Positions 1 to 64,000 of a DNA stretch of 64,000 bases are shown here, piece by piece. The stretch comes from Streptosporangiaceae bacterium. GTDB lineage: Bacteria > Actinomycetota > Actinomycetes > Streptosporangiales > Streptosporangiaceae. Each line of letters begins with the position of its first letter. Position 1 is the first letter of the stretch. A program made the translations under genes and the position numbers. Location: contig JAOPYK010000051.1 of assembly GCA_025964695.1 (NCBI GenBank), positions 1-64,000 of the forward strand. The letters are read 5' to 3'. The notes beneath the pieces were generated by a model. That model was not told the origin of the DNA. It made no database searches and saw nothing but the letters and a program-made list of their open reading frames with translations.

Positions 1-52
1 GGGGCCGTCTGGAAAGGAAGACGGTTGGCTGCGGTGCCGGGGAAGCGTCGGC

Positions 53-775
53 TCAGGATGCCGCTGACCTCGCGACATAGATGGTGTTGGCCCCTTCACG
101 GTCCTGGAGATGATTGTGGAAGGCGACGATGTGCGCCTCCGACTCCGCGAAGGTCTCCGCGAGCACGGCGTTGAAGGCCTCGTCGGGAGGGTCATTCGAC
201 CACAACGCGAAGACCCCGCCGGGGCGGAGGTGCCCGGCAAGACGGCGCATGCCGGCTCGCTCGTAGAACGCTGAATGGTCCGGATGCAGCACGTGGCGGG
301 GCGAATGATCGATGTCCACGAGAATGGCGTGGAACTGCCGATCCGGTGCCTGTGGATCCAGGCCCAGGGTGGTTCCGGACAACGCGAAGAAGTCCCCATG
401 GACCAGGTGGCACCGGGGATCCGACGTCAGGACGGGGCCGAGCGGTAGCAGTTCCCGCTCATGCCACTCGATCACTTCGCCGAGCGCCTCCACGACGGCC
501 AGAGTGCGCACGCGCGGGTCTTCCAGTACGGCCTGGGCGGTATAGCCGAGGCCGAGTCCCCCAACGACGACGTCCAGCCCGGTGTCCGGAAGTTTCCTCA
601 GACCCAGCTGGGCCAGCGCTATCTCGCCCTCTGTGAACAGACTCGACATGAGAAACTCGTCACCGAGTTTGATCTCGTACACATCGATGCCGAGGGAAGG
701 GTCGCGGCGGCGCCGCAGGCTGATGTCACCCTTCGCCGTCGGCCGCCAGTCGATCTCCTCAAAACGTGCGCTCAT
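53..775 (-). CDS. Spermidine synthase-like SAM/dcSAM-binding protein
   Basis: A 240-residue cytosolic protein with a Rossmann methyltransferase-type fold. The glycine-rich loop GGLGLGY is near residue 72, the acidic end of strand 2 (AVVEAL) near 94, HGDFF near 126 and LVDID near 152; the last matches the conserved aspartate region of polyamine aminopropyltransferases. The family includes spermidine synthases and many uncharacterised relatives, so aminopropyl transfer to putrescine is not proven. The frame is open upstream to 997, but the ATG at 775 is chosen because GGGGGA lies just before it and the upstream residues do not resemble the family. No neighbour points to a polyamine pathway. Confidence 0.75.
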   Translation of the reverse strand: MSARFEEIDWRPTAKGDISLRRRRDPSLGIDVYEIKLGDEFLMSSLFTEGEIALAQLGLRKLPDTGLDVVVGGLGLGYTAQAVLEDPRVRTLAVVEALGEVIEWHERELLPLGPVLTSDPRCHLVHGDFFALSGTTLGLDPQAPDRQFHAILVDIDHSPRHVLHPDHSAFYERAGMRRLAGHLRPGGVFALWSNDPPDEAFNAVLAETFAESEAHIVAFHNHLQDREGANTIYVARSAAS

Positions 776-1726
776 CGAACCATCCCCCGTTGGCCAAGTA
801 ACCTCGAAATCCTTCACCTGCACTGACCGCTCCCCGTTGGGAAGGCGAGTGCACGCGCCGTCAGCCTGCCAGGAGTACGGCTCTACTATGCCCCTTGCTT
901 CTGCGCCGACTCGCTGAGCGTCTGAGGTGTACCGCTCGGGCCCCTCGGCCTCCCTCAACCGGGTCAGGGGGTAGATCGACGTAGCCACAACGAGCAATCG
1001 TGACGGTTATACCGGCCGTCGTGGCCCTCGCTGCCACCCGACGGCCCCACGGGCGGTGCCGGTCACGGTCGGGTGCGTTGATGGGCTGCGGCCAGCAGGA
1101 TCCGCTGTCAGCGAAACCTGAAATCTGTAGTGGTCGGTGTAGACAATGGGGTTGGTTGTGGGTAGTGTTCCTGTCATCGAGAGAGCGCAAGTCCATGAAC
1201 GAGGCAGAGGACGAACTGCCCGCTTTGATGGATCGCAGTAAGGGCGAAGGCCAGGCGTACCGGAGTTGATGCAGTAGGAGGCCGGTACGGCAGGCGCGCG
1301 CCCTTGGCGGCCCGGTAGGTCGCCGTAGCAGTGGAGTTGGAATGCCCAGAGGTTGTGGGCAAGGCAGGTGGGATGTGCCGGGGCCAGCGCAAGGCAAGGG
1401 GCTCGGGCCATCGGTCTGCCTCAGCGAAGGTCAGCAACAACAGCAGTACAGGCAACAGCAGTGCGAAGGTTCCACCAGTAGTGAGAAGGGAGTGTTCGCA
1501 TCATCGGGATCGCCTGATCAGTGGTTGCCGGCTGATCGGGTACCGCAGTTCCACAGATTGGGTGGTGGTCTTCGGTCAAGCATTCGCGATCCCCGCGTCC
1601 CCTGCACGTCGAGGGATGTGGAAGACAACAGGCCGGTCTCGCTACCGGTAGATGATGTGCAACCTCAGAAGGATCGGGCCCCGGCGCACACGCGCCGGGG
1701 CCCCTGGCGTCGTTACGGAAGGTTTC
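776..1726. other. Intergenic stretch, no recognisable gene
   Basis: About 950 bases without a convincing gene. Short open frames exist on both strands, including a CAG-rich stretch near 1436-1465 that would read as polyglutamine, but none resembles a known family or has a good ribosome-binding site. The only clear structure is the hairpin at 1676-1703. It may contain decayed genes. Confidence 0.5.
1676..1703. terminator. Perfect 12-bp GC hairpin before the short MerR gene
   Basis: GGGCCCCGGCGC and its exact complement flank a 4-nt ACAC loop. There is no T-run, as is usual for actinomycete terminators. It ends 23 bases before the start of the MerR-like gene, so it could end an upstream transcript or act as an attenuator in that gene's leader. 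Confidence 0.6.
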
Positions 1727-2059
1727 ATGACGCGAACCACACCAGCAGGAAAACCCGCCTCCGTGGCGGACCGGATCGATGATGAGGACTATCCCGCCTA
1801 CAGCATGGGACGCGCCGCCGAGATCCTCGACGTGACGCCGGCATTCCTACGGGCCCTGGGTGCCGCGAAACTGATCGAGCCACTGCGCTCCGACGGCGGG
1901 CATCGCCGGTTCTCCCGCTACCAGCTCCGCCTCGCCCAACGGGCGCGGGAACTCGTCGACGCCGGCACCGGCCTCGAAGCGGCCTGCCGGATCATCATCT
2001 TGGAAGACCAGCTCGCCGAAGCACTCCGCATCAACGCACAACTCACAGCCAACAAGTAA
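1727..2059 (+). CDS. Short MerR-family DNA-binding protein
   Basis: A 110-residue protein with one MerR-type winged helix: YSMGRAAEILDVTPAFLRAL (about residues 25-44) is the helix-turn-helix and GGHRRFSRYQLRLAQ (about 56-70) is the wing and following helix. After a short C-terminal helix (EAACRIIILEDQLAEAL) it stops, so there is no effector-binding domain. Actinomycetes have many such short MerR proteins; some are developmental or stress regulators. The start at 1727 has GGAAGG six bases upstream, whereas the longer frame from 1652 would run through the hairpin at 1676-1703. No partner gene is adjacent, so the target is unknown. Confidence 0.8.
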   Translation: MTRTTPAGKPASVADRIDDEDYPAYSMGRAAEILDVTPAFLRALGAAKLIEPLRSDGGHRRFSRYQLRLAQRARELVDAGTGLEAACRIIILEDQLAEALRINAQLTANK

Positions 2060-2673
2060 CAAGTAGCCCCTGCCCGTGATTCACAGGAGCGCTGACTCCC
2101 GGAAACCCAGTCAGGCGACTGGATCACGGTCGAGCCGGGCCGACACATCCAGGGGGAAATCGAACTCGGCTGTCGTCCCCCATCGGACACAAACCGCTCG
2201 CACATGTGGCGGAGCTCGGGGAAAGGGTCTTAGTCCCACACCGTCATGAACCACCATGCGCGGTGGACGAATCACCCCAGGGCAAATCGGCCAGCGATGA
2301 CGACCACGCAACCCCTGCCATGGCGCCAGTCGAGCACGGGTCTGCCTGGCTCCCCGTTGACGAGTCGAACCCATGCCGTTTCTTGACCAACGCTTGAGGA
2401 GTGGGCCTCTTCCTGTGGCTGGCGGCGGATCGCAAGGCAGGAGCTCTTGATGGGCTCCGAGGCAGCTCAACGACCCCAGCGCCGGGATTCTTCGTCCAAT
2501 GCTCGCGCTCGCTACGCGGCATGACAGTGCGCAGGATCCGGTAGGTGAGCAGCGCGCTGCCGTGGACGTGAGGTTCTTGTCCGCAGATCGCACCCAGGTG
2601 TGGCGGTATCGGACAATCACATCGCTGACCGATGGATGTGGCGCCGATGCGGCGATCCTCACCGCAAAGGCGG
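2060..2673. other. Intergenic stretch, no recognisable gene
   Basis: About 610 bases between the MerR-like gene and the DHFR-family gene. Open frames up to about 180 codons exist on the minus strand, but the translations are rich in Arg, Pro and Ser, match no family I recognise and lack convincing starts. I see no tRNA, clear inverted repeats or insertion-sequence ends. Confidence 0.45.
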
Positions 2674-3288
2674 CTACTTCCCTTCGGGTACCTGCTCCTT
2701 GACCTCGTCGTAGCCGACCTTGGTGGGTGCCGCGGTCGGCGAGTAGATCACCCGGATCACGCCCGTCGGAAACGCCTCCGTCGCCGTCATTCTCAGGTGG
2801 TACGGCGCGTCGCCGTCGTCGAACAGCTTGCGGCCCTTACGCGCCGCCACCGGATGCACCAGCAGGCGCAGCTCATCGACCAGCCCTGCGGCGAGCAGTT
2901 GCTGCACTACGGAGATCGACCCGGGGATGAGGATGCCTCTGCTGCCGGCATCGGCCTTGAGCGAGGTGACGGCATCTAGGAGATCGCCCTTGATCAGCTC
3001 GGAGTTGCGCCAGAAGAACTCCAGCGGCTGGCGCGAGACGACCACCTTGCGCACGTCCCCGAGTTGCTTGGCGAACGGTGCGTCGTCCCCACCCGCGGCC
3101 TCGCGGTCGGGCCAGGCCCCAGCGAAGCTGTCGTAAGTCTCGCGGCCGATGAGCAGCACGTCAGCGGTGTCATAGTCCTCGCTGACGGCGCGGCCCATGT
3201 TCTCGTCGAAGTACGGGAAGTGCCAATCGGGGTCGATCTCGGCCACACCGTCGGCCGAGATGAACAGGGTGGAGATGATCTTTGCCAT
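2674..3288 (-). CDS. Dihydrofolate reductase-family (RibD C-terminal) reductase
   Basis: A 204-residue cytosolic protein of the RibD C-terminal/DHFR-like superfamily, which reduces pterin- or pyrimidine-like substrates with NADPH. The N-terminus MAKIISTLFISADGVAE matches the first strand and loop of this family. VLLIGRETYDSF (about residues 44-55), VVVSR (about 85-89), GILIPGSISVVQQLL (about 116-130) and DELRLLVHPV (about 135-144) follow in the expected order. The ATG at 3288 has AAGGGG about nine bases upstream. These stand-alone actinobacterial paralogues have no fixed substrate and should not be equated with folate-pathway DHFR. The gene stands alone. Confidence 0.8.
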   Translation of the reverse strand: MAKIISTLFISADGVAEIDPDWHFPYFDENMGRAVSEDYDTADVLLIGRETYDSFAGAWPDREAAGGDDAPFAKQLGDVRKVVVSRQPLEFFWRNSELIKGDLLDAVTSLKADAGSRGILIPGSISVVQQLLAAGLVDELRLLVHPVAARKGRKLFDDGDAPYHLRMTATEAFPTGVIRVIYSPTAAPTKVGYDEVKEQVPEGK

Positions 3289-3607
3289 CGGGCATGACCC
3301 CTTCAAGTCAGGTGGTGTTAGTAGGTAGACCGGCGCGGTACCCCAACTTATCGGCCAGCCACAGATCCGTCCCGACGGAGAGACGGCATTTGGAGCTCGT
3401 CGTGATGCATCGGCACAGACTGCAGCGTGGTATGTAACGACCACTTCGCAAACCGTCGGGGCATGTGGTGGCCTACGGTCGTGCGCGCATATCGGCAGAG
3501 CCGGCCGACCTCGCTGCAGAGACCGGCGGCGCTCGGCCCGCTGCAAAGTAGTCCGTGTCCTTACCGGGCCTGCTGATGAAGCGACCGGAAAGCCATGTGC
3601 GATCGGC
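3289..3607. other. Intergenic stretch, no recognisable gene
   Basis: About 320 bases between two minus-strand genes. It should hold the promoter of the DHFR-family gene, but I see no clear promoter hexamers, repeats or coding potential. Confidence 0.4.
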
Positions 3608-3883
3608 CTATGCCGGGTAGCCGAGATGGCGCGTCCAGGGTCCTCCAACGCGGGTTCGGCTCGCGCTGTGGCCGGGCGGCAGGTCAAGGACATCAACCAA
3701 CGTCGGATCTTCGTCCACGGCGTGGTGGAGGTGTCCGATCTTGCCGGTGCTGCCCGCGTCCGTAGCGCCGATGAGCTGCCAGAGCCCGTCGTCGGCGTCG
3801 TTACCGACCAGCAGGACAGGCTCGCGACGCTCGAAGACTTCGATGGTCTGGATGCAACGGGTGCCCAGAAGCCAGTGCCGCAT
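3608..3883 (-). CDS. Small conserved hypothetical protein
   Basis: A 91-residue protein with codon use typical of real genes. The core EPVLLVGNDADDGLWQLIGA (about residues 22-41), then GKIGHLHHAVDEDPTL and DVLDLPPG, resembles small actinobacterial proteins of unknown function that often have a Trp-containing DDGLWQ motif. I cannot name a domain. The ATG at 3883 is the most likely start although its ribosome-binding site (GTGG) is poor; the frame is open further upstream without family-like sequence. It lies tail-to-tail with nothing and its role is unknown. Confidence 0.5.
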   Translation of the reverse strand: MRHWLLGTRCIQTIEVFERREPVLLVGNDADDGLWQLIGATDAGSTGKIGHLHHAVDEDPTLVDVLDLPPGHSASRTRVGGPWTRHLGYPA

Positions 3884-4052
3884 CCACCACGCCCGGTCAT
3901 GCGGTAACCAACCCGCGCATATCAGCCTGACCGTGCGTCGCCGCAACCCCCGGGCACTCCTCTCACCGGCCCACATAACACACCTCAACCAGACCCGATG
4001 CCCCGCACCGGGCCCGATCCCGCTCACCCACTTGACAGGTGAACCCTCCATA

Positions 4053-5360
4053 TCAGCCGTTGGACCGGACCCGGGCGTCGGCACCGACGGAAATCAGATC
4101 CCGCACCCGCTCCTGCTCGGCGCGGACGGCGCGGGTGCACAGCACCACGGCGACGGCCACAAGCACCACGAACACGAGCATCACCTCGCGAGCCGGCGCA
4201 TACTGCGTGGCGATGCCCAGGCCCACAACTGGAACCGACAGGCCGACGTACGCGCCGACGAAGTAACCAGCGAGCACCTCGGCCCGGGACACCGGCGGTG
4301 CGGTCGAACCCGCGGCGGCGAGCGCGCCACGGAAGACCAAGCCGCCGCCGGCGCCGGTGACCACGCCGCCGACGATGAACATCGCCAGGCTCGGCAACCA
4401 CATCCCGCCCGCGAGCAGCGCGAGTCCCGGAAGGAGCAGCAACGGACCGACCCGGAGGGTCAGCGCGATGCCGGCTCGGCTAAGGGCGATCTGGGTGAGT
4501 GCTCCGGCGGCGAACGCGACGAAGGCCACCCCGCCGGCCACCGCGTGCGAACTCTGGTGCAGTGTGCCGGCCAGGAACGTCGGAGCCAGCGAGTTGAACA
4601 CGCCGTAGACCGCGAAGGCGGCAACGCCCGTCGCGGTGGCGGCGAAGAACATCCGCCGCGAGTGCGCGGGCACCGCGATGCGCTGCGGCCGCCACCTGGA
4701 CGCCGGAACCGGCCGCTCGGCGGTCTCCGGTGAGGCCGCCACGAGCACGGCGAGCACGATCAGCACGACGCCGAAGAGGATATAGGGCACCCGCAGCGGT
4801 TGCGGCGCGTACTGGGCCAGCAGCCCAGCGACCATCGGCCCGAAGCCGATGCCGCCCAGGTTGGCGGCCGTTGCGACGATCTGGGCGCGCCGTGGTGACA
4901 CCGCCTTGCCGTTGAACACGCCGGCGTGCAGTTCACCGAGGTACGCGGTGGCCGTCGCGGTCGTTAGTCCGATGGAGATCCCGCAGACGACGCGGGCCAC
5001 CAGTAGTCCGGGCAGGCTGGGTGCGAACAGGAAGATCAGGCCGCTGGCCACGTTGATGAGCAGCGCAGGCACGAACACCTGTTTGCGGCCCACCCAGTCC
5101 GACACGTGGCCGCCGAGGAGCAGGCTGGCGATCACCCCGACCGCGTACACGGCGTAGACGACCGTGATCATGATCGTGGAGAAGTGATCGCGCTGCTGGT
5201 ACAGCACGTACAGCGGCGTAGGCACCGCCGAGAATCCCATGTTCACCAGGAAAGCCAGCGCGGCCGCCCAGAAACCGAACGAGTGGTGTCGGCTGCGACG
5301 TGCGTGGGCCGGGTGCCTGGCACCGACCCGGTCGGTTCCGGCGGTGATGGCAGAAGTCAT
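4053..5360 (-). CDS. MFS transporter (12-TM drug/metabolite exporter)
   Basis: A 435-residue inner-membrane protein with about 12 hydrophobic segments. The loop 2-3 motif of the major facilitator superfamily, GGHVSDWVGRKQV, lies near residues 77-89 after SLLL. A charged N-terminus precedes SFGFWAAALAFLVNMGFSAVP, the first helix. It most resembles the AraJ/YcaD-like branch of proton-driven exporters; the substrate is unknown. The start at 5360 has GAGGAG about eight bases upstream. It is divergently paired with a LysR regulator that begins 96 bases away, which suggests that regulator controls it. The last two helices are intact. Confidence 0.85.
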   Translation of the reverse strand: MTSAITAGTDRVGARHPAHARRSRHHSFGFWAAALAFLVNMGFSAVPTPLYVLYQQRDHFSTIMITVVYAVYAVGVIASLLLGGHVSDWVGRKQVFVPALLINVASGLIFLFAPSLPGLLVARVVCGISIGLTTATATAYLGELHAGVFNGKAVSPRRAQIVATAANLGGIGFGPMVAGLLAQYAPQPLRVPYILFGVVLIVLAVLVAASPETAERPVPASRWRPQRIAVPAHSRRMFFAATATGVAAFAVYGVFNSLAPTFLAGTLHQSSHAVAGGVAFVAFAAGALTQIALSRAGIALTLRVGPLLLLPGLALLAGGMWLPSLAMFIVGGVVTGAGGGLVFRGALAAAGSTAPPVSRAEVLAGYFVGAYVGLSVPVVGLGIATQYAPAREVMLVFVVLVAVAVVLCTRAVRAEQERVRDLISVGADARVRSNG

Positions 5361-5456
5361 GAAGTGGATCTCCTCGTCCTGTAGCCGACAGGCAGCCGCG
5401 CCGCCACCTCCCACACTCTTCCGTGCTGCGTTTATGCTGTACAACGAAGAGATCGC
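5361..5456. promoter_or_regulatory. Divergent MFS/LysR promoter region
   Basis: These 96 bases separate the divergent MFS and LysR starts and must hold both promoters. The segment TTTATGCTGTACAAC next to the regulator start is the only AT-rich part and the likeliest LysR/RNA polymerase contact. No clean inverted repeat is visible. Confidence 0.4.
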
Positions 5457-6401
5457 ATGACTGTCATCAATCTGGAGCATGAAGTGGAGCTGCGCCATCT
5501 CGAGCACTTTGTCGCGGTCGCCGAGGAACGAAGCTTCACCCGCGCCGCGGCGCGGGTGCACCTTGTGCAGTCGGCCCTGTCCGTCTCGGTCCGGTCGCTG
5601 GAGCGCGAACTCGGAAGCCGACTGTTTGAGCGCACCACCCACCACGTCGAGTTGACCGACGCCGGCCAGGCGCTACTCGTCGAGGCGCAACGCACGCTCG
5701 CCGCGGCCGAGGCCGCCCGCGACGCCGTCGCCGCCGTACACGGCGGGGTGCGCGGCACCGTGCGGGTGGGCATTATGCACTCACTGGCGCTCATCGACCT
5801 CGGCGACCTGCTGGTCCGCTACAACCGGGAGCGCCCCCAGGTGCAGATCGTGCCGAGCGCCGCGCAGGGCGGCTCCACCGAACTGGCCCGCCAAGTCACC
5901 AACGGTAGGCTCGATCTCGCCTTCGCCGCGCTTCCCGGCGGGTACCCGCCGGGCCTGACCGTGCGCCCACTGGCATCCGAACCGATGTCACTGGCCTGCC
6001 CACCCGATCACCCGTTCGCCAGCCGCCGCGTCATCCCGCTTGCGGAACTCGACGGCGCACGGTTCGTCGATTTTCCGCCCGGTTGGGGAACCCGACGCAG
6101 CGTCGACCAGATCTTCCTGGACTCCGGTCTACAACGCGAGATCGCGGTCGAGGTGGCCGATATCCCCACCGTTGTCGATCTGGTCAGGGCGGGTTTCGGG
6201 TTCGCGTTCCTGAGCCCGTCCCTCGTCCCCGGCTCCCGCCGTATCGCCCTGCGCACAGTGCGGCCGAGACCGGTGTTCGCCGTATCACTCATCACACCGG
6301 ACGACCGTCCGCCGTCAGCGGCGGCCCGAGCGCTGATCGACCTCGTCCTGACCACCTATCCCCATCCGGACTCTCGTCAGGAACGGTCCGCGGAAAGTTA
6401 A
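5457..6401 (+). CDS. LysR-family transcriptional regulator
   Basis: A 314-residue LysR-type regulator. The N-terminal winged helix is LRHLEHFVAVAEERSFTRAA (about residues 12-31), continuing into LVQSALSVSVRSLERELGSRLFER. The effector-binding domain runs from about residue 95 and has the usual tripartite features (VRVGIMHSLA, LDLAFAALPG, GFGFAFLSPSLV). The ATG at 5457 has GAAGAG six bases upstream. It is divergent from the MFS exporter gene, so it probably activates that gene in response to a small molecule. The last 15 residues are polar and variable. Confidence 0.88.
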   Translation: MTVINLEHEVELRHLEHFVAVAEERSFTRAAARVHLVQSALSVSVRSLERELGSRLFERTTHHVELTDAGQALLVEAQRTLAAAEAARDAVAAVHGGVRGTVRVGIMHSLALIDLGDLLVRYNRERPQVQIVPSAAQGGSTELARQVTNGRLDLAFAALPGGYPPGLTVRPLASEPMSLACPPDHPFASRRVIPLAELDGARFVDFPPGWGTRRSVDQIFLDSGLQREIAVEVADIPTVVDLVRAGFGFAFLSPSLVPGSRRIALRTVRPRPVFAVSLITPDDRPPSAAARALIDLVLTTYPHPDSRQERSAES

Positions 6402-6415
6402 CCGGTTGGTCAGTG

Positions 6416-6597
6416 AGGAAGACGGCCGCGGCGGAGTACGAGCAGGGACTGGCCACCCCGATCGGCCCCAGCGTCACGGCGGCCGAGGTCGCCGCCACGT
6501 CGGCCGGCTCGCCTCCCCAGGGGCATCGGCGATCACCGGCCAGTACGTGGTCGTCGACGGCGGCAACTCGATCATGGAAGAGCGGGCACTGCCCTAA
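6416..6597 (+). pseudogene. C-terminal remnant of an SDR oxidoreductase, frameshifted
   Basis: The segment starts in one frame as KTAAAEYEQGLATPIGPSVT and AAEVAAT, then continues in a second frame as GRLASPGASAITGQYVVVDGGNSI to a stop at 6597. ITGQxxxVDGG is the signature end of FabG-like short-chain dehydrogenases. One frameshift near 6498 separates the two parts. The Rossmann and catalytic SYK parts are absent, so this is the last 60 or so residues of a dead gene. It abuts the convergent Ig-like protein gene. Confidence 0.8.
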
Positions 6598-7010
6598 CGC
6601 GTGACGGTGAGCGTAGTGGTCGCGGAGACGCCGTCGACGTCGACCGAGACGGTGTAGGTGCCCGGCTTGGTGCGCTGGGTGAGCGACAGAGTGGTGCTCG
6701 CTGCGCCGCCTTCCACGGCGACCGTGGAGCTCTGGCCGTCGGGGCCGCTCACCGTGGCGTCGGTGCCGTCGGCGACGTTGGTGGTGGTGATGGAGACGGT
6801 GTAGGAGCCGCGCTGCCCGATGGTGCCGGGGCTAAGGCTGGCCGCGACCGAGGGGGTGGCGGGCGCGGTCTTATGGGGGTGCGGGTGCCGTGCGGCCGCA
6901 GCCGGGTGGGAGTGCGCGGCGTCGGCGAACGCGGTGCCGGTCAACGCGGTACCGCCCAGAAGGGTCACGCCGAGGATGCCGGCCGCTGCGAGGGGCTTGC
7001 TGAAGCGCAT
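6594..7010 (-). CDS. Secreted Ig-like domain protein
   Basis: A 138-residue exported protein. Residues 1-29 are a Sec signal peptide (MRFSKP, hydrophobic core, then AFA before DA). A His/Ala/Pro-rich linker (about 31-50) follows, then one beta-sandwich of about 85 residues with the pattern SYTVSITTTNV, DATVSGPDG, GTYTVSVDVDGV, TTTLTV, typical of bacterial Ig-like domains. It has no sortase signal or membrane anchor and probably acts outside the cell. Its stop overlaps that of the SDR remnant. The leader holds a short G5/C5 hairpin near 7061-7080. The function is unknown. Confidence 0.7.
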   Translation of the reverse strand: MRFSKPLAAAGILGVTLLGGTALTGTAFADAAHSHPAAAARHPHPHKTAPATPSVAASLSPGTIGQRGSYTVSITTTNVADGTDATVSGPDGQSSTVAVEGGAASTTLSLTQRTKPGTYTVSVDVDGVSATTTLTVTR

Positions 7011-7218
7011 GATTCAAGGTCCAATCTCGGGCAAACCGGGCAAATCTGGTGATTCACCCTGAGGGGGTTGCCCACCCCCCAAACCTCGCAACTCTCCATG
7101 AAACTACTCTGAGAACGGCGTGAGAGCCGTGCTGGTGATGTGCAAAGAATCCGCTGAGTTTCAGCGGTACGACCAGGTCAGGCATGGTGCCGGAGGGCCA
7201 CGGACAGTGCCGTCAGCC

Positions 7219-7350
7219 GCCGTCGCCAGGTCCGGGTCCGAATCCACCATCAAGACCCATGTCAGCAAGGTCCTCGCGAAGATCGGCGCCCGCGACCGTG
7301 TCCACGCCGTCATCATCACCTACGAGGCAGGCATCGTGGGGACCGGCTGA
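7219..7350 (+). pseudogene. C-terminal fragment of a LuxR/NarL response regulator
   Basis: SESTIKTHVSKVLAKIGARD followed by RVHAVIITYEAGIV is the recognition helix and last helix of a LuxR (GerE) DNA-binding domain, ending in the usual position for NarL-type response regulators. The receiver domain and the first HTH helix are missing upstream, so only about 40 residues survive. It is clearly not functional alone. Confidence 0.75.
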
Positions 7351-7519
7351 CCCCGGTGTCGCGGGCTTCGGCCGAGCGGGCTCCCCCGCATCGCTGTCAA
7401 CGGTCCCCCGGCTGGGTACCGGTTCCTGATCCGCCGTGCCGGCGAACGTAGGGACGACCCGCCCAGCCGGGCAGCCGTCCTGCCGTGGTGACAGCGCCCT
7501 GAAACGCAGCCCACGCACG

Positions 7520-7559
7520 ACGAAGCCCTGCCCCCCCAACGAGGAGAGCAGGGCTTCGT
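7520..7559. terminator. 12-bp inverted repeat
   Basis: ACGAAGCCCTGC and its exact complement GCAGGGCTTCGT are separated by 16 bases. It lies after the LuxR remnant and could be that gene's old terminator. No T-run follows. Confidence 0.5.
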
Positions 7560-7607
7560 GGTTCCCTCGCCTGGGCGAGGCCGGCTGTTCACCCGGCACT
7601 GAGCTAT

Positions 7608-7684
7608 GGATCATCCCCGCGATGCGGGGCCGATGGTACCCGCGGGCAGAGCCACGGATCACTCCCGCAACAGCGGGCTCATTA
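7608..7684. repeat. Two degenerate type I-E-like CRISPR repeat units
   Basis: Unit 1 begins GGATCATCCCCGCGATGCGG at 7608; unit 2 begins GGATCACTCCCGCAACAGCG at 7656. Both have the GGATCA lead and a small CCCGC/GCGGG dyad as in actinobacterial type I-E repeats. The period is 48 bases, shorter than the 60-61 of a live array, and the units differ at many positions. No cas gene is in the window. At best this is a decayed array. Confidence 0.3.
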
Positions 7685-7778
7685 AGGGCACGACGATAAG
7701 GGGCTTGGCGGGCTCCGTCAGCAGAACGACGAAAACATCACGCCCTCCGCAGGTCTGTAGACCGACCGGACAGCCGAA

Positions 7779-7811
7779 CGCCCCGACCGCACGGGGGCGA
7801 CGGTCGGGGCG
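7779..7811. terminator. 11-bp GC hairpin
   Basis: CGCCCCGACCG and its exact complement CGGTCGGGGCG flank an 11-nt loop. Its orientation cannot be assigned, since no complete gene ends here. Confidence 0.5.
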
Positions 7812-8105
7812 GGACTGCACCTACCATCTCACCAGCGCGCGGAAGCGGCTAGAGCCGGACAGGATCGGCATCGGCACGCACCGACCGTGTGCAACACAAA
7901 TGGGAGCCTGCCGCCACCGTGGAGAGGCGGGACGTCTGCGTCAACCGGCTGAACAGGGTCATCCCACCGGGGCGGTCTGGGGAGGTGTTCGTCTGGTGGC
8001 AGGGGTGGCTTCGCCTCTGGTTAACGTTCCGGGCGTAGCGTGCCGCGACCACGGCGGGGGCGTGTGCATGGGTCAGGTTCCCCGTCCCGAATCTGAGGGT
8101 GGCGC

Positions 8106-9401
8106 GTGTCCGGAGTCGACGCGATCAACTCGACGCAGCAGATGGAGATGGAGCCATCGGCTCGGGCAATCCGGTCCAGGAAGCGGTGGTGGCTGCTGCC
8201 TGCCGCGGTGGCCCTCGCGTTCGCACTGCTCCAGGGGATCGGCGGCCCCCGGATCACGTTCGGCGGCGACTCGGAGTCCTACGCTCTGATCAGCCTCCGG
8301 CTGTACGGGACTCCAGAGGCTCAGGCCCGGCAGGAGATCGCCTACGCCACTTGTCTCGACAAAGCGCGTAGCGTCGAGTGGGGCTCAGCGGTCGACCCGC
8401 TACGTTTCCGGACTCCCGGGTCATCGCAGGACCTGCGCCGCGCCTGCGCCACTCAGCAGGTGCAGGCCCCGACCGCCAGAAGCCTGCGCTATGAGGCGAT
8501 CTTCAATGGGCGGGTCGGCTATCCGCTACTCGCAGGATTGCCCATCAAGCTCTTCGGCATCTCGCACGGCCTCTGGGTGACCAGTGTCGCTGTCACCGCG
8601 CTGGGTGGCTTCCTCGTCGCTGTGCTGTTGGCCGAAGCCGGACTCGGCACCGCCGCCCTGCTGGCCGGTGAGCTGATCTTCCTGCTGGGGCCGCTCGGCA
8701 GATGGGGGGTCTACCCGCTCGCTGAAGGCGCCCTCAACACCGCCGTCGTCGCAACTCTGCTCGGTGCTTGGTGGCTGCTCCAGCGCCGCCTTTTGCTGGG
8801 CGGCACCGTCTGCCTGTTGGGCCTGGCGGCGGTCGTCACCGTCAAGTACTCCGGTGGCACCCTGATGGCCGCCTGCCTGGCCGGCGCGGGCGTCGGTTGC
8901 ATGGTGACCGTGCGCCGATACCGCCACGCGGGCAGCGCGATACTGGCGGTCGGTGGCGCCTTCCTGGCCGCGGGAGTATGGCTGCTCTCCTCGGCGCTGG
9001 GTCTGCCGGGCCTCTCGGAGACGTTGCAGGACACCTTCACAAGGCACTTCCATCACCGCCCCGTCGACGGTGTTTGGGGTCTGCTGGCCCAACTCGAAGT
9101 GGTCTGCTGGAGGGAATGGCTGCGGCTCCAGGCGTCCGCCCCGGCCTTGCTGCTGGCCGCCGCCCTGGGTCTGTGGCTGCTCTTCCGCCGCCGCCCGGCA
9201 CTCGGCTGGCTCGCCGTCGCCGCCGCAGGGCTCGGGCTGTCGACTATCGTCGCGCATCCGCTGGTGTATGAGGCGGACCGCCTGGGAGCCCTCATGTGGA
9301 TGCCGGCCGTCCTTGGCCTGCCCTTCCTCCTGGACGGAGTGCTGCGGACCGAACACAGCGAAACGCCCCACCCTCCCGAGGGCGGAGCGCTTTGCAGGTG
9401 A
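8106..9401 (+). CDS. Polytopic membrane protein, GT-C glycosyltransferase-like
   Basis: A 431-residue integral membrane protein with roughly ten hydrophobic segments starting at WWLLPAAVALAFALLQ (about residues 28-43). The first outside loop carries GGDSESYALISLRLYG, an acidic motif after the first helix like those of GT-C glycosyltransferases that use polyprenyl-phosphate sugars. The loop also has Cys85 and a second Cys near residue 119. The GTG at 8106 has GAGGG upstream. It stands alone, so its role in glycan or cell-wall decoration is an inference. The C-terminal tail is polar and His/Pro-rich. Confidence 0.6.
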   Translation: MSGVDAINSTQQMEMEPSARAIRSRKRWWLLPAAVALAFALLQGIGGPRITFGGDSESYALISLRLYGTPEAQARQEIAYATCLDKARSVEWGSAVDPLRFRTPGSSQDLRRACATQQVQAPTARSLRYEAIFNGRVGYPLLAGLPIKLFGISHGLWVTSVAVTALGGFLVAVLLAEAGLGTAALLAGELIFLLGPLGRWGVYPLAEGALNTAVVATLLGAWWLLQRRLLLGGTVCLLGLAAVVTVKYSGGTLMAACLAGAGVGCMVTVRRYRHAGSAILAVGGAFLAAGVWLLSSALGLPGLSETLQDTFTRHFHHRPVDGVWGLLAQLEVVCWREWLRLQASAPALLLAAALGLWLLFRRRPALGWLAVAAAGLGLSTIVAHPLVYEADRLGALMWMPAVLGLPFLLDGVLRTEHSETPHPPEGGALCR

Positions 9402-9906
9402 CCGACCATGTCTGGCGAATGTGGGACGGACTGACGGCCCGCCCGTGCTGGACATACGGGCTGCGGGTACGGCACCGGCTGGTAGTAGGGCTGCGGGACT
9501 CGCAGTACCGCGCCTGCTGCGGGGGCTCAGGCTGCCCGATGTAGCGATCGTACGGCTCTGCTGGGGGCCTGCGGCTGGCTCACGATGCGACGTTGAAGGT
9601 GGGACCCTCAGGGTCGCACCGTGTATCCGCCCGGTCGACACTCCGGACGTGTCGTGACCCCCGGGTCGTCTGGCGTTCACTATCCGGTTAAGGGCGACCG
9701 TCAAATGGCGGTCTTGGTGGTGGGTGAGGTTTCCCCGTAGCACGGCAGCCACTCAATGGTGCCGTGGGCGACGTGCCCATCGCGTGACCGGTGTGACCAG
9801 CGGCGCCGTACGCGGGTCTAGGTTCTGGGTTGCGCTTTCCGTTACGTCAACTTCTACAGTCGTCTGTGTGGCCGGGAAGACCGGCCTGGCGACGGGAGAC
9901 GTTGAG
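9402..9906. other. Intergenic stretch upstream of the TipAL-like gene
   Basis: About 505 bases with no gene I can support. Its 3' end holds the MerR-type promoter at 9830-9860. The minus strand near 9445-9500 would read as a Pro/Tyr-rich peptide, which could be a scrap of a membrane-protein N-terminus, but it is too short to call. Confidence 0.45.
9830..9860 (+). promoter_or_regulatory. MerR-type promoter with 19-bp spacer
   Basis: TTGCGC (9830-9835) and TACAGT (9855-9860) are separated by exactly 19 bases, the overlong spacing that MerR-family activators correct by untwisting DNA. GTTG and CAAC flank the spacer as a small dyad. It is 46 bases upstream of the MerR/TipAL-like gene and is probably its own autoregulated promoter. 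Confidence 0.65.
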
Positions 9907-10668
9907 ATGGCCTGGTCGATCGCGGACGTGGCCCGGATGTCCGGGGTGACATCCCGGACTTTGCGGCACTACAACGAGATCGGCCTGCTCGCGCCGGCAT
10001 CGATCGGAAGCAACGGTCACCGCTACTACGAAGAGGCCGAGTTGTTGCGGTTGCAACAGATCCTTCTGATGCGGGAGCTGGATCTGGGCCTGAGCGAGAT
10101 CGCGGATGTCCTGGACAACAAACTCGATCAAGTGACGGCACTACGGGCGCACCATCAGCGGTTGCTGGCGGCGCGGGACAGGCTCGACATTTTGGCCCGC
10201 ACCGTGAGCCGCACCATCGCCGAACTGCAGGAAGGGAAGGACGACAGCAGCATGTCGAAGATCAACAACCCGGAGAACCTGTTCGAGGGGTTCGACGCCT
10301 CGCACTATGAGTCCGAGGCCCGCAGCAGGTGGCCGCAGGAGTGGGAGCAGTCCAAGCAGTACACCGACACGCTCACGGCCGAGGACCAGGAGCGGATGCA
10401 GCGCGAGTCGACCACGCAGATGGTCCGCATGGCCGAGTTCATGGCCGCTGGGGCCCCGGTCACCGACCCGGCCGTACAAGCCGAAGTAGACACTCACTAC
10501 CAGGGTGTTTGCCGGTTCTGGACCCCGAACGCGGCCGCTTACAAGGGATTGGGCCAGACGTTCGCCTCCGACCCGCAATGGCGGTCGGCTTACGACCGGA
10601 TCACCGAAGGGCTGGCCCGGTACCAGAGCGAGGCCATGGCCGCCTACGCCGATGCCCGGCTGAGCTGA
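9907..10668 (+). CDS. TipAL-like MerR-family regulator with TipAS domain
   Basis: A 253-residue regulator. The MerR winged helix WSIADVARMSGVTSRTLRHY (residues 3-22) continues into NEIGLLAPASIGSNGHRYY and a coiled-coil dimer helix (about 75-112). A TipAS-type ligand domain follows (FEGFDASHYESEARSRWP, about 121-138, through AYKGLGQTF to the end). In TipAL this domain traps thiopeptide antibiotics and other drugs, and the protein then activates its own and efflux genes. An internal ATG gives MSKINNPE near residue 116, close to where the short TipAS form starts in Streptomyces. The start at 9907 follows GGAGAC. No adjacent efflux gene is present. Confidence 0.88.
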   Translation: MAWSIADVARMSGVTSRTLRHYNEIGLLAPASIGSNGHRYYEEAELLRLQQILLMRELDLGLSEIADVLDNKLDQVTALRAHHQRLLAARDRLDILARTVSRTIAELQEGKDDSSMSKINNPENLFEGFDASHYESEARSRWPQEWEQSKQYTDTLTAEDQERMQRESTTQMVRMAEFMAAGAPVTDPAVQAEVDTHYQGVCRFWTPNAAAYKGLGQTFASDPQWRSAYDRITEGLARYQSEAMAAYADARLS

Positions 10669-10682
10669 CTCCGACGGGACCC

Positions 10683-10706
10683 GCCGGGAGGCTGCAGACT
10701 CCCGGC
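10683..10706 (+). terminator. Hairpin after the TipAL-like gene
   Basis: GCCGGGAG and CTCCCGGC form a perfect 8-bp stem with an 8-nt loop, 15 bases after the stop codon. It is probably the terminator of the regulator gene. Confidence 0.55.
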
Positions 10707-10946
10707 CCGCCTTCGGCATCCCTTTGCCAGATCACTTCAGGCGCCAGCCTTCCGCAGGAGGGGTCTCGCCGCCCACGGCCGGAGGGGGCCCCCAACCATG
10801 ATCCCCACCAGCTGGATCAGTCACCACCGGCCTGAGGACAACGAACTTCTCGGCTACCTCCATCCGGCCCAGGACTTACCGGGCATTTAGGGCGTCGACT
10901 CAAGGCGATGGCCGGAACGGCAACGCCTTACGTGACACCGATCCTT

Positions 10947-11567
10947 CTACTCGAAGCGGGACGGGTCTCCGGCGCCTCTGCGGAGGATCTCGGGTTCGGC
11001 CTGCGAGAAGTCGATAACCGTCGTCGGCACCGCGCCGCACTCGCCGGAGTCGATCACAGCGTCCACCACGTGGTCGAGTCTTTCCTTGATCTCCCAGCCT
11101 TGCGTCAGGGGTTCGGTCTCGTCGGGCAGGAGCAGGGTGCTCGACAGCAGCGGTTCGCCGAGTTCGGTCAGCAACGCCTGCGTGACCACGTGATCGGGGA
11201 TCCGGACGCCGACGGTCTTCTTTCTGGGGTGCAGCAGCCGGCGCGGCACCTCTTTCGTCGCCGGCAGGATGAAGGTGTAGCTGCCGGGAGTCGCCGCCTT
11301 GATCGAGCGGAACAGCGCGTTGCTGACCTGGACGAACTGGCCGAGCTGAGCGAAGTCCCTGCACACCAGGGTGAAGTGGTGGCCGCTGTCGAGGCGGCGG
11401 ATCTCCCTGATCCGGTCGATGCCCTCCTTGTTGCCCAGTTGGCACCCGAGTGCGAAGCACGAGTCCGTCGGGTATGCGATCAGCCCGTCCGCGCGGACGA
11501 GGTCTACCACCTGACGGAGCGCCCGGGGTTGCGGGTTGTCCGGATGCACGTCGAAGTACTTAGCCAT
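10947..11567 (-). CDS. Sua5/YciO/YrdC-family protein (YciO-like)
   Basis: A 206-residue protein of the Sua5/YrdC/YciO family. The family motif is visible as GLIAYPTDSCFALGCQLGNK (about residues 28-47), followed by KEGIDRIREIRRL, HHFTLVCRDF and PGSYTFILPATKEVPRRLL. Family members make threonylcarbamoyl-adenylate for tRNA t6A37. The KEGI and HHFTL sequences and the length match the YciO branch, for which that activity is weaker and less certain. The ATG at 11567 begins the conserved MAKYFDVHPDNPQPRALRQ; the ribosome-binding site is poor. It stands alone. Confidence 0.85.
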   Translation of the reverse strand: MAKYFDVHPDNPQPRALRQVVDLVRADGLIAYPTDSCFALGCQLGNKEGIDRIREIRRLDSGHHFTLVCRDFAQLGQFVQVSNALFRSIKAATPGSYTFILPATKEVPRRLLHPRKKTVGVRIPDHVVTQALLTELGEPLLSSTLLLPDETEPLTQGWEIKERLDHVVDAVIDSGECGAVPTTVIDFSQAEPEILRRGAGDPSRFE

Positions 11568-11702
11568 GCATGGGAGCTTAGAAGCGCACGTAAGGTTCTC
11601 AGGCAAGCGGGCCTTGATCCACCCAAGTATCGCACCGATCGCCGGAGTTCTCATGCCTCCGGGGCAGGCTGCTCATCCCGCCGCGCCGGCCAGGGCGCGG
11701 GC

Positions 11703-11846
11703 GGTCAGCGCGTCCAGATGGACCGTCTGGAGACCTATTTCGACGGTGCCGCACCGCCCGCGCCCGCTGACGTGGACCGGGCGTTCTGGGGTGCCTGCCA
11801 CGGCGGCCGGCAGGACGCCGCCGTCTACCTGCTGGAACGCGGAGCA
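11703..11846 (+). pseudogene. Remnant of an ankyrin-repeat protein
   Basis: The translation MDRLETYFDGAAPPAPADVD followed by RAFWGACHGGRQDAAVYLLERGA is the junction between a non-ankyrin helix and the helix pair of one ankyrin repeat (ACHGG..AAxYLLERGA). Upstream and downstream codons in this frame are not family-like, so only about 45 residues remain of a protein that would normally be much longer. It sits in the gap between the YciO-like and GH15 genes. Confidence 0.6.
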
Positions 11847-11938
11847 CAGAGTTCGGTCCGCCGCGTCCAGCGGCCGAGTCGACCTGCGGTCGGGGACACC
11901 CCGGGCGGGCCCGAGCGCAACATGCCGCGGCGGGCTTG

Positions 11939-14900
11939 TCAGGGGACGGGCACGGCACGCAGGGTGACCGGGCCGAGAGTGGGATTCAGCTCCTCCGACT
12001 GGGACTGGCCCGCCGGAGTGATCACGTCGATGGCCCTGGGGACGGTGGCCGGGTCGAGGGAGCACAGCGGGCCGGTCCCGCCCGAGGCGCAGACGCCGAA
12101 CTGGTAGGGCTGCGGAACGGCGGCGAAGCCTCGGGCCTGGTCGGGGCTGAACCCGTCCTGGCCGGTGAGGACCACCGCGAACCGCCAGCCCGCGCCCGGC
12201 TTGCCGAAGGTCGCCCTGGGCAGGGCGATGGTGATCGTACGGGTGGTCCCGGACGAGCGGACCACGGCGCCGGAGGGGGCGGCACCGGCGGCGGTCAGCC
12301 AGACCGGGGCGGCGAAGCCCTGCACCTCGATCCGCTGCGACCAGGCGTCCTGCTCGGCGATGCGGTAATTGCGCTGCGGGAACGCCGCGGCGGTGGATCG
12401 GGCGGCCACGGCGGGGTCCTGCGCGTAGACGTCGAGGAGCTGCGCGCCGATCTGGTTGCCGAAGGTGGGGCTGAGGTCACGGATCTCGGTCCGCAGGTAG
12501 ACGGTGGTCGCGTCGGTGATGACCTGGAACCGCCGCAGGTCGAAGGCTCCGTCGTGGAAGTCGGCGGCCGTCGGGTAGGCGTAGGTCCCGGGGCCGTTGT
12601 CGTCGCCCTGTGGGTCGGTGACGTCGAGCACCGTGGTGGCCCCGACGATGTCGCCGACGACCGAGCGGCGGGCGTACGCGGTGCGGCCGTCGGCGGTGGT
12701 GGCCGTCACGGTGAGGACCACCTCGCCGAATGAGACCGGGGCCTGGGCGGTGAAGCCGCCGTCGGATCCGGCCCGTACCGAAACGACCTTGGCGGGGGCC
12801 CCGGTGTCGGTGGGGGCGGCCGCGACGTCGACCTGCGCGCCGGGCAGGGTGGTCCCCTCGACGGTGACCGACGTCCCGGCGACCGCGGTGCCGTCGGCCG
12901 GAGTGGTGACGGTGAGCGGTGCCGCGGAGGGCATGCCGTGGACGGCATAGCGGGTTCGTACGACTCCAGGCTGCTCGACCGGATGGCCGGAGGCGACCGA
13001 GAGGATCAGCCGGACCTGCTGCGCCTGGGCCCAGGTCAGCGGGGACACCGAGCCCGCAGGCTCGCCGTTGCGAAAGCCGATGGAGGCGGTGGCCGGGTCG
13101 CTGCCGTACGCGGAGGCGGCCAGATCCGGGCCTTCCCACGCCTGCTCGGGGACCAGGCCGGCGCCGGACGACATGGCGTGCATCGCCGTGAGCAGGGACG
13201 CCGCCGTACGGACGTCGCCGGTCTGCAGGGCCTGCTCGGCCCGCTCCCCGGACAGGACGGGCCACAGGTGGCCCGAGCCCGTGTTGCCGGTGGGCCAGGG
13301 CTTTCCGGACGGAGTGCAGGAGGTCGGGTCGGGTTCGTAGCAGTCGCCATAGCCGTCCTCAGTGCCCTGAGTGTCGGAGCCATAGCGGTACCAGCCCGGA
13401 CCGTTCGGCGTCGTCCGCCGGATCACCTGGTCGACGACGGACAGGCTGGCGAGCACGTCCGGATCGGAGGCGGGCAGGATGCCCAGCCGGGTGAGCTCCA
13501 GGAACCCCGCGTCGATCACCCGGCGCTGGTCCTCGGTCGGGCCGCCGTTGCCGAGATTGTACGACGCGGCCGCGTTGGGGTCGCCGGTGCGCGACAGCCG
13601 CAAGAAGTAGCGGGGGGCGTACGGGCCGGTGGTGGTGACGGTCCAGCTCTTGATCGAGCGGGCGAAGTGATCAGCGGTGGCGCGGTAGAGCCTGGCCCGG
13701 CCCGGGTCGTCCCGCCCGGCTGCGATCTCCCCGGCCGCGACGAGACCGGCGATCTCGGCCGCGATCGTGGACGGCGAGTAGCCCGACTGCTCCTCCCAGC
13801 GTTCTACGCCGAACGACGGGCCGTGCGCCACCAGGAAGTCGGCCGCCCCGCGCACGTGCTCCCACAATCCCGCGTCACCGCCCAGCCCGGCCTGATAGGT
13901 CATGAGGATCGGGTAGGCGGTCTCGTCCAGCTGATCACCGCCGGAGTCGGGCGCGAGCCGGCCGTTGAGCAGCGAGTTGCGGGGCAGCCGGCCGTCGGGC
14001 AACTGCTGGCGTTCCAGCAGGAAGCGGGCTGTGGCCCGGGCCGTCGCCAGGTCACCGTCGGCGAGGAACCCGGTGAACGCCTCGTACAGGTCGCGGGCGA
14101 ACACCTCGCGGTAGGACCCGAAATAGACCGCCTTGCCGCCGGGTTTGTCGCCGGCGCCGACCGCCTGACCCCAGGGGCTGGCGAGCGAGGCGACCACGGC
14201 CCCAGGAAAGGTCTTGTCCTCACTGGCCTTCAGCACGTTGGCCGAGAGCCGGTAGCCGTCGCCCAGCGAACCGGGCGGTTTGCGCAGCCGGGCATCGTAG
14301 GCCGCCCAACCCGCCTCGTACCGGGCGCGGGTGGCCTCGAACGGGCGCGCGGCGGCGTCACCGGCGGTCCTCAACGCGGCGGCCGCGGTGCGGCCGAAGC
14401 CGAGCGCGAAGGTCACCGAGCCCGCCCCGTCGAGGGGCAGCCGGGCGGTCGCGACCACATTGCCGTTGGGGGCGGCGGCGTAGGGCGTCAGCGCGTGGTC
14501 GGTGTCCAGTTGCGCCGCGCCGTCGCTGGGCGTGCCCGCGTATCCGACGCTCGCCTGCGGCAACCGCCGCCCCGCACGCAGCGCCATATGGGTGGGCATG
14601 GCGTAGTCGCGGGCGGTGGCGGAGGTCTCGGTGTTCTCGTCGGAGATCACCGGAGCACCGCTGGGCCCGTCCACCACGCCACTGTCGGCGCCTCCGTTGG
14701 CCGCGCCACCGCCCCCGTTCCCGTTGACGCTCGCGTCCAGCCGTACGTACAGCCGCAGCCCGGCCGGCTGGAGTCGCGTCCGGACGACCACGGCGTCGCT
14801 GCCCGGGTCGGTGAGATAGGTGGTGGTCAGCCGATAGCGGCCGTTCTTGCTGGAGGACGTGATCGTGCAGGTCATACCCGAGCGGTCGACGGTGACCTTG

Positions 14901-15241
14901 TAGGTGGTGTCGCGAGTCTGCAGTTCGGTGAACGTGCTGCCGTCGCTGACGAGGAACTGCATCGTCTCGACGTTGGTGTTGTCGATGGTGGGTTCGTAGA
15001 CATCGGACAGGACACCGCCCGCGATGGTGTACCAGACCTTGGAGGCCGTGCCGGTGGCCGTCCCCACGCAGTCCTTACGCGCGAGACCGAAGTGTGAGGA
15101 CACACCGGGCCCACCGGCCGGCGGCCCAGCGTCACGGGCCAGCGCCGGCCTCACGGCGGCGCCGACCAGCGTGGCGAACACAGCCAGGACGAGTACCAGC
15201 CGCCGTACCGTGGACATGCAATGCCCGAACCGCAAGCGCAT
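11939..15241 (-). CDS. Secreted GH15 glucodextranase/glucoamylase, multidomain
   Basis: A 1100-residue exported glycoside hydrolase. After a Sec signal (MRLRFGHCMSTVRRL, hydrophobic core, PALA near 37) comes a beta-sandwich N domain (VSSHFGLARKDCVGTATGT, about 48-300) and an (alpha/alpha)6 GH15 domain (about 310-770). The likely general acid lies in WEEQSGYS (about 480) and the base in VPEQAWEG (about 697). A bacterial Ig-like domain (TVTTPADGTAVAGT, from about 785) and a C-terminal DVTDPQGDDNGPGTYAYPT domain (about 860-1100), as in Arthrobacter glucodextranase, follow. It would release glucose from alpha-glucans outside the cell. AAGGG precedes the start; ATG at 15217 or GTG at 15244 are alternatives. 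It has no linked sugar transporter. Confidence 0.88.
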   Translation of the reverse strand: MRLRFGHCMSTVRRLVLVLAVFATLVGAAVRPALARDAGPPAGGPGVSSHFGLARKDCVGTATGTASKVWYTIAGGVLSDVYEPTIDNTNVETMQFLVSDGSTFTELQTRDTTYKVTVDRSGMTCTITSSSKNGRYRLTTTYLTDPGSDAVVVRTRLQPAGLRLYVRLDASVNGNGGGGAANGGADSGVVDGPSGAPVISDENTETSATARDYAMPTHMALRAGRRLPQASVGYAGTPSDGAAQLDTDHALTPYAAAPNGNVVATARLPLDGAGSVTFALGFGRTAAAALRTAGDAAARPFEATRARYEAGWAAYDARLRKPPGSLGDGYRLSANVLKASEDKTFPGAVVASLASPWGQAVGAGDKPGGKAVYFGSYREVFARDLYEAFTGFLADGDLATARATARFLLERQQLPDGRLPRNSLLNGRLAPDSGGDQLDETAYPILMTYQAGLGGDAGLWEHVRGAADFLVAHGPSFGVERWEEQSGYSPSTIAAEIAGLVAAGEIAAGRDDPGRARLYRATADHFARSIKSWTVTTTGPYAPRYFLRLSRTGDPNAAASYNLGNGGPTEDQRRVIDAGFLELTRLGILPASDPDVLASLSVVDQVIRRTTPNGPGWYRYGSDTQGTEDGYGDCYEPDPTSCTPSGKPWPTGNTGSGHLWPVLSGERAEQALQTGDVRTAASLLTAMHAMSSGAGLVPEQAWEGPDLAASAYGSDPATASIGFRNGEPAGSVSPLTWAQAQQVRLILSVASGHPVEQPGVVRTRYAVHGMPSAAPLTVTTPADGTAVAGTSVTVEGTTLPGAQVDVAAAPTDTGAPAKVVSVRAGSDGGFTAQAPVSFGEVVLTVTATTADGRTAYARRSVVGDIVGATTVLDVTDPQGDDNGPGTYAYPTAADFHDGAFDLRRFQVITDATTVYLRTEIRDLSPTFGNQIGAQLLDVYAQDPAVAARSTAAAFPQRNYRIAEQDAWSQRIEVQGFAAPVWLTAAGAAPSGAVVRSSGTTRTITIALPRATFGKPGAGWRFAVVLTGQDGFSPDQARGFAAVPQPYQFGVCASGGTGPLCSLDPATVPRAIDVITPAGQSQSEELNPTLGPVTLRAVPVP

Positions 15242-15468
15242 CACGATCGTGCCCTTCCGTCCATCTCGTTGCAGCAAAAACCAGCTTCACTCCCCTGTCA
15301 ATCCCGGCCGTGCACGGTCGGCGCTGTCGCGGTGGCCGCGGGACTCGCCCGCTGACCCGGCCACCGCTCCCGGCAGGAGTGCACTGCGCGATGTGTCACT
15401 GCCCTGACCTGCCGTTCGAGGACCGGCTCAACGCGGCCGGCCGGCAGCTGGTCGCCGGCTGGTCGTGA

Positions 15469-16686
15469 TCAGGAGGAGGCGAGGGCTTCCGTGGGCGCCA
15501 GGCGGGCGGCCCGGATCGCGGGATAGAGGCCGGCCAGGCCGCCGATGACGAGGGTGGCGGCCACCCCGCCGACCATCGCCCAAGGTGGGACGACCGTGGG
15601 CCAGTGCTGGGTGGAGGCATAGACGGCGGTGACGAGGATGCCCAACGCCACCCCGCCGATCCCGCCGAGGGCGGCCAGCAGCTGCGACTCGGTGAGGAAC
15701 TGGATGCGGATCTGCCCGCGGGTGGCGCCCAGCGAGCGGCGTAGCCCGATCTCAGCGCGGCGTTCGAGGACCGAGATGACCATGGTGTTGGCGACGCCGA
15801 CCCCGCCGACCAGCAGGGCGACACCGCCCAGCCCGAGCAGCAACCCGGTGAAGGCCCTGTCGGCGGCATTCTGGGCGGCCAGCGCGTCCGACGGCCGGCT
15901 CACCTTGATCTCGTTGGGCGATTGGGGGTCGGCGGTGGCGGCGAGCAGGTTCCGTACGGTCTCGACTCTGTGCTTGGCGGCGCGGGTGTAGACGGTGGTG
16001 GGGTGGCCGTCGAAGCCGAGCCGGGTCTGGGCCACGTCCCAGCCGACCAGTGCGGCGTCGTCGAGTTCGGGGGCGAGGTCGACCGGGTTCAGGATGCCGA
16101 TCACGGTGAACCACCGGCCGCCCAGCCATACCTGGATGTCCGGCCCGGCGGCACCGATGCCCAGCCGACCGGCAGCGGCGGAGCCGAGCACCACGGCCGG
16201 GTACTTCGTGGTGGCGATGTTGAGCCAGGTTCCGTCGGCCATCGTGGCGCCGACGGTCCGGGGCAGGTCGAGGCGGGCCGCCTGCACGCTGATCCCGCCG
16301 CTCTCTTCCGTGGGGATGTGGTCGTTGCGGTAGACCTTGGCGTCGCTGAGCTTGCCGGTGGCCGAGGCCGACAGGACGTCGGGCATCCGGCCGACCATTC
16401 CGACGGCCTCCGTGGGCATTTCGGCGGCGTCTCCGAAGAGGTCCTGGCCGGGCGAGAGGGTCAGCAGGTTGGTGCCGAGCCGGTCGAGGGTGGCCTGCAG
16501 GTCGGCCCGGCTGGACGTGGAGATGCCGACGACCCCGATCATGGCGGCGATGCCGATCGCGATGCCCAGTGCGGACAGGAAGACCCGCAGCGGCCGGGCC
16601 CGCAGGCCGGCGGCACCGACCCGCAGCACGTCCCGGGGACCCAGGCGGGACGCCCGGTCGGTGGTCCTCGCCCTGGTACGGCTCAC
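15469..16686 (-). CDS. MacB/FtsX-like ABC transporter permease
   Basis: A 405-residue membrane protein with the MacB topology: one helix near the N-terminus ([22 protein letters not shown], about 34-55), a large extracytoplasmic MacB-core domain (about 60-270), then three helices ([20 protein letters not shown], the [17 protein letters not shown] region, and [21 protein letters not shown]). [22 protein letters not shown] is the typical cytoplasmic coupling segment. Its GTG start overlaps the ATPase stop codon (GTGA), so the two are translationally coupled. It ends a four-gene module with lipoprotein, adaptor and ATPase. The substrate is probably an antibiotic, peptide or lipid removed from the membrane. 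Confidence 0.9.
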
Positions 16687-17375
16687 GACGCGACCACCAG
16701 GTCCGCGCCGGAATCGCGGACCACGCAGCCGTCGCGCATCTCGATCCGCCGGGGCAGGGACGCCGCGATGTCCCGGTCATGGGTTATCACCACGACGGTC
16801 GTACCTGTGTCGGCCAGCTCACGCAGCAGGGTGAGCACCCCCGCGCCGGACACCGAGTCCAGCGCGCCGGTCGGCTCGTCGGCCAGCAGCAACGCCGGCT
16901 CCCCGACCACGGCCCGGGCGATCGCCGTCCGCTGCTTCTCACCGCCGGACAGCTGGTGCGGCCGGTGGTCCAGCCGATGGCCGAGACCGACCCGCTCCAG
17001 CGCCGCCTTGGCGCGCCGCCGCCGCTCGCCCATCGGTACGCCGGCGTACAGCAGGCCGTCGGCGACGTTGCCGAGCGCCGGTACCCCGGCGGCCAGATGG
17101 AACTGCTGGAAGACGAAGCCGATGCGGCTGCCGCGCAGCGTCGACAGCTGCCGGTCCGACAGCCGCGACACCTCCCGGCCCTCGACGAGCACGGTCCCGG
17201 AGCTCGGCCGGTCGAGGGTGCCCAGCAGATGCAGGAGCGTGGACTTTCCCGAGCCGGACGGGCCGACGATGGCCAGCAGCTCGCCGGGCTCAATGGACAG
17301 CGACACCGCGTCCAGCGCCGTCACGCCGCCGGGGTAGGTTCTGGACACCTCGCGGAGCTCCACGACGTGGGTCAT
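16683..17375 (-). CDS. MacB-type ABC transporter ATP-binding protein
   Basis: A 230-residue ABC ATPase. Walker [10 protein letters not shown] is at residues 38-46, the Q-loop FQQFH near 91, the signature LSGGEKQR at 144-151, Walker B LLLADEP at 164-170 and the H-loop in VVVITHD near 197. It belongs to the LolD/MacB cluster that pairs with single FtsX-like permeases. The ATG at 17375 overlaps the adaptor stop (ATGA) and its own stop overlaps the permease GTG, so stoichiometry is probably fixed by coupling. Confidence 0.93.
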
Positions 17376-18430
17376 GCGGGGATCCCTACTTTCATGCCTT
17401 CACGCAGCCCGGTGCCGCCGCTGATCTCCACCTTGCCGTCAGCGAACATGCCGGTCTCGACGGGCACCGTACGGGCCGTCGTCCCCTCCACCACTTGAAC
17501 GCCGTAGCGGCCGCCCGGCAGGGCCAGCAGCGCGGCGACCGGCACCGCCAGCACGTCGCGGTGCCGGTCGGCGGTCAGCCGGACATCCACCGGGGCCTGG
17601 TCGAGGCCGCCCAGGGCCTTCTGGTCGCTGACCGAGATGGTCAGATCGATGGTCGAGGTGCTGGAATCCTTGCTGGGGCGGGTGGCCACGGCGCCGACGT
17701 TGGTGATCGTGCCGTGGGTGGAGCCGCCGCCCGGCATCGTGAGGGCGGTCTTGGTGCCCTTCTTGGCGAGCTGCCGGAGGCCGACGTCGAGCTTGACGGT
17801 GACGCTCTGGGTGGTGCCGGTGCAGGTGAGCACCGGCCCCCCGCTGACCGGGTCGCCGGTGGCCTTCTTGTGCTCGGCCACCCGGATCGCACCAGGCGCG
17901 ATCACCACGCTGCCGGGCTCGATCGCGCCGGTCTTCTTGACTCCCAGGTCGCCCTGCCAGCGCTTGACCGCGTCGGCCGTGGCGGAGCTGAAGGTCTTGT
18001 CCACGGTGAAGCCGCTGTAGCCCAGGTCCCGCAGGTTGCGCTCAAGCTGCAGCACGTCGGGACCGTTCACGCCGGTGCGCAGCGCCCGGTAGAGCGGCAA
18101 CGACCCGTACACCAGCGGAACCGGATGGGTGTCGGCCTTGTAGACCGGCTCACCGCGGGTGACCGTACTGCCCGCCCTGGCCAGCCAGGTCAGCGTGCCC
18201 TTCCCAACCCCGGCCACGGCGCGGGGGTCGCCGTACCCGAGGGTGCCGTCGACCTTCTGGGTCGCGGTCAGCGTGGTCTTCTCGATCGCGGCGGTGGCGG
18301 GCGGCAGGGAACTGCGCGCGGGCGCGGCGCCTCCCCCGCCTCCCACACCCGCGGCCGCCAGCCCCGCCCCACCGAGCACCGCGACTCCGCAGGCGACCAG
18401 GGCCACCGTCTTGGGAAGCCTGGGTATCAC
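17372..18430 (-). CDS. Efflux adaptor (MacA/HlyD-like) with peptidoglycan-binding domain
   Basis: A 352-residue exported membrane-fusion-type protein. The N-terminal helix ([22 protein letters not shown], about 8-29) anchors it. A beta-barrel/lipoyl part ([20 protein letters not shown]) frames an inserted PG_binding_1 domain, [20 protein letters not shown] (about 115-134) with [11 protein letters not shown] (about 155). The C-terminal part has barrel strands ([22 protein letters not shown]). Such adaptors without an outer-membrane partner are usual in Gram-positive MacAB-like systems; the domain would tether it to the wall. The GTG at 18430 overlaps the lipoprotein stop (GTGA) and has GGGGGAACGG before it. 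Confidence 0.85.
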
Positions 18431-18936
18431 CCCGTTCCCCCGAGCGCCGGCCTCAGCTTCCCGCAGGCCCTCTCGGCGGTCTTGTCGTCCAGGCGTTTTG
18501 CTCCCCCGGGGCCTGCCGTCTCCTTGACCCGGATCAACCCGCCAGCACCGGGGTCCTCCATCGGGACGCCGTGCTGGCGCATGCACTTGGCGAACTCGCG
18601 CATTTTGGCCACATCCGCGGGCGACAGCTTCGGCGGCTGCCCACCGTTCGGCAGGAAATGGCGGCACTTCTCCTGGGCCACGTTGGTCTTTTCCTGGGTT
18701 GTCACGCCTCCCTCTCTTTGTGCCATCGTCAAGCCGCCCCCCGGCTCGGGATCCGGCATGTCCACGCCGTTGGACCGCATGCACTGCGCGTACTTGACCA
18801 GTTGTGCCTGCTCGCCGGCCCTCGCCGCGGTGCTCCTGCCGCCCGCGGCGTTCTTGCCCCCGTTGGAACCGCAGGCCGACAGCCCGAAGGCGAGCACCGG
18901 AATGACGGCCAGCGCGATGAACGTGTGTCGTCGCAT
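18427..18936 (-). CDS. Small lipoprotein with duplicated CMR..G..MPDP motif
   Basis: A 169-residue lipoprotein. The signal MRRHTFIALAVIPVLAFGLS ends in the lipobox LSAC-GS (Cys21). The mature part has two similar units: AQCMRSNGVDMPDPEPG and AKCMRQHGVPMEDPGAG, about 70 residues apart, each followed by a third and fourth Cys (QEKCRHFLP, ERACGKLRP). The paired Cys could form disulfides. Such proteins are common first genes of actinobacterial MacAB-like operons, perhaps as ligand sensors or chaperones. The ATG at 18936 has AGGAG eight bases before. It starts an operon of four overlapping genes. Confidence 0.8.
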   Translation of the reverse strand: MRRHTFIALAVIPVLAFGLSACGSNGGKNAAGGRSTAARAGEQAQLVKYAQCMRSNGVDMPDPEPGGGLTMAQREGGVTTQEKTNVAQEKCRHFLPNGGQPPKLSPADVAKMREFAKCMRQHGVPMEDPGAGGLIRVKETAGPGGAKRLDDKTAERACGKLRPALGGTG

Positions 18937-19087
18937 CGGTGGATCTCCTGTCCGCGCCGAGTGAATCCCTGCGCCTGGCACCGGATTCCACCCAGCCGGC
19001 CATAACCTGGGCGTAACCATCCGGCGTTATGCCGGCGTTACACCCCTCCGAGGAGGCTGGGCGCGAAACGGAGCCGAGGAGGGGCCA
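18937..19087. promoter_or_regulatory. Divergent region with paired 11-bp-spaced half sites
   Basis: Between the ABC module and the two-component genes lie four related 5-mers: ATAAC (19002), GTAAC (19013), GTTAT (19026) and GTTAC (19037). The first two are 11 bases apart, as are the last two, and the second pair is the inverse type of the first. One-turn spacing of direct half-sites is what OmpR-family regulators bind. The adjacent response regulator is the likely ligand, controlling both transcripts. Confidence 0.65.
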
Positions 19088-19744
19088 GTGCGCGTGCTGA
19101 TCGCCGAGGACGAGCGGATGCTCGCGGACTCGGTCGCCGAGGGGCTGCGGGCCGAGATGCTCGCGGTGGACGTGGTCTATGACGGGGACGCGGCGCTGGA
19201 GCGACTCGGTGTCAACGACTACGACGTGCTGGTGCTCGACCGTGATCTGCCCGTGGTGCACGGCGACGACGTGTGCCGGGCGGTGGTCGACTCCGGCGCG
19301 CACGTACGCGTGCTGATGCTCACCGCGGCCGTCGATGTTCCGGCCAGGGTCGCCGGGCTGTCCCTCGGGGCAGACGACTACCTGACCAAGCCGTTCGCGT
19401 TCGAGGAACTGGCCGCCAGGATCCACGCGCTGGGCCGCCGCGCCCGCCCGGCCGATCCTCCCACGCTGGAGCGTGCGGGCGTACGGCTGGATCCGGGCCG
19501 CCGTGAGGTCTACCGGGACCGCCGGTACGTACCGCTGGCCCGCAAGGAGTTCGGGGTGCTGGCCGAACTGCTCCGTGCGGGCGGCGCCGTCGTCTCGGCC
19601 GAGGACCTGCTGGAGAAGGTGTGGGACGAGCACATCGACCCGTTCACCAACACGGTTCGGGTCACGGTCATGAAGCTCCGCCGCAAGCTCGGCGAGCCTT
19701 CGATCATCGAGACCGTGCCAGGAGTGGGGTACCGGATCCCGTGA
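19088..19744 (+). CDS. OmpR-family response regulator
   Basis: A 218-residue two-component regulator. The receiver has the acidic pair ED (residues 7-8), the phospho-accepting Asp51 in VLVLDRDLP, Thr78 in LMLTAA and the Lys in LTKPFAFEELAARI (about 101). The winged-helix DNA-binding domain (about 125-218) shows VRLDPGRREVYRD, PLARKEFGVLAELL and TVRVTVMKLRRKLGEP. The GTG at 19088 follows GAGGAGGGG. It overlaps the sensor kinase by GTGA and is divergent from the ABC module that it probably controls. Confidence 0.93.
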   Translation: MRVLIAEDERMLADSVAEGLRAEMLAVDVVYDGDAALERLGVNDYDVLVLDRDLPVVHGDDVCRAVVDSGAHVRVLMLTAAVDVPARVAGLSLGADDYLTKPFAFEELAARIHALGRRARPADPPTLERAGVRLDPGRREVYRDRRYVPLARKEFGVLAELLRAGGAVVSAEDLLEKVWDEHIDPFTNTVRVTVMKLRRKLGEPSIIETVPGVGYRIP

Positions 19745-20964
19745 CAAGGACGCTCGCGAGCCGGCTGCGGCCGACCATCCGGGTCAGGCTCACCCTGCTG
19801 TACGGCGGTCTGTTCTTCGCCGCCGGCGTCGTCCTGCTCGCGGTCACCTATGCGCTGGTGGCGCAGGACCCCCAAGGGCAGTCCATCTCGATCCAGGGGT
19901 CGGCCCCGCAGGGGCTTCAATCCCAGACCGTCCTGGGCGCACCTGGCGGGACGGCGAACTCTCACGGCGCCCCGGAGCCGGGCCCGGATCAGGTCACCAA
20001 CACGGTGAAGAACTACCGGCAGACCATGCTCAACTCCCTGCTCACCCGGGGCGGCATCGCCTTGGGGTTGGTCGGCGCGGTGACGGTCGGCCTGGGCTGG
20101 CTGATGGCCGACCGTGCGCTACGGCCCGTACACCAGGTCACCGAGACCGCCCGCAGGGTCGCGCAGGGCCACAACCTGAACGAACGCATCGGCTACGACG
20201 GACCGGGTGACGACGTCAAAGAGCTGGCCGACAGCTTCGACACCATGCTGGCCCGGCTCGAACGCGCCTTCGACGGGCAGCGACGATTCGTCGCCAACGC
20301 CTCCCACGAGTTGCGCACCCCGCTCGCGATCAACCGCACACTGGTGGACGTGGCGGTACGGCGACCGGACGCGACCGACGACGTGCGCCGCCTCGGCGAG
20401 TCACTGCTCGTCGTGAACGGTCGGCACGAGCGGCTCATCGACGGCCTGCTCACCCTCGCGGGCAGCGAAAACGCGATCACCGACCGAACCCCGGTGGACC
20501 TGGCCGATGTGGCCGAACACGTTCTCGACCAGGCGGAGGCCGCGCAACGCCAACTCATCGTCCATCGCTCCCTTGACCCGGCACCGACGAGGGGCGACCC
20601 GGTCCTGCTGGAACGTCTCGTACAGAACCTCGTGGAGAACGCCGTCCGCCACAACACCCCGGACAGCGGCGAGATCTGGCTGACCACCGGGCACCGTCAG
20701 GACCGCGTCGAGCTGCAGGTGGCCAACACCGGTCCGGTGGTCCCGCCGTACGACGTCGAGACGATATTCGAGCCGTTCCGGCGGCTCCACAGTCAGCGGG
20801 TCAATTCAGAGCGCGGCTCAGGTCTCGGCCTGTCGATCGTCCGGGCGATCGCCACCGCACACGGCGGCACAGTGCATGCCGAACCACGAAACGGCGGCGG
20901 CCTCACCATCGTCGTCCGGATGCCCGATACGGGCCACGTACGCGGTGATGGCATATACATGTAG
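19741..20964 (+). CDS. Two-component sensor histidine kinase
   Basis: A 407-residue membrane kinase. Helix 1 (LTLLYGGLFFAAGVVLLAVTYAL, about 18-40), a Gln/Pro-rich extracytoplasmic loop (about 45-100), helix 2 (GIALGLVGAVTVGLGWLM, about 103-120), HAMP (RALRPVHQVTETARRVAQG), HisKA with FVANASHELRTPL (H about 188) and HATPase_c with NLVENAVRHN, GPVVPPYDVETIFEPF and GSGLGLSIV. The GTG start overlaps the regulator stop. The short sensor loop and the linked ABC module resemble envelope-stress or antibiotic-sensing kinases. The last helix region ends normally. Confidence 0.92.
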   Translation: MTRTLASRLRPTIRVRLTLLYGGLFFAAGVVLLAVTYALVAQDPQGQSISIQGSAPQGLQSQTVLGAPGGTANSHGAPEPGPDQVTNTVKNYRQTMLNSLLTRGGIALGLVGAVTVGLGWLMADRALRPVHQVTETARRVAQGHNLNERIGYDGPGDDVKELADSFDTMLARLERAFDGQRRFVANASHELRTPLAINRTLVDVAVRRPDATDDVRRLGESLLVVNGRHERLIDGLLTLAGSENAITDRTPVDLADVAEHVLDQAEAAQRQLIVHRSLDPAPTRGDPVLLERLVQNLVENAVRHNTPDSGEIWLTTGHRQDRVELQVANTGPVVPPYDVETIFEPFRRLHSQRVNSERGSGLGLSIVRAIATAHGGTVHAEPRNGGGLTIVVRMPDTGHVRGDGIYM

Positions 20965-20998
20965 AAAAATCTGTCCAAGGCAGGCGCGACTGCCTGCC

Positions 20999-21288
20999 GA
21001 CGATCACGTCGGCGCCGACGCGCCGCTCGGCTCCTGCGGGCAGCCGTCCGTCGACGCCGAGATACAACTGATCGACAAGTACGGCGCCGACGCCGCCCCT
21101 GGTGAGCCAGGCGAGGTCGTGGTGCGCGCGCCGTTCACGATGGCCGGGTACTTGAACGTGATCCGCCGGCCCGGAACGGCGGTGACCGCGGCCGAGCTCA
21201 CGGCGCACGTACGTGCGCGGCTGGCGAGCTACAAAGTCCCCAAACGCGTGGAGTTTGTGGACGCGATTCCCAGACGTGGCCCTTCCGC
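20999..21288 (+). pseudogene. Acyl-CoA ligase (AMP-binding) remnant with internal deletion
   Basis: One frame reads LGSCGQPSVDAEIQLIDKYG then APGEPGEVVVRAPFTMAGYLN, which are conserved parts of ANL acyl-CoA ligases before the A8 motif. After a short unrelated run it continues VTAAELTAHVRARLASYKVP and KRVEFVDAIPR, the end of the C-terminal domain. The part between (DGWLxTGD and the KDMI..GGENV hinge) is gone, as is the N-terminal 350 residues. It is therefore two fused pieces of one dead gene. Confidence 0.8.
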
Positions 21289-21335
21289 CGTGCGGGATGT
21301 GGGCCCTGTGATGCAGCTCATATGGCTTCTTGAAA

Positions 21336-21404
21336 TAACCGGGGAGGCTGTCCCCGTTTGTACGTACGTCTCACAAAACGGGGAGACATTCCCCGATTCG
21401 TACG
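21336..21404 (+). promoter_or_regulatory. Twin TetR-type operators
   Basis: Two related units lie upstream of the TetR gene: GGGGAGGCTGTCCCCGTTTG at 21341 and GGGGAGACATTCCCCGATTC at 21380, each continuing into GTACG. In each, GGGGA and TCCCC form a palindrome flanked by A/T-rich ends (AACC..GTTT; AAAC..GATT). Centre-to-centre distance is about 39 bases, near four helical turns. They probably bind the TetR regulator encoded just downstream and overlap its promoter. Confidence 0.7.
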
Positions 21405-21429
21405 GCAGACGACAGAAAGGGGTGCCGAC

Positions 21430-22083
21430 GTGGGTACCGCGGGCACGACCGCCGAGCGGAGCGACGTTCCGCGGCTGCGGGCCGATGCGTCACGCAACCG
21501 GGAGCGGATCGTGGCCGCCGCACGCGAAGCGTTCGTGGAGTACGGCGCCGAGGTGACCCTCGACCAGATCGCGCGGCGGGCCGGGGTGGGCAACGCCACC
21601 GTTTACCGGCACTTCGCCGACCGCTCGGAGCTGATCCGCCAGGTCACCCTGGAGATCATGAACCGGATCGTGGACCTGGCCGAGTCGGCGCTCGCCGAGT
21701 CACCGGACGCGTTCGAGGCGCTGCAGCGCTTCGTGCACGGCGCGGCCGGCGAGCGGATCGGGGCCCTCTGCTCGATTATGTCCGACGGTTACGAGCTGAT
21801 CGCCGCCGAGCTCGCCGAAAAACGCACTCGCCTCGAACGGGCCTTGGAGGACATCATGGACCAGGCGCGCGGTTCGGGCCTGCTCCGCCCCGACGTGACC
21901 GCCGGTGACATCCTTATCGCACTCCCGCAGCTCACCCGGCCACTGCCGGGTACGGCATGCCTGAATCTCGACAGGTTCGTAGACCGTCATCTGCAGCTTT
22001 TCCTCGACGGCCTGCGTGCGCCGGGACACTCCATCCTGCCCGGAACCGCCGCGACGTTCGAGGACCTCCAGCGGCACCACTGA
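21430..22083 (+). CDS. TetR/AcrR-family repressor
   Basis: A 217-residue repressor. The TetR HTH reads RIVAAAREAFVEYGAEVTLD (about 26-45) then QIARRAGVGNATVYRHFADR. The C-terminal ligand domain (about 75-200) has helices without recognisable ligand signature. The GTG at 21430 is chosen because AAAGGGG precedes it and it begins next to family-like sequence; the frame is open upstream across the operators. It is followed 115 bases later by a DHA2 efflux gene, so it is probably the drug-responsive repressor of a tetR-efflux operon. Confidence 0.88.
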   Translation: MGTAGTTAERSDVPRLRADASRNRERIVAAAREAFVEYGAEVTLDQIARRAGVGNATVYRHFADRSELIRQVTLEIMNRIVDLAESALAESPDAFEALQRFVHGAAGERIGALCSIMSDGYELIAAELAEKRTRLERALEDIMDQARGSGLLRPDVTAGDILIALPQLTRPLPGTACLNLDRFVDRHLQLFLDGLRAPGHSILPGTAATFEDLQRHH

Positions 22084-22150
22084 CCACGACCCCACCGGGC
22101 GCCTAAGTCCCCGTACTCCCCAAGCACCACATCATTACCTACTTTTTCGT

Positions 22151-22169
22151 GCGAATTCGCCGAATTCGC
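22151..22169. promoter_or_regulatory. Perfect 9-bp palindrome before the DHA2 pump gene
   Basis: GCGAATTCG, one base, and CGAATTCGC form a perfect dyad 29 bases before the pump's start. It is unlike the TetR sites at 21341/21380, so it may be an operator for another regulator or a small hairpin in the tetR-pump transcript. Confidence 0.5.
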
Positions 22170-22198
22170 TTCCCTTCGCACCGTTAGTGAGTTAATCC

Positions 22199-23719
22199 AT
22201 GCCTGAAACGGCCCAGATCCAACTGGACCCCCGCCGCTGGAAAGCCCTCGCATTTATCGCCATAGCCCAGCTGATGGTGGTGCTCGACGCGACGATCGTG
22301 AACATCGCGCTGCCCTCCGCCCAGTCGGACCTCGGAATCTCCGACGCCAACCGCCAATGGGTGATCACCGCCTACGCCCTGGCATTCGGCGGACTGCTGC
22401 TCTTCGGCGGCCGTATCGCGGACCTGTGGGGCCGCAAGCGTGCCTTCACGCTCGGCCTGATCGGCTTCGCCGGAGCCTCCACGCTCGGCGGTGCCGCAGC
22501 GAACGAGGCGATGCTGCTCGGCGCCCGCGCGCTCCAGGGCGTGTTCGGCGCGCTGCTGGCCCCCGCCGCGCTGTCGCTGCTCACGGTGATGTTCACCGAA
22601 CCCAGGGAGCGCGCAAAGGCGTTCGGCATCTACGGGGCCATCGCCGGCGGCGGTGGTGCCGTCGGCCTGATCCTCGGTGGCTTCCTGACCGAATACCTCG
22701 ACTGGCGCTGGACGTTTTTCGTCAACATCCCCTTCGCCATCGTCGCCGCCATCGGCGCCTTCTTCGTCATCCGCGAGCCCGCCGGCAGCCGCAACAGCAA
22801 CGGCCTCGACATCCCGGGCGTCATCCTGGCCACCCTTGGCCTGGTCTCCCTGGTCTACGGCTTCACCCGCGCCGCGTCGGACGGCTGGGCCTCGAACGTG
22901 ACGATCGGCCTGTTCGTCGCGGCCGTCGTGCTGCTCGTCGCGTTCGTGCTGGTCGAGAGCAAGGTACGGGGTCCGCTGCTGCCGCTGCGCGTGCTGGCCG
23001 ACCGGAACCGCGGTGGCGTGTACCTCTCGCTGGGCCTGGCCGTCATCGCGATGTTCGGCCTGTTCCTCTTCCTGACCTACTACCTGCAGATCGTGAAGGG
23101 TTACTCCCCGGTGCGGACGGGCTTCGCCTTCCTGCCGATGGTGGCGGGCATGATCACCGGCTCGACACAGATCGGCGCCCGCCTCATGACGCGCCTCTCG
23201 CCGCGGCTGCTGATGGCACCGGGCTTCGCGCTCGCCGCGGTCGGCATGCTGATCCTGACTCAGATGCAGACCGACAGCTCGTACTTCGGCCTGGTGCTGC
23301 CCGCACAGATCCTGCTCGGGCTCGGCATGGGCACCGCGTTCATGCCGGCGATGAGCCTGGCCACGTACGGGGTCCAGCCACGCGACGCAGGTGTGGCCTC
23401 CGCGATGGTCAACACCTCGCAGCAGGTAGGTGGCGCCATCGGCACCGCCCTGCTCAACACCATCGCCGCCAGCGCCGCCACCACCTGGATCACCTCGCAC
23501 GCCGCCCAGGCGCCCACCCTCGGCAAGGTCGCCTTCGCCAACCAGGCGGCGGTGCACGGCTACGCGGCCGCGATCTGGTGGGCCGTTGGCATCCTGGTGC
23601 TGTCCGCAGTCATCGTGATCACCTTCATCAACACCGGCCATCAGGGCGGCAACCCGGTCGCCGTGCCCGGCGAGGAGGGAGAGCAGGACGCGGCGGCGAT
23701 CCCGGCGCTCGCGCACTGA
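22199..23719 (+). CDS. DHA2-family MFS multidrug exporter (14 TM)
   Basis: A 506-residue proton-driven exporter with about 14 hydrophobic segments. It starts with the hallmark of this branch, LMVVLDATIVNIALPSAQSD (about 22-41). Motif A is GGRIADLWGRKRAF (about 70-83), motif C is in GGGAVGLILGGFLTEYLDWRW (about 155-175). The repeat in the second half has TQIGARLMTRL. The EmrB/QacA family removes dyes and antibiotics. It is the second gene of the tetR operon; its ribosome-binding site is weak (AGTGAG). The C-terminus is short and acidic. Substrate unknown. Confidence 0.92.
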   Translation: MPETAQIQLDPRRWKALAFIAIAQLMVVLDATIVNIALPSAQSDLGISDANRQWVITAYALAFGGLLLFGGRIADLWGRKRAFTLGLIGFAGASTLGGAAANEAMLLGARALQGVFGALLAPAALSLLTVMFTEPRERAKAFGIYGAIAGGGGAVGLILGGFLTEYLDWRWTFFVNIPFAIVAAIGAFFVIREPAGSRNSNGLDIPGVILATLGLVSLVYGFTRAASDGWASNVTIGLFVAAVVLLVAFVLVESKVRGPLLPLRVLADRNRGGVYLSLGLAVIAMFGLFLFLTYYLQIVKGYSPVRTGFAFLPMVAGMITGSTQIGARLMTRLSPRLLMAPGFALAAVGMLILTQMQTDSSYFGLVLPAQILLGLGMGTAFMPAMSLATYGVQPRDAGVASAMVNTSQQVGGAIGTALLNTIAASAATTWITSHAAQAPTLGKVAFANQAAVHGYAAAIWWAVGILVLSAVIVITFINTGHQGGNPVAVPGEEGEQDAAAIPALAH

Positions 23720-24082
23720 CCTGGTTTCGTACGACTCCATACTCCATAGGCATGTATGAGGGGTCCGGCCCAGCCGGGCCCCTCATGCTGTTTGGATGGG
23801 CCCCCGACTCAGCAGACACGGCCTGCCGCGCCACCAGCCCATCGTCGACCCGTTCGCGGCCTGTCGGTGCTCCACTCGCAGGCCTTCGACGTGGGCACAC
23901 GATTACCCGATGTCCCCATACGGATGCTGAGATCTAGACCACAGGCGCGCGGCGCGTCCTCACCCAGAACCGTGTGCACGTGGACGATTCAGGCGGTAGG
24001 CAAGGACAAACAACGGCCGCTACCTGCAAGAACATCTCTGCCACGCTTTGCGAGTCGAACATGCGTTCGCCATGATGGCGGC
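23720..24082. other. Intergenic stretch after the DHA2 pump
   Basis: About 360 bases. Its first part holds a strong terminator (23756-23786). The rest shows no gene I recognise and must contain the promoter of the DUF6504-like pair. Confidence 0.45.
23756..23786 (+). terminator. Terminator of the tetR-pump operon
   Basis: ATGAGGGGTCCGGC pairs with GCCGGGCCCCTCAT over 14 bp with a single G-T wobble and a 3-nt loop, 36 bases after the stop. GCTGTTT follows. This is a good intrinsic-type terminator. Confidence 0.8.
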
Positions 24083-24361
24083 ATGCGGACCTACAACGAG
24101 CGCCTCACCAACGTACACACCGACCACGTCGGCAAGCCCGTCCGCTGGACCTGGCGCGAGCGCACCTACCAGGGCGGCCCGGTCCTCGACCACTGGATCA
24201 CCACCACCGAATGGTGGCGGCAAGAACAAGCCGCCGGGGCTGAAGCCGGCGGGATCGAGCACTGGCTGATCGAAGCCTCCAGCGCGCACGGCACCGGACA
24301 GGTCGAACTCGCCCTCGACGAGGCCTCCAAAGTGTGGCGGCTCGTCTCCGTGGTCGACTGA
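24083..24361 (+). CDS. DUF6504-like small protein
   Basis: A 92-residue cytosolic protein. The pattern VRWTWRERTYQGGPVLDHWI (about 20-39) then TTTEWWR, IEHWLIEA and KVWRLVSVVD matches DUF6504 proteins, which have a WRxRxYxVxxVLxxW core and often lie near translesion-polymerase (imuB/dnaE2-like) genes in actinomycetes. Here no polymerase is near. The ATG at 24083 is the only good start; the frame is open upstream to 23756 but those residues are not family-like. It is followed two bases later by another small gene, so the two are co-translated. Confidence 0.65.
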   Translation: MRTYNERLTNVHTDHVGKPVRWTWRERTYQGGPVLDHWITTTEWWRQEQAAGAEAGGIEHWLIEASSAHGTGQVELALDEASKVWRLVSVVD

Positions 24362-24363
24362 TC

Positions 24364-24684
24364 ATGAACCTGAACGACCAGCCGCACCTGTACCGGCCAC
24401 CGATGGTCTGGCTCAACGGCGTCAACCAACCCGGTCTGCTCCTCGCCTGGATCCGCACCGCACAATCCCCGCAATGGCAGGCCATCGTCACCTGGATCAA
24501 GACCACCGGCAGCGAGACCACCCGATACCAGCGGCTCACCCCCATCGTCGCCGCCACCGGCCTGCGATCCATGGAAGACCCACAGGCCTACAGCGACGTG
24601 CCCCGCCTCCAATTCACCGCCGACGGGATCCTGCAACCCCTCCCAGCGGCCCCACCCTCCGCGCCGCCGCAGCAGCTGGGGTAG
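24364..24684 (+). CDS. Hypothetical protein coupled to the DUF6504-like gene
   Basis: A 106-residue protein I do not recognise. It has a Trp-rich start (PPMVWLNGVNQPGLLLAWIR, about 12-31), AIVTWIKTTG and RYQRLTPIVAATGLR, and a Pro/Gln-rich tail. It has no signal or membrane segment. Its ATG lies 2 bases after the preceding stop, so the pair is one translational unit and probably one function. It could be a partner of the DUF6504-like protein. Confidence 0.6.
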   Translation: MNLNDQPHLYRPPMVWLNGVNQPGLLLAWIRTAQSPQWQAIVTWIKTTGSETTRYQRLTPIVAATGLRSMEDPQAYSDVPRLQFTADGILQPLPAAPPSAPPQQLG

Positions 24685-24713
24685 CGGACTCAGGCGGCTC
24701 CCAGCTGGACCAA

Positions 24714-24854
24714 CTCGATGATGTTCCTCCAGACCCCCAGGAAGGGGCCCGAACAACATCATGAGCGAGCGAGACACCCAAGGCGGGCCCCTCCGCCAGA
24801 GCACTCGATGACGTTGCAACAGATCCCCCGGGAGGTGGCCGGAACAACATCATG
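24714..24854 (+). repeat. Two imperfect 50-bp direct repeats with internal dyads
   Basis: Copy 1 (24714-24763) and copy 2 (24804-24854) both start CTCGATGA and end GAACAACATCATG, with a C/G-rich centre. In each, ATGATGTT (ATGACGTT in copy 2) near the start can pair with AACATCAT at the end, and CCCC with GGGG inside (copy 1). Period is 90 bases. They lie after the hypothetical gene and before the convergent SDR gene, so they could be a tandem terminator or a REP-like element. Confidence 0.7.
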
Positions 24855-24894
24855 GGGGGACGGACGCTGGACGGTGGCGCCAATGACGAAGCAA

Positions 24895-25665
24895 TCAGAC
24901 CACCGCCGTCAGCCCGCCGTCGACGGCGATCACTTGGCCGTTGACGAAGTCGGACGCTGAGGACGCGAGCCAGACCAGCGTGCCGGTGAGGTCCTCAGGG
25001 TTCGCCCAGCGGCCCGCCGGCGTGCGCTCCCGGATCCAGCCGTCGAAGGCGGGATCCTCGACCAGCGGCCTGGTGAGCTCGGTGACGACGTAGCCGGGGG
25101 CGATCCCGTTGACATTGACGCCGGACGCTGCCCACTCGGCGCACATGCCACGCGTCAGCATCCCCAGTCCACCCTTGGATGCGGCGTACGCGGCGATCCC
25201 CGGCCGGGCCAGCCAGGTCTGCACGGAACAGACGTTGACGATCTTCCCGTGGCCGCGCTCGACCATGCCCTTCGCCACCGTACGGCCGACGATGAAGGCG
25301 CCGGTGAGGTTGGTGTCGACCACCCTGCGCCAGTCCGCCACGGAGACCTCGAGCAGCGGCTCGCGATGCTGGACCCCGGTGTTGTTCACCAAGATGTCCA
25401 CCGGCCCGAGCCGGTGCCCGATGTCCCTCACCGCCGCCTCGACAGCGGCTTGATCGGTGACATCGAACGCCGACGCGTGCACCGCGCCGAATGCTCTCTC
25501 GGCGAGCCATGCGCGCGCCTGCTGCAGCCGTTCCGGGTCGCGGCCGTTGAGCACGACGTCGGCCCCTGCCTCGGCCAGCCCGACGGCGAGCGCCAGTCCG
25601 ATCCCCCGGCTGGAACCGGTGACGATGGCGCGACGGCCGGTGAGGTCGAACAGCTTCGCCGTCAT
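24895..25665 (-). CDS. SDR dehydrogenase, gluconate 5-dehydrogenase-like
   Basis: A 256-residue classical short-chain dehydrogenase. The NAD(P) motif TGSSRGIG is at residues 16-23, NNTG at 93-96, the catalytic Ser in VNVCSVQ near 144 and YAASKGG near 157. The end (DFVNGQVIAVDGGLTA) is complete. Sequence and linkage fit gluconate 5-dehydrogenase (interconverting gluconate and 5-ketogluconate). It follows the GntP permease gene by 9 bases in the same direction, so the two form an operon. Note that catalytic motif 2 is NNTG, not the more usual NNAG. Confidence 0.88.
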   Translation of the reverse strand: MTAKLFDLTGRRAIVTGSSRGIGLALAVGLAEAGADVVLNGRDPERLQQARAWLAERAFGAVHASAFDVTDQAAVEAAVRDIGHRLGPVDILVNNTGVQHREPLLEVSVADWRRVVDTNLTGAFIVGRTVAKGMVERGHGKIVNVCSVQTWLARPGIAAYAASKGGLGMLTRGMCAEWAASGVNVNGIAPGYVVTELTRPLVEDPAFDGWIRERTPAGRWANPEDLTGTLVWLASSASDFVNGQVIAVDGGLTAVV

Positions 25666-25674
25666 CCCGGCACC

Positions 25675-27087
25675 CTAGACGACCACGCCCAGGAGCAGGA
25701 TGCCGAGCAGCGCCACCACCGAGATGATCGTCTCCATGACCGACCAGCTCCGGATCGTCTGGCCCACCGACATCCCGAAGTACTCCTTGACCAGCCAGAA
25801 GCCGGCGTCGTTGACGTGGGAGAAGAAGAGCGATCCGGCCCCGACGGCCAGGGTCAGCAGCGCCGCGTGCGTCGGAGTGAGACCGGCCGCGAGCGGGGCC
25901 ACGATCCCAGCGGCCGACACCGTGGCCACAGTCGCGGAACCGGTGGCGACCCGGATTGCGACGGCGACCGCCCAGCCGAGGATGAGCACGGACGCCGTGC
26001 TGCCGTTGGCGAGCTGCTTGATCATGTCGCCTACACCGGCGTCGATGAGGGTCTGCTTGAAACCCCCGCCCGCGGCGACGATCAGAAGGATGCCGGCGAT
26101 GGGCGGCAGAGCGTCCCCGATCGTCGCCGAGATCTCTTTCCGGCCGAATCCGGCCGGACGGCCGAGGGCGAACATCGCGACGACCACCGAGAGGAGCAGC
26201 GCGACCGGCGGATTGCCGATGAAGTCCAGCGCATGCTTGAGCTGGGAGGCCTTGTCCTTGATGAGCAGATCGGCGAAGAACTTCCCGAGCATCAGCACGA
26301 CCGGGAGCAGCACCGTGGCCACCGTGATCCCGAAGGCCGGCCGGCGGGTGCTCTCCGCGTCTTCGGCGGACCGTGCGGGGATGAGGTGCTCGGGTGCGGT
26401 CAGGTCGGGCATCCATCGGGTGACGACCTTGCCGAAGAGCGGCCCTGCGATGATCACTGTGGGGATCGCCACCACGATGCCGAGGAGCATGGTGGTGCCG
26501 ACGTCCGACTTGAGGATGCCGATCGCGGCCAGCGGTCCGGGGTGCGGAGGCACCAGGCCGTGCATCACCGAAAGCCCGGCCAGAGCCGGGATGCCCAGCT
26601 TGAGCAGCGGCACGCCGCTGCGCTTGTGCACCAGCAGCACCACCGGGATGAGGATCACGAGGCCGATCTCGAAGAACATCGGCAGGCCGATGATCGCGGC
26701 GATCAGCGCCATCGCCCAGGGCAGCATCCGCGGGCTGGTCCTGCCGACGATCGTGTCGACGATCTGATCAGCGCCGCCGGACTCGGAGAGCAGCTTCCCG
26801 AGCATGGCGCCCAGCGCGATCAGCAGGCCGACGTTGCCGGCCGTGGTGCCGAAGCCGGTGGTGAAGCTGGTGACGAACTTCTCCACCGGCATGCCGGCGG
26901 CAAGGCCCAGCACACCGGAGCCCAGGGCCAGGGAGAGCAGCGGATGCACCTTGAGAACCGAGATCAGGAGGACGATCACCAGGATTCCGGCAGCGACCGC
27001 CACCGTCAGCCGCGTGTCATGGCCCGTCCACGACGAGGCAGTGGCCGTGCCGCGGGCCAGGGCGGCCGTGCTGGTGAGCGCTGTCAT
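25675..27087 (-). CDS. GntP-family gluconate permease
   Basis: A 470-residue inner-membrane transporter with about 12-14 hydrophobic segments. GntP hallmarks include LPMFFEIGLVILIPVVLLVH (about 138-157), MHGLVPPHPGPLAA (about 179-192) and the C-terminal FFSHVNDAGFWLVKEYFGM. It takes up gluconate or related acids by proton symport. The ATG at 27087 has AAGGAGG seven bases upstream. It is the first gene of an operon with the SDR dehydrogenase, and is divergent from a GntR regulator. Confidence 0.93.
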   Translation of the reverse strand: MTALTSTAALARGTATASSWTGHDTRLTVAVAAGILVIVLLISVLKVHPLLSLALGSGVLGLAAGMPVEKFVTSFTTGFGTTAGNVGLLIALGAMLGKLLSESGGADQIVDTIVGRTSPRMLPWAMALIAAIIGLPMFFEIGLVILIPVVLLVHKRSGVPLLKLGIPALAGLSVMHGLVPPHPGPLAAIGILKSDVGTTMLLGIVVAIPTVIIAGPLFGKVVTRWMPDLTAPEHLIPARSAEDAESTRRPAFGITVATVLLPVVLMLGKFFADLLIKDKASQLKHALDFIGNPPVALLLSVVVAMFALGRPAGFGRKEISATIGDALPPIAGILLIVAAGGGFKQTLIDAGVGDMIKQLANGSTASVLILGWAVAVAIRVATGSATVATVSAAGIVAPLAAGLTPTHAALLTLAVGAGSLFFSHVNDAGFWLVKEYFGMSVGQTIRSWSVMETIISVVALLGILLLGVVV

Positions 27088-27297
27088 CGCGCCCCTCCTT
27101 CCGTGCACCGCGCCAGTGCGGTGCGGCTGGTCAGAAGTTCAATGGTGGAGCCACTGTGCAGTAAAGATAATACTTATTCAAGCCTTCGTCACTCAAAAGT
27201 AATCACAATGAGGTGACCCATCCTTGCGCGGACCGACCCACGACTAAGCTCGGCCGGGGGCGGACGCCGCTCTTCGCGCTGGGGGATTGAGGAACTA
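27088..27297. promoter_or_regulatory. Divergent gntP/GntR control region
   Basis: These 210 bases hold both promoters. An AT-rich core (about 27155-27205) contains the small palindrome ATAATACTTAT (27167-27177, ATAA-TAC-TTAT), the best candidate operator for the GntR protein. Confidence 0.5.
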
Positions 27298-28020
27298 ATG
27301 GCAGCCGACGGCCTGCACAGCCAGGTCCTGACCGTGCTCGGTCCGTCGATCGCCGCGGGCGAGTACCCGCCCGGCACGGTGCTCCGGATCGAGGAGTTGG
27401 AGGACCGGTTCGGCGTGTCCCGCACCGTGGCCAGAGAGGTCGTACGGGTCCTGGAGTCCATGCAGGTGGTGAGTCTGCGCCGGCGCGTAGGCGTGACAGT
27501 GCGGCCCAATCACGAATGGAACCTCTACGACCCGCTGGTGATCCGCTGGCGGCTGGCCGGAGCCGACCGGGTCGGCCAGCTCCGCTCTCTCACCGAGCTG
27601 CGCTCGGCGGTGGAGCCGGTCGCCGCCCGGCTGGCCGCTTTGCGGGCCACTCCCGAACAGTGCGGCCAGCTCACCGGACTGATCGTCCAGCTCTCCACAA
27701 CGGCGAAGGCGCGCGACCTCGAGGCCTTCCTCCAGCACGACATCGCCTTCCACCGGTGCGTGCTCGTGGCGTCCGGCAACGAGATGTTCGCACGGCTGTC
27801 CGACACGGTCGCCGAGGTCCTCACAGGCCGGACCACCTACGGCCTGATGCCCGAGGAACCTGATCCCGCCGCCGTCCGTATGCACGCCGAGGTCGCCGAG
27901 GCGATCCACAGCGGCGAACCAGAGCGAGCGGAGGCCGCGATGCGCCAGATCGTCAGCGGCGCCGCGGCCGAGATGAGCGATGTCTTCGCCACCGTGGCAT
28001 CAGAGATCGCCCGCCAGTGA
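27298..28020 (+). CDS. GntR/FadR-family regulator of gluconate genes
   Basis: A 240-residue repressor. The winged HTH is at residues 10-75 (GEYPPGTVLRIEELEDRFGV then SRTVAREVVRVLESMQVVSL). The all-helical FCD domain (about 95-230) keeps metal-ligand His residues: FLQHDIAFHRCV (D and H) and MHAEVAEAI. FCD GntR proteins bind small acids, and gluconate fits its neighbours. The ATG at 27298 follows GAGGAA. It is divergent from the gntP-SDR operon, which it probably represses until the substrate appears. Confidence 0.9.
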   Translation: MAADGLHSQVLTVLGPSIAAGEYPPGTVLRIEELEDRFGVSRTVAREVVRVLESMQVVSLRRRVGVTVRPNHEWNLYDPLVIRWRLAGADRVGQLRSLTELRSAVEPVAARLAALRATPEQCGQLTGLIVQLSTTAKARDLEAFLQHDIAFHRCVLVASGNEMFARLSDTVAEVLTGRTTYGLMPEEPDPAAVRMHAEVAEAIHSGEPERAEAAMRQIVSGAAAEMSDVFATVASEIARQ

Positions 28021-28105
28021 TCACTCTCAGCCGGGAAATCGGCTCACGTCGTACGGCGATCCGGCACACTGCGCCACGCGCCAAAGACGGCTTCTGCTGG
28101 TAGAG

Positions 28106-28122
28106 CATAGAATTTGTGCATG
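28106..28122 (+). promoter_or_regulatory. Leaderless-type promoter of LysR gene 1
   Basis: CATAGAATTTGTGCATG contains the -10-like TAGAAT (28108-28113) with its end six bases before the ATG at 28120, so transcription should start at or next to the initiation codon. The same sequence, with GG in place of TT, precedes the paralogous LysR gene (29902-29918). Confidence 0.6.
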
Positions 28123-29025
28123 AGTCTGCGGCAGATGGAGTACCTGCTGGTGGTGGTCGAGGAGGGCTCCTTCACACGGGCGGCGCAGCGCCTGTCGATC
28201 TCCCAGCCCGCGCTCTCGCATCAGATCCGGGCCCTTGAGCAGAGCGTCGGTGAGCCGTTGCTCGAGCGGCTACCGGGCTCGGTGCTGCTCACGCCGATGG
28301 GCCGCGAGTATCTGCCGCACGCGGCGGCCGCCGTGCGCAGCGCCCAGCATGCCCGCCATGTCGTCCGGCCCGTCGGCGAAACCGAGCGGATCGGCCTGCG
28401 AATAGTGGCGTCGTACTCGGTCGCGTTGGGCATCGTGCCGCCCGCCGTGCTGACCTGGCGGCGATCGTATCCGCAGGCGCAGGTGGAGGTGCTGGAATTC
28501 GGGTGCACCGAGGACATGGCCCGGCAGATGGCTTGCGGGGTGGCCGACGTCGCCGTCGGCCCGCCCCCCCGTCACTGGGACGGACCGGTACACGATCTCG
28601 GCAGCGAGGAGCTCGTCCTGGTGCTGCCCGCCGACGACCCGCTGCTCGCCCGAGGGCGCCGAACGCTGCCGTTGCGCGAGCTCGCGGACCGTGACTGGGT
28701 GCTGTACACCGACGACAACGCTTTGGCACCGGTGGTGGCGCAGGCCTGCGCGGTCGCCGGGTTCGCCCCGCGTGCCGCGGTACGTACGCGCCACACGGCG
28801 ACCGCCGTCCAGCTGGCGGCGGCCGGCCTGGGCCCCGCACTGGCGCCCAAGAGCATCATCGAGTCCGACTTCCATGGCGCACTGCTCGACCCGCGGCCCT
28901 CGATACGCCGCGAGCTGGTGGCCTACACCGCCGCCCGAGCGGCACCACACGTCTCGGCCTTCATCGAGGTGCTGGCAGAACGAGGTGCCGTCCGGTCACG
29001 ACGCGGCACGACACCGGAGCAGTGA
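28120..29025 (+). CDS. LysR-family regulator, paralogue 1
   Basis: A 301-residue LysR-type regulator. The HTH reads LRQMEYLLVVVEEGSFTRAA (residues 3-22) with SISQPALSHQIRALEQSV. The effector domain (about 90-290) has LRIVASYSVALGIVPPAVLTW and GVADVAVGPPP. The ATG at 28120 has no ribosome-binding site but does sit right after a -10-like box. It converges on its paralogue (29029-29904, about 50 percent alike by eye) with 3 bases between the stops. This looks like an inverted duplication. It is downstream of, and not clearly linked to, the GntR gene. Confidence 0.88.
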   Translation: MSLRQMEYLLVVVEEGSFTRAAQRLSISQPALSHQIRALEQSVGEPLLERLPGSVLLTPMGREYLPHAAAAVRSAQHARHVVRPVGETERIGLRIVASYSVALGIVPPAVLTWRRSYPQAQVEVLEFGCTEDMARQMACGVADVAVGPPPRHWDGPVHDLGSEELVLVLPADDPLLARGRRTLPLRELADRDWVLYTDDNALAPVVAQACAVAGFAPRAAVRTRHTATAVQLAAAGLGPALAPKSIIESDFHGALLDPRPSIRRELVAYTAARAAPHVSAFIEVLAERGAVRSRRGTTPEQ

Positions 29026-29028
29026 CCG

Positions 29029-29904
29029 CTAAAGGGTGGCGTGCTCGGTCAGCACGTCGATGAATGCCAACGCCGACGGGGCGGGGCGCGGGCGGGTGAA
29101 CGCCACCAGTTCCCGTCGTATCAGCGGATCCGGGTACAGGGCGCAAGAGGCGAAGTCGGGCCCGATCACGTTGCCCGGCACCAGGGCGGGCCCCAGACCG
29201 GCCGCGGCGAGTTCGATCGCGGTCGCGGTGTGATGCGTACGTACTGCGGCACGGGGAATGAAACCCGCCTGTGCGCATGCTTGGGCGACCACCGCTGCCA
29301 GGCCGACGTCAGGCGTATACAGAACCCAGGGGCGATCGGCCAGCCGCTCCAACGTGATCGATCCACGGTCGGCTCGCAGGAGAGGGTCGCCCTCCGGCAG
29401 TACCACCATGAACTCCTCGGACCCCAGCGAGCGTCTCGGCCCATCCCACCCCTCGGGCCGCGGGCCGACCGCGACATCGGCCACTCCGTGGGCCATCTCG
29501 GCCGTCAACAGGTCGACGTGCGTGAACTCATGGACCTGGACCCGCACCCGCGGATGATCGCGCCGCCATGCCTGGATGGCTGCCGGGATGATGCCCAGCG
29601 CAATCGAATGCAAGGTCGCGATCCGCAACTCGCCCGCTTCCAACCGTCCCACCGCGCGAGCCGCCCGGGTCGCTTCCTGGGCGCCGGCCACCGCGGCCAT
29701 TGCGTGCGGAATGAACGCGCTGCCCAGGGCAGTGAGCCGTACGGTGCCCGGGAGCCGTTCGAACAGCTCACCTCCGAAGCTGTGCTCCAGCGCTTTGATC
29801 TGGTGCGAAAGGGCCGGCTGGGACACGAGTAACCGATGGGCCGCCTCGGTGAACGAGCCCTCTTCGGCCACCGCGATCACGTACTCGAACTGACGCAGCG
29901 TCAT
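29029..29904 (-). CDS. LysR-family regulator, paralogue 2
   Basis: A 291-residue LysR-type regulator. HTH: LRQFEYVIAVAEEGSFTEAA (3-22), then LVSQPALSHQIKALEHS. The effector domain has LRIATLHSIALGIIPAAIQAW and HGVADVAVGPRPEGWDGP, nearly aligned with paralogue 1. It is divergent from an aldo/keto reductase gene 99 bases away, which it probably controls. The start at 29904 lacks a ribosome-binding site; TAGAAT ends six bases before it, so it too is probably translated leaderless. Confidence 0.9.
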   Translation of the reverse strand: MTLRQFEYVIAVAEEGSFTEAAHRLLVSQPALSHQIKALEHSFGGELFERLPGTVRLTALGSAFIPHAMAAVAGAQEATRAARAVGRLEAGELRIATLHSIALGIIPAAIQAWRRDHPRVRVQVHEFTHVDLLTAEMAHGVADVAVGPRPEGWDGPRRSLGSEEFMVVLPEGDPLLRADRGSITLERLADRPWVLYTPDVGLAAVVAQACAQAGFIPRAAVRTHHTATAIELAAAGLGPALVPGNVIGPDFASCALYPDPLIRRELVAFTRPRPAPSALAFIDVLTEHATL

Positions 29905-29918
29905 GCACCCATTCTATG
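29902..29918 (-). promoter_or_regulatory. Leaderless-type promoter of LysR gene 2
   Basis: On the minus strand this reads CATAGAATGGGTGCATG, differing at only two positions from the element before paralogue 1. TAGAAT is the -10 candidate and the ATG follows after six bases. Confidence 0.6.
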
Positions 29919-29943
29919 ACCCTCACGCAGAATCGTTCTTTGC

Positions 29944-29959
29944 CTTATCGCCTAATAAG
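29944..29959. promoter_or_regulatory. Candidate LysR operator
   Basis: CTTATCGCCTAATAAG has 5-bp inverted ends (CTTAT/ATAAG) around 6 bases in the 99-base gap between LysR paralogue 2 and the aldo/keto reductase. Its size and AT-rich ends fit a LysR recognition site. Confidence 0.45.
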
Positions 29960-30003
29960 AGCCACGCTGGAGGAAGCCGAGCATCTCCGAAAAGGAGGCC
30001 ACG

Positions 30004-30837
30004 ATGACGACCGTGCCGACGATCACCCTGCTGGACGGTCACACCATGCCCCGGGTCGGCCTGGGCACCTGGCCGATGAACAACCGACAGACTCGCGAGG
30101 CGGTGACGGAGGCACTCGCCCGCGGCTACCGGCTGATCGACACGGCCGCCCGGTACGGCAACGAGACCGGCGTCGGCAAGGCGGTCGCCGACTCACCCGT
30201 TCCCCGCGAGCAGGTGTTCATCACCACCAAGCTGCGCGGCCTCCAGCACGGCTACCAAGGGGCGCTGGCCGGGTTCGATGAGACCCGGTACTGGCTCGGC
30301 CTCGACTACCTCGACCTCTACCTGATCCACTGGCCTCTCCCCCGCTGCGACCGTTACCTCGACACCTGGCGAGCCTTCATCGAACTCCGCGAACGAGGCC
30401 TGGTGCGATCGATCGGCGTCTCGAACTTCACACCCACCCAGATCGAACGCCTCGTCTCCGAGACCGGCGTCTGGCCCGTCGTCAACCAAATAGAGCTGCA
30501 CCCCGAGTTCTCCCAGGAAAGATTGCGCGCCTGGCACACCGAACATCGGGTAGTGACGCAGGCGTGGAGCCCGCTCGGCGCCGGTACTGACATCCTCAAC
30601 CAGCCGGAGATCACCGACCTGGCGGCCGCCCACAACCGGACGCCCGCACAGATCGTGTTGCGCTGGCACGTTCAGCTCGGCGACGTCCCCATCCCCAAGT
30701 CGGCGCAACCGGCGCGGATGGCGCAGAACCTCAGCGTCTTCGACTTCGCCCTCTCCGACCAGGAGATGGCCGTGCTCGACGCGCTGGACCGCGGCAACCG
30801 GCTAGGCGGAGACCCCGACCACCACGTAGAGCTGTGA
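30004..30837 (+). CDS. Aldo/keto reductase
   Basis: A 277-residue NADPH-dependent reductase with the TIM-barrel AKR fold. Catalytic tetrad: Asp47 in LIDTAARYGNE with Tyr52, Lys77 in ITTKLRG and His110 in YLIHWPL. NADPH site: IPKSAQPARMAQNL (about 227-240). It resembles the 2,5-diketo-gluconate reductase/prostaglandin synthase-like AKR5 group. The ATG at 30004 has AAAAGGAGG before it. It is divergent from LysR paralogue 2, so probably induced by that regulator. A sugar-acid substrate would fit the nearby gluconate genes, but this is inference. Confidence 0.92.
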   Translation: MTTVPTITLLDGHTMPRVGLGTWPMNNRQTREAVTEALARGYRLIDTAARYGNETGVGKAVADSPVPREQVFITTKLRGLQHGYQGALAGFDETRYWLGLDYLDLYLIHWPLPRCDRYLDTWRAFIELRERGLVRSIGVSNFTPTQIERLVSETGVWPVVNQIELHPEFSQERLRAWHTEHRVVTQAWSPLGAGTDILNQPEITDLAAAHNRTPAQIVLRWHVQLGDVPIPKSAQPARMAQNLSVFDFALSDQEMAVLDALDRGNRLGGDPDHHVEL

Positions 30838-31161
30838 CCCTGACGCCGAACATCGCGCGCCCCGCGCCACGCGCCCCGCGCCCCGCGCCCACCAGGCCGC
30901 CGCTCTGGATGACCATCCCTGGCATGTGCGAGTGTTCGCGCCATATCCAGGTCGTATGTGCAGCTTTTGTGCTTGGTGTGCCCGACGGCTGCGGAATGCC
31001 GTACACAGATGCTGGCCCAAATCGCCTATCCGACTCGTATATACCCCACTAACTCCTATTGGATCCTCGATTATGCGGGGCTAGGCTGATGGGGTGGCGA
31101 AGTTCGAGACCAGTGAGGTGTCGGTGGCGCAGGAGGTCTGTGCCAGAAGGAGACCACCAAC
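30838..31161. other. Intergenic stretch with GCGCCCC simple repeat
   Basis: About 325 bases with no gene. Bases 30857-30888 are a simple tandem of CGCGCCCC-type units, perhaps slippage-prone. The rest should hold the modA promoter. No molybdate-related RNA element is apparent. Confidence 0.45.
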
Positions 31162-31983
31162 GTGATCGGTCGTAGACCCCGCCCAGCTCGGACGTCGCTC
31201 GCCGCCGTGCTCGGTGTGAGTGTGGTGCTGCTGCTCGCGGGCTGCGGCAGCACCCACGACACCTCGTCCTCCGCCTCACCCAAGGCCGGGGGCGGGGACG
31301 GCGGCGGCGGCAAGACCGTCACCGTGCTGGCCGCCGCCTCCCTGACCGGCACGTTCACCCGGCTGGGCAAGGCCTTCGAAGCCGCCCGCACCGGGGTGAA
31401 GGTCACCTTCAGCTTCGGCGGCAGCTCCACCCTGGCCACCCAGATCACCCAAGGCGCTCCCGCCGACGTCTTCGCCGCCGCCAGCCCCGCCACCATGAAG
31501 ACCGTCATCGACGCGAACCTCGCCGACGGCCAACCTCAGGTGTTCGTCCGCAACCGTCTGGAGATCGCCACACCCCCCGACAACCCCGGCAAGGTCACCG
31601 CACTCAAGGACCTGGCCGACCCCAAGCTCAAAGTCGTCCTGTGCGCCGACCCCGTCCCCTGCGGCGCGGCCGCCAAAAAAGCCCTGACCAGCGCGAAGCT
31701 GACCGTCAAACCCGTGTCCCTGGAACAGGACGTCAAGGGCGCCCTCACCAAGGTCGAAACCGGTGAGGCCGACGCGGCGCTGGTCTACCGAACCGACGTA
31801 CGAGCCGCCGGCTCCAGGGTCAAGGGGATCGACTTCCCCGAAGCGGCCAACGCCATCAACGACTACCCCATCGTCACCCTCACCAAAGCCCCCCAGCCCG
31901 CCCTCGCCAAGGAATTCCTCCAGTACGTCCTGTCCCCACAGGGCAAGGCCGTCCTGACCGCAGCCGGATTCGAATCACCCTGA
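31162..31983 (+). CDS. modA: Molybdate ABC transporter substrate-binding lipoprotein
   Basis: A 273-residue lipoprotein of the molybdate/tungstate-binding family. The signal has lipobox LLAGC-GS (Cys about 29), then a Gly-rich linker. The oxyanion site sequences are visible: VLAAASLTGTFTRLGKAFEA (about 54-73; Ser in AAASL), FGGSSTLATQI (about 84-94), GAPADVFAAAS, and LVYRTDVRAA (Tyr). It binds molybdate outside the cell for an ModB/ModC channel. The GTG at 31162 has AGAAGGAG. No modB or modC follows; the next gene is a sugar ATPase on the other strand, so this is an orphan or must use a distant permease. Confidence 0.9.
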   Translation: MIGRRPRPARTSLAAVLGVSVVLLLAGCGSTHDTSSSASPKAGGGDGGGGKTVTVLAAASLTGTFTRLGKAFEAARTGVKVTFSFGGSSTLATQITQGAPADVFAAASPATMKTVIDANLADGQPQVFVRNRLEIATPPDNPGKVTALKDLADPKLKVVLCADPVPCGAAAKKALTSAKLTVKPVSLEQDVKGALTKVETGEADAALVYRTDVRAAGSRVKGIDFPEAANAINDYPIVTLTKAPQPALAKEFLQYVLSPQGKAVLTAAGFESP

Positions 31984-32126
31984 CACCGTCGAGCCCGCGA
32001 TTTCGTCCTTCTCCACGCCGGCTGCACGCTGTTCAGGGCCGGTGCGTCGGCGAAGCCGATCTGATCCACGAGGATGTGGCTCACCAGAACGCAGGTTCAG
32101 GGGGCGTGAGATGGTGCCGGAGCAGA

Positions 32127-32906
32127 TCAGGTGGCGATCGGATGCTGGTCGTCGAGCGTCGCGGCTCCGGTCATGATGGCGACCACGTCGGACATGGAGT
32201 GGTCGGCGGCGTTGACGACGCCGACCCGCTTGCCGAGTCGCTGGATGTGAATTCGGTCGGCGATCTCGAAGACGTGTGGCATGTTGTGGCTGATCAGCAC
32301 GACCGGGAGACCGCGGTCGCGGACCCGGCCGATGAGTTCCAGCACCTGGCCGGACTCCTTGACGCCGAGCGCCGCGGTGGGCTCGTCCATGATGACGACG
32401 TGGTGGGCCCAGGCGGCGGCGCGGGCGACGGCGACACCCTGCCGCTGCCCGCCCGACAGGTTCTCCACCGGCTGGGTGAGCGAACGCAGGCCGATCTTGA
32501 GCTCGTCCATCTGATGGGCCGCCTCTTTGCGCATCCGCGGCTTGTCCAGCAGCCGGAACACGGCGCCCAGGACGCCTGGACGGCGGACCTCCCGGCCGAG
32601 GAACAGATTGCTGGCGATGTCCAGGGCGGGGGCGACGGCGAGGTCCTGATAGACGGTCTCGATGCCCTTGCGGCGAGCGTCCAGTGGGCTGCGGAAGTGC
32701 ACCGGCTCGCCGTCCAGCCGGATCTCACCCTCATCGGGCTGGAGAGCACCGGTGAGTGCCTTGATCAGGCTGGACTTGCCGGCGCCGTTGTCGCCGATGA
32801 CGGCGAGCACCTCGCCGGGCAGCAGGTCGAAATCCGTACCGTCCAGCGCGGTCACGTGGCCGTACCGCTTGACGAGCCCGCGAGCCGAAAGAACAGGGGT
32901 GGTCAC
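32127..32906 (-). CDS. Sugar ABC importer ATPase (single ABC domain, FrcA-like)
   Basis: A 259-residue ABC ATPase of the carbohydrate CUT2 class but with one nucleotide-binding domain, as in FrcA. Walker A GDNGAGKSS is at about 38-46, signature NLSGGQRQG at about 149-157, Walker B VVIMDEPTAALG at about 170-181, and H-loop in VLISHNM. Its GTG start overlaps the permease stop (GTGA). It completes the importer with the permease and the sugar-binding lipoprotein, in the order binding protein, permease, ATPase. Confidence 0.93.
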   Translation of the reverse strand: MTTPVLSARGLVKRYGHVTALDGTDFDLLPGEVLAVIGDNGAGKSSLIKALTGALQPDEGEIRLDGEPVHFRSPLDARRKGIETVYQDLAVAPALDIASNLFLGREVRRPGVLGAVFRLLDKPRMRKEAAHQMDELKIGLRSLTQPVENLSGGQRQGVAVARAAAWAHHVVIMDEPTAALGVKESGQVLELIGRVRDRGLPVVLISHNMPHVFEIADRIHIQRLGKRVGVVNAADHSMSDVVAIMTGAATLDDQHPIAT

Positions 32907-33898
32907 GTGGTCCTCCGGCGGGAGATCTGGTCGATGGCGACGGCCAGGATCACCAGTACGCCGGTGATCAGGATCTGGTAGATGGAACTGACGCCCATCA
33001 ACTGCAGGCCGTTGCGGATGACGCCGACGATGAGTGCGCCGATCAGGGTGCCCAGGACCGCGCCGCGCCCGCCGAACAGGCTTGTGCCCCCGAGCACGAC
33101 GGCGGTGATGCTGTCGAGGTTGTCGGTCTGGCCGGCCTTGGGGTCACCGACACCCGTCCGGGCGACCAGCAGCAGCGCGGCCACCCCGTACACCACGCCG
33201 GCCAGCGTGTAGACGCCGAGCAGCAGTCGCTTGGTGGGGATACCGGTCAGCCGGGCCGCCTCGGGGTTGTTGCCGACCGCGTACACGTGCTTGCCCCAGG
33301 CCGTCTGGCCCAGGACGTAGGCGAAGATCAGGAACAGCCCGATGGTCAGCACCGACCCGTAGGTCACGTCGGTGCTGCCGATGGCGAAGGTGCCGCCGAG
33401 AGCGGTCTGGAGCGACGGCACCTGGGTGACGGTCTGCTCTTTGGAGTACAGGTGGGTCAGCGCGAACGCGATGTTGAGCATCCCGAGCGTGACGATGAAC
33501 GGCGGTAGTGAGATCTTCGTGACCAGCAGCCCGTTGGCCAGCCCGAAGATCCCGCAAATGGCGATGCCGATCGCGATGGCCACCAGTGGCGGGACGGTGC
33601 CGTCGGCCGCCAGCTTGGTCATCACGATGCCGCCGAACGCCATGATGGCGCCGTTGGACAGGTCGATCCCCGCAGTGAGGATGATCAGTGTCTGCCCGAT
33701 CGCCAGGGTGCCGACCACCATGACCTGCTGGATGATCAGCGACAGGTTGCCGCCGGTGAGGAAGGTGTCGGTGCGCAGGGAGAAGAAGACACAGGCGAGC
33801 AGCAGCGCGGCGAGCGGCCCGATCGTCGAGCCGGATACCGCCTGCCGCCAAGCGGGCGGCGGACGGGTCGCGGACGGCGGTGGCGCGGTCGTGGTCAT
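32903..33898 (-). CDS. Sugar ABC importer permease (CUT2, FrcC/RbsC-like)
   Basis: A 331-residue permease with about 8-10 hydrophobic segments. The ABC-coupling region GNNPEAARLTGIPTKRLLLGVY (about 215-236) and the segments TLAIGQTLIILTAGIDLSNGA and VLGGTSLFGGRGAVLGTLIGALIVG are typical of RbsC/FrcC family. The start at 33898 has GGAGGTGCAA. It is 83 bases after the binding-protein gene. The substrate is probably a pentose or hexose such as fructose or ribose. Confidence 0.93.
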   Translation of the reverse strand: MTTTAPPPSATRPPPAWRQAVSGSTIGPLAALLLACVFFSLRTDTFLTGGNLSLIIQQVMVVGTLAIGQTLIILTAGIDLSNGAIMAFGGIVMTKLAADGTVPPLVAIAIGIAICGIFGLANGLLVTKISLPPFIVTLGMLNIAFALTHLYSKEQTVTQVPSLQTALGGTFAIGSTDVTYGSVLTIGLFLIFAYVLGQTAWGKHVYAVGNNPEAARLTGIPTKRLLLGVYTLAGVVYGVAALLLVARTGVGDPKAGQTDNLDSITAVVLGGTSLFGGRGAVLGTLIGALIVGVIRNGLQLMGVSSIYQILITGVLVILAVAIDQISRRRTT

Positions 33899-33981
33899 TT
33901 GCACCTCCAAGGGTGTGGTCCACCGTGGTCATGCGGTCGACTGAGCACCGACCGCATGACCACGGACAGGGCGTGCGGGCA

Positions 33982-35022
33982 TCAGCCCCAGCAGCTGGCG
34001 AGGCCGAAGGCGGTGTCCTTGGAGTCGACGCCGGCGATGGCCTTGTCGGTGATGAGGGTGACACCGGTGTCGGTGTAACCGCTAGCCTTCGGGCCACCCT
34101 TGGCGTAGCTGACGACCGCGTCCACTCCCTGCGACGCCATCTTCAGCGGGTACTGCTGGGAGGTCGCGGCGATCTGGCCGGACTGGACCGCCTTGGTGCC
34201 GGTGCAGCCACCGTCCACCGAGACGATGAGCACGCTCTTTTCCAGGCCCTTGGCCTTGAGCGCGGTGTAGGCGCCCAGCGCTGCCGGCTCGTTGATGGTG
34301 TAGACGAGGTTGATGCCAGGCGCCTTGGTCAGGCAGTTCTCCATCGCGGTCTGTCCCTTGGCCTGGTCGCCGGCGGTGTCCTGGGAACAGACGACCTGGG
34401 GCGCGGTGGCCAGGGTGCTGGCGGTCTTGTCGACGGTGGCGGCACCGAAGCCGCTGAGGAACCCGTTGTGCCGCAGGATGCCGACAGTGACCCCGGGGGC
34501 CAGATCCAGCGTGGCGATCTTGGGAGCCTTGCCCGCCATCGCTCCCTTGGCGTACTTGCCGATCAGCTCGCCGGCGTGGAAGTTGTCGGTGGCGAACAAC
34601 GCGTCCACCCCGCTCTGCGGGTCGGTGGGGGTGTCGAGGGCGATGACCTCGATACCCTTGGCGCGGGCTTTCGCGAGCGCCGGAATGATGGCCTTGGTGT
34701 CGCTGGGCGTGATCAAGATGCCCTTCACCCCGGCCGCGACCATGTTCTCGACCGCGGTGACCTGACCGGCGTTGTCGCCGTCGAACGCACCCGCCGCCGT
34801 CATCAAGGTCACGCCCTTGGCGCTCGCCTCCTTCTGCGCGCCCTCCTTCATCTTCACGAAGAACGGGTTGGTCTCGGTCTTGGTGATCAGACCGACCTTG
34901 ATCTTGCCGCCGGACGCACCGGACTTGCTCGAACTGGAACAGCCCGTCAACGCGACCGCGCCCGCCGCCGCGATCGCGACCGCGGCGGTCCAGACACGCC
35001 TGGTCCGGGGGGTGGGAACCAT
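33982..35022 (-). CDS. Sugar-binding lipoprotein (CUT2, FrcB/RbsB-like)
   Basis: A 346-residue lipoprotein. The lipobox ALTGC-SS gives Cys28. The periplasmic-binding type 1 fold follows: KIKVGLITKTETNPFFVKMK (about 40-59), ILITPSDTKAIIPALAKAR (about 102-120), IALDTPTDP, YAKGAMAGKAP and IVSVDGGCTG (about 260). TETNPFF and the CSQD...GQTAMENCL segment match fructose/ribose-type binding proteins of the actinobacteria. The ATG at 35022 has GGAGGT about 5 bases before it. It is divergent from a LacI regulator across a long operator. Confidence 0.92.
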   Translation of the reverse strand: MVPTPRTRRVWTAAVAIAAAGAVALTGCSSSSKSGASGGKIKVGLITKTETNPFFVKMKEGAQKEASAKGVTLMTAAGAFDGDNAGQVTAVENMVAAGVKGILITPSDTKAIIPALAKARAKGIEVIALDTPTDPQSGVDALFATDNFHAGELIGKYAKGAMAGKAPKIATLDLAPGVTVGILRHNGFLSGFGAATVDKTASTLATAPQVVCSQDTAGDQAKGQTAMENCLTKAPGINLVYTINEPAALGAYTALKAKGLEKSVLIVSVDGGCTGTKAVQSGQIAATSQQYPLKMASQGVDAVVSYAKGGPKASGYTDTGVTLITDKAIAGVDSKDTAFGLASCWG

Positions 35023-35100
35023 CGGAACCTCCTGTGATGTATCCGGCTAATCACCGGAAGGGGTTACGTCAGGGTTTCGTAGGCGTTATCTTGCGGCTAC

Positions 35101-35136
35101 GAAAGCGCTTGCGCAAGCGTTCGCGCAAACGCTTTC
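35101..35136. promoter_or_regulatory. Long LacI-type operator
   Basis: GAAAGCGCTTGCGC, 8 bases, then GCGCAAACGCTTTC: 14-bp arms with one mismatch. Inside, TTGCGCAA and AAGCGCTT/AAGCG make further LacI-style dyads, so the region could hold two overlapping sites. It lies 78 bases from the binding-protein gene and 41 from the LacI start, in the only divergent gap. Confidence 0.75.
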
Positions 35137-35177
35137 CATTACAAACGGGTCACGACAGGAGCGGCAGGGGTGCGCGG

Positions 35178-36188
35178 ATGGTCACGATGAACGACGTAGC
35201 GCAGCGGGCCGGAGTCTCGGTCTCGACGGTGTCGCACGTCATCAACGGGACGCGGTTCGTCAGGGAAGAGACCCGCAAGCAGGTTCTGGCCGCCATCGCC
35301 GATACCGGCTACATCCACAACACCATCGCGAAGTCGCTGGTCAGCGGCACGACTCAGACGATCGGGCTGGCCATCTCGGCCATCAGCAACTTCTACTTCG
35401 CCGACCTGGTCTCCGCCATCGAGGTCGCCGTCAGCCAGGCCGGGTACACCCTGCTGCTGGCCGACACCCATGACGATTCGGCCAAGGAACTCCAGGTGGT
35501 CGAGGCCCTGCACCAGCGGCGGGTGGACGGCGTGCTGCTCGCCACCGCCGCCGGACCTGACGGTGCTGCGCTGCGCTACCTCGGCGACCTCGGTGTGCCC
35601 ACCGTCCTCGTGGACCGCTGTGCCTCGGACGCCTTCGACCAGGTCGGCGCCGAGAACCTGGAGGCCGCGGCCGCCTTGACCACCCACCTCGCCGAAAGCG
35701 GCCACCGACGCATCGCCATGATCTCGGGCCGGACCGGGCTGTCCACCAGCGACGAACGGGTCGCCGGTTACCGGCTCGGGCTCGAGCGCAGCGCTCTCGC
35801 ACCCGACGACCGGCTGGTGGTCACCGGCGGTTCCAACGCCGAACAGGCCGAACAGGCCGTCCGCGGTCTGCTCGACCTGGCCGACCCGCCCACCGCCCTG
35901 GTGGTCGCCAACAACCACATGACGATCGGGGCGATGCGGACCCTGGGAAAGCTGGGTGTCCGAGTCCCGGACGACATCGTGCTGGCCGCCTACGACGACT
36001 TCGAATGGGCCGAGCACTTCCGGCCGCGGCTGACCACCATGGCGCAGCCGATACAGGAGATCGGCGCCCGGGCCGTACAGCTGCTGCTGTCGCGGATCAG
36101 TGACCCGCGACGGCCGCCGGAGACCGTACGACTCCAACCGCGGTTCATGCACCGCGAGTCCTGCGGCTGTGCCCAGCAGGCGGGATGA
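35178..36188 (+). CDS. LacI-family repressor
   Basis: A 336-residue repressor. The HTH MNDVAQRAGVSVSTVSHVIN starts at residue 4, followed by the hinge. The sugar-binding domain (about 60-330) has IGLAISAISNFYFADLVSAIE, VDGVLLATAAG, VPTVLVDR and DDIVLAAYDDFEWAE. The C-terminus RESCGC has two Cys. Its ATG at 35178 follows AGGGG. It is divergent from the sugar importer and upstream of a PfkB kinase, so it probably represses both until the sugar is present. Confidence 0.93.
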   Translation: MVTMNDVAQRAGVSVSTVSHVINGTRFVREETRKQVLAAIADTGYIHNTIAKSLVSGTTQTIGLAISAISNFYFADLVSAIEVAVSQAGYTLLLADTHDDSAKELQVVEALHQRRVDGVLLATAAGPDGAALRYLGDLGVPTVLVDRCASDAFDQVGAENLEAAAALTTHLAESGHRRIAMISGRTGLSTSDERVAGYRLGLERSALAPDDRLVVTGGSNAEQAEQAVRGLLDLADPPTALVVANNHMTIGAMRTLGKLGVRVPDDIVLAAYDDFEWAEHFRPRLTTMAQPIQEIGARAVQLLLSRISDPRRPPETVRLQPRFMHRESCGCAQQAG

Positions 36189-36267
36189 CCTTCCCCCAAG
36201 GAGGCCGACCGTGCCGGCTGGGTCCGCCAGCCGCACGCGGCCATGACCTGACGAGTCAAGGAGATTC

Positions 36268-37218
36268 ATGAGTCACATCGCGGTGATCGGCGAGGCGGTC
36301 GCCGACGCGTTCCCCAAGGCCAGACCCGGCGGGCGAGGCGTGCTGGACCTCGAAGTGCGGCCAGGCGGGAGCCCCGTCAACACGGCCGTCGCGCTCAGCC
36401 GACTGGGCGTCCCCACCGGTTTCCTCGGCCGGCTCGCCGATGGCCCGTTCGGGGATCTCATCCGAGATCATCTGAAATCATCCCGGGTCGACCTGACGGA
36501 TTCCGTGCGGGCGATGGAGCCGGCCACCCTCGCCATCACCGCGTTGGACTCTCTGGGCCAGGCCACGTACGACTTCTACGCCGAGGGCACCGCCGACTGG
36601 CAGTGGACCCAGGCGGAGCTCGCCCAGCGCCGTCCGCACGGCGTGCGCTGCGTGCACGCCGGTTCCCTGGCCTTGATCCGTGAGCCCGGCGGGCCGCTCA
36701 TCGAAGATCTCCTCACCGAGCTGCGGCCGACCGCGACGATCTCCATCGACCCCAACGTGCGGCCGCGCGTCGTCGCACCCGAGGCCTACCGCGCCCGGCT
36801 GGACCGATGGACCGGGCTCGCCGACATCTTCCGGATGAGCGACGAGGACTTCCACCACCTGTGCCCCGACACCGAGTTGGAGGAGGCCTGCGACCGCTGG
36901 CATGACAACGGGGTCCGCCTCGTCATCGTCACCCTGGGGTCGGAGGGGGCTTTCGCCTCCCTCGACGGAACCCGGCTCACGGTGCCGAGCCCGGAGATCG
37001 AGATCGTCGACACCGTGGGCGCCGGTGACGCCTTCACCGCCGGGCTGCTGTACTGGCTCGACACCAATGACTCGCTCGGCGGACGGCTCGATCGCCTCAG
37101 CACCGACCAGCTCCACCAGGCCATGGCCTGCGCGACCAACATCGCAGCCGAAACCTGCAAGGTCCCCGGCGCCGACCCGCCCTGGGCCGACTACCTGGGC
37201 CTGCCCATCACGGCCTGA
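36268..37218 (+). CDS. PfkB-family sugar kinase (fructokinase-like)
   Basis: A 316-residue kinase of the ribokinase/PfkB family. The N-terminal substrate motif is EVRPGGSPVNTAVALSRLGV (about 29-48) and the C-terminal signature is DTVGAGDAFTAGLLYWL (about 248-264) with the catalytic Asp in GAGDAF. It would phosphorylate the sugar brought in by the linked importer with ATP. The sequence resembles fructokinases most, and FrcABC-type importers are often paired with such kinases. AAGGAG precedes the ATG. It follows the LacI gene by 79 bases. Confidence 0.9.
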   Translation: MSHIAVIGEAVADAFPKARPGGRGVLDLEVRPGGSPVNTAVALSRLGVPTGFLGRLADGPFGDLIRDHLKSSRVDLTDSVRAMEPATLAITALDSLGQATYDFYAEGTADWQWTQAELAQRRPHGVRCVHAGSLALIREPGGPLIEDLLTELRPTATISIDPNVRPRVVAPEAYRARLDRWTGLADIFRMSDEDFHHLCPDTELEEACDRWHDNGVRLVIVTLGSEGAFASLDGTRLTVPSPEIEIVDTVGAGDAFTAGLLYWLDTNDSLGGRLDRLSTDQLHQAMACATNIAAETCKVPGADPPWADYLGLPITA

Positions 37219-37365
37219 GGGCCGCCGCCACTCATCACCTGACGCCACCGCCACCAGGGCCTCCCCAGACCGGGCGCTGACGGCGAAGAGACGGCCTGAC
37301 TCGGTTCGGAGTAGGGTCTGCGACGAAGAGTACGGTGGCGGCGACGAACGGCTGAAGGAGGATCG

Positions 37366-37728
37366 GTGGACTTCACCCTGGACCACCGTCTCAACGGAGA
37401 CCTCACCATCGTGACCGTGAAGGGCGAGATCGACGTCTTCACCAGCCCGAAGCTCCGCGAAACCCTCCTGGAACTCGTCGAGTCCGGGGCCCTGCACCTG
37501 GTCTTCGACCTCGGTGAAGTCGACCTCCTGGACTCCACCGGCCTGGGCGTGCTGATCGGTATCTACAACCGGCTCCGTTCGCGCGGCGGCTCGATGACCC
37601 TCGCCGGCGCCAACGACCGCGTGCATCGTGTCTTCCACGTCACCCAGCTGACGAAGATCTTCGTGCTCTACGGCTCCTTGGAGGAGGCCGTGCGGGCGAG
37701 TGCGTTCACCGGGGACACCACGCCCTGA
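37366..37728 (+). CDS. STAS-domain anti-sigma factor antagonist
   Basis: A 120-residue SpoIIAA/BldG-like protein with one STAS domain. LTIVTVKGEIDVFTSPKLRE (about 12-31) is the conserved strand-helix. LLDSTGLGVLIGIY (about 53-66) carries the Ser (about 56) that kinase-type anti-sigma factors phosphorylate. Unphosphorylated, such proteins release a sigma factor. GAAGGAGG lies before the GTG at 37366. There is no linked kinase or sigma gene, although a MEDS/HATPase protein is encoded 22 kb away. Confidence 0.9.
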   Translation: MDFTLDHRLNGDLTIVTVKGEIDVFTSPKLRETLLELVESGALHLVFDLGEVDLLDSTGLGVLIGIYNRLRSRGGSMTLAGANDRVHRVFHVTQLTKIFVLYGSLEEAVRASAFTGDTTP

Positions 37729-38176
37729 GATCCCCACCGGGGCCGACCGGACCGATCGCCGTGAGAACAATCGGCTCCTTACCGGAGCGCGGCCAAGGAG
37801 CGCGACGGCGCATCCCACCGTCAGGTGCTCACCGGGCTGACCGGCGGGGCCGCGGCCGACGCCGACGAGGCCGCATTCGATCGCGAGACCCGCGAACCCG
37901 TGCTGGAACTCCTGGCCACGCCATTGACCCGCTGGTCACCCCGCCCGGAGGAATCCCCGCAGGCCAGGCGGCCGAGGACTTCGTGGCCCGGCCCGCCGAC
38001 AGGTGGTCGTCACGCCTGCGCCGGCGTAGGCGCGTCCGCAGCCGATCGCTGCCCGCGACGGTACGGCAACCCTTCGCAAAGTGGTCTATTTCGTGTGGTT
38101 TGCTGATTTCGGACACAAGGGGTCCTCGCCGCGTGCACACTGGCGAAGTTGGTAACGGAGAAGTCACGGAGGTTCG
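37729..38176. other. Intergenic stretch upstream of the amidase
   Basis: About 450 bases. A frame near 37825-37940 reads TGGAAADADEAAFDRETREP with weak hints of coding, but no family is clear. The 3' part (38080-38160) is AT-richer and holds the amidase promoter. Confidence 0.4.
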
Positions 38177-39100
38177 GTGGTGCGCAGAGACCGGGAGAGG
38201 TTCGTCGTCCGCGCGGCCATCGTGGTGGCGTCGATCGGTATGTTGGTCTCGTGCGGTGGTGGCAAGGCGAACACAGGCCAGGGACAGGTGCCCGCCGCTG
38301 GAACGGCCCGAGGTGCCACCCCCGGCGCGACCCCTGGCACCACGGCCGGACCGACCCCCGGCGCCACCGCAGGGTCGCCCGCTGGAACGCCCTCCACACC
38401 CGCCGGCACGCCCGCCGCGAGGAGTGCGAGCAACAAATCCAGCCCCCTCAAGGGGAAGATCATAGTTTTGGACCCCGGGCACAACGGTGGCAACGGGGCT
38501 CATCCGTCGGCCATCAACCGCATGGTGGACATCGTCACCGGGCGCAAGGAGTGCGACACCACCGGAACCGAGTCCGCCTTGGGTTACTCCGAGCACGCCT
38601 ACACCTGGGACGTCTCCAACCGGCTGAAGAAGATCCTGCAGGCCCGCGGGGCCAAAGTGATCCTTACCCGGAACAGCGACACCGGCGTCGGTCCCTGCAT
38701 CAACCAGCGGGCGGCGATCGGCAACCGCGCGAAGGCCGACGTGGCCCTGTCCGTGCACGCCGATGGCGCGCCCATGAGTGACCACGGTTTCCACATCATC
38801 GAACCGGCCGCGATCAAGGGCCACACCGACAAGATCGTCAAGTCCTCCGGCCGCCTCGCCCTGGCTCTGCGGACCGCGTACCGTAAGGGCACCGGCATTG
38901 CGTACTCCAACTACATCGGCAAGGACGCCCTTGACGTCCGTAGCGACCTGGGCGGGCTGAACCTCTCCACCGTGCCGAAGGTCTTCATCGAGACCGGCAA
39001 CATGGCCAACCCCGGAGACATCGCCAAACTGGCCGACCCGAAGTACCGCCAGCGCATCGCCGAATCCCTGGCCATCGGGCTCGCCGCCTATTTCGGCTAG
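38177..39100 (+). CDS. N-acetylmuramoyl-L-alanine amidase lipoprotein
   Basis: A 307-residue exported wall hydrolase. The signal ends in GMLVSC-GG (Cys about 26). Residues 33-80 are a low-complexity Pro/Thr/Gly/Ala linker of PGATPGTT-like repeats that would span the wall. The Amidase_3 domain (about 90-305) has the zinc His in VLDPGHNGG, Glu region in ESALGYSEHAYTWD, the His of LSVHADG and the catalytic Glu in VFIETGNM. It cleaves the stem peptide from muramic acid. GTG 38177 follows GGAGG. Stands alone. Confidence 0.92.
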   Translation: MVRRDRERFVVRAAIVVASIGMLVSCGGGKANTGQGQVPAAGTARGATPGATPGTTAGPTPGATAGSPAGTPSTPAGTPAARSASNKSSPLKGKIIVLDPGHNGGNGAHPSAINRMVDIVTGRKECDTTGTESALGYSEHAYTWDVSNRLKKILQARGAKVILTRNSDTGVGPCINQRAAIGNRAKADVALSVHADGAPMSDHGFHIIEPAAIKGHTDKIVKSSGRLALALRTAYRKGTGIAYSNYIGKDALDVRSDLGGLNLSTVPKVFIETGNMANPGDIAKLADPKYRQRIAESLAIGLAAYFG

Positions 39101-39190
39101 GGCGGCCGCTCGGCTCTACCCTTTCCAGGAGCCGCACCGGGTGCGCTGACCACGGTGTTCGGGATCACCGGGCTCTTCGCGCCGGCGTCC

Positions 39191-39352
39191 TCACCCGGTG
39201 ACGCGAACACGCTTGAACGCCTTGGCGGACGCGAACTCCGAGCCGTACCCGACCCGCTGGGCGACCGCGCCCAGCGGGTCGTCGGATTCGTCCAGCAGCC
39301 GGTCGGCGCCGGTCCCCCGCCACGAGGTCAAGTAGGTCAGCGAGACGGCGTG
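39191..39352 (-). pseudogene. C-terminal remnant of an AraC-family regulator
   Basis: The minus strand reads LTYLTSWRGTGADRLLDESD followed by DPLGAVAQRVGYGSEFASAKAFKRV, the second HTH of AraC/XylS regulators. The effector and first HTH are absent, and upstream codons belong to the CDF gene's other strand. About 50 residues survive between the amidase and CDF genes. Confidence 0.8.
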
Positions 39353-39378
39353 GCCGCCTAGGGGGCCCGTCGCCGGGC

Positions 39379-40476
39379 TCAGCGGTGCGGGGCCAGCGGA
39401 GCGTGGGGATCGAGGCCGTCGCGAGCTTCGGGGTCGGCGTGCACGAGAGCGGCCGACAGGCGCGGGATGGCATGGATGAGGGCATGCTCGGCGTCCACAG
39501 CCACCTTGTGGGCCGCTACGGCGGAGGCGGCGCCGTCCACGATGACCTCGCATTCGGCGCGCAACTGGTGGCCGATCCACCGTAGCCGGACCTGCCCGAC
39601 ATCCAGCACGCCCACTGTGCCGCGCAGCACTGCTTCAGCCTGGTCCACCAGTGCCGGGTCGACGGCGTCCATGAGCCGGCGGTAGATCTCGCGGGCGGCT
39701 TGGCGCAGGACGGCCAGGATCGCGACGGTGATGAGCAGGCCGATGACGGGGTCGGCCCGCTTCCAGCCCAGCGCCACCCCCGCCGCCCCGATGAGCACCG
39801 CGAGAGAGGTGAACCCGTCGGCGCGGGCGTGCAGGCCGTCGGCGACCAGCGCCGCCGACCCGATCTTGCGGCCCACCGTGATGCGGTAGCGGGCGACCAG
39901 TTCGTTGCCGGCGAACCCGACCAGCGCCGCCGCCGCTACCGCGATCAGGTTCGAGACCTTCTGCGGGTGGATCAGCCGGTCGATCGCGACGTAGGCCGCC
40001 AGCACCGAGGAGGCTGCGATGACCAGCACGATGGCCACCCCGGCCAGGTCTTCGGCTCGCCCGTATCCGTAGGTGTAGCGGCGGGTCGGCGGGCGCCGTC
40101 CTAGCACGAACGCGACCCCCAGCGGGACCGCGGTCAGCGCGTCGGCGGCATTGTGCAACGTGTCGCCCAGCAGCGCCACCGATCCAGACATGGCCACCAC
40201 CACCGCCTGGATGACCGTCGTGGCGCCCAGCACCGCCAGCGAGATCCACAGCGCCCGTATCCCCTCAGCGGAGGTCTCCATCGCCGCGTCGACCTTGTCG
40301 GCGACCTCATGCGAATGGGGCCGGAGGGACCGGATGACCGTCCCCCAGAGCCCAGACACCGCCTCGTGTCCATGCCCGTACCCGCGTCCGTGCCTGTGGT
40401 CGGGCACGTGGTCGTGTGCGTGATCGTCGGGGTGGGGGCGGTCGCCGTTGTGCGGGTCGGGTAGCCGATCGCTCAT
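39379..40476 (-). CDS. CDF-family divalent metal exporter
   Basis: A 365-residue cation diffusion facilitator. The N-terminus is His/Asp-rich (HPDDHAHDHVPDHRHGRGYG, about 14-33), a cytoplasmic metal-binding tail. Six helices follow, with the metal site pairs LLGDTLHNAADAL (H and D, helix 2) and LVADGLHARADGFTS (helix 5), the DxxxD/HxxxD pattern of zinc-type CDFs. The C-terminal domain (about 290-365) is the dimer cytoplasmic part. It exports Zn, Co or similar. The ATG at 40476 has a poor ribosome-binding site; a GTG four codons before is an alternative. Confidence 0.92.
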   Translation of the reverse strand: MSDRLPDPHNGDRPHPDDHAHDHVPDHRHGRGYGHGHEAVSGLWGTVIRSLRPHSHEVADKVDAAMETSAEGIRALWISLAVLGATTVIQAVVVAMSGSVALLGDTLHNAADALTAVPLGVAFVLGRRPPTRRYTYGYGRAEDLAGVAIVLVIAASSVLAAYVAIDRLIHPQKVSNLIAVAAAALVGFAGNELVARYRITVGRKIGSAALVADGLHARADGFTSLAVLIGAAGVALGWKRADPVIGLLITVAILAVLRQAAREIYRRLMDAVDPALVDQAEAVLRGTVGVLDVGQVRLRWIGHQLRAECEVIVDGAASAVAAHKVAVDAEHALIHAIPRLSAALVHADPEARDGLDPHAPLAPHR

Positions 40477-40518
40477 AGAACCGAGCTTCACCGTTGGACC
40501 AGCTTGCAGCAACTCGAT

Positions 40519-40539
40519 AACAGCACTGGTCACGCTGTT
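40519..40539. promoter_or_regulatory. Dyad upstream of the CDF gene
   Basis: AACAGC and GCTGTT flank nine bases, 43 bases before the CDF start. A metal-sensor (ArsR- or MerR-type) operator is plausible. It could also be chance. Confidence 0.35.
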
Positions 40540-40647
40540 GCGAGTGGCTCGCCGCGGTACCCCTGAACAGACCACTGCCGGACTCGTTCCGGTGGAGCGG
40601 ATGGGGTCGCTTCGGCCCTGCCCGACCTGACCCGGAGTCGCCGGGTA

Positions 40648-40911
40648 TCAGTGGGGCAGGGGCGCCCCGGCCAGGCTGACGAGCACGCCTGCCGTAGCCG
40701 CGGCCACCAGCGTGGGCACGACACCGCGCCGCAGCGCCAGGAGCAGGACGGCGACCGCGGCGAGGACGGCGTACTGCCAGAGTTGGGTGAGCGCGGCCGC
40801 GAGAGGGATGGTGGTGCCGAGGATGGCGCCGATCGCGGCGGGGCCGGCTCCATCGAGGAAGGCGCGTGCGCGCGAGTCGTTGCGGAGCCGATCGAAGTGG
40901 CGGGCGCCCAG
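40648..40911 (-). pseudogene. chrA: C-terminal remnant of a chromate transporter
   Basis: The minus strand reads LGARHFDRLRNDSRARAFLD then GAGPAAIGAILGTTIPLAAA and ends LRRGVVPTLVAAATAGVLVS. This is the end of one ChrA-family domain, with FLDGAGPAAIGAI as the family signature. A stop in frame precedes it, and the N-terminal helices are missing. About 87 codons survive. Confidence 0.75.
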
Positions 40912-41073
40912 TCAAGCCGATCCAGAGACCCACCCGGTCGCCACCTCGGCAACCGTACGCCGGAACACGGAATGAGTTCGGACAGCGTGGAGTGGAGGTC
41001 GCGCCCCGCGCGGGTGCGACCCCCACTCCACTGGTACGGGGGACGACCGCGCCGCCTCGGCCCCGCACGCCTG

Positions 41074-41820
41074 CTACAGCCGGATCCCACCCGCGATCCG
41101 CCCGAGCTGATCATTCAGAGACCGGCTCACCTGGACGATCACGCCCACTCCGGATCTCTCGATCCACACCATCCGGCCACTACCGTCGGGACCGAGCGTG
41201 CTGAGTGCCTGGTGGCCATGCACGGTCGTGTGCTGTGCCAGGGCGGAGGGAGCGCCGAGCTCATCCGGCCGGGTCAGCGTGGGCGCCCGGATGACGTTGA
41301 CCTTGAACCAGTCGGCACCGCTCGTCCATCGGCAGGTCGTGCTCTGCCGTCCTGCGGCCCGGTCAAGCAGACAGGGACCCGCCGACTTCAATCCGGGCGG
41401 CAGGTAGGTCACCCACGACGACGGGTTCGGGGAGAACTCCGGACGGCCGGAAGGCTGCGTCTGATGCCCGCCGTGCGGCGCCTCCGTAGCCGCCGGCGTC
41501 GGCACGCCCACGGCCCCGGCCGGGGAGGACACGGTCTGCGTGGCCCTCGGCGCCGGCGGCTGTACCGGTACGGATGATGGGCCTGCCTGTTTGCGGGCCG
41601 ACAAGGTCCGGTCGCCTCCGACGGGGGTAGCCCGGACCGCGTGGTAGGTCGGCGCCGCCACGGCGACCGCCACCCCCGCAGCGATCACGGCGACCGTCAT
41701 CCGCCTGCGGACGACCCTCCGATGGTGTCTATGGCTTACCGCCGTGGCGAGTGCCTCCGGAGCCGACGCACCCTCCAAGTGCTCCGCCATCGCCAGCCGC
41801 AGTTCCCTTTCCAGATCCAT
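41074..41820 (-). CDS. Single-pass membrane protein, likely anti-sigma factor
   Basis: A 248-residue protein with a cytoplasmic N-terminus (MDLERELRLAMAEHLEG), one helix (MTVAVIAAGVAVAVAAPTYHA, about 41-61), a Pro/Thr-rich linker (about 75-125) and an extracytoplasmic C-terminal domain with two Cys (SAGPCLLDR, STTCRW). It starts 3 bases after the stop of a SigE-family sigma factor, the place where the cognate membrane anti-sigma is normally encoded. It lacks the HxxxCxxC zinc motif, so it is not a ZAS protein. It may hold the sigma at the membrane until an envelope signal. Confidence 0.75.
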   Translation of the reverse strand: MDLERELRLAMAEHLEGASAPEALATAVSHRHHRRVVRRRMTVAVIAAGVAVAVAAPTYHAVRATPVGGDRTLSARKQAGPSSVPVQPPAPRATQTVSSPAGAVGVPTPAATEAPHGGHQTQPSGRPEFSPNPSSWVTYLPPGLKSAGPCLLDRAAGRQSTTCRWTSGADWFKVNVIRAPTLTRPDELGAPSALAQHTTVHGHQALSTLGPDGSGRMVWIERSGVGVIVQVSRSLNDQLGRIAGGIRL

Positions 41821-41823
41821 TGC

Positions 41824-42333
41824 TCACCTCCCCGTGGGTGTCAAGTTGACATCGAGCCGTTCTCTGAGCCTGGCCAGTCCCCGGGAGGCCTGGCTCTTGA
41901 CGGTGCCGACCGAACAGTCGAGCACCTTGGCGATCTCTATTTCCGAGAGATCCTCCCAGTAGCGGAGAACTATCACCGCCCGCTGACGAGGCCCCAGGGA
42001 CCGTAGTTCATTCATGAGTTCCGCGCGCAGTTCCACGGCATGGATCGGCGCCACGGTCGGCACCTCGGGAGGCCTGGCCATGTGGATCTCCCGCAGGACC
42101 TTCCATCGGCGAGCGCGGCTGATCAGCAGATTGACCAGGATCCGCTTGACGTACGGCTCAGGATCGGAGTCGGCGTCCAGTCGGCCCCAGTGCCGATAGG
42201 CCTTCTCCAGTGCCGATTGCAGGGCGTCTTCGGCATCCTGCCGAGAGTTGCACATCAACAGCGCGGTATACATGAGCGCGTTGCCACGCTCCGCCACGAA
42301 CCTGACGAACGACTCGTCATCCCGCCTCCGCAT
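41824..42333 (-). CDS. SigE-family ECF sigma factor
   Basis: A 169-residue ECF sigma of the SigE family. Region 2: FVRFVAERGNALMYTALLMC (about 9-28), with DAEDALQSALEKAYRHWGRL for the core-binding and -10 part. Region 4: LGPRQRAVIVLRYWEDLSEI (about 112-131) and SVGTVKSQASRGLARLRERL. The linker is short and no C-terminal extension is present. It is co-transcribed with a single-pass membrane partner. The upstream gene on the same strand (secreted Pro-rich protein) is separated by a hairpin, and may be a target or an unrelated gene. Confidence 0.92.
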   Translation of the reverse strand: MRRRDDESFVRFVAERGNALMYTALLMCNSRQDAEDALQSALEKAYRHWGRLDADSDPEPYVKRILVNLLISRARRWKVLREIHMARPPEVPTVAPIHAVELRAELMNELRSLGPRQRAVIVLRYWEDLSEIEIAKVLDCSVGTVKSQASRGLARLRERLDVNLTPTGR

Positions 42334-42377
42334 TTCGCTCTCCTAGAGCCTGTCTCGCCCTACGCATGCCGATCATG

Positions 42378-42419
42378 GGCCGCGGGCGACCTCGGTCCGC
42401 TGAGCGGCCGCCCGCGGCC
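42378..42419 (-). terminator. Terminator after the secreted Pro-rich protein
   Basis: GGCCGCGGGCG and its exact complement CGCCCGCGGCC flank 20 bases that include a smaller dyad. It lies just after the stop codon of the 42424-43212 gene. It should isolate the sigma gene from that transcript, at least partly. Confidence 0.65.
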
Positions 42420-42423
42420 ACGA

Positions 42424-43212
42424 TCAGCCGCCGATCTTCTGCAGGCGTGTCACGATGTCCTCCAGCCGGTACCGGTAGACCGGGCTGGCACTGACGAACA
42501 GTGCCATGCCGGGCTCCGGTGACCAGATCACAGCGCTGCCCTGTCCCCCGCCGAGCGGGGACTCCCAAACCGTAGACCCGCCCACACTGATCGGCTGGGC
42601 ATCGGGCAGCTTTATCGCCTGCCGGATCTGATTTAGGGTCGCCTCTCCCTTGAACCGCTCCAGCTTGATCCACTGGCCTGCGCGGTCCTTCCAGGTCTGC
42701 CCGACCTCACAGATCTTCCGGCCCTGGAAAGTGTGGCTCAGAGAGCGGGCCGAGTCATAGTGGAGGCCGTTCGGGAGGGACAGGGACTGCTCGGCCGAGC
42801 CGCCTACCTGAACGGCGGACGGCACCTGGGAGCAGTCGAGCCGGGGCAGAGCCGGGACGCTCAGGCCGGGGACCTTCAGTGTCGGGACGGACGTCGGAGC
42901 ACTGGTCGGCACCGAGACACCGCTGGGAACTCCGGTCGGCACCTTACCCAGACAGGAGGCGACCGCGCCCGGAACCTTCGAGGGCACAGCGGCCGGCGCC
43001 TGCCCGGAGAGCTTCGGCACAGCGGGGGTGGGCAGGCAGTCCGAGGGAACGGGCAGCGCCGGCTTCGCGGGCAGGGACCCTGCCGAGGGGAGCTGCCCCT
43101 GGGCCGCCGTCGGCCCGTCCTGCGAGTAGCCGACGGTGGCGTACGTCACACCGCCGGCGGTGACCGTGCCGACCGCCGCCGCTGACACCAAGGCGATCTT
43201 GAGGCTGATCAT
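42424..43212 (-). CDS. Exported Pro/Val/Ser-rich protein of unknown function
   Basis: A 262-residue protein that I do not recognise. Residues 1-25 (MISLKIALVSAAAVGTVTAG) form a signal or anchor helix. A low-complexity part (about 35-125) has PVPSDCLPTPAVPK, VPSKVPGAVA, VPTGVPSGVS and VPTSAPTSVPT, with three Cys. The C-terminal part (about 135-262) is globular with Trp residues (GQTWKDRAGQWIKLERF, TVWESPLGGG). GAGGG precedes the ATG at 43212. It is upstream of the SigE/anti-sigma pair and could be its envelope target. Confidence 0.7.
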   Translation of the reverse strand: MISLKIALVSAAAVGTVTAGGVTYATVGYSQDGPTAAQGQLPSAGSLPAKPALPVPSDCLPTPAVPKLSGQAPAAVPSKVPGAVASCLGKVPTGVPSGVSVPTSAPTSVPTLKVPGLSVPALPRLDCSQVPSAVQVGGSAEQSLSLPNGLHYDSARSLSHTFQGRKICEVGQTWKDRAGQWIKLERFKGEATLNQIRQAIKLPDAQPISVGGSTVWESPLGGGQGSAVIWSPEPGMALFVSASPVYRYRLEDIVTRLQKIGG

Positions 43213-43503
43213 GATATTTACCCTCTCTCTGCCCATGAACCTTTTGCGCCCGACAAATACGCATGGGACCCCAGGGAGGTTGCGTGCCAGATCAGGTTTT
43301 TTTCGAAACTTCTCTCGTTCACCGTTGGATGGCCTGATGCGGATGTGCGGGGGTGGGTGCGGCCCCGGGAGAGCTAACCGGAGGGGGAAGCGGGTGGCCG
43401 GCATCCGCCGTCCTTGATCCATAGTTTGTTCCGCCTTGCCTATTCGCAGCCTTGACCTCGGACAATGCGCATTTAGGGTGATCGTCAGGCGGACGGAGGC
43501 GCG

Positions 43504-44853
43504 GTGGGCCTGTGGCACAAAGGGTCCGTACGGATTCGTATGACACTGCTGGCCAGTGTCGCGATCGGGTTGTTGTGCACGGGCTTTTCCGGTCTCGTCC
43601 TGATCGAACTGCACTGGTACAGGATGAGCAAGCAGGCCGACCAGGAGCTGCTGGCGGACCTGCGGGTGGCGGACCTCATCGCGCGGGGCGCGCTTCCCCA
43701 CCTGATCCCCGATGGGACGATCACTGCCATCCAGGTGGTGGACCTCAAGGGCCAGATCGTGGCGACGGACGAGCAGATGATCGGCAAACCGCGGGTCGCC
43801 GACTTCGTCCCCTCGGCGGAGGCCACACCGGCGGATCGGGTGATCTGCTCGGCACCGGGCTTCCCGGACTTATGTGTGACGGTCGTGGCCGTGCGGATCT
43901 CCGGGCTCGGGAACGAATGGATCGTCTACGACGCCGACCCCGTGATCCCTTGGTATGTCAGCCGGTCGTTGCTGGCCGCACTCGTGGGCGGATCAGCGTT
44001 ACTGATCGCGGCCGCGGCGGCCGGCACCCACCGTACGGTCGGCAGGGCCCTGGCTCCCGTTGAGGACGTCGTCCACGAATTAGGGGAGATCACGGCCACC
44101 GACCTGGGCCGCCGGGTCCCCGTACCCGATCGCAACGACGAAATCCGGCAGCTGTCCGACGCCGTCAACCAGACCCTGGACCGGCTGCAAGGTGCTGTCG
44201 GGCAGCAGCAGCGCTTCGCCTCCGACGCCTCACATGACCTGCGCAGCCCGATCACCGCCATGCGGCTCCAGATAGACGAGGCCCAGCTCCACCCGGACGA
44301 GACCGACTGGCCCAAGACCGCCAACGCCCTGGAAGGCAGCCTCGACCGGCTCGAAGCGATCGTCACCGACCTGCTCGCACTCGCGCGTCTCGACTCGGGC
44401 ACTGAACGCGCCACGGAGTCCGTGGATCTGGGCGAGCTGGTAGCTGCCGAGCTCGGAGACCGCAACGGCCGGGTGAGGGTCATCACGAACGTCGAACCGG
44501 CGGTGGTGGTCACCGGCGACCGGCTGCAGCTGATCCGGCTGGTCACCAACCTGGTGGACAACGCCGACCGGCACGCCACCTCCATGGTCATGGTCTCGGT
44601 CCGCCACCACGGTGACCAGGCCGTGCTGGAGGTGAGCGACGACGGCCCCGGCATACCACCCCACCAACGAGAGGTGGTCTTCGAACGCTTCGCCCGGCTC
44701 GACACCGCACGCGACAAGGACACCGGCGGCACCGGACTCGGCCTGCCGATCGCCAAAGAGATCGCCGAACAGCACGGCGGGATGCTGGCCATCGAGGACT
44801 CCGAGCAAGGCGCCCGCTTCGTCTTGAGGGTCCCGCTCCGCTGTCCGGCATAG
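43504..44853 (+). CDS. Orphan sensor histidine kinase
   Basis: A 449-residue membrane kinase. Helix 1 (MTLLASVAIGLLCTGFSGLVLI, about 13-34), an extracytoplasmic sensor domain (about 38-155), helix 2 (SLLAALVGGSALLIAAAAAG, about 160-179), HAMP (about 180-232), HisKA with FASDASHDLRSPI (His about 244) and HATPase_c with NLVDNADRHA, DGPGIPP and GTGLGLPIAKE. GGAGG precedes the GTG. It has no response regulator next to it. Next comes a TetR remnant, so the partner gene may have been lost. Confidence 0.92.
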   Translation: MGLWHKGSVRIRMTLLASVAIGLLCTGFSGLVLIELHWYRMSKQADQELLADLRVADLIARGALPHLIPDGTITAIQVVDLKGQIVATDEQMIGKPRVADFVPSAEATPADRVICSAPGFPDLCVTVVAVRISGLGNEWIVYDADPVIPWYVSRSLLAALVGGSALLIAAAAAGTHRTVGRALAPVEDVVHELGEITATDLGRRVPVPDRNDEIRQLSDAVNQTLDRLQGAVGQQQRFASDASHDLRSPITAMRLQIDEAQLHPDETDWPKTANALEGSLDRLEAIVTDLLALARLDSGTERATESVDLGELVAAELGDRNGRVRVITNVEPAVVVTGDRLQLIRLVTNLVDNADRHATSMVMVSVRHHGDQAVLEVSDDGPGIPPHQREVVFERFARLDTARDKDTGGTGLGLPIAKEIAEQHGGMLAIEDSEQGARFVLRVPLRCPA

Positions 44854-44920
44854 TCGGCCGGCGATGCCGGCCGGCTATCTCGCGGCTGCTCAGTCCTGCG
44901 GCGGCGAGCTCTACCGATCT

Positions 44921-45302
44921 GCCCCGCCCCGGAACCGCCACGGTCGAGCAGAACCTGCTGGCCTACGCGCACGCCGCGCTGGAGACGCATCTGGACGGCC
45001 TGCCCATCGTGGCGGGACTGCTCACCGATGCCCAGCTGCTCCGCCGGTTCATCGACGAACTGCACCGCAACCCGCACGGCCCGCAGCTCTACCAGCAGCG
45101 CATCATCGAGTACCTGGCCGGTGAACAACGTCTCGGGCGGCTACCGGCCGTCGACCTGGAGGCGGCCACCACGCTCTTCACCGGTGGCACCCTGATGCTG
45201 GCGATGACCAGCCTCATGGGAGTCGAGACCGGACACGACCTCTTCCAGCAACTCCCCGGTATCGTCGACACCCTTTGGGACGGCCTCAAGCCCAGGTCCT
45301 GA
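44921..45302 (+). pseudogene. C-terminal remnant of a TetR-family regulator
   Basis: The frame reads PRPGTATVEQNLLAYAHAAL then AGLLTDAQLLRRFIDELHRN and LAMTSLMGVETGHDLFQQLP. This is a TetR ligand-binding domain (about 115 residues). The N-terminal HTH is missing and the upstream sequence is only in other frames, so it lies right after the kinase gene as a truncated gene. A short product could start at the GTG 45009, but would not bind DNA. Confidence 0.75.
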
Positions 45303-45371
45303 GACCCGTCGTACAGCCATGGGCCGCCGCTGCCTCGTCTCGCTCGTCGTCCTCGCGCATCGTCGAGGTGT

Positions 45372-45417
45372 ACGTCGAAGACCCCGTCAGGAAGCTTCCT
45401 GACGGGGTCTTCGACGT
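45372..45417. terminator. Perfect 46-nt palindrome
   Basis: From ACGTCGAAGACCCCGTCAGG at the left the sequence mirrors itself exactly around AAGCTT (centre 45394/45395): 23 bp each side with no loop. Its RNA would form a very strong hairpin in both directions. It lies after the TetR remnant and 390 bases before the MFS operon promoter. A bidirectional terminator is the simplest reading. Confidence 0.7.
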
Positions 45418-45757
45418 TGCGTACCGGTGTGTGGGTCGCCTCTCGGCGAAAGGCACAACGCGGCTCCAGCCGAACGGTAATCCGCGGAGGCAATAGGTGA
45501 GGCCCGGGGACACCAGGCACACCGGCACGATCTATGTAACCATCCGCTGCCGCCCCTTGTTCCCAAGCGCCGGGCTCTCCTTCTTCCGAGTTCTGCGGCC
45601 CGGCCCGGACCCGAGCTCGCATCTCCCAGGACCCTGACACAGGCAGCTGAATACGGATGTATGTCAAAGCTCGGGGCCGAGCCGGCGTCCCGGACCACCT
45701 GATCACCGGGTGACCTCGGCATGAATCCCCCCGGCGCTGAGGGCTTCGCCAAGGAAG

Positions 45758-45804
45758 TTGCTTAGGGCAATCAAGTGCGCTATAAATATAATTGCTTAGG
45801 GCAA
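45758..45804 (+). promoter_or_regulatory. Promoter framed by two identical MarR operators
   Basis: TTGCTTAGGGCAA occurs at 45758-45770 and again at 45792-45804; each has TTGC/GCAA ends, as in MarR-family boxes. The first gives the -35 (TTGCTT 45758-45763). A 17-base spacer leads to the -10 TATAAA (45781-45786). The second box starts five bases after the -10, over the start site. Binding at both would block the polymerase. The MarR gene at 49392 closes the operon. Confidence 0.85.
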
Positions 45805-45841
45805 CCAAATGATCGTGGTGCCACCCCTCGATGACTTGCCC

Positions 45842-45868
45842 GACGAGGAGCTCTCCGGTCTCCTCGTC
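45842..45868 (+). promoter_or_regulatory. Hairpin in the long leader of the MFS-fusion operon
   Basis: GACGAGGAG pairs with CTCCTCGTC over 9 bp with a 9-nt loop, in a leader of about 145 bases between promoter and start. It may modulate translation or be neutral. The leader frame is open in phase with the pump from an ATG at 45809. Confidence 0.4.
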
Positions 45869-45940
45869 CGGCTCAGCATGAGCTTCTGCTGCACGGCGCG
45901 CGAGCAAGTCACCCCCGGACTTCGGAGCAAAAGGAGTTTC

Positions 45941-48424
45941 ATGGCAACCGCAGCATCGGCCGATGTGTGGGCGGCGGCACCTGATGCGGCCGCCCCGATG
46001 TCCCATCGGCAGATCATGGAAGCGCTGTCCGGGCTGCTGCTCGGCTTGTTCGTTGCGATCCTGTCATCGACCGTCGTGGCGAACGCACTGCCAACGATCA
46101 TCGCCGATCTGCACGCGAGCCAGACCACCTATACATGGGTGATCACAGCGACCCTGCTGGCGACGACGGTCTCCACCCCGATCTGGGGCAAGCTCGCGGA
46201 CCTGACGAGCAAGAAGATCCTGGTCCAGCTGGGCCTGGTCGTCTTCGTGGCCGGTTCTGCGTTCGCGGGCCTGGCACAGAACCCGGCAATGCTGATCACA
46301 GCCCGCGTCATACAGGGCATCGGTGCCGGCGGCCTGACCGCCCTGGCGCAGGTGATCATGGCCGTGATGATCTCGCCACGTGAGCGCGGCCGTTACTCCG
46401 GCTATCTGGGCGCGGTCTTCGCGCTGGCCACCATCGGTGGTCCGCTGATCGGCGGCGTCATCGTCGACACGTCGTGGCTCGGCTGGCGCTGGTGCTTCTA
46501 CGTCGGCGTGCCCTTCGCCGTGATCGCCCTGCTCGTCCTGCAGAAGACCCTTCATCTGCCGGTGTACAAGCGCAGGGTGAAGGTCGACTGGGGTGGCGCC
46601 GCACTGATCACCATCACGGCCTCCCTGCTGCTGGTGTGGGTGTCGTTCGCCGGTGACAAGTACGACTGGCTGTCGTGGCAGACCGGCGCCATGGTCGGCG
46701 GCACGGTGGTCCTGGCGCTGTGCTTCGTGTTCGTCGAGACCCGGGTCAGCGAGCCGATCGTGCCGCTGCACCTGTTCCGCAACCGGACGTTGACCCTGGC
46801 CGTGGTGGCCAGCCTGCTCGTCGGCGTCGCGATGTTCGGCGCCACGACGTTCCTCAGCCAGTACTTCCAGCTGGCTCGCGGCGAGACACCGACGGCGGCG
46901 GGTGTGATGACCCTGCCGATGATCGCGGGCCTGGCGCTGGCGTCCACTCTCGCCGGGCGGATCATCACCGCGACCGGACGCTGGAAGATGATCCTGGTGC
47001 TCGGCGGTGGGCTGCTCACCGTGGGCTACAACCTCATGAGTCTGCTGCGCTACGACACCGCCTACTGGCAGATCGCGATTTACATGTTCTGCATCGGGGC
47101 GGGCCTGGGCATGACCATGCAGAACCTGGTGCTGTCGGTGCAGAACCAGGTACGGCCGCAGGAGCTGGGGACGGCCAGCTCGGTCGTCGCCTTCTTCCGT
47201 ACGCTCGGCGGCGCGATCGGCGTCTCGGCGCTCGGCGCCGCCCTGTCCAACCGGGTCGCCCATTACACGTCCGCCGGCCTCGCGCAACTGGGGATCCATG
47301 GCACCGGCAGCGGCGGCTCGATCCCGAAGCTCTCCGCGCTTCCCGCCCCGGTCCGCGCGGTCGTCCAGGAGGCATTCGGCCACGGCATCGGGAACGTGTT
47401 CCTGTACGCCGGGCCGTGTGCCCTGTTCGCCCTGTTCGCGATCCTGCTCATCAAGGAGGTACCGCTGCGTACCTCGAACCTCGGGCAGTCGCAGGCCGAC
47501 GCGGTGCCGCCCGCACCCGTGGGGCACACCTCGCTGGGCGGCCGTCACGCCCACCGCCAGGAGCGCGAGCTGGTCTCCGTCGGCGCCGACACCCAGATCC
47601 TGCCGAACGGCCAGGTCACCGCGTCGCTGCCGGTGTACGCCTCCGCGGGAACCGGGGAGCCTCACGACGGCGGCGTGATCCGCGGCTTCGTGCGCGGCGG
47701 GGACGGCATCGCTGTGACCCATGCCGCGCTCACGCTGATCGACGTGCGGGGGCATCAGGTCGGCCGCGCGGCCACGGACGCCGGCGGACGATACGAACTA
47801 CCGACCCCCGGCAGGGGCACCTACGTGTTGATCGTCGCGGCGGATGACCACGACCCGCAGGCCGCGACGCTCGTGGCCGGTGACCAGCCGGTCGACTTCG
47901 ACCTGGTACTCATCGGCTCCAGCGGCCTGTCCGTCACCGTGCGCGGCATGAACGGCACACCCGTCGGGGGCGCGATGGTCGTCCTGACGGACGTACGGGG
48001 TGAGGTCGTCGCCGCCGGCACGACCGATGCCGCCGGCGGCTTCGCCTTCACGGCGGTGACCGCGGGGAGCTACACGCTCGCGGTCAGCGCGGCCGCGCAC
48101 CGTCCGGCCGCGATACCCGTCGAGGCCGGCAACGGGCAGAGCCGCCACGAGATCGAGCTGCTGCCCGGCGTCCGGGTGCACGGAACGGTCCGGGCCGAGG
48201 GACGGGGCCCGGTCGCCGACGCCCGCGTCACACTGCTCGACGCCGCCGGGAACGTAGTCGGCGTCGCGACCACCGGGCCCGACGGGGAGTACGCCTTCGC
48301 CGACCTCACCGGCGGTCAGTACACGGTCATGGCCAGCGGATACCCACCTGTGGCGAGCGGGGTCAACCTGTCCGGCCAGGGCGACGACGCGCACGACGTC
48401 TGGCTCGGCCATCCCGCCGAATGA
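45941..48424 (+). CDS. MFS pump (DHA2) fused to three carboxypeptidase-regulatory-like domains
   Basis: An 827-residue protein. Residues 25-540 are a 14-TM DHA2-type proton antiporter: ALSGLLLGLFVAILSSTVVA at the start, motif A GKLADLTSKKIL and LGGAIGVSALGAAL near the end. After a linker (about 541-575), three beta-sandwich repeats follow at about 577-660, 661-741 and 742-827, each with a V(R/T)G...P(V)xGAxVxLxDxxGxxV, T(D)xxGxYxFxxLxxGxYxLxVxA pattern. Such transthyretin-like domains are usually outside the cell. The ATG at 45941 with AAAGGAG is preferred over ATG 45809. First gene of a MarR-controlled operon with YceI. Confidence 0.88.
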   Translation: MATAASADVWAAAPDAAAPMSHRQIMEALSGLLLGLFVAILSSTVVANALPTIIADLHASQTTYTWVITATLLATTVSTPIWGKLADLTSKKILVQLGLVVFVAGSAFAGLAQNPAMLITARVIQGIGAGGLTALAQVIMAVMISPRERGRYSGYLGAVFALATIGGPLIGGVIVDTSWLGWRWCFYVGVPFAVIALLVLQKTLHLPVYKRRVKVDWGGAALITITASLLLVWVSFAGDKYDWLSWQTGAMVGGTVVLALCFVFVETRVSEPIVPLHLFRNRTLTLAVVASLLVGVAMFGATTFLSQYFQLARGETPTAAGVMTLPMIAGLALASTLAGRIITATGRWKMILVLGGGLLTVGYNLMSLLRYDTAYWQIAIYMFCIGAGLGMTMQNLVLSVQNQVRPQELGTASSVVAFFRTLGGAIGVSALGAALSNRVAHYTSAGLAQLGIHGTGSGGSIPKLSALPAPVRAVVQEAFGHGIGNVFLYAGPCALFALFAILLIKEVPLRTSNLGQSQADAVPPAPVGHTSLGGRHAHRQERELVSVGADTQILPNGQVTASLPVYASAGTGEPHDGGVIRGFVRGGDGIAVTHAALTLIDVRGHQVGRAATDAGGRYELPTPGRGTYVLIVAADDHDPQAATLVAGDQPVDFDLVLIGSSGLSVTVRGMNGTPVGGAMVVLTDVRGEVVAAGTTDAAGGFAFTAVTAGSYTLAVSAAAHRPAAIPVEAGNGQSRHEIELLPGVRVHGTVRAEGRGPVADARVTLLDAAGNVVGVATTGPDGEYAFADLTGGQYTVMASGYPPVASGVNLSGQGDDAHDVWLGHPAE

Positions 48425-48497
48425 CCTGAATCCGCCGGCCCGCGCCCGCGAACAGGCCGTCCCGGCGGGCGGATCACACGTGACGACAAGGAGCACC

Positions 48498-49358
48498 ATG
48501 CACACCAGCCCGCACCTCTCCAGGGGAACACCGAACGAGCAGCGCGGACTGCACGCCCGGGTGCGCACCAGGGACGGCTGGGCCGTGCAGCACGCGGTCG
48601 CCACCGTGACCGACACCTCCGGCCGTCAGGCCGCCCGCGCCGAGGCGGACGCCGACGGCACGGTCGTGACCGAAGCGCTGGAACCCGGCGTCTACACCGT
48701 CGTCGTGACCGCGATCGGTTACGCGCCCGCCGCCTCGACCGCGATCGCCACCAGCTCCGGCAGCGCCGAGCTCGGCACGATCGTGCTCACCCGGGCGGGC
48801 AGCGTGGAGCTGCCACCGCCCGGCGTGTGGACCATCGACCCGGCGCATTCGACGATCGCCGTGACCACGCAGTACCTCGGGCTGACCGCTGTGCACGGGC
48901 GGTTCGGCGATTTCGGCGGCAGGATCGACATCGCCGCGGCCGTCGAGGCGTCCACCGTCACCGCCGACATCACGGCGGCGTCGATCGAGACCGGCAACGG
49001 CATGCGCGACGACCACCTGCGCTCCCCCGACTTCCTCGACATCGAGCGCCACCCGACGATCACGTACCGCGGCACAGGGCTGTCCGCCGCCGGCCCCGAC
49101 CGGTGGATCGTGCACGGCACGCTGACCCTCTGCGGCATCAGCCGGCCGGTCGATCTCGCCCTGAGCTACCTGGGCACCGGCCCCGACCCGTGGGGCGGCG
49201 TGCGCGCCGCGTTCCGCGCGGTCACCGAGCTGCGCCGCGCGGACTTCGCGATCACCTTCAACCAGGTCCTGGAAGCGGGGATCTCCATGATCGGCGCCAC
49301 CCTCAAGGTAGAACTGGACATCCAGGCCGTCCAGGGCGAATCCTTTCCGTCAGCCTGA
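48498..49358 (+). CDS. YceI-family protein with N-terminal regulatory-like domain
   Basis: A 286-residue protein without a signal peptide. Residues 14-105 form one carboxypeptidase-regulatory-like sandwich (HARVRTRDGWAVQHAVATVT ... LEPGVYTVVVTAIGYAPAA), as in the adjacent pump. Residues 112-282 are a YceI domain: WTIDPAHSTIAVTTQYLGLT, GRFGDFGG, SPDFLDIERHPTITYRG and LTLCGISRPVDLAL. YceI barrels bind polyisoprenoids or other long lipids. The ATG at 48498 has AAGGAG; the upstream GTG 48480 is less likely. The gap after the pump gene is 73 bases. The two proteins may handle the same lipophilic compound. Confidence 0.9.
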   Translation: MHTSPHLSRGTPNEQRGLHARVRTRDGWAVQHAVATVTDTSGRQAARAEADADGTVVTEALEPGVYTVVVTAIGYAPAASTAIATSSGSAELGTIVLTRAGSVELPPPGVWTIDPAHSTIAVTTQYLGLTAVHGRFGDFGGRIDIAAAVEASTVTADITAASIETGNGMRDDHLRSPDFLDIERHPTITYRGTGLSAAGPDRWIVHGTLTLCGISRPVDLALSYLGTGPDPWGGVRAAFRAVTELRRADFAITFNQVLEAGISMIGATLKVELDIQAVQGESFPSA

Positions 49359-49391
49359 TCGTCGCCGGAGATCGGGCGGGTAAGAGGAGCG

Positions 49392-49868
49392 ATGATGGAA
49401 GCACCAGCGACAGCGACCGAGGGCGACTACGAGGCGGTCGAGCACGAACTCGGGGTCCTCCTGCGCCGCGCGCGGGCACTGTCCGCTGAGATGGCCCGCG
49501 AGGTGCACCCGGAGCTGGAGTTCGCGGCGTACGGGCTGCTCGTCGGCATGCACGACTGCGTTCGCTCGCGACCCAGTGATCTGGCCGATTACCTGGGCGT
49601 CGGCAAGGCCACCATCAGCCGGCAGATGAAGGTGCTGGAGCAGCTGGGCCTGATCGAACGCCAGCCCGACCCCGATGACGGCCGCGCCCACCTCCTGGTC
49701 CTCACCGAGGAGGGCCGTCGGCGGCTGGACGTCGCCCGTACCGCCCGCCAGAAACGCTTCCACGCGATGCTCGACACCTGGCCGGCGGAGGACGTACGGG
49801 TGCTGGCCGGAATGCTGGCCCGCTTCAACGAACTCGCCGAGCGGGTGAGTAAGGCCAACCGCGGCTGA
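49392..49868 (+). CDS. MarR-family regulator of the MFS-YceI operon
   Basis: A 158-residue winged-helix regulator. The HTH and wing are RPSDLADYLGVGKATISRQM (about 57-76) and KVLEQLGLIERQPDPDDGRA (about 77-96), then HLLVLTEEGRRRL. AGAGGAG precedes the tandem ATGs. It is the last gene of the operon that starts with the MFS fusion, 33 bases after YceI. It is the natural candidate for the TTGCTTAGGGCAA boxes upstream of the pump, giving negative autoregulation lifted by a phenolic or lipophilic ligand. Confidence 0.92.
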   Translation: MMEAPATATEGDYEAVEHELGVLLRRARALSAEMAREVHPELEFAAYGLLVGMHDCVRSRPSDLADYLGVGKATISRQMKVLEQLGLIERQPDPDDGRAHLLVLTEEGRRRLDVARTARQKRFHAMLDTWPAEDVRVLAGMLARFNELAERVSKANRG

Positions 49869-49924
49869 ACGCGCGCTCGGCGGTGCAGCAGGCGATCCGT
49901 CTTCAGCAGGATGTCAGGGCGCGG

Positions 49925-50866
49925 TCACATGCCGGCTCTCCGCTGGGGATCGGTGATCCCGCCCGGGCAGGCGAGTGCGGCGATGTCCCATCCGGCGCGG
50001 CGCGCACCGGCCTGGTAGGCGCTGTCGTAGAAGTCCAGTACGGCGGCGTGCGGGTCGGCCTCGGCCCGTGCGCCGTCGTAGGGAAGCACGGCCAGATGGC
50101 TGCCTCGCTGAGCGATCCACCGGGCCGCGCCTGGTACCAGGGGCTCGCTGTCCAGTCCCTCCGGCTCGGGAGCCGTATAGGAGTAGAAAGCGGGCTCGGG
50201 GAAGGCGTCGTCCCCGAACCAGAAACCGAAGCTGATCACCTCACGGGAGTAGGCCTCGCGGGTCACCGGGTCGACCTCGGCCGGCTGGTCGATCACCCGG
50301 TCGGAGAACCGGGTGCAGGCGATGTCAAAGGTGTGCCAGAAATGATGGACCGGGCTGATCTTGCCCGAAAAGCCCGAGGCGAACTCCTCCAGCACCAGGC
50401 CCACCTGGCTGAGAACCTGCCAGTAGCGGGTGACCATGGCGGGGTCGTAGACCGCGTGCTCGGTGTCGTCGGCGAACGGCCGGCCGGAGTCGGGCAGGTC
50501 GAACGGCCGGGGGATGTTCATGTCCACCTGGATGCCCAGCGTCTCCAGGGCCCGCATCGCCGCACGGTAGAAGGACGCCACCGACTGCCCGTACAGCGGA
50601 AACGACAGGTCCCTGCCGTCGACCACGGTGACGACCAGCCGATGGCCGACGAAGTCGAAGTCGATCGTGAAGATCGGGTTACCGTCCGTCTGTCCCATCG
50701 GCCGTGTGGTGAGCCCTCGCCCGGTGAGATGGAACGGCACGTTCCACCAGTGGTTGCGACGGACCCCGGCCGCGAGCCTGATCTTGCCTATCACCTGGGC
50801 GAAACGGTGCAGCGTGGACTTGGTGTCCTGCCATTCGGCCAGCGGCACCGCGGGAAACAGCTCCAT
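49925..50866 (-). CDS. DUF5996-family protein
   Basis: A 313-residue cytosolic protein. The family start is clear: LPxAxW as VPLAEWQDTKSTLHRFAQVI (about 7-26), GKIRLA, NHWWNVPFHLTGRGLTTRPM (about 38-57). Later conserved blocks are VHHFWHTFDIACTRFSDR, EVISFGFWFGD and PGAARWIA. DUF5996 is uncharacterised; the His/Trp-rich sites suggest ligand or metal binding. The ATG at 50866 begins the conserved block; the GAGAGGGAAC upstream is a fair ribosome-binding site. It stands alone. Confidence 0.82.
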   Translation of the reverse strand: MELFPAVPLAEWQDTKSTLHRFAQVIGKIRLAAGVRRNHWWNVPFHLTGRGLTTRPMGQTDGNPIFTIDFDFVGHRLVVTVVDGRDLSFPLYGQSVASFYRAAMRALETLGIQVDMNIPRPFDLPDSGRPFADDTEHAVYDPAMVTRYWQVLSQVGLVLEEFASGFSGKISPVHHFWHTFDIACTRFSDRVIDQPAEVDPVTREAYSREVISFGFWFGDDAFPEPAFYSYTAPEPEGLDSEPLVPGAARWIAQRGSHLAVLPYDGARAEADPHAAVLDFYDSAYQAGARRAGWDIAALACPGGITDPQRRAGM

Positions 50867-51175
50867 GAGACATCAGTTCCCTCTCCTGTCACGTCCAAGA
50901 CCACCGCCCGGCCGTCCGACGACAAAGACACGGCCCCATCCTGAACGACGGTGACACGGCCAGGTTCAGATGAGCTCCACGCCGATGACACAGGTGTCGT
51001 CGGCGGTATCGGCGTTGCTGTGCGTCAGCAGGTGGTGACCGGCGATGTCACCGACGCGTTGACGCTACCTGAGAATCACAGCAGTGAACCGGTGGCGCCA
51101 TCACCGGGCTCAGTCGGCGGGATCAGCCGAGGGGGCCGGTTGGTTGGACACCGGCCGGGCGGGCAGGACCAAGGC
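50867..51175. other. Intergenic stretch, no recognisable gene
   Basis: About 310 bases between divergently placed genes. It must contain promoters for the DUF5996 gene and the Ala-rich protein gene. I see no clear inverted repeats. Confidence 0.4.
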
Positions 51176-51562
51176 ATGGCGAGCCCCGCGGAAGACCGCA
51201 ACAAGCTGGCCGAACAGCGCCGCCTGCTCGCCCGCCGGCGCGCCGCGCAGGCCGGTGCGCGAGCTGTCCAGGCCGCCCGGCGGCGGACCGAGCTCGCCCA
51301 GGACGGCGCCGCCGAACCGCCCGCGACCGCCGAGCGGGCAGAACAGGCCATCGAGCACGCCCGGCAGGCCGGCGAACGGGCCAAGGAAGCCCTCGGACTC
51401 GCCTCCGCCGGCTTTGCACTCGCCGCCACCGCCCATCGGCGCGTGGCCCAGACCTACGACAGACTCGCCGACGCCGGCGGTGCCGACACCCAGCGCCACC
51501 GCGACCGAGCCGAAGCGCACCGCCGGGCCGCGATCGCCGACCAGCGACTGGCCGACGGATAA
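51176..51562 (+). CDS. Ala/Arg-rich helical protein of unknown function
   Basis: A 128-residue protein, almost wholly helical and Ala/Arg/Glu-rich (AEQRRLLARRRAAQAGARAV, about 12-31; AIEHARQAGERAKEAL; HRDRAEAHRRAAIADQRLA). It is probably a coiled coil or a helical bundle. It has no Cys and no membrane segment. The ATG at 51176 follows CAGGACC; the frame is open upstream to 50951. Similar short proteins occur near STAS/ANTAR signalling genes in actinomycetes, but I cannot assign a family. Its 3' end converges on the CheR-PAS gene, 27 bases away. Confidence 0.6.
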   Translation: MASPAEDRNKLAEQRRLLARRRAAQAGARAVQAARRRTELAQDGAAEPPATAERAEQAIEHARQAGERAKEALGLASAGFALAATAHRRVAQTYDRLADAGGADTQRHRDRAEAHRRAAIADQRLADG

Positions 51563-51589
51563 CGGCCGGTCAGCTGTACCTGACGGCGG

Positions 51590-53449
51590 TCAGGTGGCCG
51601 GTACCGCGGCATCGGTATGGTTCATCATGAGGATGACCCCCCGGATCCCGCGGCCGTCGCGCAGCAGCGAGGAGTCCACCCGCAGCCGGATCTCCCGCCC
51701 GCGCCGGTTGATCGCCTCGATCGAGACGGCGGACTTGGCCGGCAGTTCCTCACTCAGCGTCCGCTGGATCACGGGAATCAGTTCCTTCGAGGGCAGACCG
51801 ATGTCCAGGGCCAGAAGGTGCCGTCCGGTGGCCTCATCGGCCCGCAGGCCCCACAGGTCCTCGGAACCCGGGCTCCAGACGCTGACCCGCAGCTCGACGT
51901 CGACCACGATGACGGCTGTTCCCAGGCTCTGCAGCACTGACGCGAGGAAGGCGTTGGTGCCGTGGAGTTCGTCGGTGCGGGTGCGCAGCGCGTCGTTGAT
52001 CTCCTGAAGCTCGTCGTTGGTGGACTGGAGCTCCTCGTTCATGGTCTCCAGCTCCTCGTTGGTCGACTGGAGCTCCTCGTTGGTGGTCTCCAGCTCCTCG
52101 TTCGTGGACTGGAGCTCCTCGTTGGTGGTCTCCAGCTCCTCGTTGAGCGACTGCAGTTCCTGGTAGGCCCGCTCCAGCTCCTCGTTGGCGTGCTCGAGCT
52201 CCGCGCGGAGCCGGTTGTAACGGGTGACCTCGGTGAAACTGATGCTGACGCCGATCAGCGGACCGTCGTCATCGCACAGTGGGACCACCGAGACGTCGTA
52301 CACAGTGGCGCCGCCCCCGCCGGGCCGCTGCCATTCCACGCTCTGCAGTTCCACCGGGCGTACCTCCCGCTTGGCCCGGTCGATCAGGGAGCGCAGCTCG
52401 ACAGGACGGTAGGACACCTCCAGATCCTGGAACGGACGGCCGACGTCCGTCGCGCGGAAGCCGAACAGCGTCTCGGCGCGCGAGTTGGCCATCGCCAGCT
52501 TGTCCTCGGCGTCCACGGCGAGCTGGGCCACCGGCCCCGCGGCCAGGACGGCGGCGCGCAACCGCGTCACCGGCGAGCCGTTGTCGGCGGGATACTCGTC
52601 GGCCCGGCGGGTGATCACCGGGGTGGTCCGTGGGATCTTGCAGAACAGGCGCTTGCGCAGGTCGACGGGCTCGAACCGGTCGACGTGGTTCATGAGCATC
52701 TCGGCCTTGCCGAGAAAGACGTACCCGGGGTCGGACAGCGCGAAATGCAGGCGGCGCAGGATGGTCGCCTGGGTCTCGGCATTGAAGTACATGAGGGTGT
52801 TGCGCACCGTCAGCAGGTCGACCCGGGAGATGGGCGCGTCCTTGGTGAGGTCGTTCCGCCCGAAGATGACCTGGCGTCTGAGGTCCCTGCGGAAGGTATG
52901 GCGGCCACCACCGGACTCGAAGTACTTCTCCCGGAACCCGGGGGGCAGATCACTCAGCCGGCGTTCTTCGTAGACGCCGGCGCGTGCCACCTGCAGGGCC
53001 TTCTCATCAAGGTCGGTGGCGTAGATCTTCACGCGTGCGCGGAACTCGTCGACGCCGAGTTCCTCGACCAGGATCATCGCGAGCGTGTACGCCTCCTCTC
53101 CGGTGGCGCAGCCGGCGCTCCAGATCCTGAGGCCCGCGCCCGGCGGCTTGGCGGAAAGGATCTCGGGGACGACCCTCTCGCGCAGCACGTCCCAGGCCGA
53201 CCGGTCCCGGAAGAACGAGGTGACGTTGATGAGCAGGCTGTCGAACAGGTGCCCGTACTCCTCCGGTTGCACCTCGAGATGGTCCCGGTATTCGGCATAG
53301 GACGAGACCCCGACCGCGTTCATCCGACGTGCGATCCGGCGCACCAGCGTCGGGCGCTTGTAGCCCATGAAGTCGATGCCACGCGTCTCCTTGAGGAGAA
53401 CGAGCAGCCTCTCCAGCTCCGCCTGATCATGCTCAAGCTCTGTGCCCAC
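51590..53449 (-). CDS. CheR-type methyltransferase with PAS domains and coiled coil
   Basis: A 619-residue cytosolic protein. CheR N domain (about 10-70), CheR SAM domain (about 80-275) with IWSAGCATGEEAYTLAMIL (SAM loop), IYATDLDEKAL and LLTVRNTLMYFN. A first PAS (about 300-410), a coiled coil (about 420-500) of EELETTNEELQSTN repeats, and a second PAS (about 505-615). CheR normally methylates chemoreceptor glutamates; with PAS domains and the linked CheB it probably modulates another signalling protein. In the VRNTL motif the usual CRNxLIYF reads VRNTLMYF. The GTG at 53449 has GAAGG upstream. Confidence 0.9.
   Translation of the reverse strand: MGTELEHDQAELERLLVLLKETRGIDFMGYKRPTLVRRIARRMNAVGVSSYAEYRDHLEVQPEEYGHLFDSLLINVTSFFRDRSAWDVLRERVVPEILSAKPPGAGLRIWSAGCATGEEAYTLAMILVEELGVDEFRARVKIYATDLDEKALQVARAGVYEERRLSDLPPGFREKYFESGGGRHTFRRDLRRQVIFGRNDLTKDAPISRVDLLTVRNTLMYFNAETQATILRRLHFALSDPGYVFLGKAEMLMNHVDRFEPVDLRKRLFCKIPRTTPVITRRADEYPADNGSPVTRLRAAVLAAGPVAQLAVDAEDKLAMANSRAETLFGFRATDVGRPFQDLEVSYRPVELRSLIDRAKREVRPVELQSVEWQRPGGGGATVYDVSVVPLCDDDGPLIGVSISFTEVTRYNRLRAELEHANEELERAYQELQSLNEELETTNEELQSTNEELETTNEELQSTNEELETMNEELQSTNDELQEINDALRTRTDELHGTNAFLASVLQSLGTAVIVVDVELRVSVWSPGSEDLWGLRADEATGRHLLALDIGLPSKELIPVIQRTLSEELPAKSAVSIEAINRRGREIRLRVDSSLLRDGRGIRGVILMMNHTDAAVPAT
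52023..52148. repeat. 42-bp tandem repeats coding for the coiled coil
   Basis: Three near-identical 42-base units start at 52023, 52065 and 52107, with partial units on both sides. Each encodes 14 residues (EELQSTNEELETTN on the minus strand), two heptads. Such repeats can expand or contract by slippage, which would change coiled-coil length without breaking the frame. Confidence 0.85.
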
Positions 53450-53525
53450 CTTCAGAGCCTAGGCGCGGACCGGCCCAGAGCGAACACGAAAAGCCACTGG
53501 TTCCTCACAATTCACTACCGCTTCC

Positions 53526-54221
53526 CTACCACTCCCTACGACCGGGGACGGGCCCGGGAGGGACGTCTTCGGCCGTGACCGGCGGATGCAGTAGTTCCTG
53601 CACTCGGCGCTCGATCTCGGGAGCGAGCGCCCCCCGCCCTTCCTGTACGGAAAGCCTCGTCTGCCTGCCGAGATAGGCCGCGATCTCGTCGACGTTCGCC
53701 ACGAAGGCATCGCGGGTGAGCGCGATCGCCGCTCTGGGCATCCCCTCGTATCCCGCCTCCGCCAGATCCTGGACCGCGACGAGTCCGCCCGCCTCCTCGA
53801 TGGCGGCGCAACCCGCGGATCCGTCGTCGAGTGCCCCGCTGAGCACGACACCGATGACCCCCGGCCCGCGCGCCACCGCCGCGCTGAAGAACAGCGGGTC
53901 GGCCGCGGGCCGTACGCCTTTCTGGCGCGGAGCCGGGGAAAGCCGCACAAGGTCCCCGTCCAGCATCAGATGCCGGTTGGGCGGTGCGACCAGGACGCGC
54001 CCCGGCTCGGGCCGCTGCCCGTCCGTCGCGAAGTCCACCGGCAACCGGCTCGAGCGCCCGAGGACCCGCGCCAGCGAGCTGCCGCCGGAGGCGGGCAGGT
54101 GCATGACCACCAGAAGTGCGGCTGGCAGGTCGGCGGGGAGCGTCGCGAACAGCCGTTGCAGTGCGGTGACGCCGCCCGCCGACGCCGCGATGGTGACGAG
54201 ATCGCGGATTCTAGTCGTCAT
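53526..54221 (-). CDS. CheB-type methylesterase domain protein (no receiver)
   Basis: A 231-residue protein with the CheB catalytic domain only. The catalytic Ser is in IAASAGGVTAL (Ser14), His in VVMHLPAS (about 41) and Asp in LSGALDDGSAG (about 133-137). It lacks the receiver domain that normally gates CheB, as in fused CheB-CheR-PAS proteins. Here it is split and placed 77 bases before the CheR-PAS gene. The ATG at 54221 begins the family-like MTTRIRDLVTIAAS; the ribosome-binding site is modest. No MCP, CheA or CheW is near. Confidence 0.9.
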   Translation of the reverse strand: MTTRIRDLVTIAASAGGVTALQRLFATLPADLPAALLVVMHLPASGGSSLARVLGRSSRLPVDFATDGQRPEPGRVLVAPPNRHLMLDGDLVRLSPAPRQKGVRPAADPLFFSAAVARGPGVIGVVLSGALDDGSAGCAAIEEAGGLVAVQDLAEAGYEGMPRAAIALTRDAFVANVDEIAAYLGRQTRLSVQEGRGALAPEIERRVQELLHPPVTAEDVPPGPVPGRREW

Positions 54222-54320
54222 GGGATGCACCCACCTGCTCAGCACAGCGGACCCTGGCCTTCAGCGTAGCCCTCGATGACGAGCCGGCTCTCCCACTCCG
54301 CGGACTCGTCTCATAGCGGG

Positions 54321-54410
54321 CTACACGGGGGCGATCCGGCGGCGGCGGAGGAGGCAGAACTCGTTCCCCTCGGGGTCGGCGAGGACGTACCAGGATTCCT
54401 CGCCGGTCTG
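54321..54410 (-). pseudogene. C-terminal scrap of a VOC/glyoxalase-like protein
   Basis: The minus strand reads GEESWYVLADPEGNEFCLLR followed by RRRIAPV and a stop. WYVLADPEGNEFCLL is the last strand of actinobacterial VOC-family proteins. The rest is absent, so about 25-30 residues survive after the beta-helix gene. Confidence 0.7.
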
Positions 54411-54460
54411 GCCCGCCCCATGCGGGCTTCCTGCCGCCCAGGACGATCGCCGCCCCAAGG

Positions 54461-55645
54461 TCATCCGAGCGTGGAGGAGCTCACCGCCGGGTTGCGGGCA
54501 CCACGGAAGAAGATGCCCCGGTAGCCGTTCGTCTCGAAGCCCGCACTGGGGTTGTGGCGCAGCGTCGAGCCCTCGATGCTCATCGTCCCGGTCAGGTCGT
54601 TGCTGACGAAGAAGACGGCACCACCGCCCTCGTTGGCGTGGTTGTTCTCGATGATCGAGCCGGCGATCCGCACGGTGAACCGGTTGCCGTCGGTGTATAT
54701 CGCTCCGCCGCTGCCACCACCCGAGGTACCGCCGCGCGCCGGGTTGGCACCTGTGCCGATCGCCCTGTTGTAGCTCAGGACGCTGTTCAGCATGACCCAG
54801 GACACCCCGATGCTGCTCAGCGCTCCGCCGTTGGCGCACACGCCGCCCAGGCCCGCGGCGCCGCCGAAGGTGCTGTTGACTATGTAGACCGGCAGTCCGT
54901 GTGACTGGTCCAGCACCCGGATGGCCGCACCGCCCAGGTCCGGGCCGGTGGCATCGCAGCGGTTCCGGACGAACCGGGCGTTGAACACATTGAGCCGGCC
55001 ACCGCGCACGAAGATGGCGCCGCCGCCTCCCCCATCGACCCGCTGGCCAGTGGCGTCGCCGTCGGCGAACGTCAGGTTCTGGACCGTCAGCCGGGGATGG
55101 TCCTGGTCGTTGCAGTGCGAGGTGGTCCATCCCTGAGCGCGATCGCAGGTGTTCATGTAGAGGATCCGCCGCTTGCCGCCGCCGCTGAGGGTGACCTTGC
55201 CGCCACCGTCCAGCACGGTCCGCGGCCCGCTCGCGTTACGGATCTTCGCCGTGGCCGTCATGGTGATGGTCACCGGGCCGCGACCACAGGAAAAGGTGAT
55301 GACACCACCCGCGGCTACCGCCGCGACCACCGCCTGTGACGTACAGCTCGCCGCCGTACCCTTTCCGATCACGCGCGTCGGATGCGCGGTGTCGGCCGCC
55401 CGCGCCGCGGCCGGCACGGAGGCGTGACCCTTCGGGTTGCCCGCTGCCGGTGGCGGCTTCCGGACCCGGGTCCGGGTCGGAGCCGGGCTCGGGCTGGAGG
55501 GCGGTGACTCGGAGCCGGCGAGACCCGCGCTGGACGGCACGGTCACCGGCGGTCCCGCGGTACGGCCTGCCGACCCGCAGGCCGACAGGGCCAGACACGA
55601 CACCAGGGCGACGACACCCGCCTCGAACCCACGCACGAATCGCAC
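54461..55645 (-). CDS. Right-handed beta-helix lipoprotein
   Basis: A 394-residue lipoprotein (lipobox LALSAC-GS, Cys about 23). After a Pro/Ser linker (about 35-75), residues 100-390 form a parallel beta-helix with repeating turns: ITFSCGRGPVTITMTATAKI, LTVQNLTFADGDA, GGAIFVRGGRLNVFNARFVR, GGAIYTDGNRFTVRIAGSII, GGAVFFVSNDLTGTMSIEGS. The GGAI/GGAV turns resemble polymorphic outer-membrane (Pmp-like)/CSLREA repeats and pectate-lyase-like folds. It may bind or cut a polysaccharide. The GTG at 55645 is used although its ribosome-binding site is weak. No catalytic residues can be named. Confidence 0.8.
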   Translation of the reverse strand: MRFVRGFEAGVVALVSCLALSACGSAGRTAGPPVTVPSSAGLAGSESPPSSPSPAPTRTRVRKPPPAAGNPKGHASVPAAARAADTAHPTRVIGKGTAASCTSQAVVAAVAAGGVITFSCGRGPVTITMTATAKIRNASGPRTVLDGGGKVTLSGGGKRRILYMNTCDRAQGWTTSHCNDQDHPRLTVQNLTFADGDATGQRVDGGGGGAIFVRGGRLNVFNARFVRNRCDATGPDLGGAAIRVLDQSHGLPVYIVNSTFGGAAGLGGVCANGGALSSIGVSWVMLNSVLSYNRAIGTGANPARGGTSGGGSGGAIYTDGNRFTVRIAGSIIENNHANEGGGAVFFVSNDLTGTMSIEGSTLRHNPSAGFETNGYRGIFFRGARNPAVSSSTLG

Positions 55646-55821
55646 CGCCCGATGTTAACTCCGGCGACACCGGCCCCATTGCCGCCTCGGCGGAGTTCGT
55701 CCTGAATCAGGAGTTCATGCCGAAGAGGAGGGAACCGTGCCATGAGTCCTGCTCCGCATCGTGCGGTTGAATGCTCGAGACCGAGTGCGGACGTTGCGCC
55801 GGGGTCAGGAGAGGCTCCGCG

Positions 55822-57726
<1,905 letters not shown>

Positions 57727-58082
57727 GCTCTATCACCCTCTGCGCTCAACGTGGCGAACACGACAGGACCCTACTCAACGCCGGACCGTAGAACCGCAGC
57801 ACAAGCCGCATGTTTCAGGCGCCGTTTCCGGTCACGGCCCGCCACTGGTGGCGGGGCGGCGGACGCCACGGGCCGCACCCGGCGGCACCGATCCGGGTCG
57901 ATCGCGGCGGCCCGCGCGCATCGTGCTCGCGGAGGCGGTACGGGGCGCGCGATCGCAGGCGGGTCGCGCCGCCGCTCGGGTGGGCCGAGGTGACCGGGCA
58001 TCCCCCTGCCCGCCCTCCGCCGCATTCTGATGCCGCCGATACAGTTCCGGAGGAAAGCGGAAGTACATATTGGAGGATGCAA
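57727..58082. other. Divergent gap between permease and SAM methyltransferase
   Basis: About 355 bases that hold both promoters. The part 57830-58020 is very GC-rich with open frames on both strands, but none resembles a protein family. No operator is apparent. Confidence 0.4.
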
Positions 58083-58946
58083 ATGTCCGGTGATTCCCGG
58101 CAGCCGTGGAAACTCCCGGTCTTCGGATCCGAGGAAGCCGGACGCATCCCCACCCAGCTGGATACGGACAAGCCGCACTCGGCCCGCATGTACGACTACT
58201 ACCTGGGCGGCAAGGACAACTTCAAGGCCGACCGGGAGACCGCCGAGATGGCGATGCGCAGCTGGACCGCGGTGCGCACCGCGGTGCGGGAGAACCGCGC
58301 CTTCCTCGGGCGCGGGGTCCGCTACCTGGTCGAAGAGGCCGGGGTCCGGCAGTTCCTCGACATCGGCACGGGCCTGCCCAGCGCCAACAACGTGCACGAG
58401 GTCGCCCAGGCCATCGACCCCGCCTGCCGGGTGGTCTACGTCGACAACGACCCCATCGTGCTCGCCCACGCGCACGCACTGCTCACCAGCACGCCGGAGG
58501 GCAGGACCGCCTACATCAACGCGGACCTGCGCAATGTAGAGGGCATTCTGGACGACCCGGTGGTACGCGGCACCCTCGACTTCGACCAGCCCATCGCGCT
58601 CGGGCTGGTGGCGATCCTGCACTTCCTGCCCGACGAGGACGACCCTCGCCGGATCGTGCGCACCCTGCTGGACGCACTCCCCGCCGGCAGCTACTTCATG
58701 GCCTCGCACGTCACCGCCGAGCACGACCCGGCCGGCGTGCACGGACTCGAGGAGACCTACCGCAAGGGCGGCGTTCCCGCCCAGGCCCGCGACGCGGCCG
58801 TCTTCGCCGAACTCGCGTTCACCGGGCTGGACCTCGTCGATCCGGGTGTGACCCTCGTGTCGGAGTGGCGGCCCGAGGGCGACGCCGCGCGGCCGCCGGT
58901 CGAAGAGGTCAACTGGTACGGCGGCATCGCCCGCAAGCCCTCCTGA
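58083..58946 (+). CDS. DUF574-type SAM-dependent methyltransferase
   Basis: A 287-residue protein of the actinobacterial SAM methyltransferase family formerly DUF574 (Methyltransf_19). Hallmarks: DTDKPHSARMYDYYLGGKDN (about 25-44), NRAFLGRGVRYLVEEAGVRQ, FLDIGTGLPSANNVHEVAQ (SAM loop, about 93-111), RVVYVDNDPIVLAHA and ILHFLPDEDDP. These are numerous in filamentous actinomycetes, often tens per genome, with no known substrate. The second ATG (58083) is preferred since GGAGG is then correctly spaced. It may form a separate transcript. Confidence 0.93.
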   Translation: MSGDSRQPWKLPVFGSEEAGRIPTQLDTDKPHSARMYDYYLGGKDNFKADRETAEMAMRSWTAVRTAVRENRAFLGRGVRYLVEEAGVRQFLDIGTGLPSANNVHEVAQAIDPACRVVYVDNDPIVLAHAHALLTSTPEGRTAYINADLRNVEGILDDPVVRGTLDFDQPIALGLVAILHFLPDEDDPRRIVRTLLDALPAGSYFMASHVTAEHDPAGVHGLEETYRKGGVPAQARDAAVFAELAFTGLDLVDPGVTLVSEWRPEGDAARPPVEEVNWYGGIARKPS

Positions 58947-59359
58947 CCCGGCGGGCGTCCCAACGGGCTGTGCCGAGGACGCACCCGCCCGCCGACCGGA
59001 TCGCCGGGTGCGTCGATGGACTCTGGCCCGTCTGCCCGGAGCGAGAGCGGCTGCCGTGGAAGCCGGATCCGCGGTCCGGAGGGGTGGCCGCCGGACCCGG
59101 CCGAGCTCCCGGGTGCCGCGCCTGAGGGATTGGCCCGACTATCGCCCAAGCTGTGACCGCCGGTATCAGAGCCTTCCGCGTAGTTTGTGCGGCCCGGTTG
59201 TGACCGGGCTTACAACGGGACCACCGCGCAACACGCCGCCACCGGCGAGATGCCGGCGGCGGCCGGCCCGGCAGGTGATCAATGCCGACTCGCGGGTAGC
59301 CTGCAATGCGGACTGCATCGGAGTTCTTCAGGCTCGTCGACGATCGAGGTGAGGATGCG
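58947..59359. other. Intergenic stretch before the MEDS gene
   Basis: About 410 bases. A near-perfect 12-bp hairpin (GCCGCCACCGGC/GCCGGCGGCGGC, 59235-59263) is the only structure; it may terminate transcripts from the methyltransferase. The rest should hold the promoter for the uORF/MEDS gene. Confidence 0.45.
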
Positions 59360-59386
59360 ATGAATACGGGGATGGCTCCTGGATGA
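59360..59386 (+). CDS. Eight-codon upstream ORF overlapping the MEDS gene
   Basis: ATG, then NTGMAPG and a TGA. GAGGTGAGG lies about four bases before this ATG, which is a far better ribosome-binding site than that of the MEDS gene (CCTGG). Its stop overlaps the MEDS start in ATGA. Ribosomes should translate it and re-initiate at the MEDS gene. It is a likely translational coupling leader. Confidence 0.5.
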   Translation: MNTGMAPG

Positions 59387-60387
59387 GGCTCGTCGATCCG
59401 TTTGTGCATCCCGCGGTGCTGTATCGCGGGGAAGCGGAGTACGTGACCGCCCTGGTTCCGTTCATCCGAGCCGGCCTGGAGGCCGGGGACCCGGTCGCGG
59501 TCGCCGTGCCGGGGCCGAGGCTGAGACTGCTGCGTGACGCGCTCCGCGCGATCGGCCCGGTGACGGGTGAGGCCGAGAACCCGGCGGATCAGGTCCAGTG
59601 GATCGACATGACGGTGGCGGGCCGGAACCCCGGACGTATCATTCCCGGCGTCCTGCGGGCGTTCGCAGACTCTCATCCGGACGCCGGCCGGATACGCATC
59701 ATCGGTGAGCCGATCTGGCCGGGCCGCAGCCTGGTGGAGTACCCAGCGTGTGTCCACCACGAGGCGTTGATCAACCTCGCCTTCGCCGGTCGTGCGGTTT
59801 CGATCTTGTGCCCCTATGACGCGGCAGGCCTCGACCCGATCGCTCTGACCGATGCAGCCGCCACTCATCCCCTCCTGATCGACAACGGCGAGGAACAGGC
59901 CAGCGCGGCCTACGCGCCCGAAAAGATGATTGACGAGTGCAACCTGCCTCTCGACCACCTCGATGCGGACGACGTCGCCACGCTCGACTTCGACGCCGGA
60001 AATCTCGCCCAGGCCCGCGCTTTCGCCGCCGAGCACGCCGCCCGTCTCGGCCTGCCGACGGACCGGGTCCTCGACCTCGAGGTCGCCGTGAACGAGCTGG
60101 CCGCTAACTCGCTGGTCCACGGCGGCGGCCGTGGCACCCTGCGGGTCTGGGCCGAGGACGCACATCTGCTGTGCCAGGTCGATGACGGTGGTCACCTCGA
60201 CGATCCGCTGGCCGGACGGCTGCCGGTCGGCCTCGGCTCCGACGGTGGACGCGGGCTGCTGCTCGTCCACCACATCGCCGACCTCGTCCGGGTGCACACC
60301 ACCCCAGGCAGCGCCACCTTCCGGCTGTACTTCGCCCTCGGCACCGACGCGCCGGCCGGCAGCCTCGCCCTCAGCGACCACCGCTGA
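59383..60387 (+). CDS. MEDS domain and HATPase anti-sigma regulator-type protein
   Basis: A 334-residue protein. Residues 8-160 are a MEDS domain (HPAVLYRGEAEYVTALVPFI, GRNPGRIIPGVLRAF, IIGEPIWPGRSLVEYPACVH), found with signal-transduction kinases. Residues 185-325 are an RsbW/HATPase_c fold: VLDLEVAVNELAANSLVHGG (N-box, about 228-247) and GSDGGRGLLLVHHIADLVRV (G-boxes). It has no His phospho-box, so it is more like a Ser-kinase anti-sigma factor than a sensor kinase. Partners may include the STAS protein at 37366. It overlaps a tiny upstream ORF. The following amidohydrolase gene starts 133 bases later. Confidence 0.88.
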   Translation: MRLVDPFVHPAVLYRGEAEYVTALVPFIRAGLEAGDPVAVAVPGPRLRLLRDALRAIGPVTGEAENPADQVQWIDMTVAGRNPGRIIPGVLRAFADSHPDAGRIRIIGEPIWPGRSLVEYPACVHHEALINLAFAGRAVSILCPYDAAGLDPIALTDAAATHPLLIDNGEEQASAAYAPEKMIDECNLPLDHLDADDVATLDFDAGNLAQARAFAAEHAARLGLPTDRVLDLEVAVNELAANSLVHGGGRGTLRVWAEDAHLLCQVDDGGHLDDPLAGRLPVGLGSDGGRGLLLVHHIADLVRVHTTPGSATFRLYFALGTDAPAGSLALSDHR

Positions 60388-60520
60388 GCCCGAGCTTCCC
60401 GACAGCGACCGGCAGCCCCGTACACCCGAGGCCGATGCGATCACGCCTGCCATGGATGATGCTGTGGCCTGGCCTTTCCGCCGGCGAACGAACTCACCAG
60501 AGCACAGGAGCACACCGCAC

Positions 60521-62176
60521 ATGGCACACGCGCACACCGCCGACCTGGTCTTCACCGGCGGCCCGGTGCACACCGTCGACGCCGCGCGCAGCCGGGCCAC
60601 CGCCGTCGCCGTACGGGGGGATCGCATCATCGCCGTCGGCCACGACGAGGTCCGCGGCCTCATCGGGCCGCGGACCGAGGTCGTCGACCTGGCGGGGCGG
60701 TTGCTGGTGCCCGGATTCCAGGACGCCCATGTGCACCCGGTCGGCGGCGGCGCCGAGCTGGGCCAGTGCGACCTCACGGGCGCGGTGACAGTGGAGGAGT
60801 ACCGGCACCGGATCCAGGCGTACGCCGACGCCCATCCGGACGCGCAGTGGATCACCGGTGGCGGCTGGTCGATGGAGGCCTTCCCCGGGGGCATGCCGAC
60901 CAGCCGGCTGCTCGACGAGCTCGTCCGGGACCGCCCGGTGTATCTCGCCAACCGGGATCACCACGGCGCCTGGGTGAACAGCCGGGCCCTGGAGATGGCG
61001 GGTCTGAGCTCCGCCACTCCCGATCCCGCGGACGGCCGCATCGAACGCGACGCGCGGGGCCGTCCCACCGGAATGCTGCAGGAGGGCGCGATGGCCCTGG
61101 TCGCCGCGCTGGTGCCGCGCCCGACGGCCGGGGAGCAGGTGACCGCCCTGCTGACCGCGCAGGCCCTGCTGCACTCCTATGGCGTCACCGCCTGGCAGGA
61201 CGCGATGGTCGGCAGCCACGGGACGATGAGCGATCCGGGCCCGGCCTACGTCACGGCCGCTCGCGCGGGCACCCTGACGGCACGCGTCGTCGGGGCGCTG
61301 TGGTGGGACCGCGCCCGTGGAGCCGACCAGATCCCCGGGCTCCTGGAGCTGCGGGAGCGGTACACGGTCGGGCGGATGCGCGCCACGACCGTGAAGATCA
61401 TGCAGGACGGCATCGCCGAAAACCAGACGGCCGCCATGCTGGGGCCGTACCTCACCGGCTGCGGCTGCGCCTCGGACAACAGCGGCATCTCCTTCGTCGA
61501 ACCAGGTGCGCTGTGCGCCTACGTCACCGAACTCGACGCGCACGGCTTCCAGGTGCACTTCCACGCCCTCGGCGACCGCGCCGTCCGCGAGGCGCTCGAC
61601 GCCGTAGAGGCGGCGCGGCACGCCAACGGCTGGACCGGCACCAGGCCGCACCTCGCGCATCTCCAGGTCGTGCATCCCGACGACGTCCCGCGCTTCCGGC
61701 GGCTCGGCGCGGCCGCCAACATCCAGCCGCTGTGGGCCGCGCACGAGCCGCAGATGGACGAGCTGACGATCCCGTTCCTGGGCGCGGAGCGGGCCGCCTG
61801 GCAGTACCCGTTCGGCGACCTGCTGCGGGCGGGGGCGACGCTCGCGGCGGGCAGCGACTGGCCGGTCAGCAGCGCGGACCCCATCCAGGGCATCCATGTC
61901 GCGGTGAACCGGCGGGCGCCGGAATCAGAGCCGGACGTGCCCGTGTTCCTGCCCGCCCAGCGCATCGACCTCGGGTCCGCGCTGGCGGCGTACACGGCGG
62001 GCAGCGCCTACGTGAACCATCTCGACGACACCGGGACGATCGAGCCGGGGCGGCTGGCGGACCTGGTCGTCCTGGACCGGGACCTTTTCGACGGGCCGGC
62101 CGAGGCGATCGGCCGGACCCGCGTGCTGCAGACCTTCGTGGGCGGCCGGCGCGTCCACGCGGCCGACGACGCCTGA
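60521..62176 (+). CDS. YtcJ-like amidohydrolase
   Basis: A 551-residue metal-dependent hydrolase of the amidohydrolase family 3 group (YtcJ, N-substituted formamide deformylase). Metal-site HxH is in PGFQDAHVHPVG (about 63-74). Further sites: TVKIMQDGIAEN (Lys, about 290), HFHALGDRAV (about 346-355) and AGSDWPVSSAD (about 444-454). The N- and C-terminal parts form the small beta-sandwich (DLVFTGGPVHTVDAARSRAT, GRLADLVVLDRDLF). The substrate is an amide or formamide. AGGAG lies ten bases before the ATG. It is followed by a VOC protein. Confidence 0.9.
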   Translation: MAHAHTADLVFTGGPVHTVDAARSRATAVAVRGDRIIAVGHDEVRGLIGPRTEVVDLAGRLLVPGFQDAHVHPVGGGAELGQCDLTGAVTVEEYRHRIQAYADAHPDAQWITGGGWSMEAFPGGMPTSRLLDELVRDRPVYLANRDHHGAWVNSRALEMAGLSSATPDPADGRIERDARGRPTGMLQEGAMALVAALVPRPTAGEQVTALLTAQALLHSYGVTAWQDAMVGSHGTMSDPGPAYVTAARAGTLTARVVGALWWDRARGADQIPGLLELRERYTVGRMRATTVKIMQDGIAENQTAAMLGPYLTGCGCASDNSGISFVEPGALCAYVTELDAHGFQVHFHALGDRAVREALDAVEAARHANGWTGTRPHLAHLQVVHPDDVPRFRRLGAAANIQPLWAAHEPQMDELTIPFLGAERAAWQYPFGDLLRAGATLAAGSDWPVSSADPIQGIHVAVNRRAPESEPDVPVFLPAQRIDLGSALAAYTAGSAYVNHLDDTGTIEPGRLADLVVLDRDLFDGPAEAIGRTRVLQTFVGGRRVHAADDA

Positions 62177-62256
62177 CGACCTCACGGCCCAGACCCGCGC
62201 GGTGCGTCAACGGCCAGCTTCTTCGCGTCAACGGCGGGATCGTCTCACAATCGGGC

Positions 62257-62646
62257 ATGGACGTATTGAGCAGCCGGATCCTGGTGCGGCCCATCGATCC
62301 GGAGCGCAGCCGGCATTTCTACCGGGATGTGCTGGGCCTGGCGGTTCACCGGGAGTTCGGGCCGCCGGACGATCCCGGGCTGGTGTTCTACCTGGGCTCG
62401 GGGTTCCTCGAGGTCTCCGGCCGTGCACCGGACGCTCCCGGCCGGTCGTTGATGATCTGGATCCAGGTCCGGGACGTCGGGGCCGAGCACCGGCGGCTGT
62501 CCGCCGCCGGTGTCAGCGTGCTCCGCCAGCCCCGGCAGGAGCCCTGGGGACTGGTGGAGATGTGGATCGAGGACCCGGACGGCATACCCATCGTCCTGGT
62601 CGAGGTCCCCGCCGAACACCCCATGCGCCGTGACCCGCGGTTCTAG
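62257..62646 (+). CDS. VOC-family (glyoxalase/bleomycin-resistance-like) protein
   Basis: A 129-residue protein with one VOC module pair: RILVRPIDPERSRHFYRDVL (about 7-26), LVFYLGSGFLEVSG, then MIWIQVRDVGAEHRRLSAAG (about 65-84) and WGLVEMWIEDPDGIPIVLVE (about 97-116). VOC proteins use a metal site (E/H) for isomerase, dioxygenase or binding functions. Here the C-terminal Glu of the family (LVEV) is present. It is 80 bases after the amidohydrolase gene and may be in the same transcript. Confidence 0.88.
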   Translation: MDVLSSRILVRPIDPERSRHFYRDVLGLAVHREFGPPDDPGLVFYLGSGFLEVSGRAPDAPGRSLMIWIQVRDVGAEHRRLSAAGVSVLRQPRQEPWGLVEMWIEDPDGIPIVLVEVPAEHPMRRDPRF

Positions 62647-62723
62647 GGCCTTCGAGCCTGCCATCCGGCACGACGCGCACGACCACAGCCCCGGCCCCGG
62701 CCCCGGCCGTGTCCGTGTCCGGG

Positions 62724-62915
62724 TCACCCGGGAGCGGTGATTTTCGGGCCGGGGAACGGAGTGGGCGGTGTCGGGTCCGGCGGAGGCGTCGGTATGGGCC
62801 CCGGAGCCGGGAGGGGCGGGACCGGAGAGGGCTCCGGCGTAGGAGGCACCGGCGATGGCTCCGGAACAGGCGGGATCGGGGGAACCGGCGACGGGTCTGG
62901 TACGGGTTCGGACAT
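62724..62915 (-). CDS. Small proline-rich repeat protein
   Basis: A 63-residue protein made of P(V/E/L)P units: EPVPDPSPVPPIPPVPEPSP (residues 3-22), then PTPEPSPVPPLPAPGPIPTP. About half the residues are Pro. AAAGG precedes the ATG by nine bases. Such sequences form polyproline II helices and are often wall-spanning or adaptor peptides, but it has no signal peptide. It could also be a chance reading of GC-rich repeat DNA (CCGG tandem). Confidence 0.45.
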   Translation of the reverse strand: MSEPVPDPSPVPPIPPVPEPSPVPPTPEPSPVPPLPAPGPIPTPPPDPTPPTPFPGPKITAPG

Positions 62916-63045
62916 CAGCGCTGCCTTTCACGGTGGCGGATGCCTCGGGTACACCCGCGTCTCTCCCCTCCTCCCCTCAAGACGATCGTCGACACCCCAC
63001 CGAGAACCTGCGGCGTCACTGCGGGCAGCGAGGATAACTAAGGAC

Positions 63046-63465
63046 TCATCGGCTGTCCGAGATGACCTCGACGAAATGCCCGACGGCCTGTTCGGGCAGG
63101 TTACGGGCGAGGTCGGCCTCACTGATCATGCCGACCAGACGCCGGTTGTCCAGCACGGGCAGCCTGCGGATCCGATTTTGTTCCATGACCTGGAGGACGT
63201 CGTTCACGTCCGCGTCAGCATCCACGGTGACCGGTCTGCCCTGTGCCAGCCGGCTTGCGGTCATGTTGCGTGGGTCGCAGTTCTCGGCGATGCATTTCAC
63301 CACGATGTCGCGGTCGGTGATGATGCCCTGCAGCCGGTCGTCGTCGCCGCAGATCGGCAGCGCACCGACATCGAGGTCACGCATCTGCCGGGCCGCCACG
63401 TCGAGGGTGTCGTGTTCGCCGATGCACTGGACGTCGCCGTGCATGATGTCTCGTGCCTTGGTCAT
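63046..63465 (-). CDS. CBS-domain pair protein
   Basis: A 139-residue protein with two CBS modules: MTKARDIMHGDVQCIGEHDT ... GALPICGDDDRLQGIITDRD (about 8-55) and NMTASRLAQGRPVTVDADAD ... IRRLPVLDNRRLVGMISEAD (about 67-119). CBS pairs bind adenosine nucleotides (AMP, ATP, or SAM) and act as energy sensors. Stand-alone CBS proteins are often linked to stress or hypoxia responses in actinomycetes. AAAGGAGG precedes the ATG at 63465. It is divergent from the DUF72 gene. Confidence 0.92.
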   Translation of the reverse strand: MTKARDIMHGDVQCIGEHDTLDVAARQMRDLDVGALPICGDDDRLQGIITDRDIVVKCIAENCDPRNMTASRLAQGRPVTVDADADVNDVLQVMEQNRIRRLPVLDNRRLVGMISEADLARNLPEQAVGHFVEVISDSR

Positions 63466-63720
63466 CGTGGCCTCCTTTACCGGACCCCGATCACCGAAGA
63501 TTCGTCGGGACGTGGTCCACGGTTCCATCTCCCTTGCCACGCTGCTCCGCCGCCGGACCGCCCGGAAGGGCCGAAGGTCCCAAAAGTCCCGTCCGGTCCC
63601 GATCAAGAATCTGAGCGCCGGGTGGCCGGGGCCGCCCATAATCGCCCTGGCGTAATGTGGATGGCCACCGGTAACCACTTCGATCACTCTGCTTCGATCA
63701 CTCTGCGTGGCTGGTTTCGT

Positions 63721-64000
63721 ATGTCGATGCTCGTGGGCACGTCCGGATGGCAGTATGACGACTGGCGCGGCCGGCTCTATCCGCCCGGGCTGCCCAAGCG
63801 CCTGTGGCTGGAACGGTATGCCGAGTGCTTCGACACGGTCGAGAACAACAACGCCTTTTACCGGCTGCCCAGGCGGGAGACCTTCGAAAGCTGGCGGGAT
63901 CGCACACCGGACGGGTTCGTGATGGCGGTCAAGGCCAGCCGGTACCTCACCCATATCAGGCGGTTGAAGAATCCGGCGGAGCCGGTGGAAAGGCTGTTGG
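63721..64000 (+). CDS. DUF72-family protein, cut by the window end
   Basis: The first 93 residues of a TIM-barrel-like DUF72 protein. LVGTSGWQYDDWRGRLYPPG (about 4-23) and YAECFDTVENNNAFYRLP (about 31-48) are the hallmark start, followed by WRDRTPDGFVMAVKASRYLT (about 56-75). The family is uncharacterised but conserved (about 240-280 residues). The ATG 63721 or ATG 63727 may be the start; ribosome-binding sites are poor for both. The 3' end is beyond the window. Confidence 0.88.
   Translation, partial: MSMLVGTSGWQYDDWRGRLYPPGLPKRLWLERYAECFDTVENNNAFYRLPRRETFESWRDRTPDGFVMAVKASRYLTHIRRLKNPAEPVERLL

Follow-up and report, generated by a model that had tools for sequence, protein, structure and literature searches.

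What would a drug exporter and a putative hydrophobic-ligand carrier encoded next to it do with the same kind of accessory domain? In the stretch of Streptosporangiaceae DNA analysed here (64,000 nucleotides, called the window), a pump of the major facilitator superfamily (MFS) ends in three carboxypeptidase-regulatory-like domains (CarboxypepD_reg, hereafter CP), and the next gene encodes a YceI protein that begins with one (CP-YceI). The initial annotation had read the genes as a 14-TM DHA2 pump with three C-terminal CP sandwiches, a YceI protein that has a single CP sandwich at its N-terminus, and a MarR regulator. Profile searches bore out this reading for all three, the last gene matching MarR_2 with an E value of 2.2e-11, and fold comparison and structure prediction bore it out for the pump and YceI.

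Architecture and regulation of the locus

The pump matched the MFS_1 profile (E 1.1e-49) and the DHA2 model TIGR00711 (231.4 bits, cut-off 230.2), and three of its stretches matched CarboxypepD_reg PF13620 above the cut-off (E 4.9e-33; 113.8 bits, cut-off 32.3). Its core (residues ~1–510) is followed by a disordered linker (511–575), CP1 (~579–657), CP2 (661–740) and CP3 (744–822). The AlphaFold2 model (mean pLDDT 79.4; 700 of 827 residues at or above 70, residues 511–575 below 50) showed a helix bundle of the DHA2 type and, distinct from one another, three beta-sandwiches; the closest folds by structure comparison were EfpA, EmrB, the Rv1410 homologue (8pnl) and QacA. Hydropathy analysis detected 13 core helices, together with two stretches within CP2, and missed the segment 61–88, which is helical in the model and raises the count to 14. 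When this helix is counted, lysine and arginine are more frequent in the N-terminal-side loops, a positive-inside pattern, and the pump is predicted to have 14 transmembrane helices with both ends in the cytoplasm.

Table 1. Features of the operon and its upstream region in the window
Feature	Position	Strand	Basis
Copy 1 of operator-like pseudo-palindrome TTGCTTAGGGCAA	45758..45770		pattern search
Copy 2 of operator-like pseudo-palindrome TTGCTTAGGGCAA	45792..45804		pattern search
C-terminal remnant of upstream MarR gene, in pump frame	45809..45940	+	alignment with upstream MarR of same-genus G001
14-TM DHA2 efflux pump with three C-terminal CP domains, 827 aa	45941..48424	+	profiles, hydropathy, model
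CP1-CP2-CP3 tail of pump	47666..48421	+	profiles, CP tree, model
CP-YceI: N-terminal CP domain and YceI barrel	48480..49358	+	profiles, fold comparison; likelier start 48498
MarR family regulator, last operon gene	49392..49868	+	profile

In CP-YceI, the CP domain (residues 24–103; PF13620, E 3.2e-9, 37.4 bits, above the cut-off of 32.3) precedes the YceI barrel (residues 117–285; PF04264, E 1.5e-38, 132.9 bits, above the cut-off of 23.7). The barrel is lipocalin-like, with a TM score of 0.91 to E. coli YceI (1y0g), and it aligns without gaps across residues 117–285 to the polyisoprenoid-binding TT1927b (TM 0.87); nearby folds also include PA0423, labelled an 'antibiotic sequester', and the Bcn structures. 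The CP part matched the transthyretin-like domain of carboxypeptidase D (5aq0; TM 0.81, E 0.012), and within it W34, Q50 and R53 are invariant and H38 is nearly so. Model confidence was low at residues 261–271. The initial annotation's case depended on CP domains that fold as sandwiches and on a YceI part that keeps its lipid cavity; in the predicted structures the CP domains fold as proposed and the barrel is intact. CP-YceI is best read as a soluble hydrophobic-ligand binder. A ribosome-site-like AAGGAG, noticed on inspection near 48488, makes the ATG at 48498 a likelier start than the GTG at 48480. By hydropathy, no hydrophobic N-terminal 15-mer of the signal-peptide kind was found in 79 of 79 CP-YceI genes (80 were examined, and L147, which has no start codon near the CP domain, was left out). 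The tail and CP-YceI are thus both predicted to be cytoplasmic, and therefore docking between them is topologically possible.

A single MarR, as first annotated, is correct for the window genome. For the system it is not, since a second MarR gene precedes the pump in 57 of the 76 relatives' loci covered by the upstream MarR and operator test (76 of 80), as it does in G001; the window keeps just an in-frame C-terminal remnant of this gene. The two TTGCTTAGGGCAA copies flank a TATAAAT-like stretch and are the only occurrences of TTGCN5GCAA, a pattern that is its own reverse complement, on the plus strand of the window. Each copy has 3 mismatches in 13 positions to TTGCCYKHRSCAA, the consensus published for SAV4189, and by that definition neither is a strict operator, whereas a strict operator is present in 51 of the 76 loci. 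Strict operon-strand matches in the 80 loci fall almost exclusively within the 400 bp preceding the operon (104 of 105). No Rfam match was found in the window.

Known systems related to the operon

Judged by operator, regulator and pump, the Streptomyces version of this locus seems to be the operon known as SAV4189-SAV4190 in Streptomyces avermitilis and as SCO4032-SCO4031 in S. coelicolor, in which, according to the available part of the published account, a MarR repressor is followed by an MFS pump and the 13-bp operator is TTGCCYKHRSCAA (PMC6036246). The likeness lies in the MarR gene, the MFS pump and the operator found in the relatives' loci; the window differs in lacking most of the upstream MarR gene and in its deviating operator copies. 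The window core shares 62–70% identity with those of L075, L138 and L092 and groups in one tree with the operator-linked cores. The same partial text reports that sav_4190 is induced ~75-fold by hygromycin B and ~71-fold by thiostrepton, that its deletion raises avermectin, which the authors conclude not to be the substrate, and that the MarR and pump genes of the operon have already been engineered for higher avermectin yield (PMC6036246). Because the published deletion extended to +2445 of the gene, sav_4190 should be long enough for the tail. The deletion may have hit a downstream YceI gene too, if one is present. None of the terms YceI, sav_4191, carboxypeptidase or isoprenoid occurs in the available text. 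The earlier statement that no such system had been described therefore holds in part: the operon appears to be SAV4189-SAV4190, and its YceI component goes unmentioned in that text. Both SCO4031 and SCO4032 rise 10 min after novobiocin, which the available part of another report ascribes to loss of supercoiling (PMC6637917).

In mycobacteria, LprG-Rv1410 exports triacylglycerides, and LprG is a periplasmic lipoprotein that takes up lipid outside, as described in the accessible section of that work (PMC10576003). It likewise joins an MFS transporter to a soluble lipid-binding protein, and the window core matches the Rv1410 homologue 8pnl; however, the binder in the window is a predicted cytoplasmic YceI barrel without a signal peptide, and its CP domain stands beside a CP tail. 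An LprG-like periplasmic arrangement is rejected, since the tail and YceI both have a predicted inner-side location. EmrAB, QacA and EfpA have a 14-TM DHA2 core like that of the window pump and are not known to carry a CP tail; EmrA is an outer-side membrane-fusion adaptor, not a YceI protein. BcnA and BcnB share the YceI barrel and are among the closest folds, but BcnA, which sequesters rifampin, polymyxin B, norfloxacin and ceftazidime and not gentamicin, is described as acting outside the cell, and a pump partner or CP domain is unmentioned in the portion of the article at hand (PMC5350466).

Linkage and joint travel of the tail and CP-YceI

We searched the surroundings of 80 named loci (the best 80 of 578 relatives) for pump, CP, YceI and MarR relatives, and the CP-tailed pump lay directly upstream of CP-YceI in 75. 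Across 341 genomes of the host family, the tail was directly upstream for 106 of the 114 CP-YceI matches listed (E <=1e-60; four partial), and in 61 Streptomyces genomes for 40 of 41 high-scoring matches. A clear pump beside an unfused yceI was seen in 0 of 25 control loci. The co-occurrence proposed as a check in the initial annotation is thus found, and CP-YceI and the tailed pump share a strong link of long standing. Repetition of the same gene order in many genomes rules out chance or an assembly artefact as its source.

The tail behaves as a single module with CP-YceI. In Streptacidiphilus fuscans, a 1827-bp block that runs from just before CP1 through the end of yceI has 87% DNA identity beside two pump cores that are 43% identical, and despite this divergence the YceI pair is 98% identical; similar CP-YceI proteins also occur beside pump cores with ~29% identity. 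The L088 core is 63–84% identical to Streptomyces pumps without a tail (15 of 15 fetched). Directly before CP-YceI, a freestanding three-CP protein is encoded on contig C21 of the window genome, in Kutzneria, where its CPs group with pump CP2 and CP3 in the CP tree, and in G027, G064, G066, G067, G068 and G071. Operator-defined Streptomyces operons in the 61 genomes had both tail and CP-YceI (26) or neither (12), with no mixed case. Their tree, built from 36 of the 38 operons and 12 outgroup loci (L268 and L275, with frames broken within the pump core, were excluded), contained three joint changes of tail and CP-YceI, two of them forced by well-supported branches. Partial Mantel correlation was 0.62 between tail and YceI given the core (0 of 2000 permutations as high) and 0.18 between core and YceI given the tail (66 of 2000); these values come from 56 rows, thinned at 90% YceI identity from the 76 left of 77 after the truncated L118 was dropped. 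This joint travel, even onto different pumps, suggests that CP-YceI works on the pump via the tail. Adjacency could also explain joint loss or transfer, since neighbouring parts can be carried along together by a single deletion or recombination event.

The two parts are not strictly inseparable, since 44 of the 150 tails listed in the host family, and 61 of 101 Streptomyces tails (across 50 of the 61 genomes), occur without CP-YceI; the tail must therefore serve another use too. Among the 17 of these 44 that were inspected (L212–L224, L227–L229 and L231), L212–L215, L218 and L219 had a window-type core and a downstream MarR with YceI absent or reduced to a remnant, seven had an L088-kind core and four were others. 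One further such tail, in G121 (L181), was inspected apart from the 17. A second, more distant Streptomyces CP-YceI type had a tail or pump nearby in 0 of 8 inspected loci. Partnership in trans of this type with unlinked tailed pumps is unsupported, as six genomes that encode it (G493, G518, G519, G522, G526 and G534) had no tail in a by-eye comparison.

A docking mechanism and its alternatives

We hypothesize, with confidence that stands at about even, that the locus is an inducible efflux operon whose pump has an accessory soluble subunit. MarR would silence the operon as long as no compound is sensed; once one is, the DHA2 core would export this toxic, probably antibiotic-like compound. The CP1-CP2-CP3 tail would hang into the cytoplasm as a docking platform, and CP-YceI, holding hydrophobic molecules in its barrel, would attach to it through its own CP domain, capture the compound near the membrane and either feed the pump or report the compound to it. 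Several findings weaken this explanation: the many tails without CP-YceI, the second CP-YceI type that lacks a tail, the adjacency that could account for joint movement, the polarity of hygromycin B, the avermectin result for sav_4190, and the weak correlation that core and YceI retain of their own. More broadly, and somewhat more tentatively, CP-YceI may be a cytoplasmic carrier whose transthyretin-like domain plugs into a transplantable tail of three domains; evolution would have passed this tail among distantly related DHA2 pumps as an adaptor for cargo delivery. The pair would define an unrecognised class of actinobacterial two-part efflux and an inner-side counterpart of periplasmic binding partners.

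If true, MFS drug pumps would not always be the lone actors on the inner side that they are usually taken for: some would work with a soluble subunit in the cytoplasm, which presents hydrophobic cargo to them or senses it. The module is widespread, as 40 of the 61 sampled Streptomyces genomes encode the high-scoring CP-YceI type, and self-resistance and antibiotic export in Streptomyces are of industrial importance. Streptomyces also offers ready-made controls, because one and the same pump occurs there naturally with and without the tail.

The nature of the cargo bears on the choice between carrier and sensor. Hand-over dedicated to a single lipid or quinone fits poorly with the S. fuscans pair, because YceI is 98% identical there beside such different cores; a general hydrophobic-drug binder or sensor would fit better. 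Hygromycin B is polar and hence ill matched, as cargo, to a hydrophobic barrel. The near-invariance of YceI beside diverged cores is easier to explain with a general sensor than with a dedicated carrier; on this reading CP-YceI would sense a hydrophobic ligand (a drug, fatty acid or isoprenoid quinone) and gate or stabilise the pump through CP contacts, with no hand-over. The linkage evidence serves this reading equally, but the pump model offers no structural hint of gating and the ~65-residue linker, disordered in the model, would couple a gate poorly; we consider it unlikely.

Docking itself would be dispensable if the pump exported, and YceI sequestered in the cytoplasm, the same compound class under one operator, with the CPs as stability or oligomerisation modules that do not bind each other. 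An unfused YceI gene does often lie by a MarR-like ORF (14 of 25 control loci), the tail and CP-YceI each occur alone in places, and joint loss is explicable by adjacency. We nevertheless regard such parallel functions as unlikely, since they leave unexplained why a CP triple, even a freestanding one, almost always lies directly upstream of this CP-YceI type, and why YceI correlates more strongly with the tail than with the core.

The initial annotation also held that pump and YceI share one domain, which the CP tree contradicts. In this tree, for which the YceI CP rows were reduced from 38 to 21, CP1, CP2, CP3 and the YceI CP each fall in a largely distinct lineage, with 49 of 113 inner branches open for these short domains. 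If they bind, they therefore do so as different partners. A common third partner, another cytoplasmic protein that both tail and CP-YceI bind or through which alone they bind each other, would suit these distinct lineages and the tails that occur without CP-YceI, which may have another partner, and we rate it very unlikely. The idea that YceI gained its CP domain recently as a copy of a pump CP is rejected, since that domain has a lineage of its own (SH-aLRT 87, short domains).

In Streptomyces macrolidinus (L081), a locus given no weight in the argument, an in-frame stop lies between the pump core and the CPs, and an open frame runs from the CPs into CP-YceI; the arrangement may reflect either a genuine rearrangement or an error in the sequence.

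Domain architecture and predicted compartment of the pump and CP-YceI

The initial annotation described an operon of a pump, a YceI protein and a MarR regulator, and all three genes were found where it placed them. The pump is a DHA2 transporter of 827 amino acids in which a disordered linker is followed by three CarboxypepD_reg (CP) domains (CP1-CP2-CP3, the tail or CP triple), and its structural model comprises a DHA2 bundle and three beta-sandwiches. The second gene product joins a CP domain to a YceI barrel (CP-YceI), and the third is the MarR regulator. The barrel is intact: residues 117-285 align gaplessly with the polyisoprenoid-binding protein TT1927b, and the model agrees with known YceI folds, resembling E. 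coli YceI, PA0423, TT1927b, BcnA and BcnB in structure comparison.

The pump has 14 membrane helices, 13 detected by hydropathy and one extra in the model. Once the model-only helix is counted, Lys and Arg are in excess in the loops on the N-terminal side, and the C-terminal tail is therefore predicted to be cytoplasmic. Of the 80 loci inspected, 79 have a CP-YceI start codon close to the CP domain; in none of these 79 does the gene encode a hydrophobic N-terminal stretch, and the closest start is mostly situated immediately at the CP domain. Since CP-YceI lacks such a stretch and the tail is predicted to be cytoplasmic, both are predicted from sequence to share a compartment.

Positions of window genes and of individual loci
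Sequence	Positions	Strand	Feature
Window	45809-45940		C-terminal piece of upstream MarR, in frame with pump
Window	45941-48424		Pump with CP triple
Window	48480-49358		CP-YceI
Window	49392-49868		MarR
Window	49925-50866	minus	DUF5996 protein (E 2.6e-120), convergent with MarR gene
Window	51590-54245	minus	CheB methylesterase adjoining CheR methyltransferase
L056 (G000:C21)	6932-11457	minus	Two-CP pump, MarR, freestanding three-CP protein, CP-YceI
L057 (G000:C82)	3839-6571		CP-tailed pump; ends ~60 bases before contig end
L058 (G000:C99)	1-1158		CP-tailed gene cut at contig start
L066 (G012:C136)	5699-8407		CP-tailed pump without YceI
L081	5370-8813		Pump core separated by a stop from CP domains

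Linkage of CP-YceI to the CP triple

A scan of named genomes returned 578 relatives, and the best 80 of the 578 (from Streptomyces, Streptacidiphilus, Actinomadura, Sphaerisporangium, Planotetraspora, Microbispora, Nocardioides, Isoptericola, Kutzneria and others) were used as loci. The proposed linkage held at 75 of these 80, where a three-CP MFS pump in the same orientation immediately precedes CP-YceI. Among the five exceptions, two contigs begin at the CP triple (L096 and L150) and so lack the pump core; in L115 the CP-tailed MFS gene is just downstream on the opposite strand; L121 carries a tailed pump, a MarR gene, a freestanding CP triple and then CP-YceI; and the fifth is L081, listed in the table. 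The CP triple of L081 continues in frame into CP-YceI. In the control set of 25 loci with unfused YceI, no CP match and no pump match exceeding 30 bits was seen within ~1.5 kb; a single 26-bit match occurred in L039. A MarR-like ORF was present in 14 of the 25 control loci, often just upstream of the unfused yceI on the opposite strand (L034, L035, L037, L040, L042, L045, L048, L053 and L055).

In 341 genomes of the window's family, counting matches at E <= 1e-60 (4 of 114 partial), a CP tail lies immediately upstream of 106 of the 114 CP-YceI among the matches listed. Of the eight exceptions, one is a fragment and two begin at a contig boundary; in the remaining five (L225, L226, L230, L279 and L280, each of them inspected) a freestanding CP triple stands behind a two-CP pump and directly before CP-YceI. 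Conversely, CP-YceI follows 106 of 150 tails listed in the family and is absent after 44. Thus CP-YceI of the window type accompanies the CP triple, but the triple can occur without CP-YceI. A yceI remnant persists between pump and MarR in two genomes (G121 and G120). Elsewhere in the window's own genome are a divergent second locus with a freestanding triple (L056) and two further CP-tailed genes (L057 and L058); no YceI match was found beside the truncated gene L058. The L066 pump is flanked by ORFs that by eye resemble the sulfate-activation genes cysD and cysN.

The tail and yceI as a module, and the operator before them

In 282 locus pairs with pump cores less than 40% identical, mean core identity was 28.9%, while tails were 48.9% identical and the YceI proteins 61.2% in the CP domain and 66.5% in the barrel; pump cores diverge far more than tails and YceI. 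In one Streptacidiphilus fuscans strain, two loci (L092 and L098) have one 1827-bp block of 87% identical DNA in common, which begins just before CP1 and ends at the yceI end; their core proteins are 43% identical. Between Streptomyces acidicola L088 and L119 the cores give no DNA alignment, whereas the tail is 73% and yceI 77% identical. None of 15 fetched loci with an L088-core relative from 61 Streptomyces genomes (63-84% identical), and none of 15 with an L136-core relative from the G308 genus (58-63%), had CP domains or YceI. Two other listed L088-core relatives have tail and CP-YceI (G494:C261, 74%) or the tail without CP-YceI (G535:C3, 64%), and seven inspected family loci join an L088-kind core to a tail without CP-YceI.

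In a tree of 116 domains, CP1, CP2, CP3 and the YceI CP domain are largely apart, with one branch (support 87) separating off the YceI CP domains and CP1-3 showing a few stray rows. The freestanding Kutzneria triple groups with pump CP2 and CP3, its first domain being nearest the CP1 rows without support. By partial Mantel test, YceI is tied more to the tail (0.62; 0 of 2000 permutations) than to the core (0.18; 66 of 2000).

In the study of Guo and colleagues, the MarR SAV4189 acts on the 13-bp palindrome TTGCCYKHRSCAA to repress its own gene and sav_4190, which encodes the pump; SAV4189 is released by hygromycin B and thiostrepton, which raise pump expression ~75- and 71-fold, and deletion of sav_4190 increases avermectin by about 56-67% (PMC6036246). 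The TTGCCYKHRSCAA consensus has 105 matches on the operon strand in the 1.27 Mb of the 80 loci and occurs in 51 of 76 testable loci. Because 104 of the 105 matches fall within 400 bp before the operon, the Streptomyces version appears to be the SAV4189-SAV4190 operon. The idea that no such system had been described therefore survives in part: the MarR-pump operon had been studied, but the words YceI, sav_4191, isoprenoid and carboxypeptidase are absent from the available text of PMC6036246, and titles and abstracts of open-licence papers described neither the tail nor any pump together with CP-YceI. The window pump retains two operator-like palindromes before it, and the same-genus genome G001 has a MarR gene where the window has only the C-terminal piece; the downstream MarR may have assumed the lost gene's role.

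Among 61 genomes of the G057 genus, inferred to be Streptomyces, a double operator is present in 38, once in each; the reversed control gave no match. High-scoring CP-YceI lies 3.0-4.2 kb downstream in 26 of the 38, all with a CP triple (in frame with the pump in 24; in L268 and L275 the frame is broken inside the core). In the remaining 12, MarR and pump core (705-733 bits) under the operator are the same, and tail and CP-YceI are both absent. The core tree needs three changes, two forced by well-supported branches, each time of tail and yceI jointly. This is consistent with a functional pair, short of proof, since a single deletion could take both neighbours and the sign test (p 0.5) has no power with so few independent changes. 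Across the 61 genomes, 40 of 41 high-scoring CP-YceI have a tail directly upstream; in the other (G491, L278) a single CP domain is recognised behind the pump.

Candidate roles of CP-YceI

The evidence favours CP-YceI as an accessory subunit of an inducible efflux pump; docked on the pump in the cytoplasm, it would raise the local cargo concentration or sense cargo. For docking with feeding or capture of cargo, we put the chances at about even. YceI proteins bind isoprenoids (structure titles) and hydrophobic antibiotics (PMC5350466). The closest working analogue is LprG-Rv1410 (PMC10576003), although its binder lies outside, whereas CP-YceI is predicted to be cytoplasmic.

That CP-YceI purely senses is unlikely. 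We also doubt that pump and CP-YceI serve parallel functions. Other loci speak against a simple pairing of tail and CP-YceI: 61 of 101 tails, spread over 50 of the 61 Streptomyces genomes, have no high-scoring CP-YceI after them, and a second, more distant Streptomyces CP-YceI type (L244-L251, CP domain recognised in 7 of 8) had no tail or pump nearby at the 8 loci inspected. Given the many tails without high-scoring CP-YceI, the tail probably has its own function, which CP-YceI exploits. Action of both through a third partner is improbable.

Elsewhere in the window, the CheR methyltransferase carries PAS domains together with a repetitive stretch that resembles a coiled coil.
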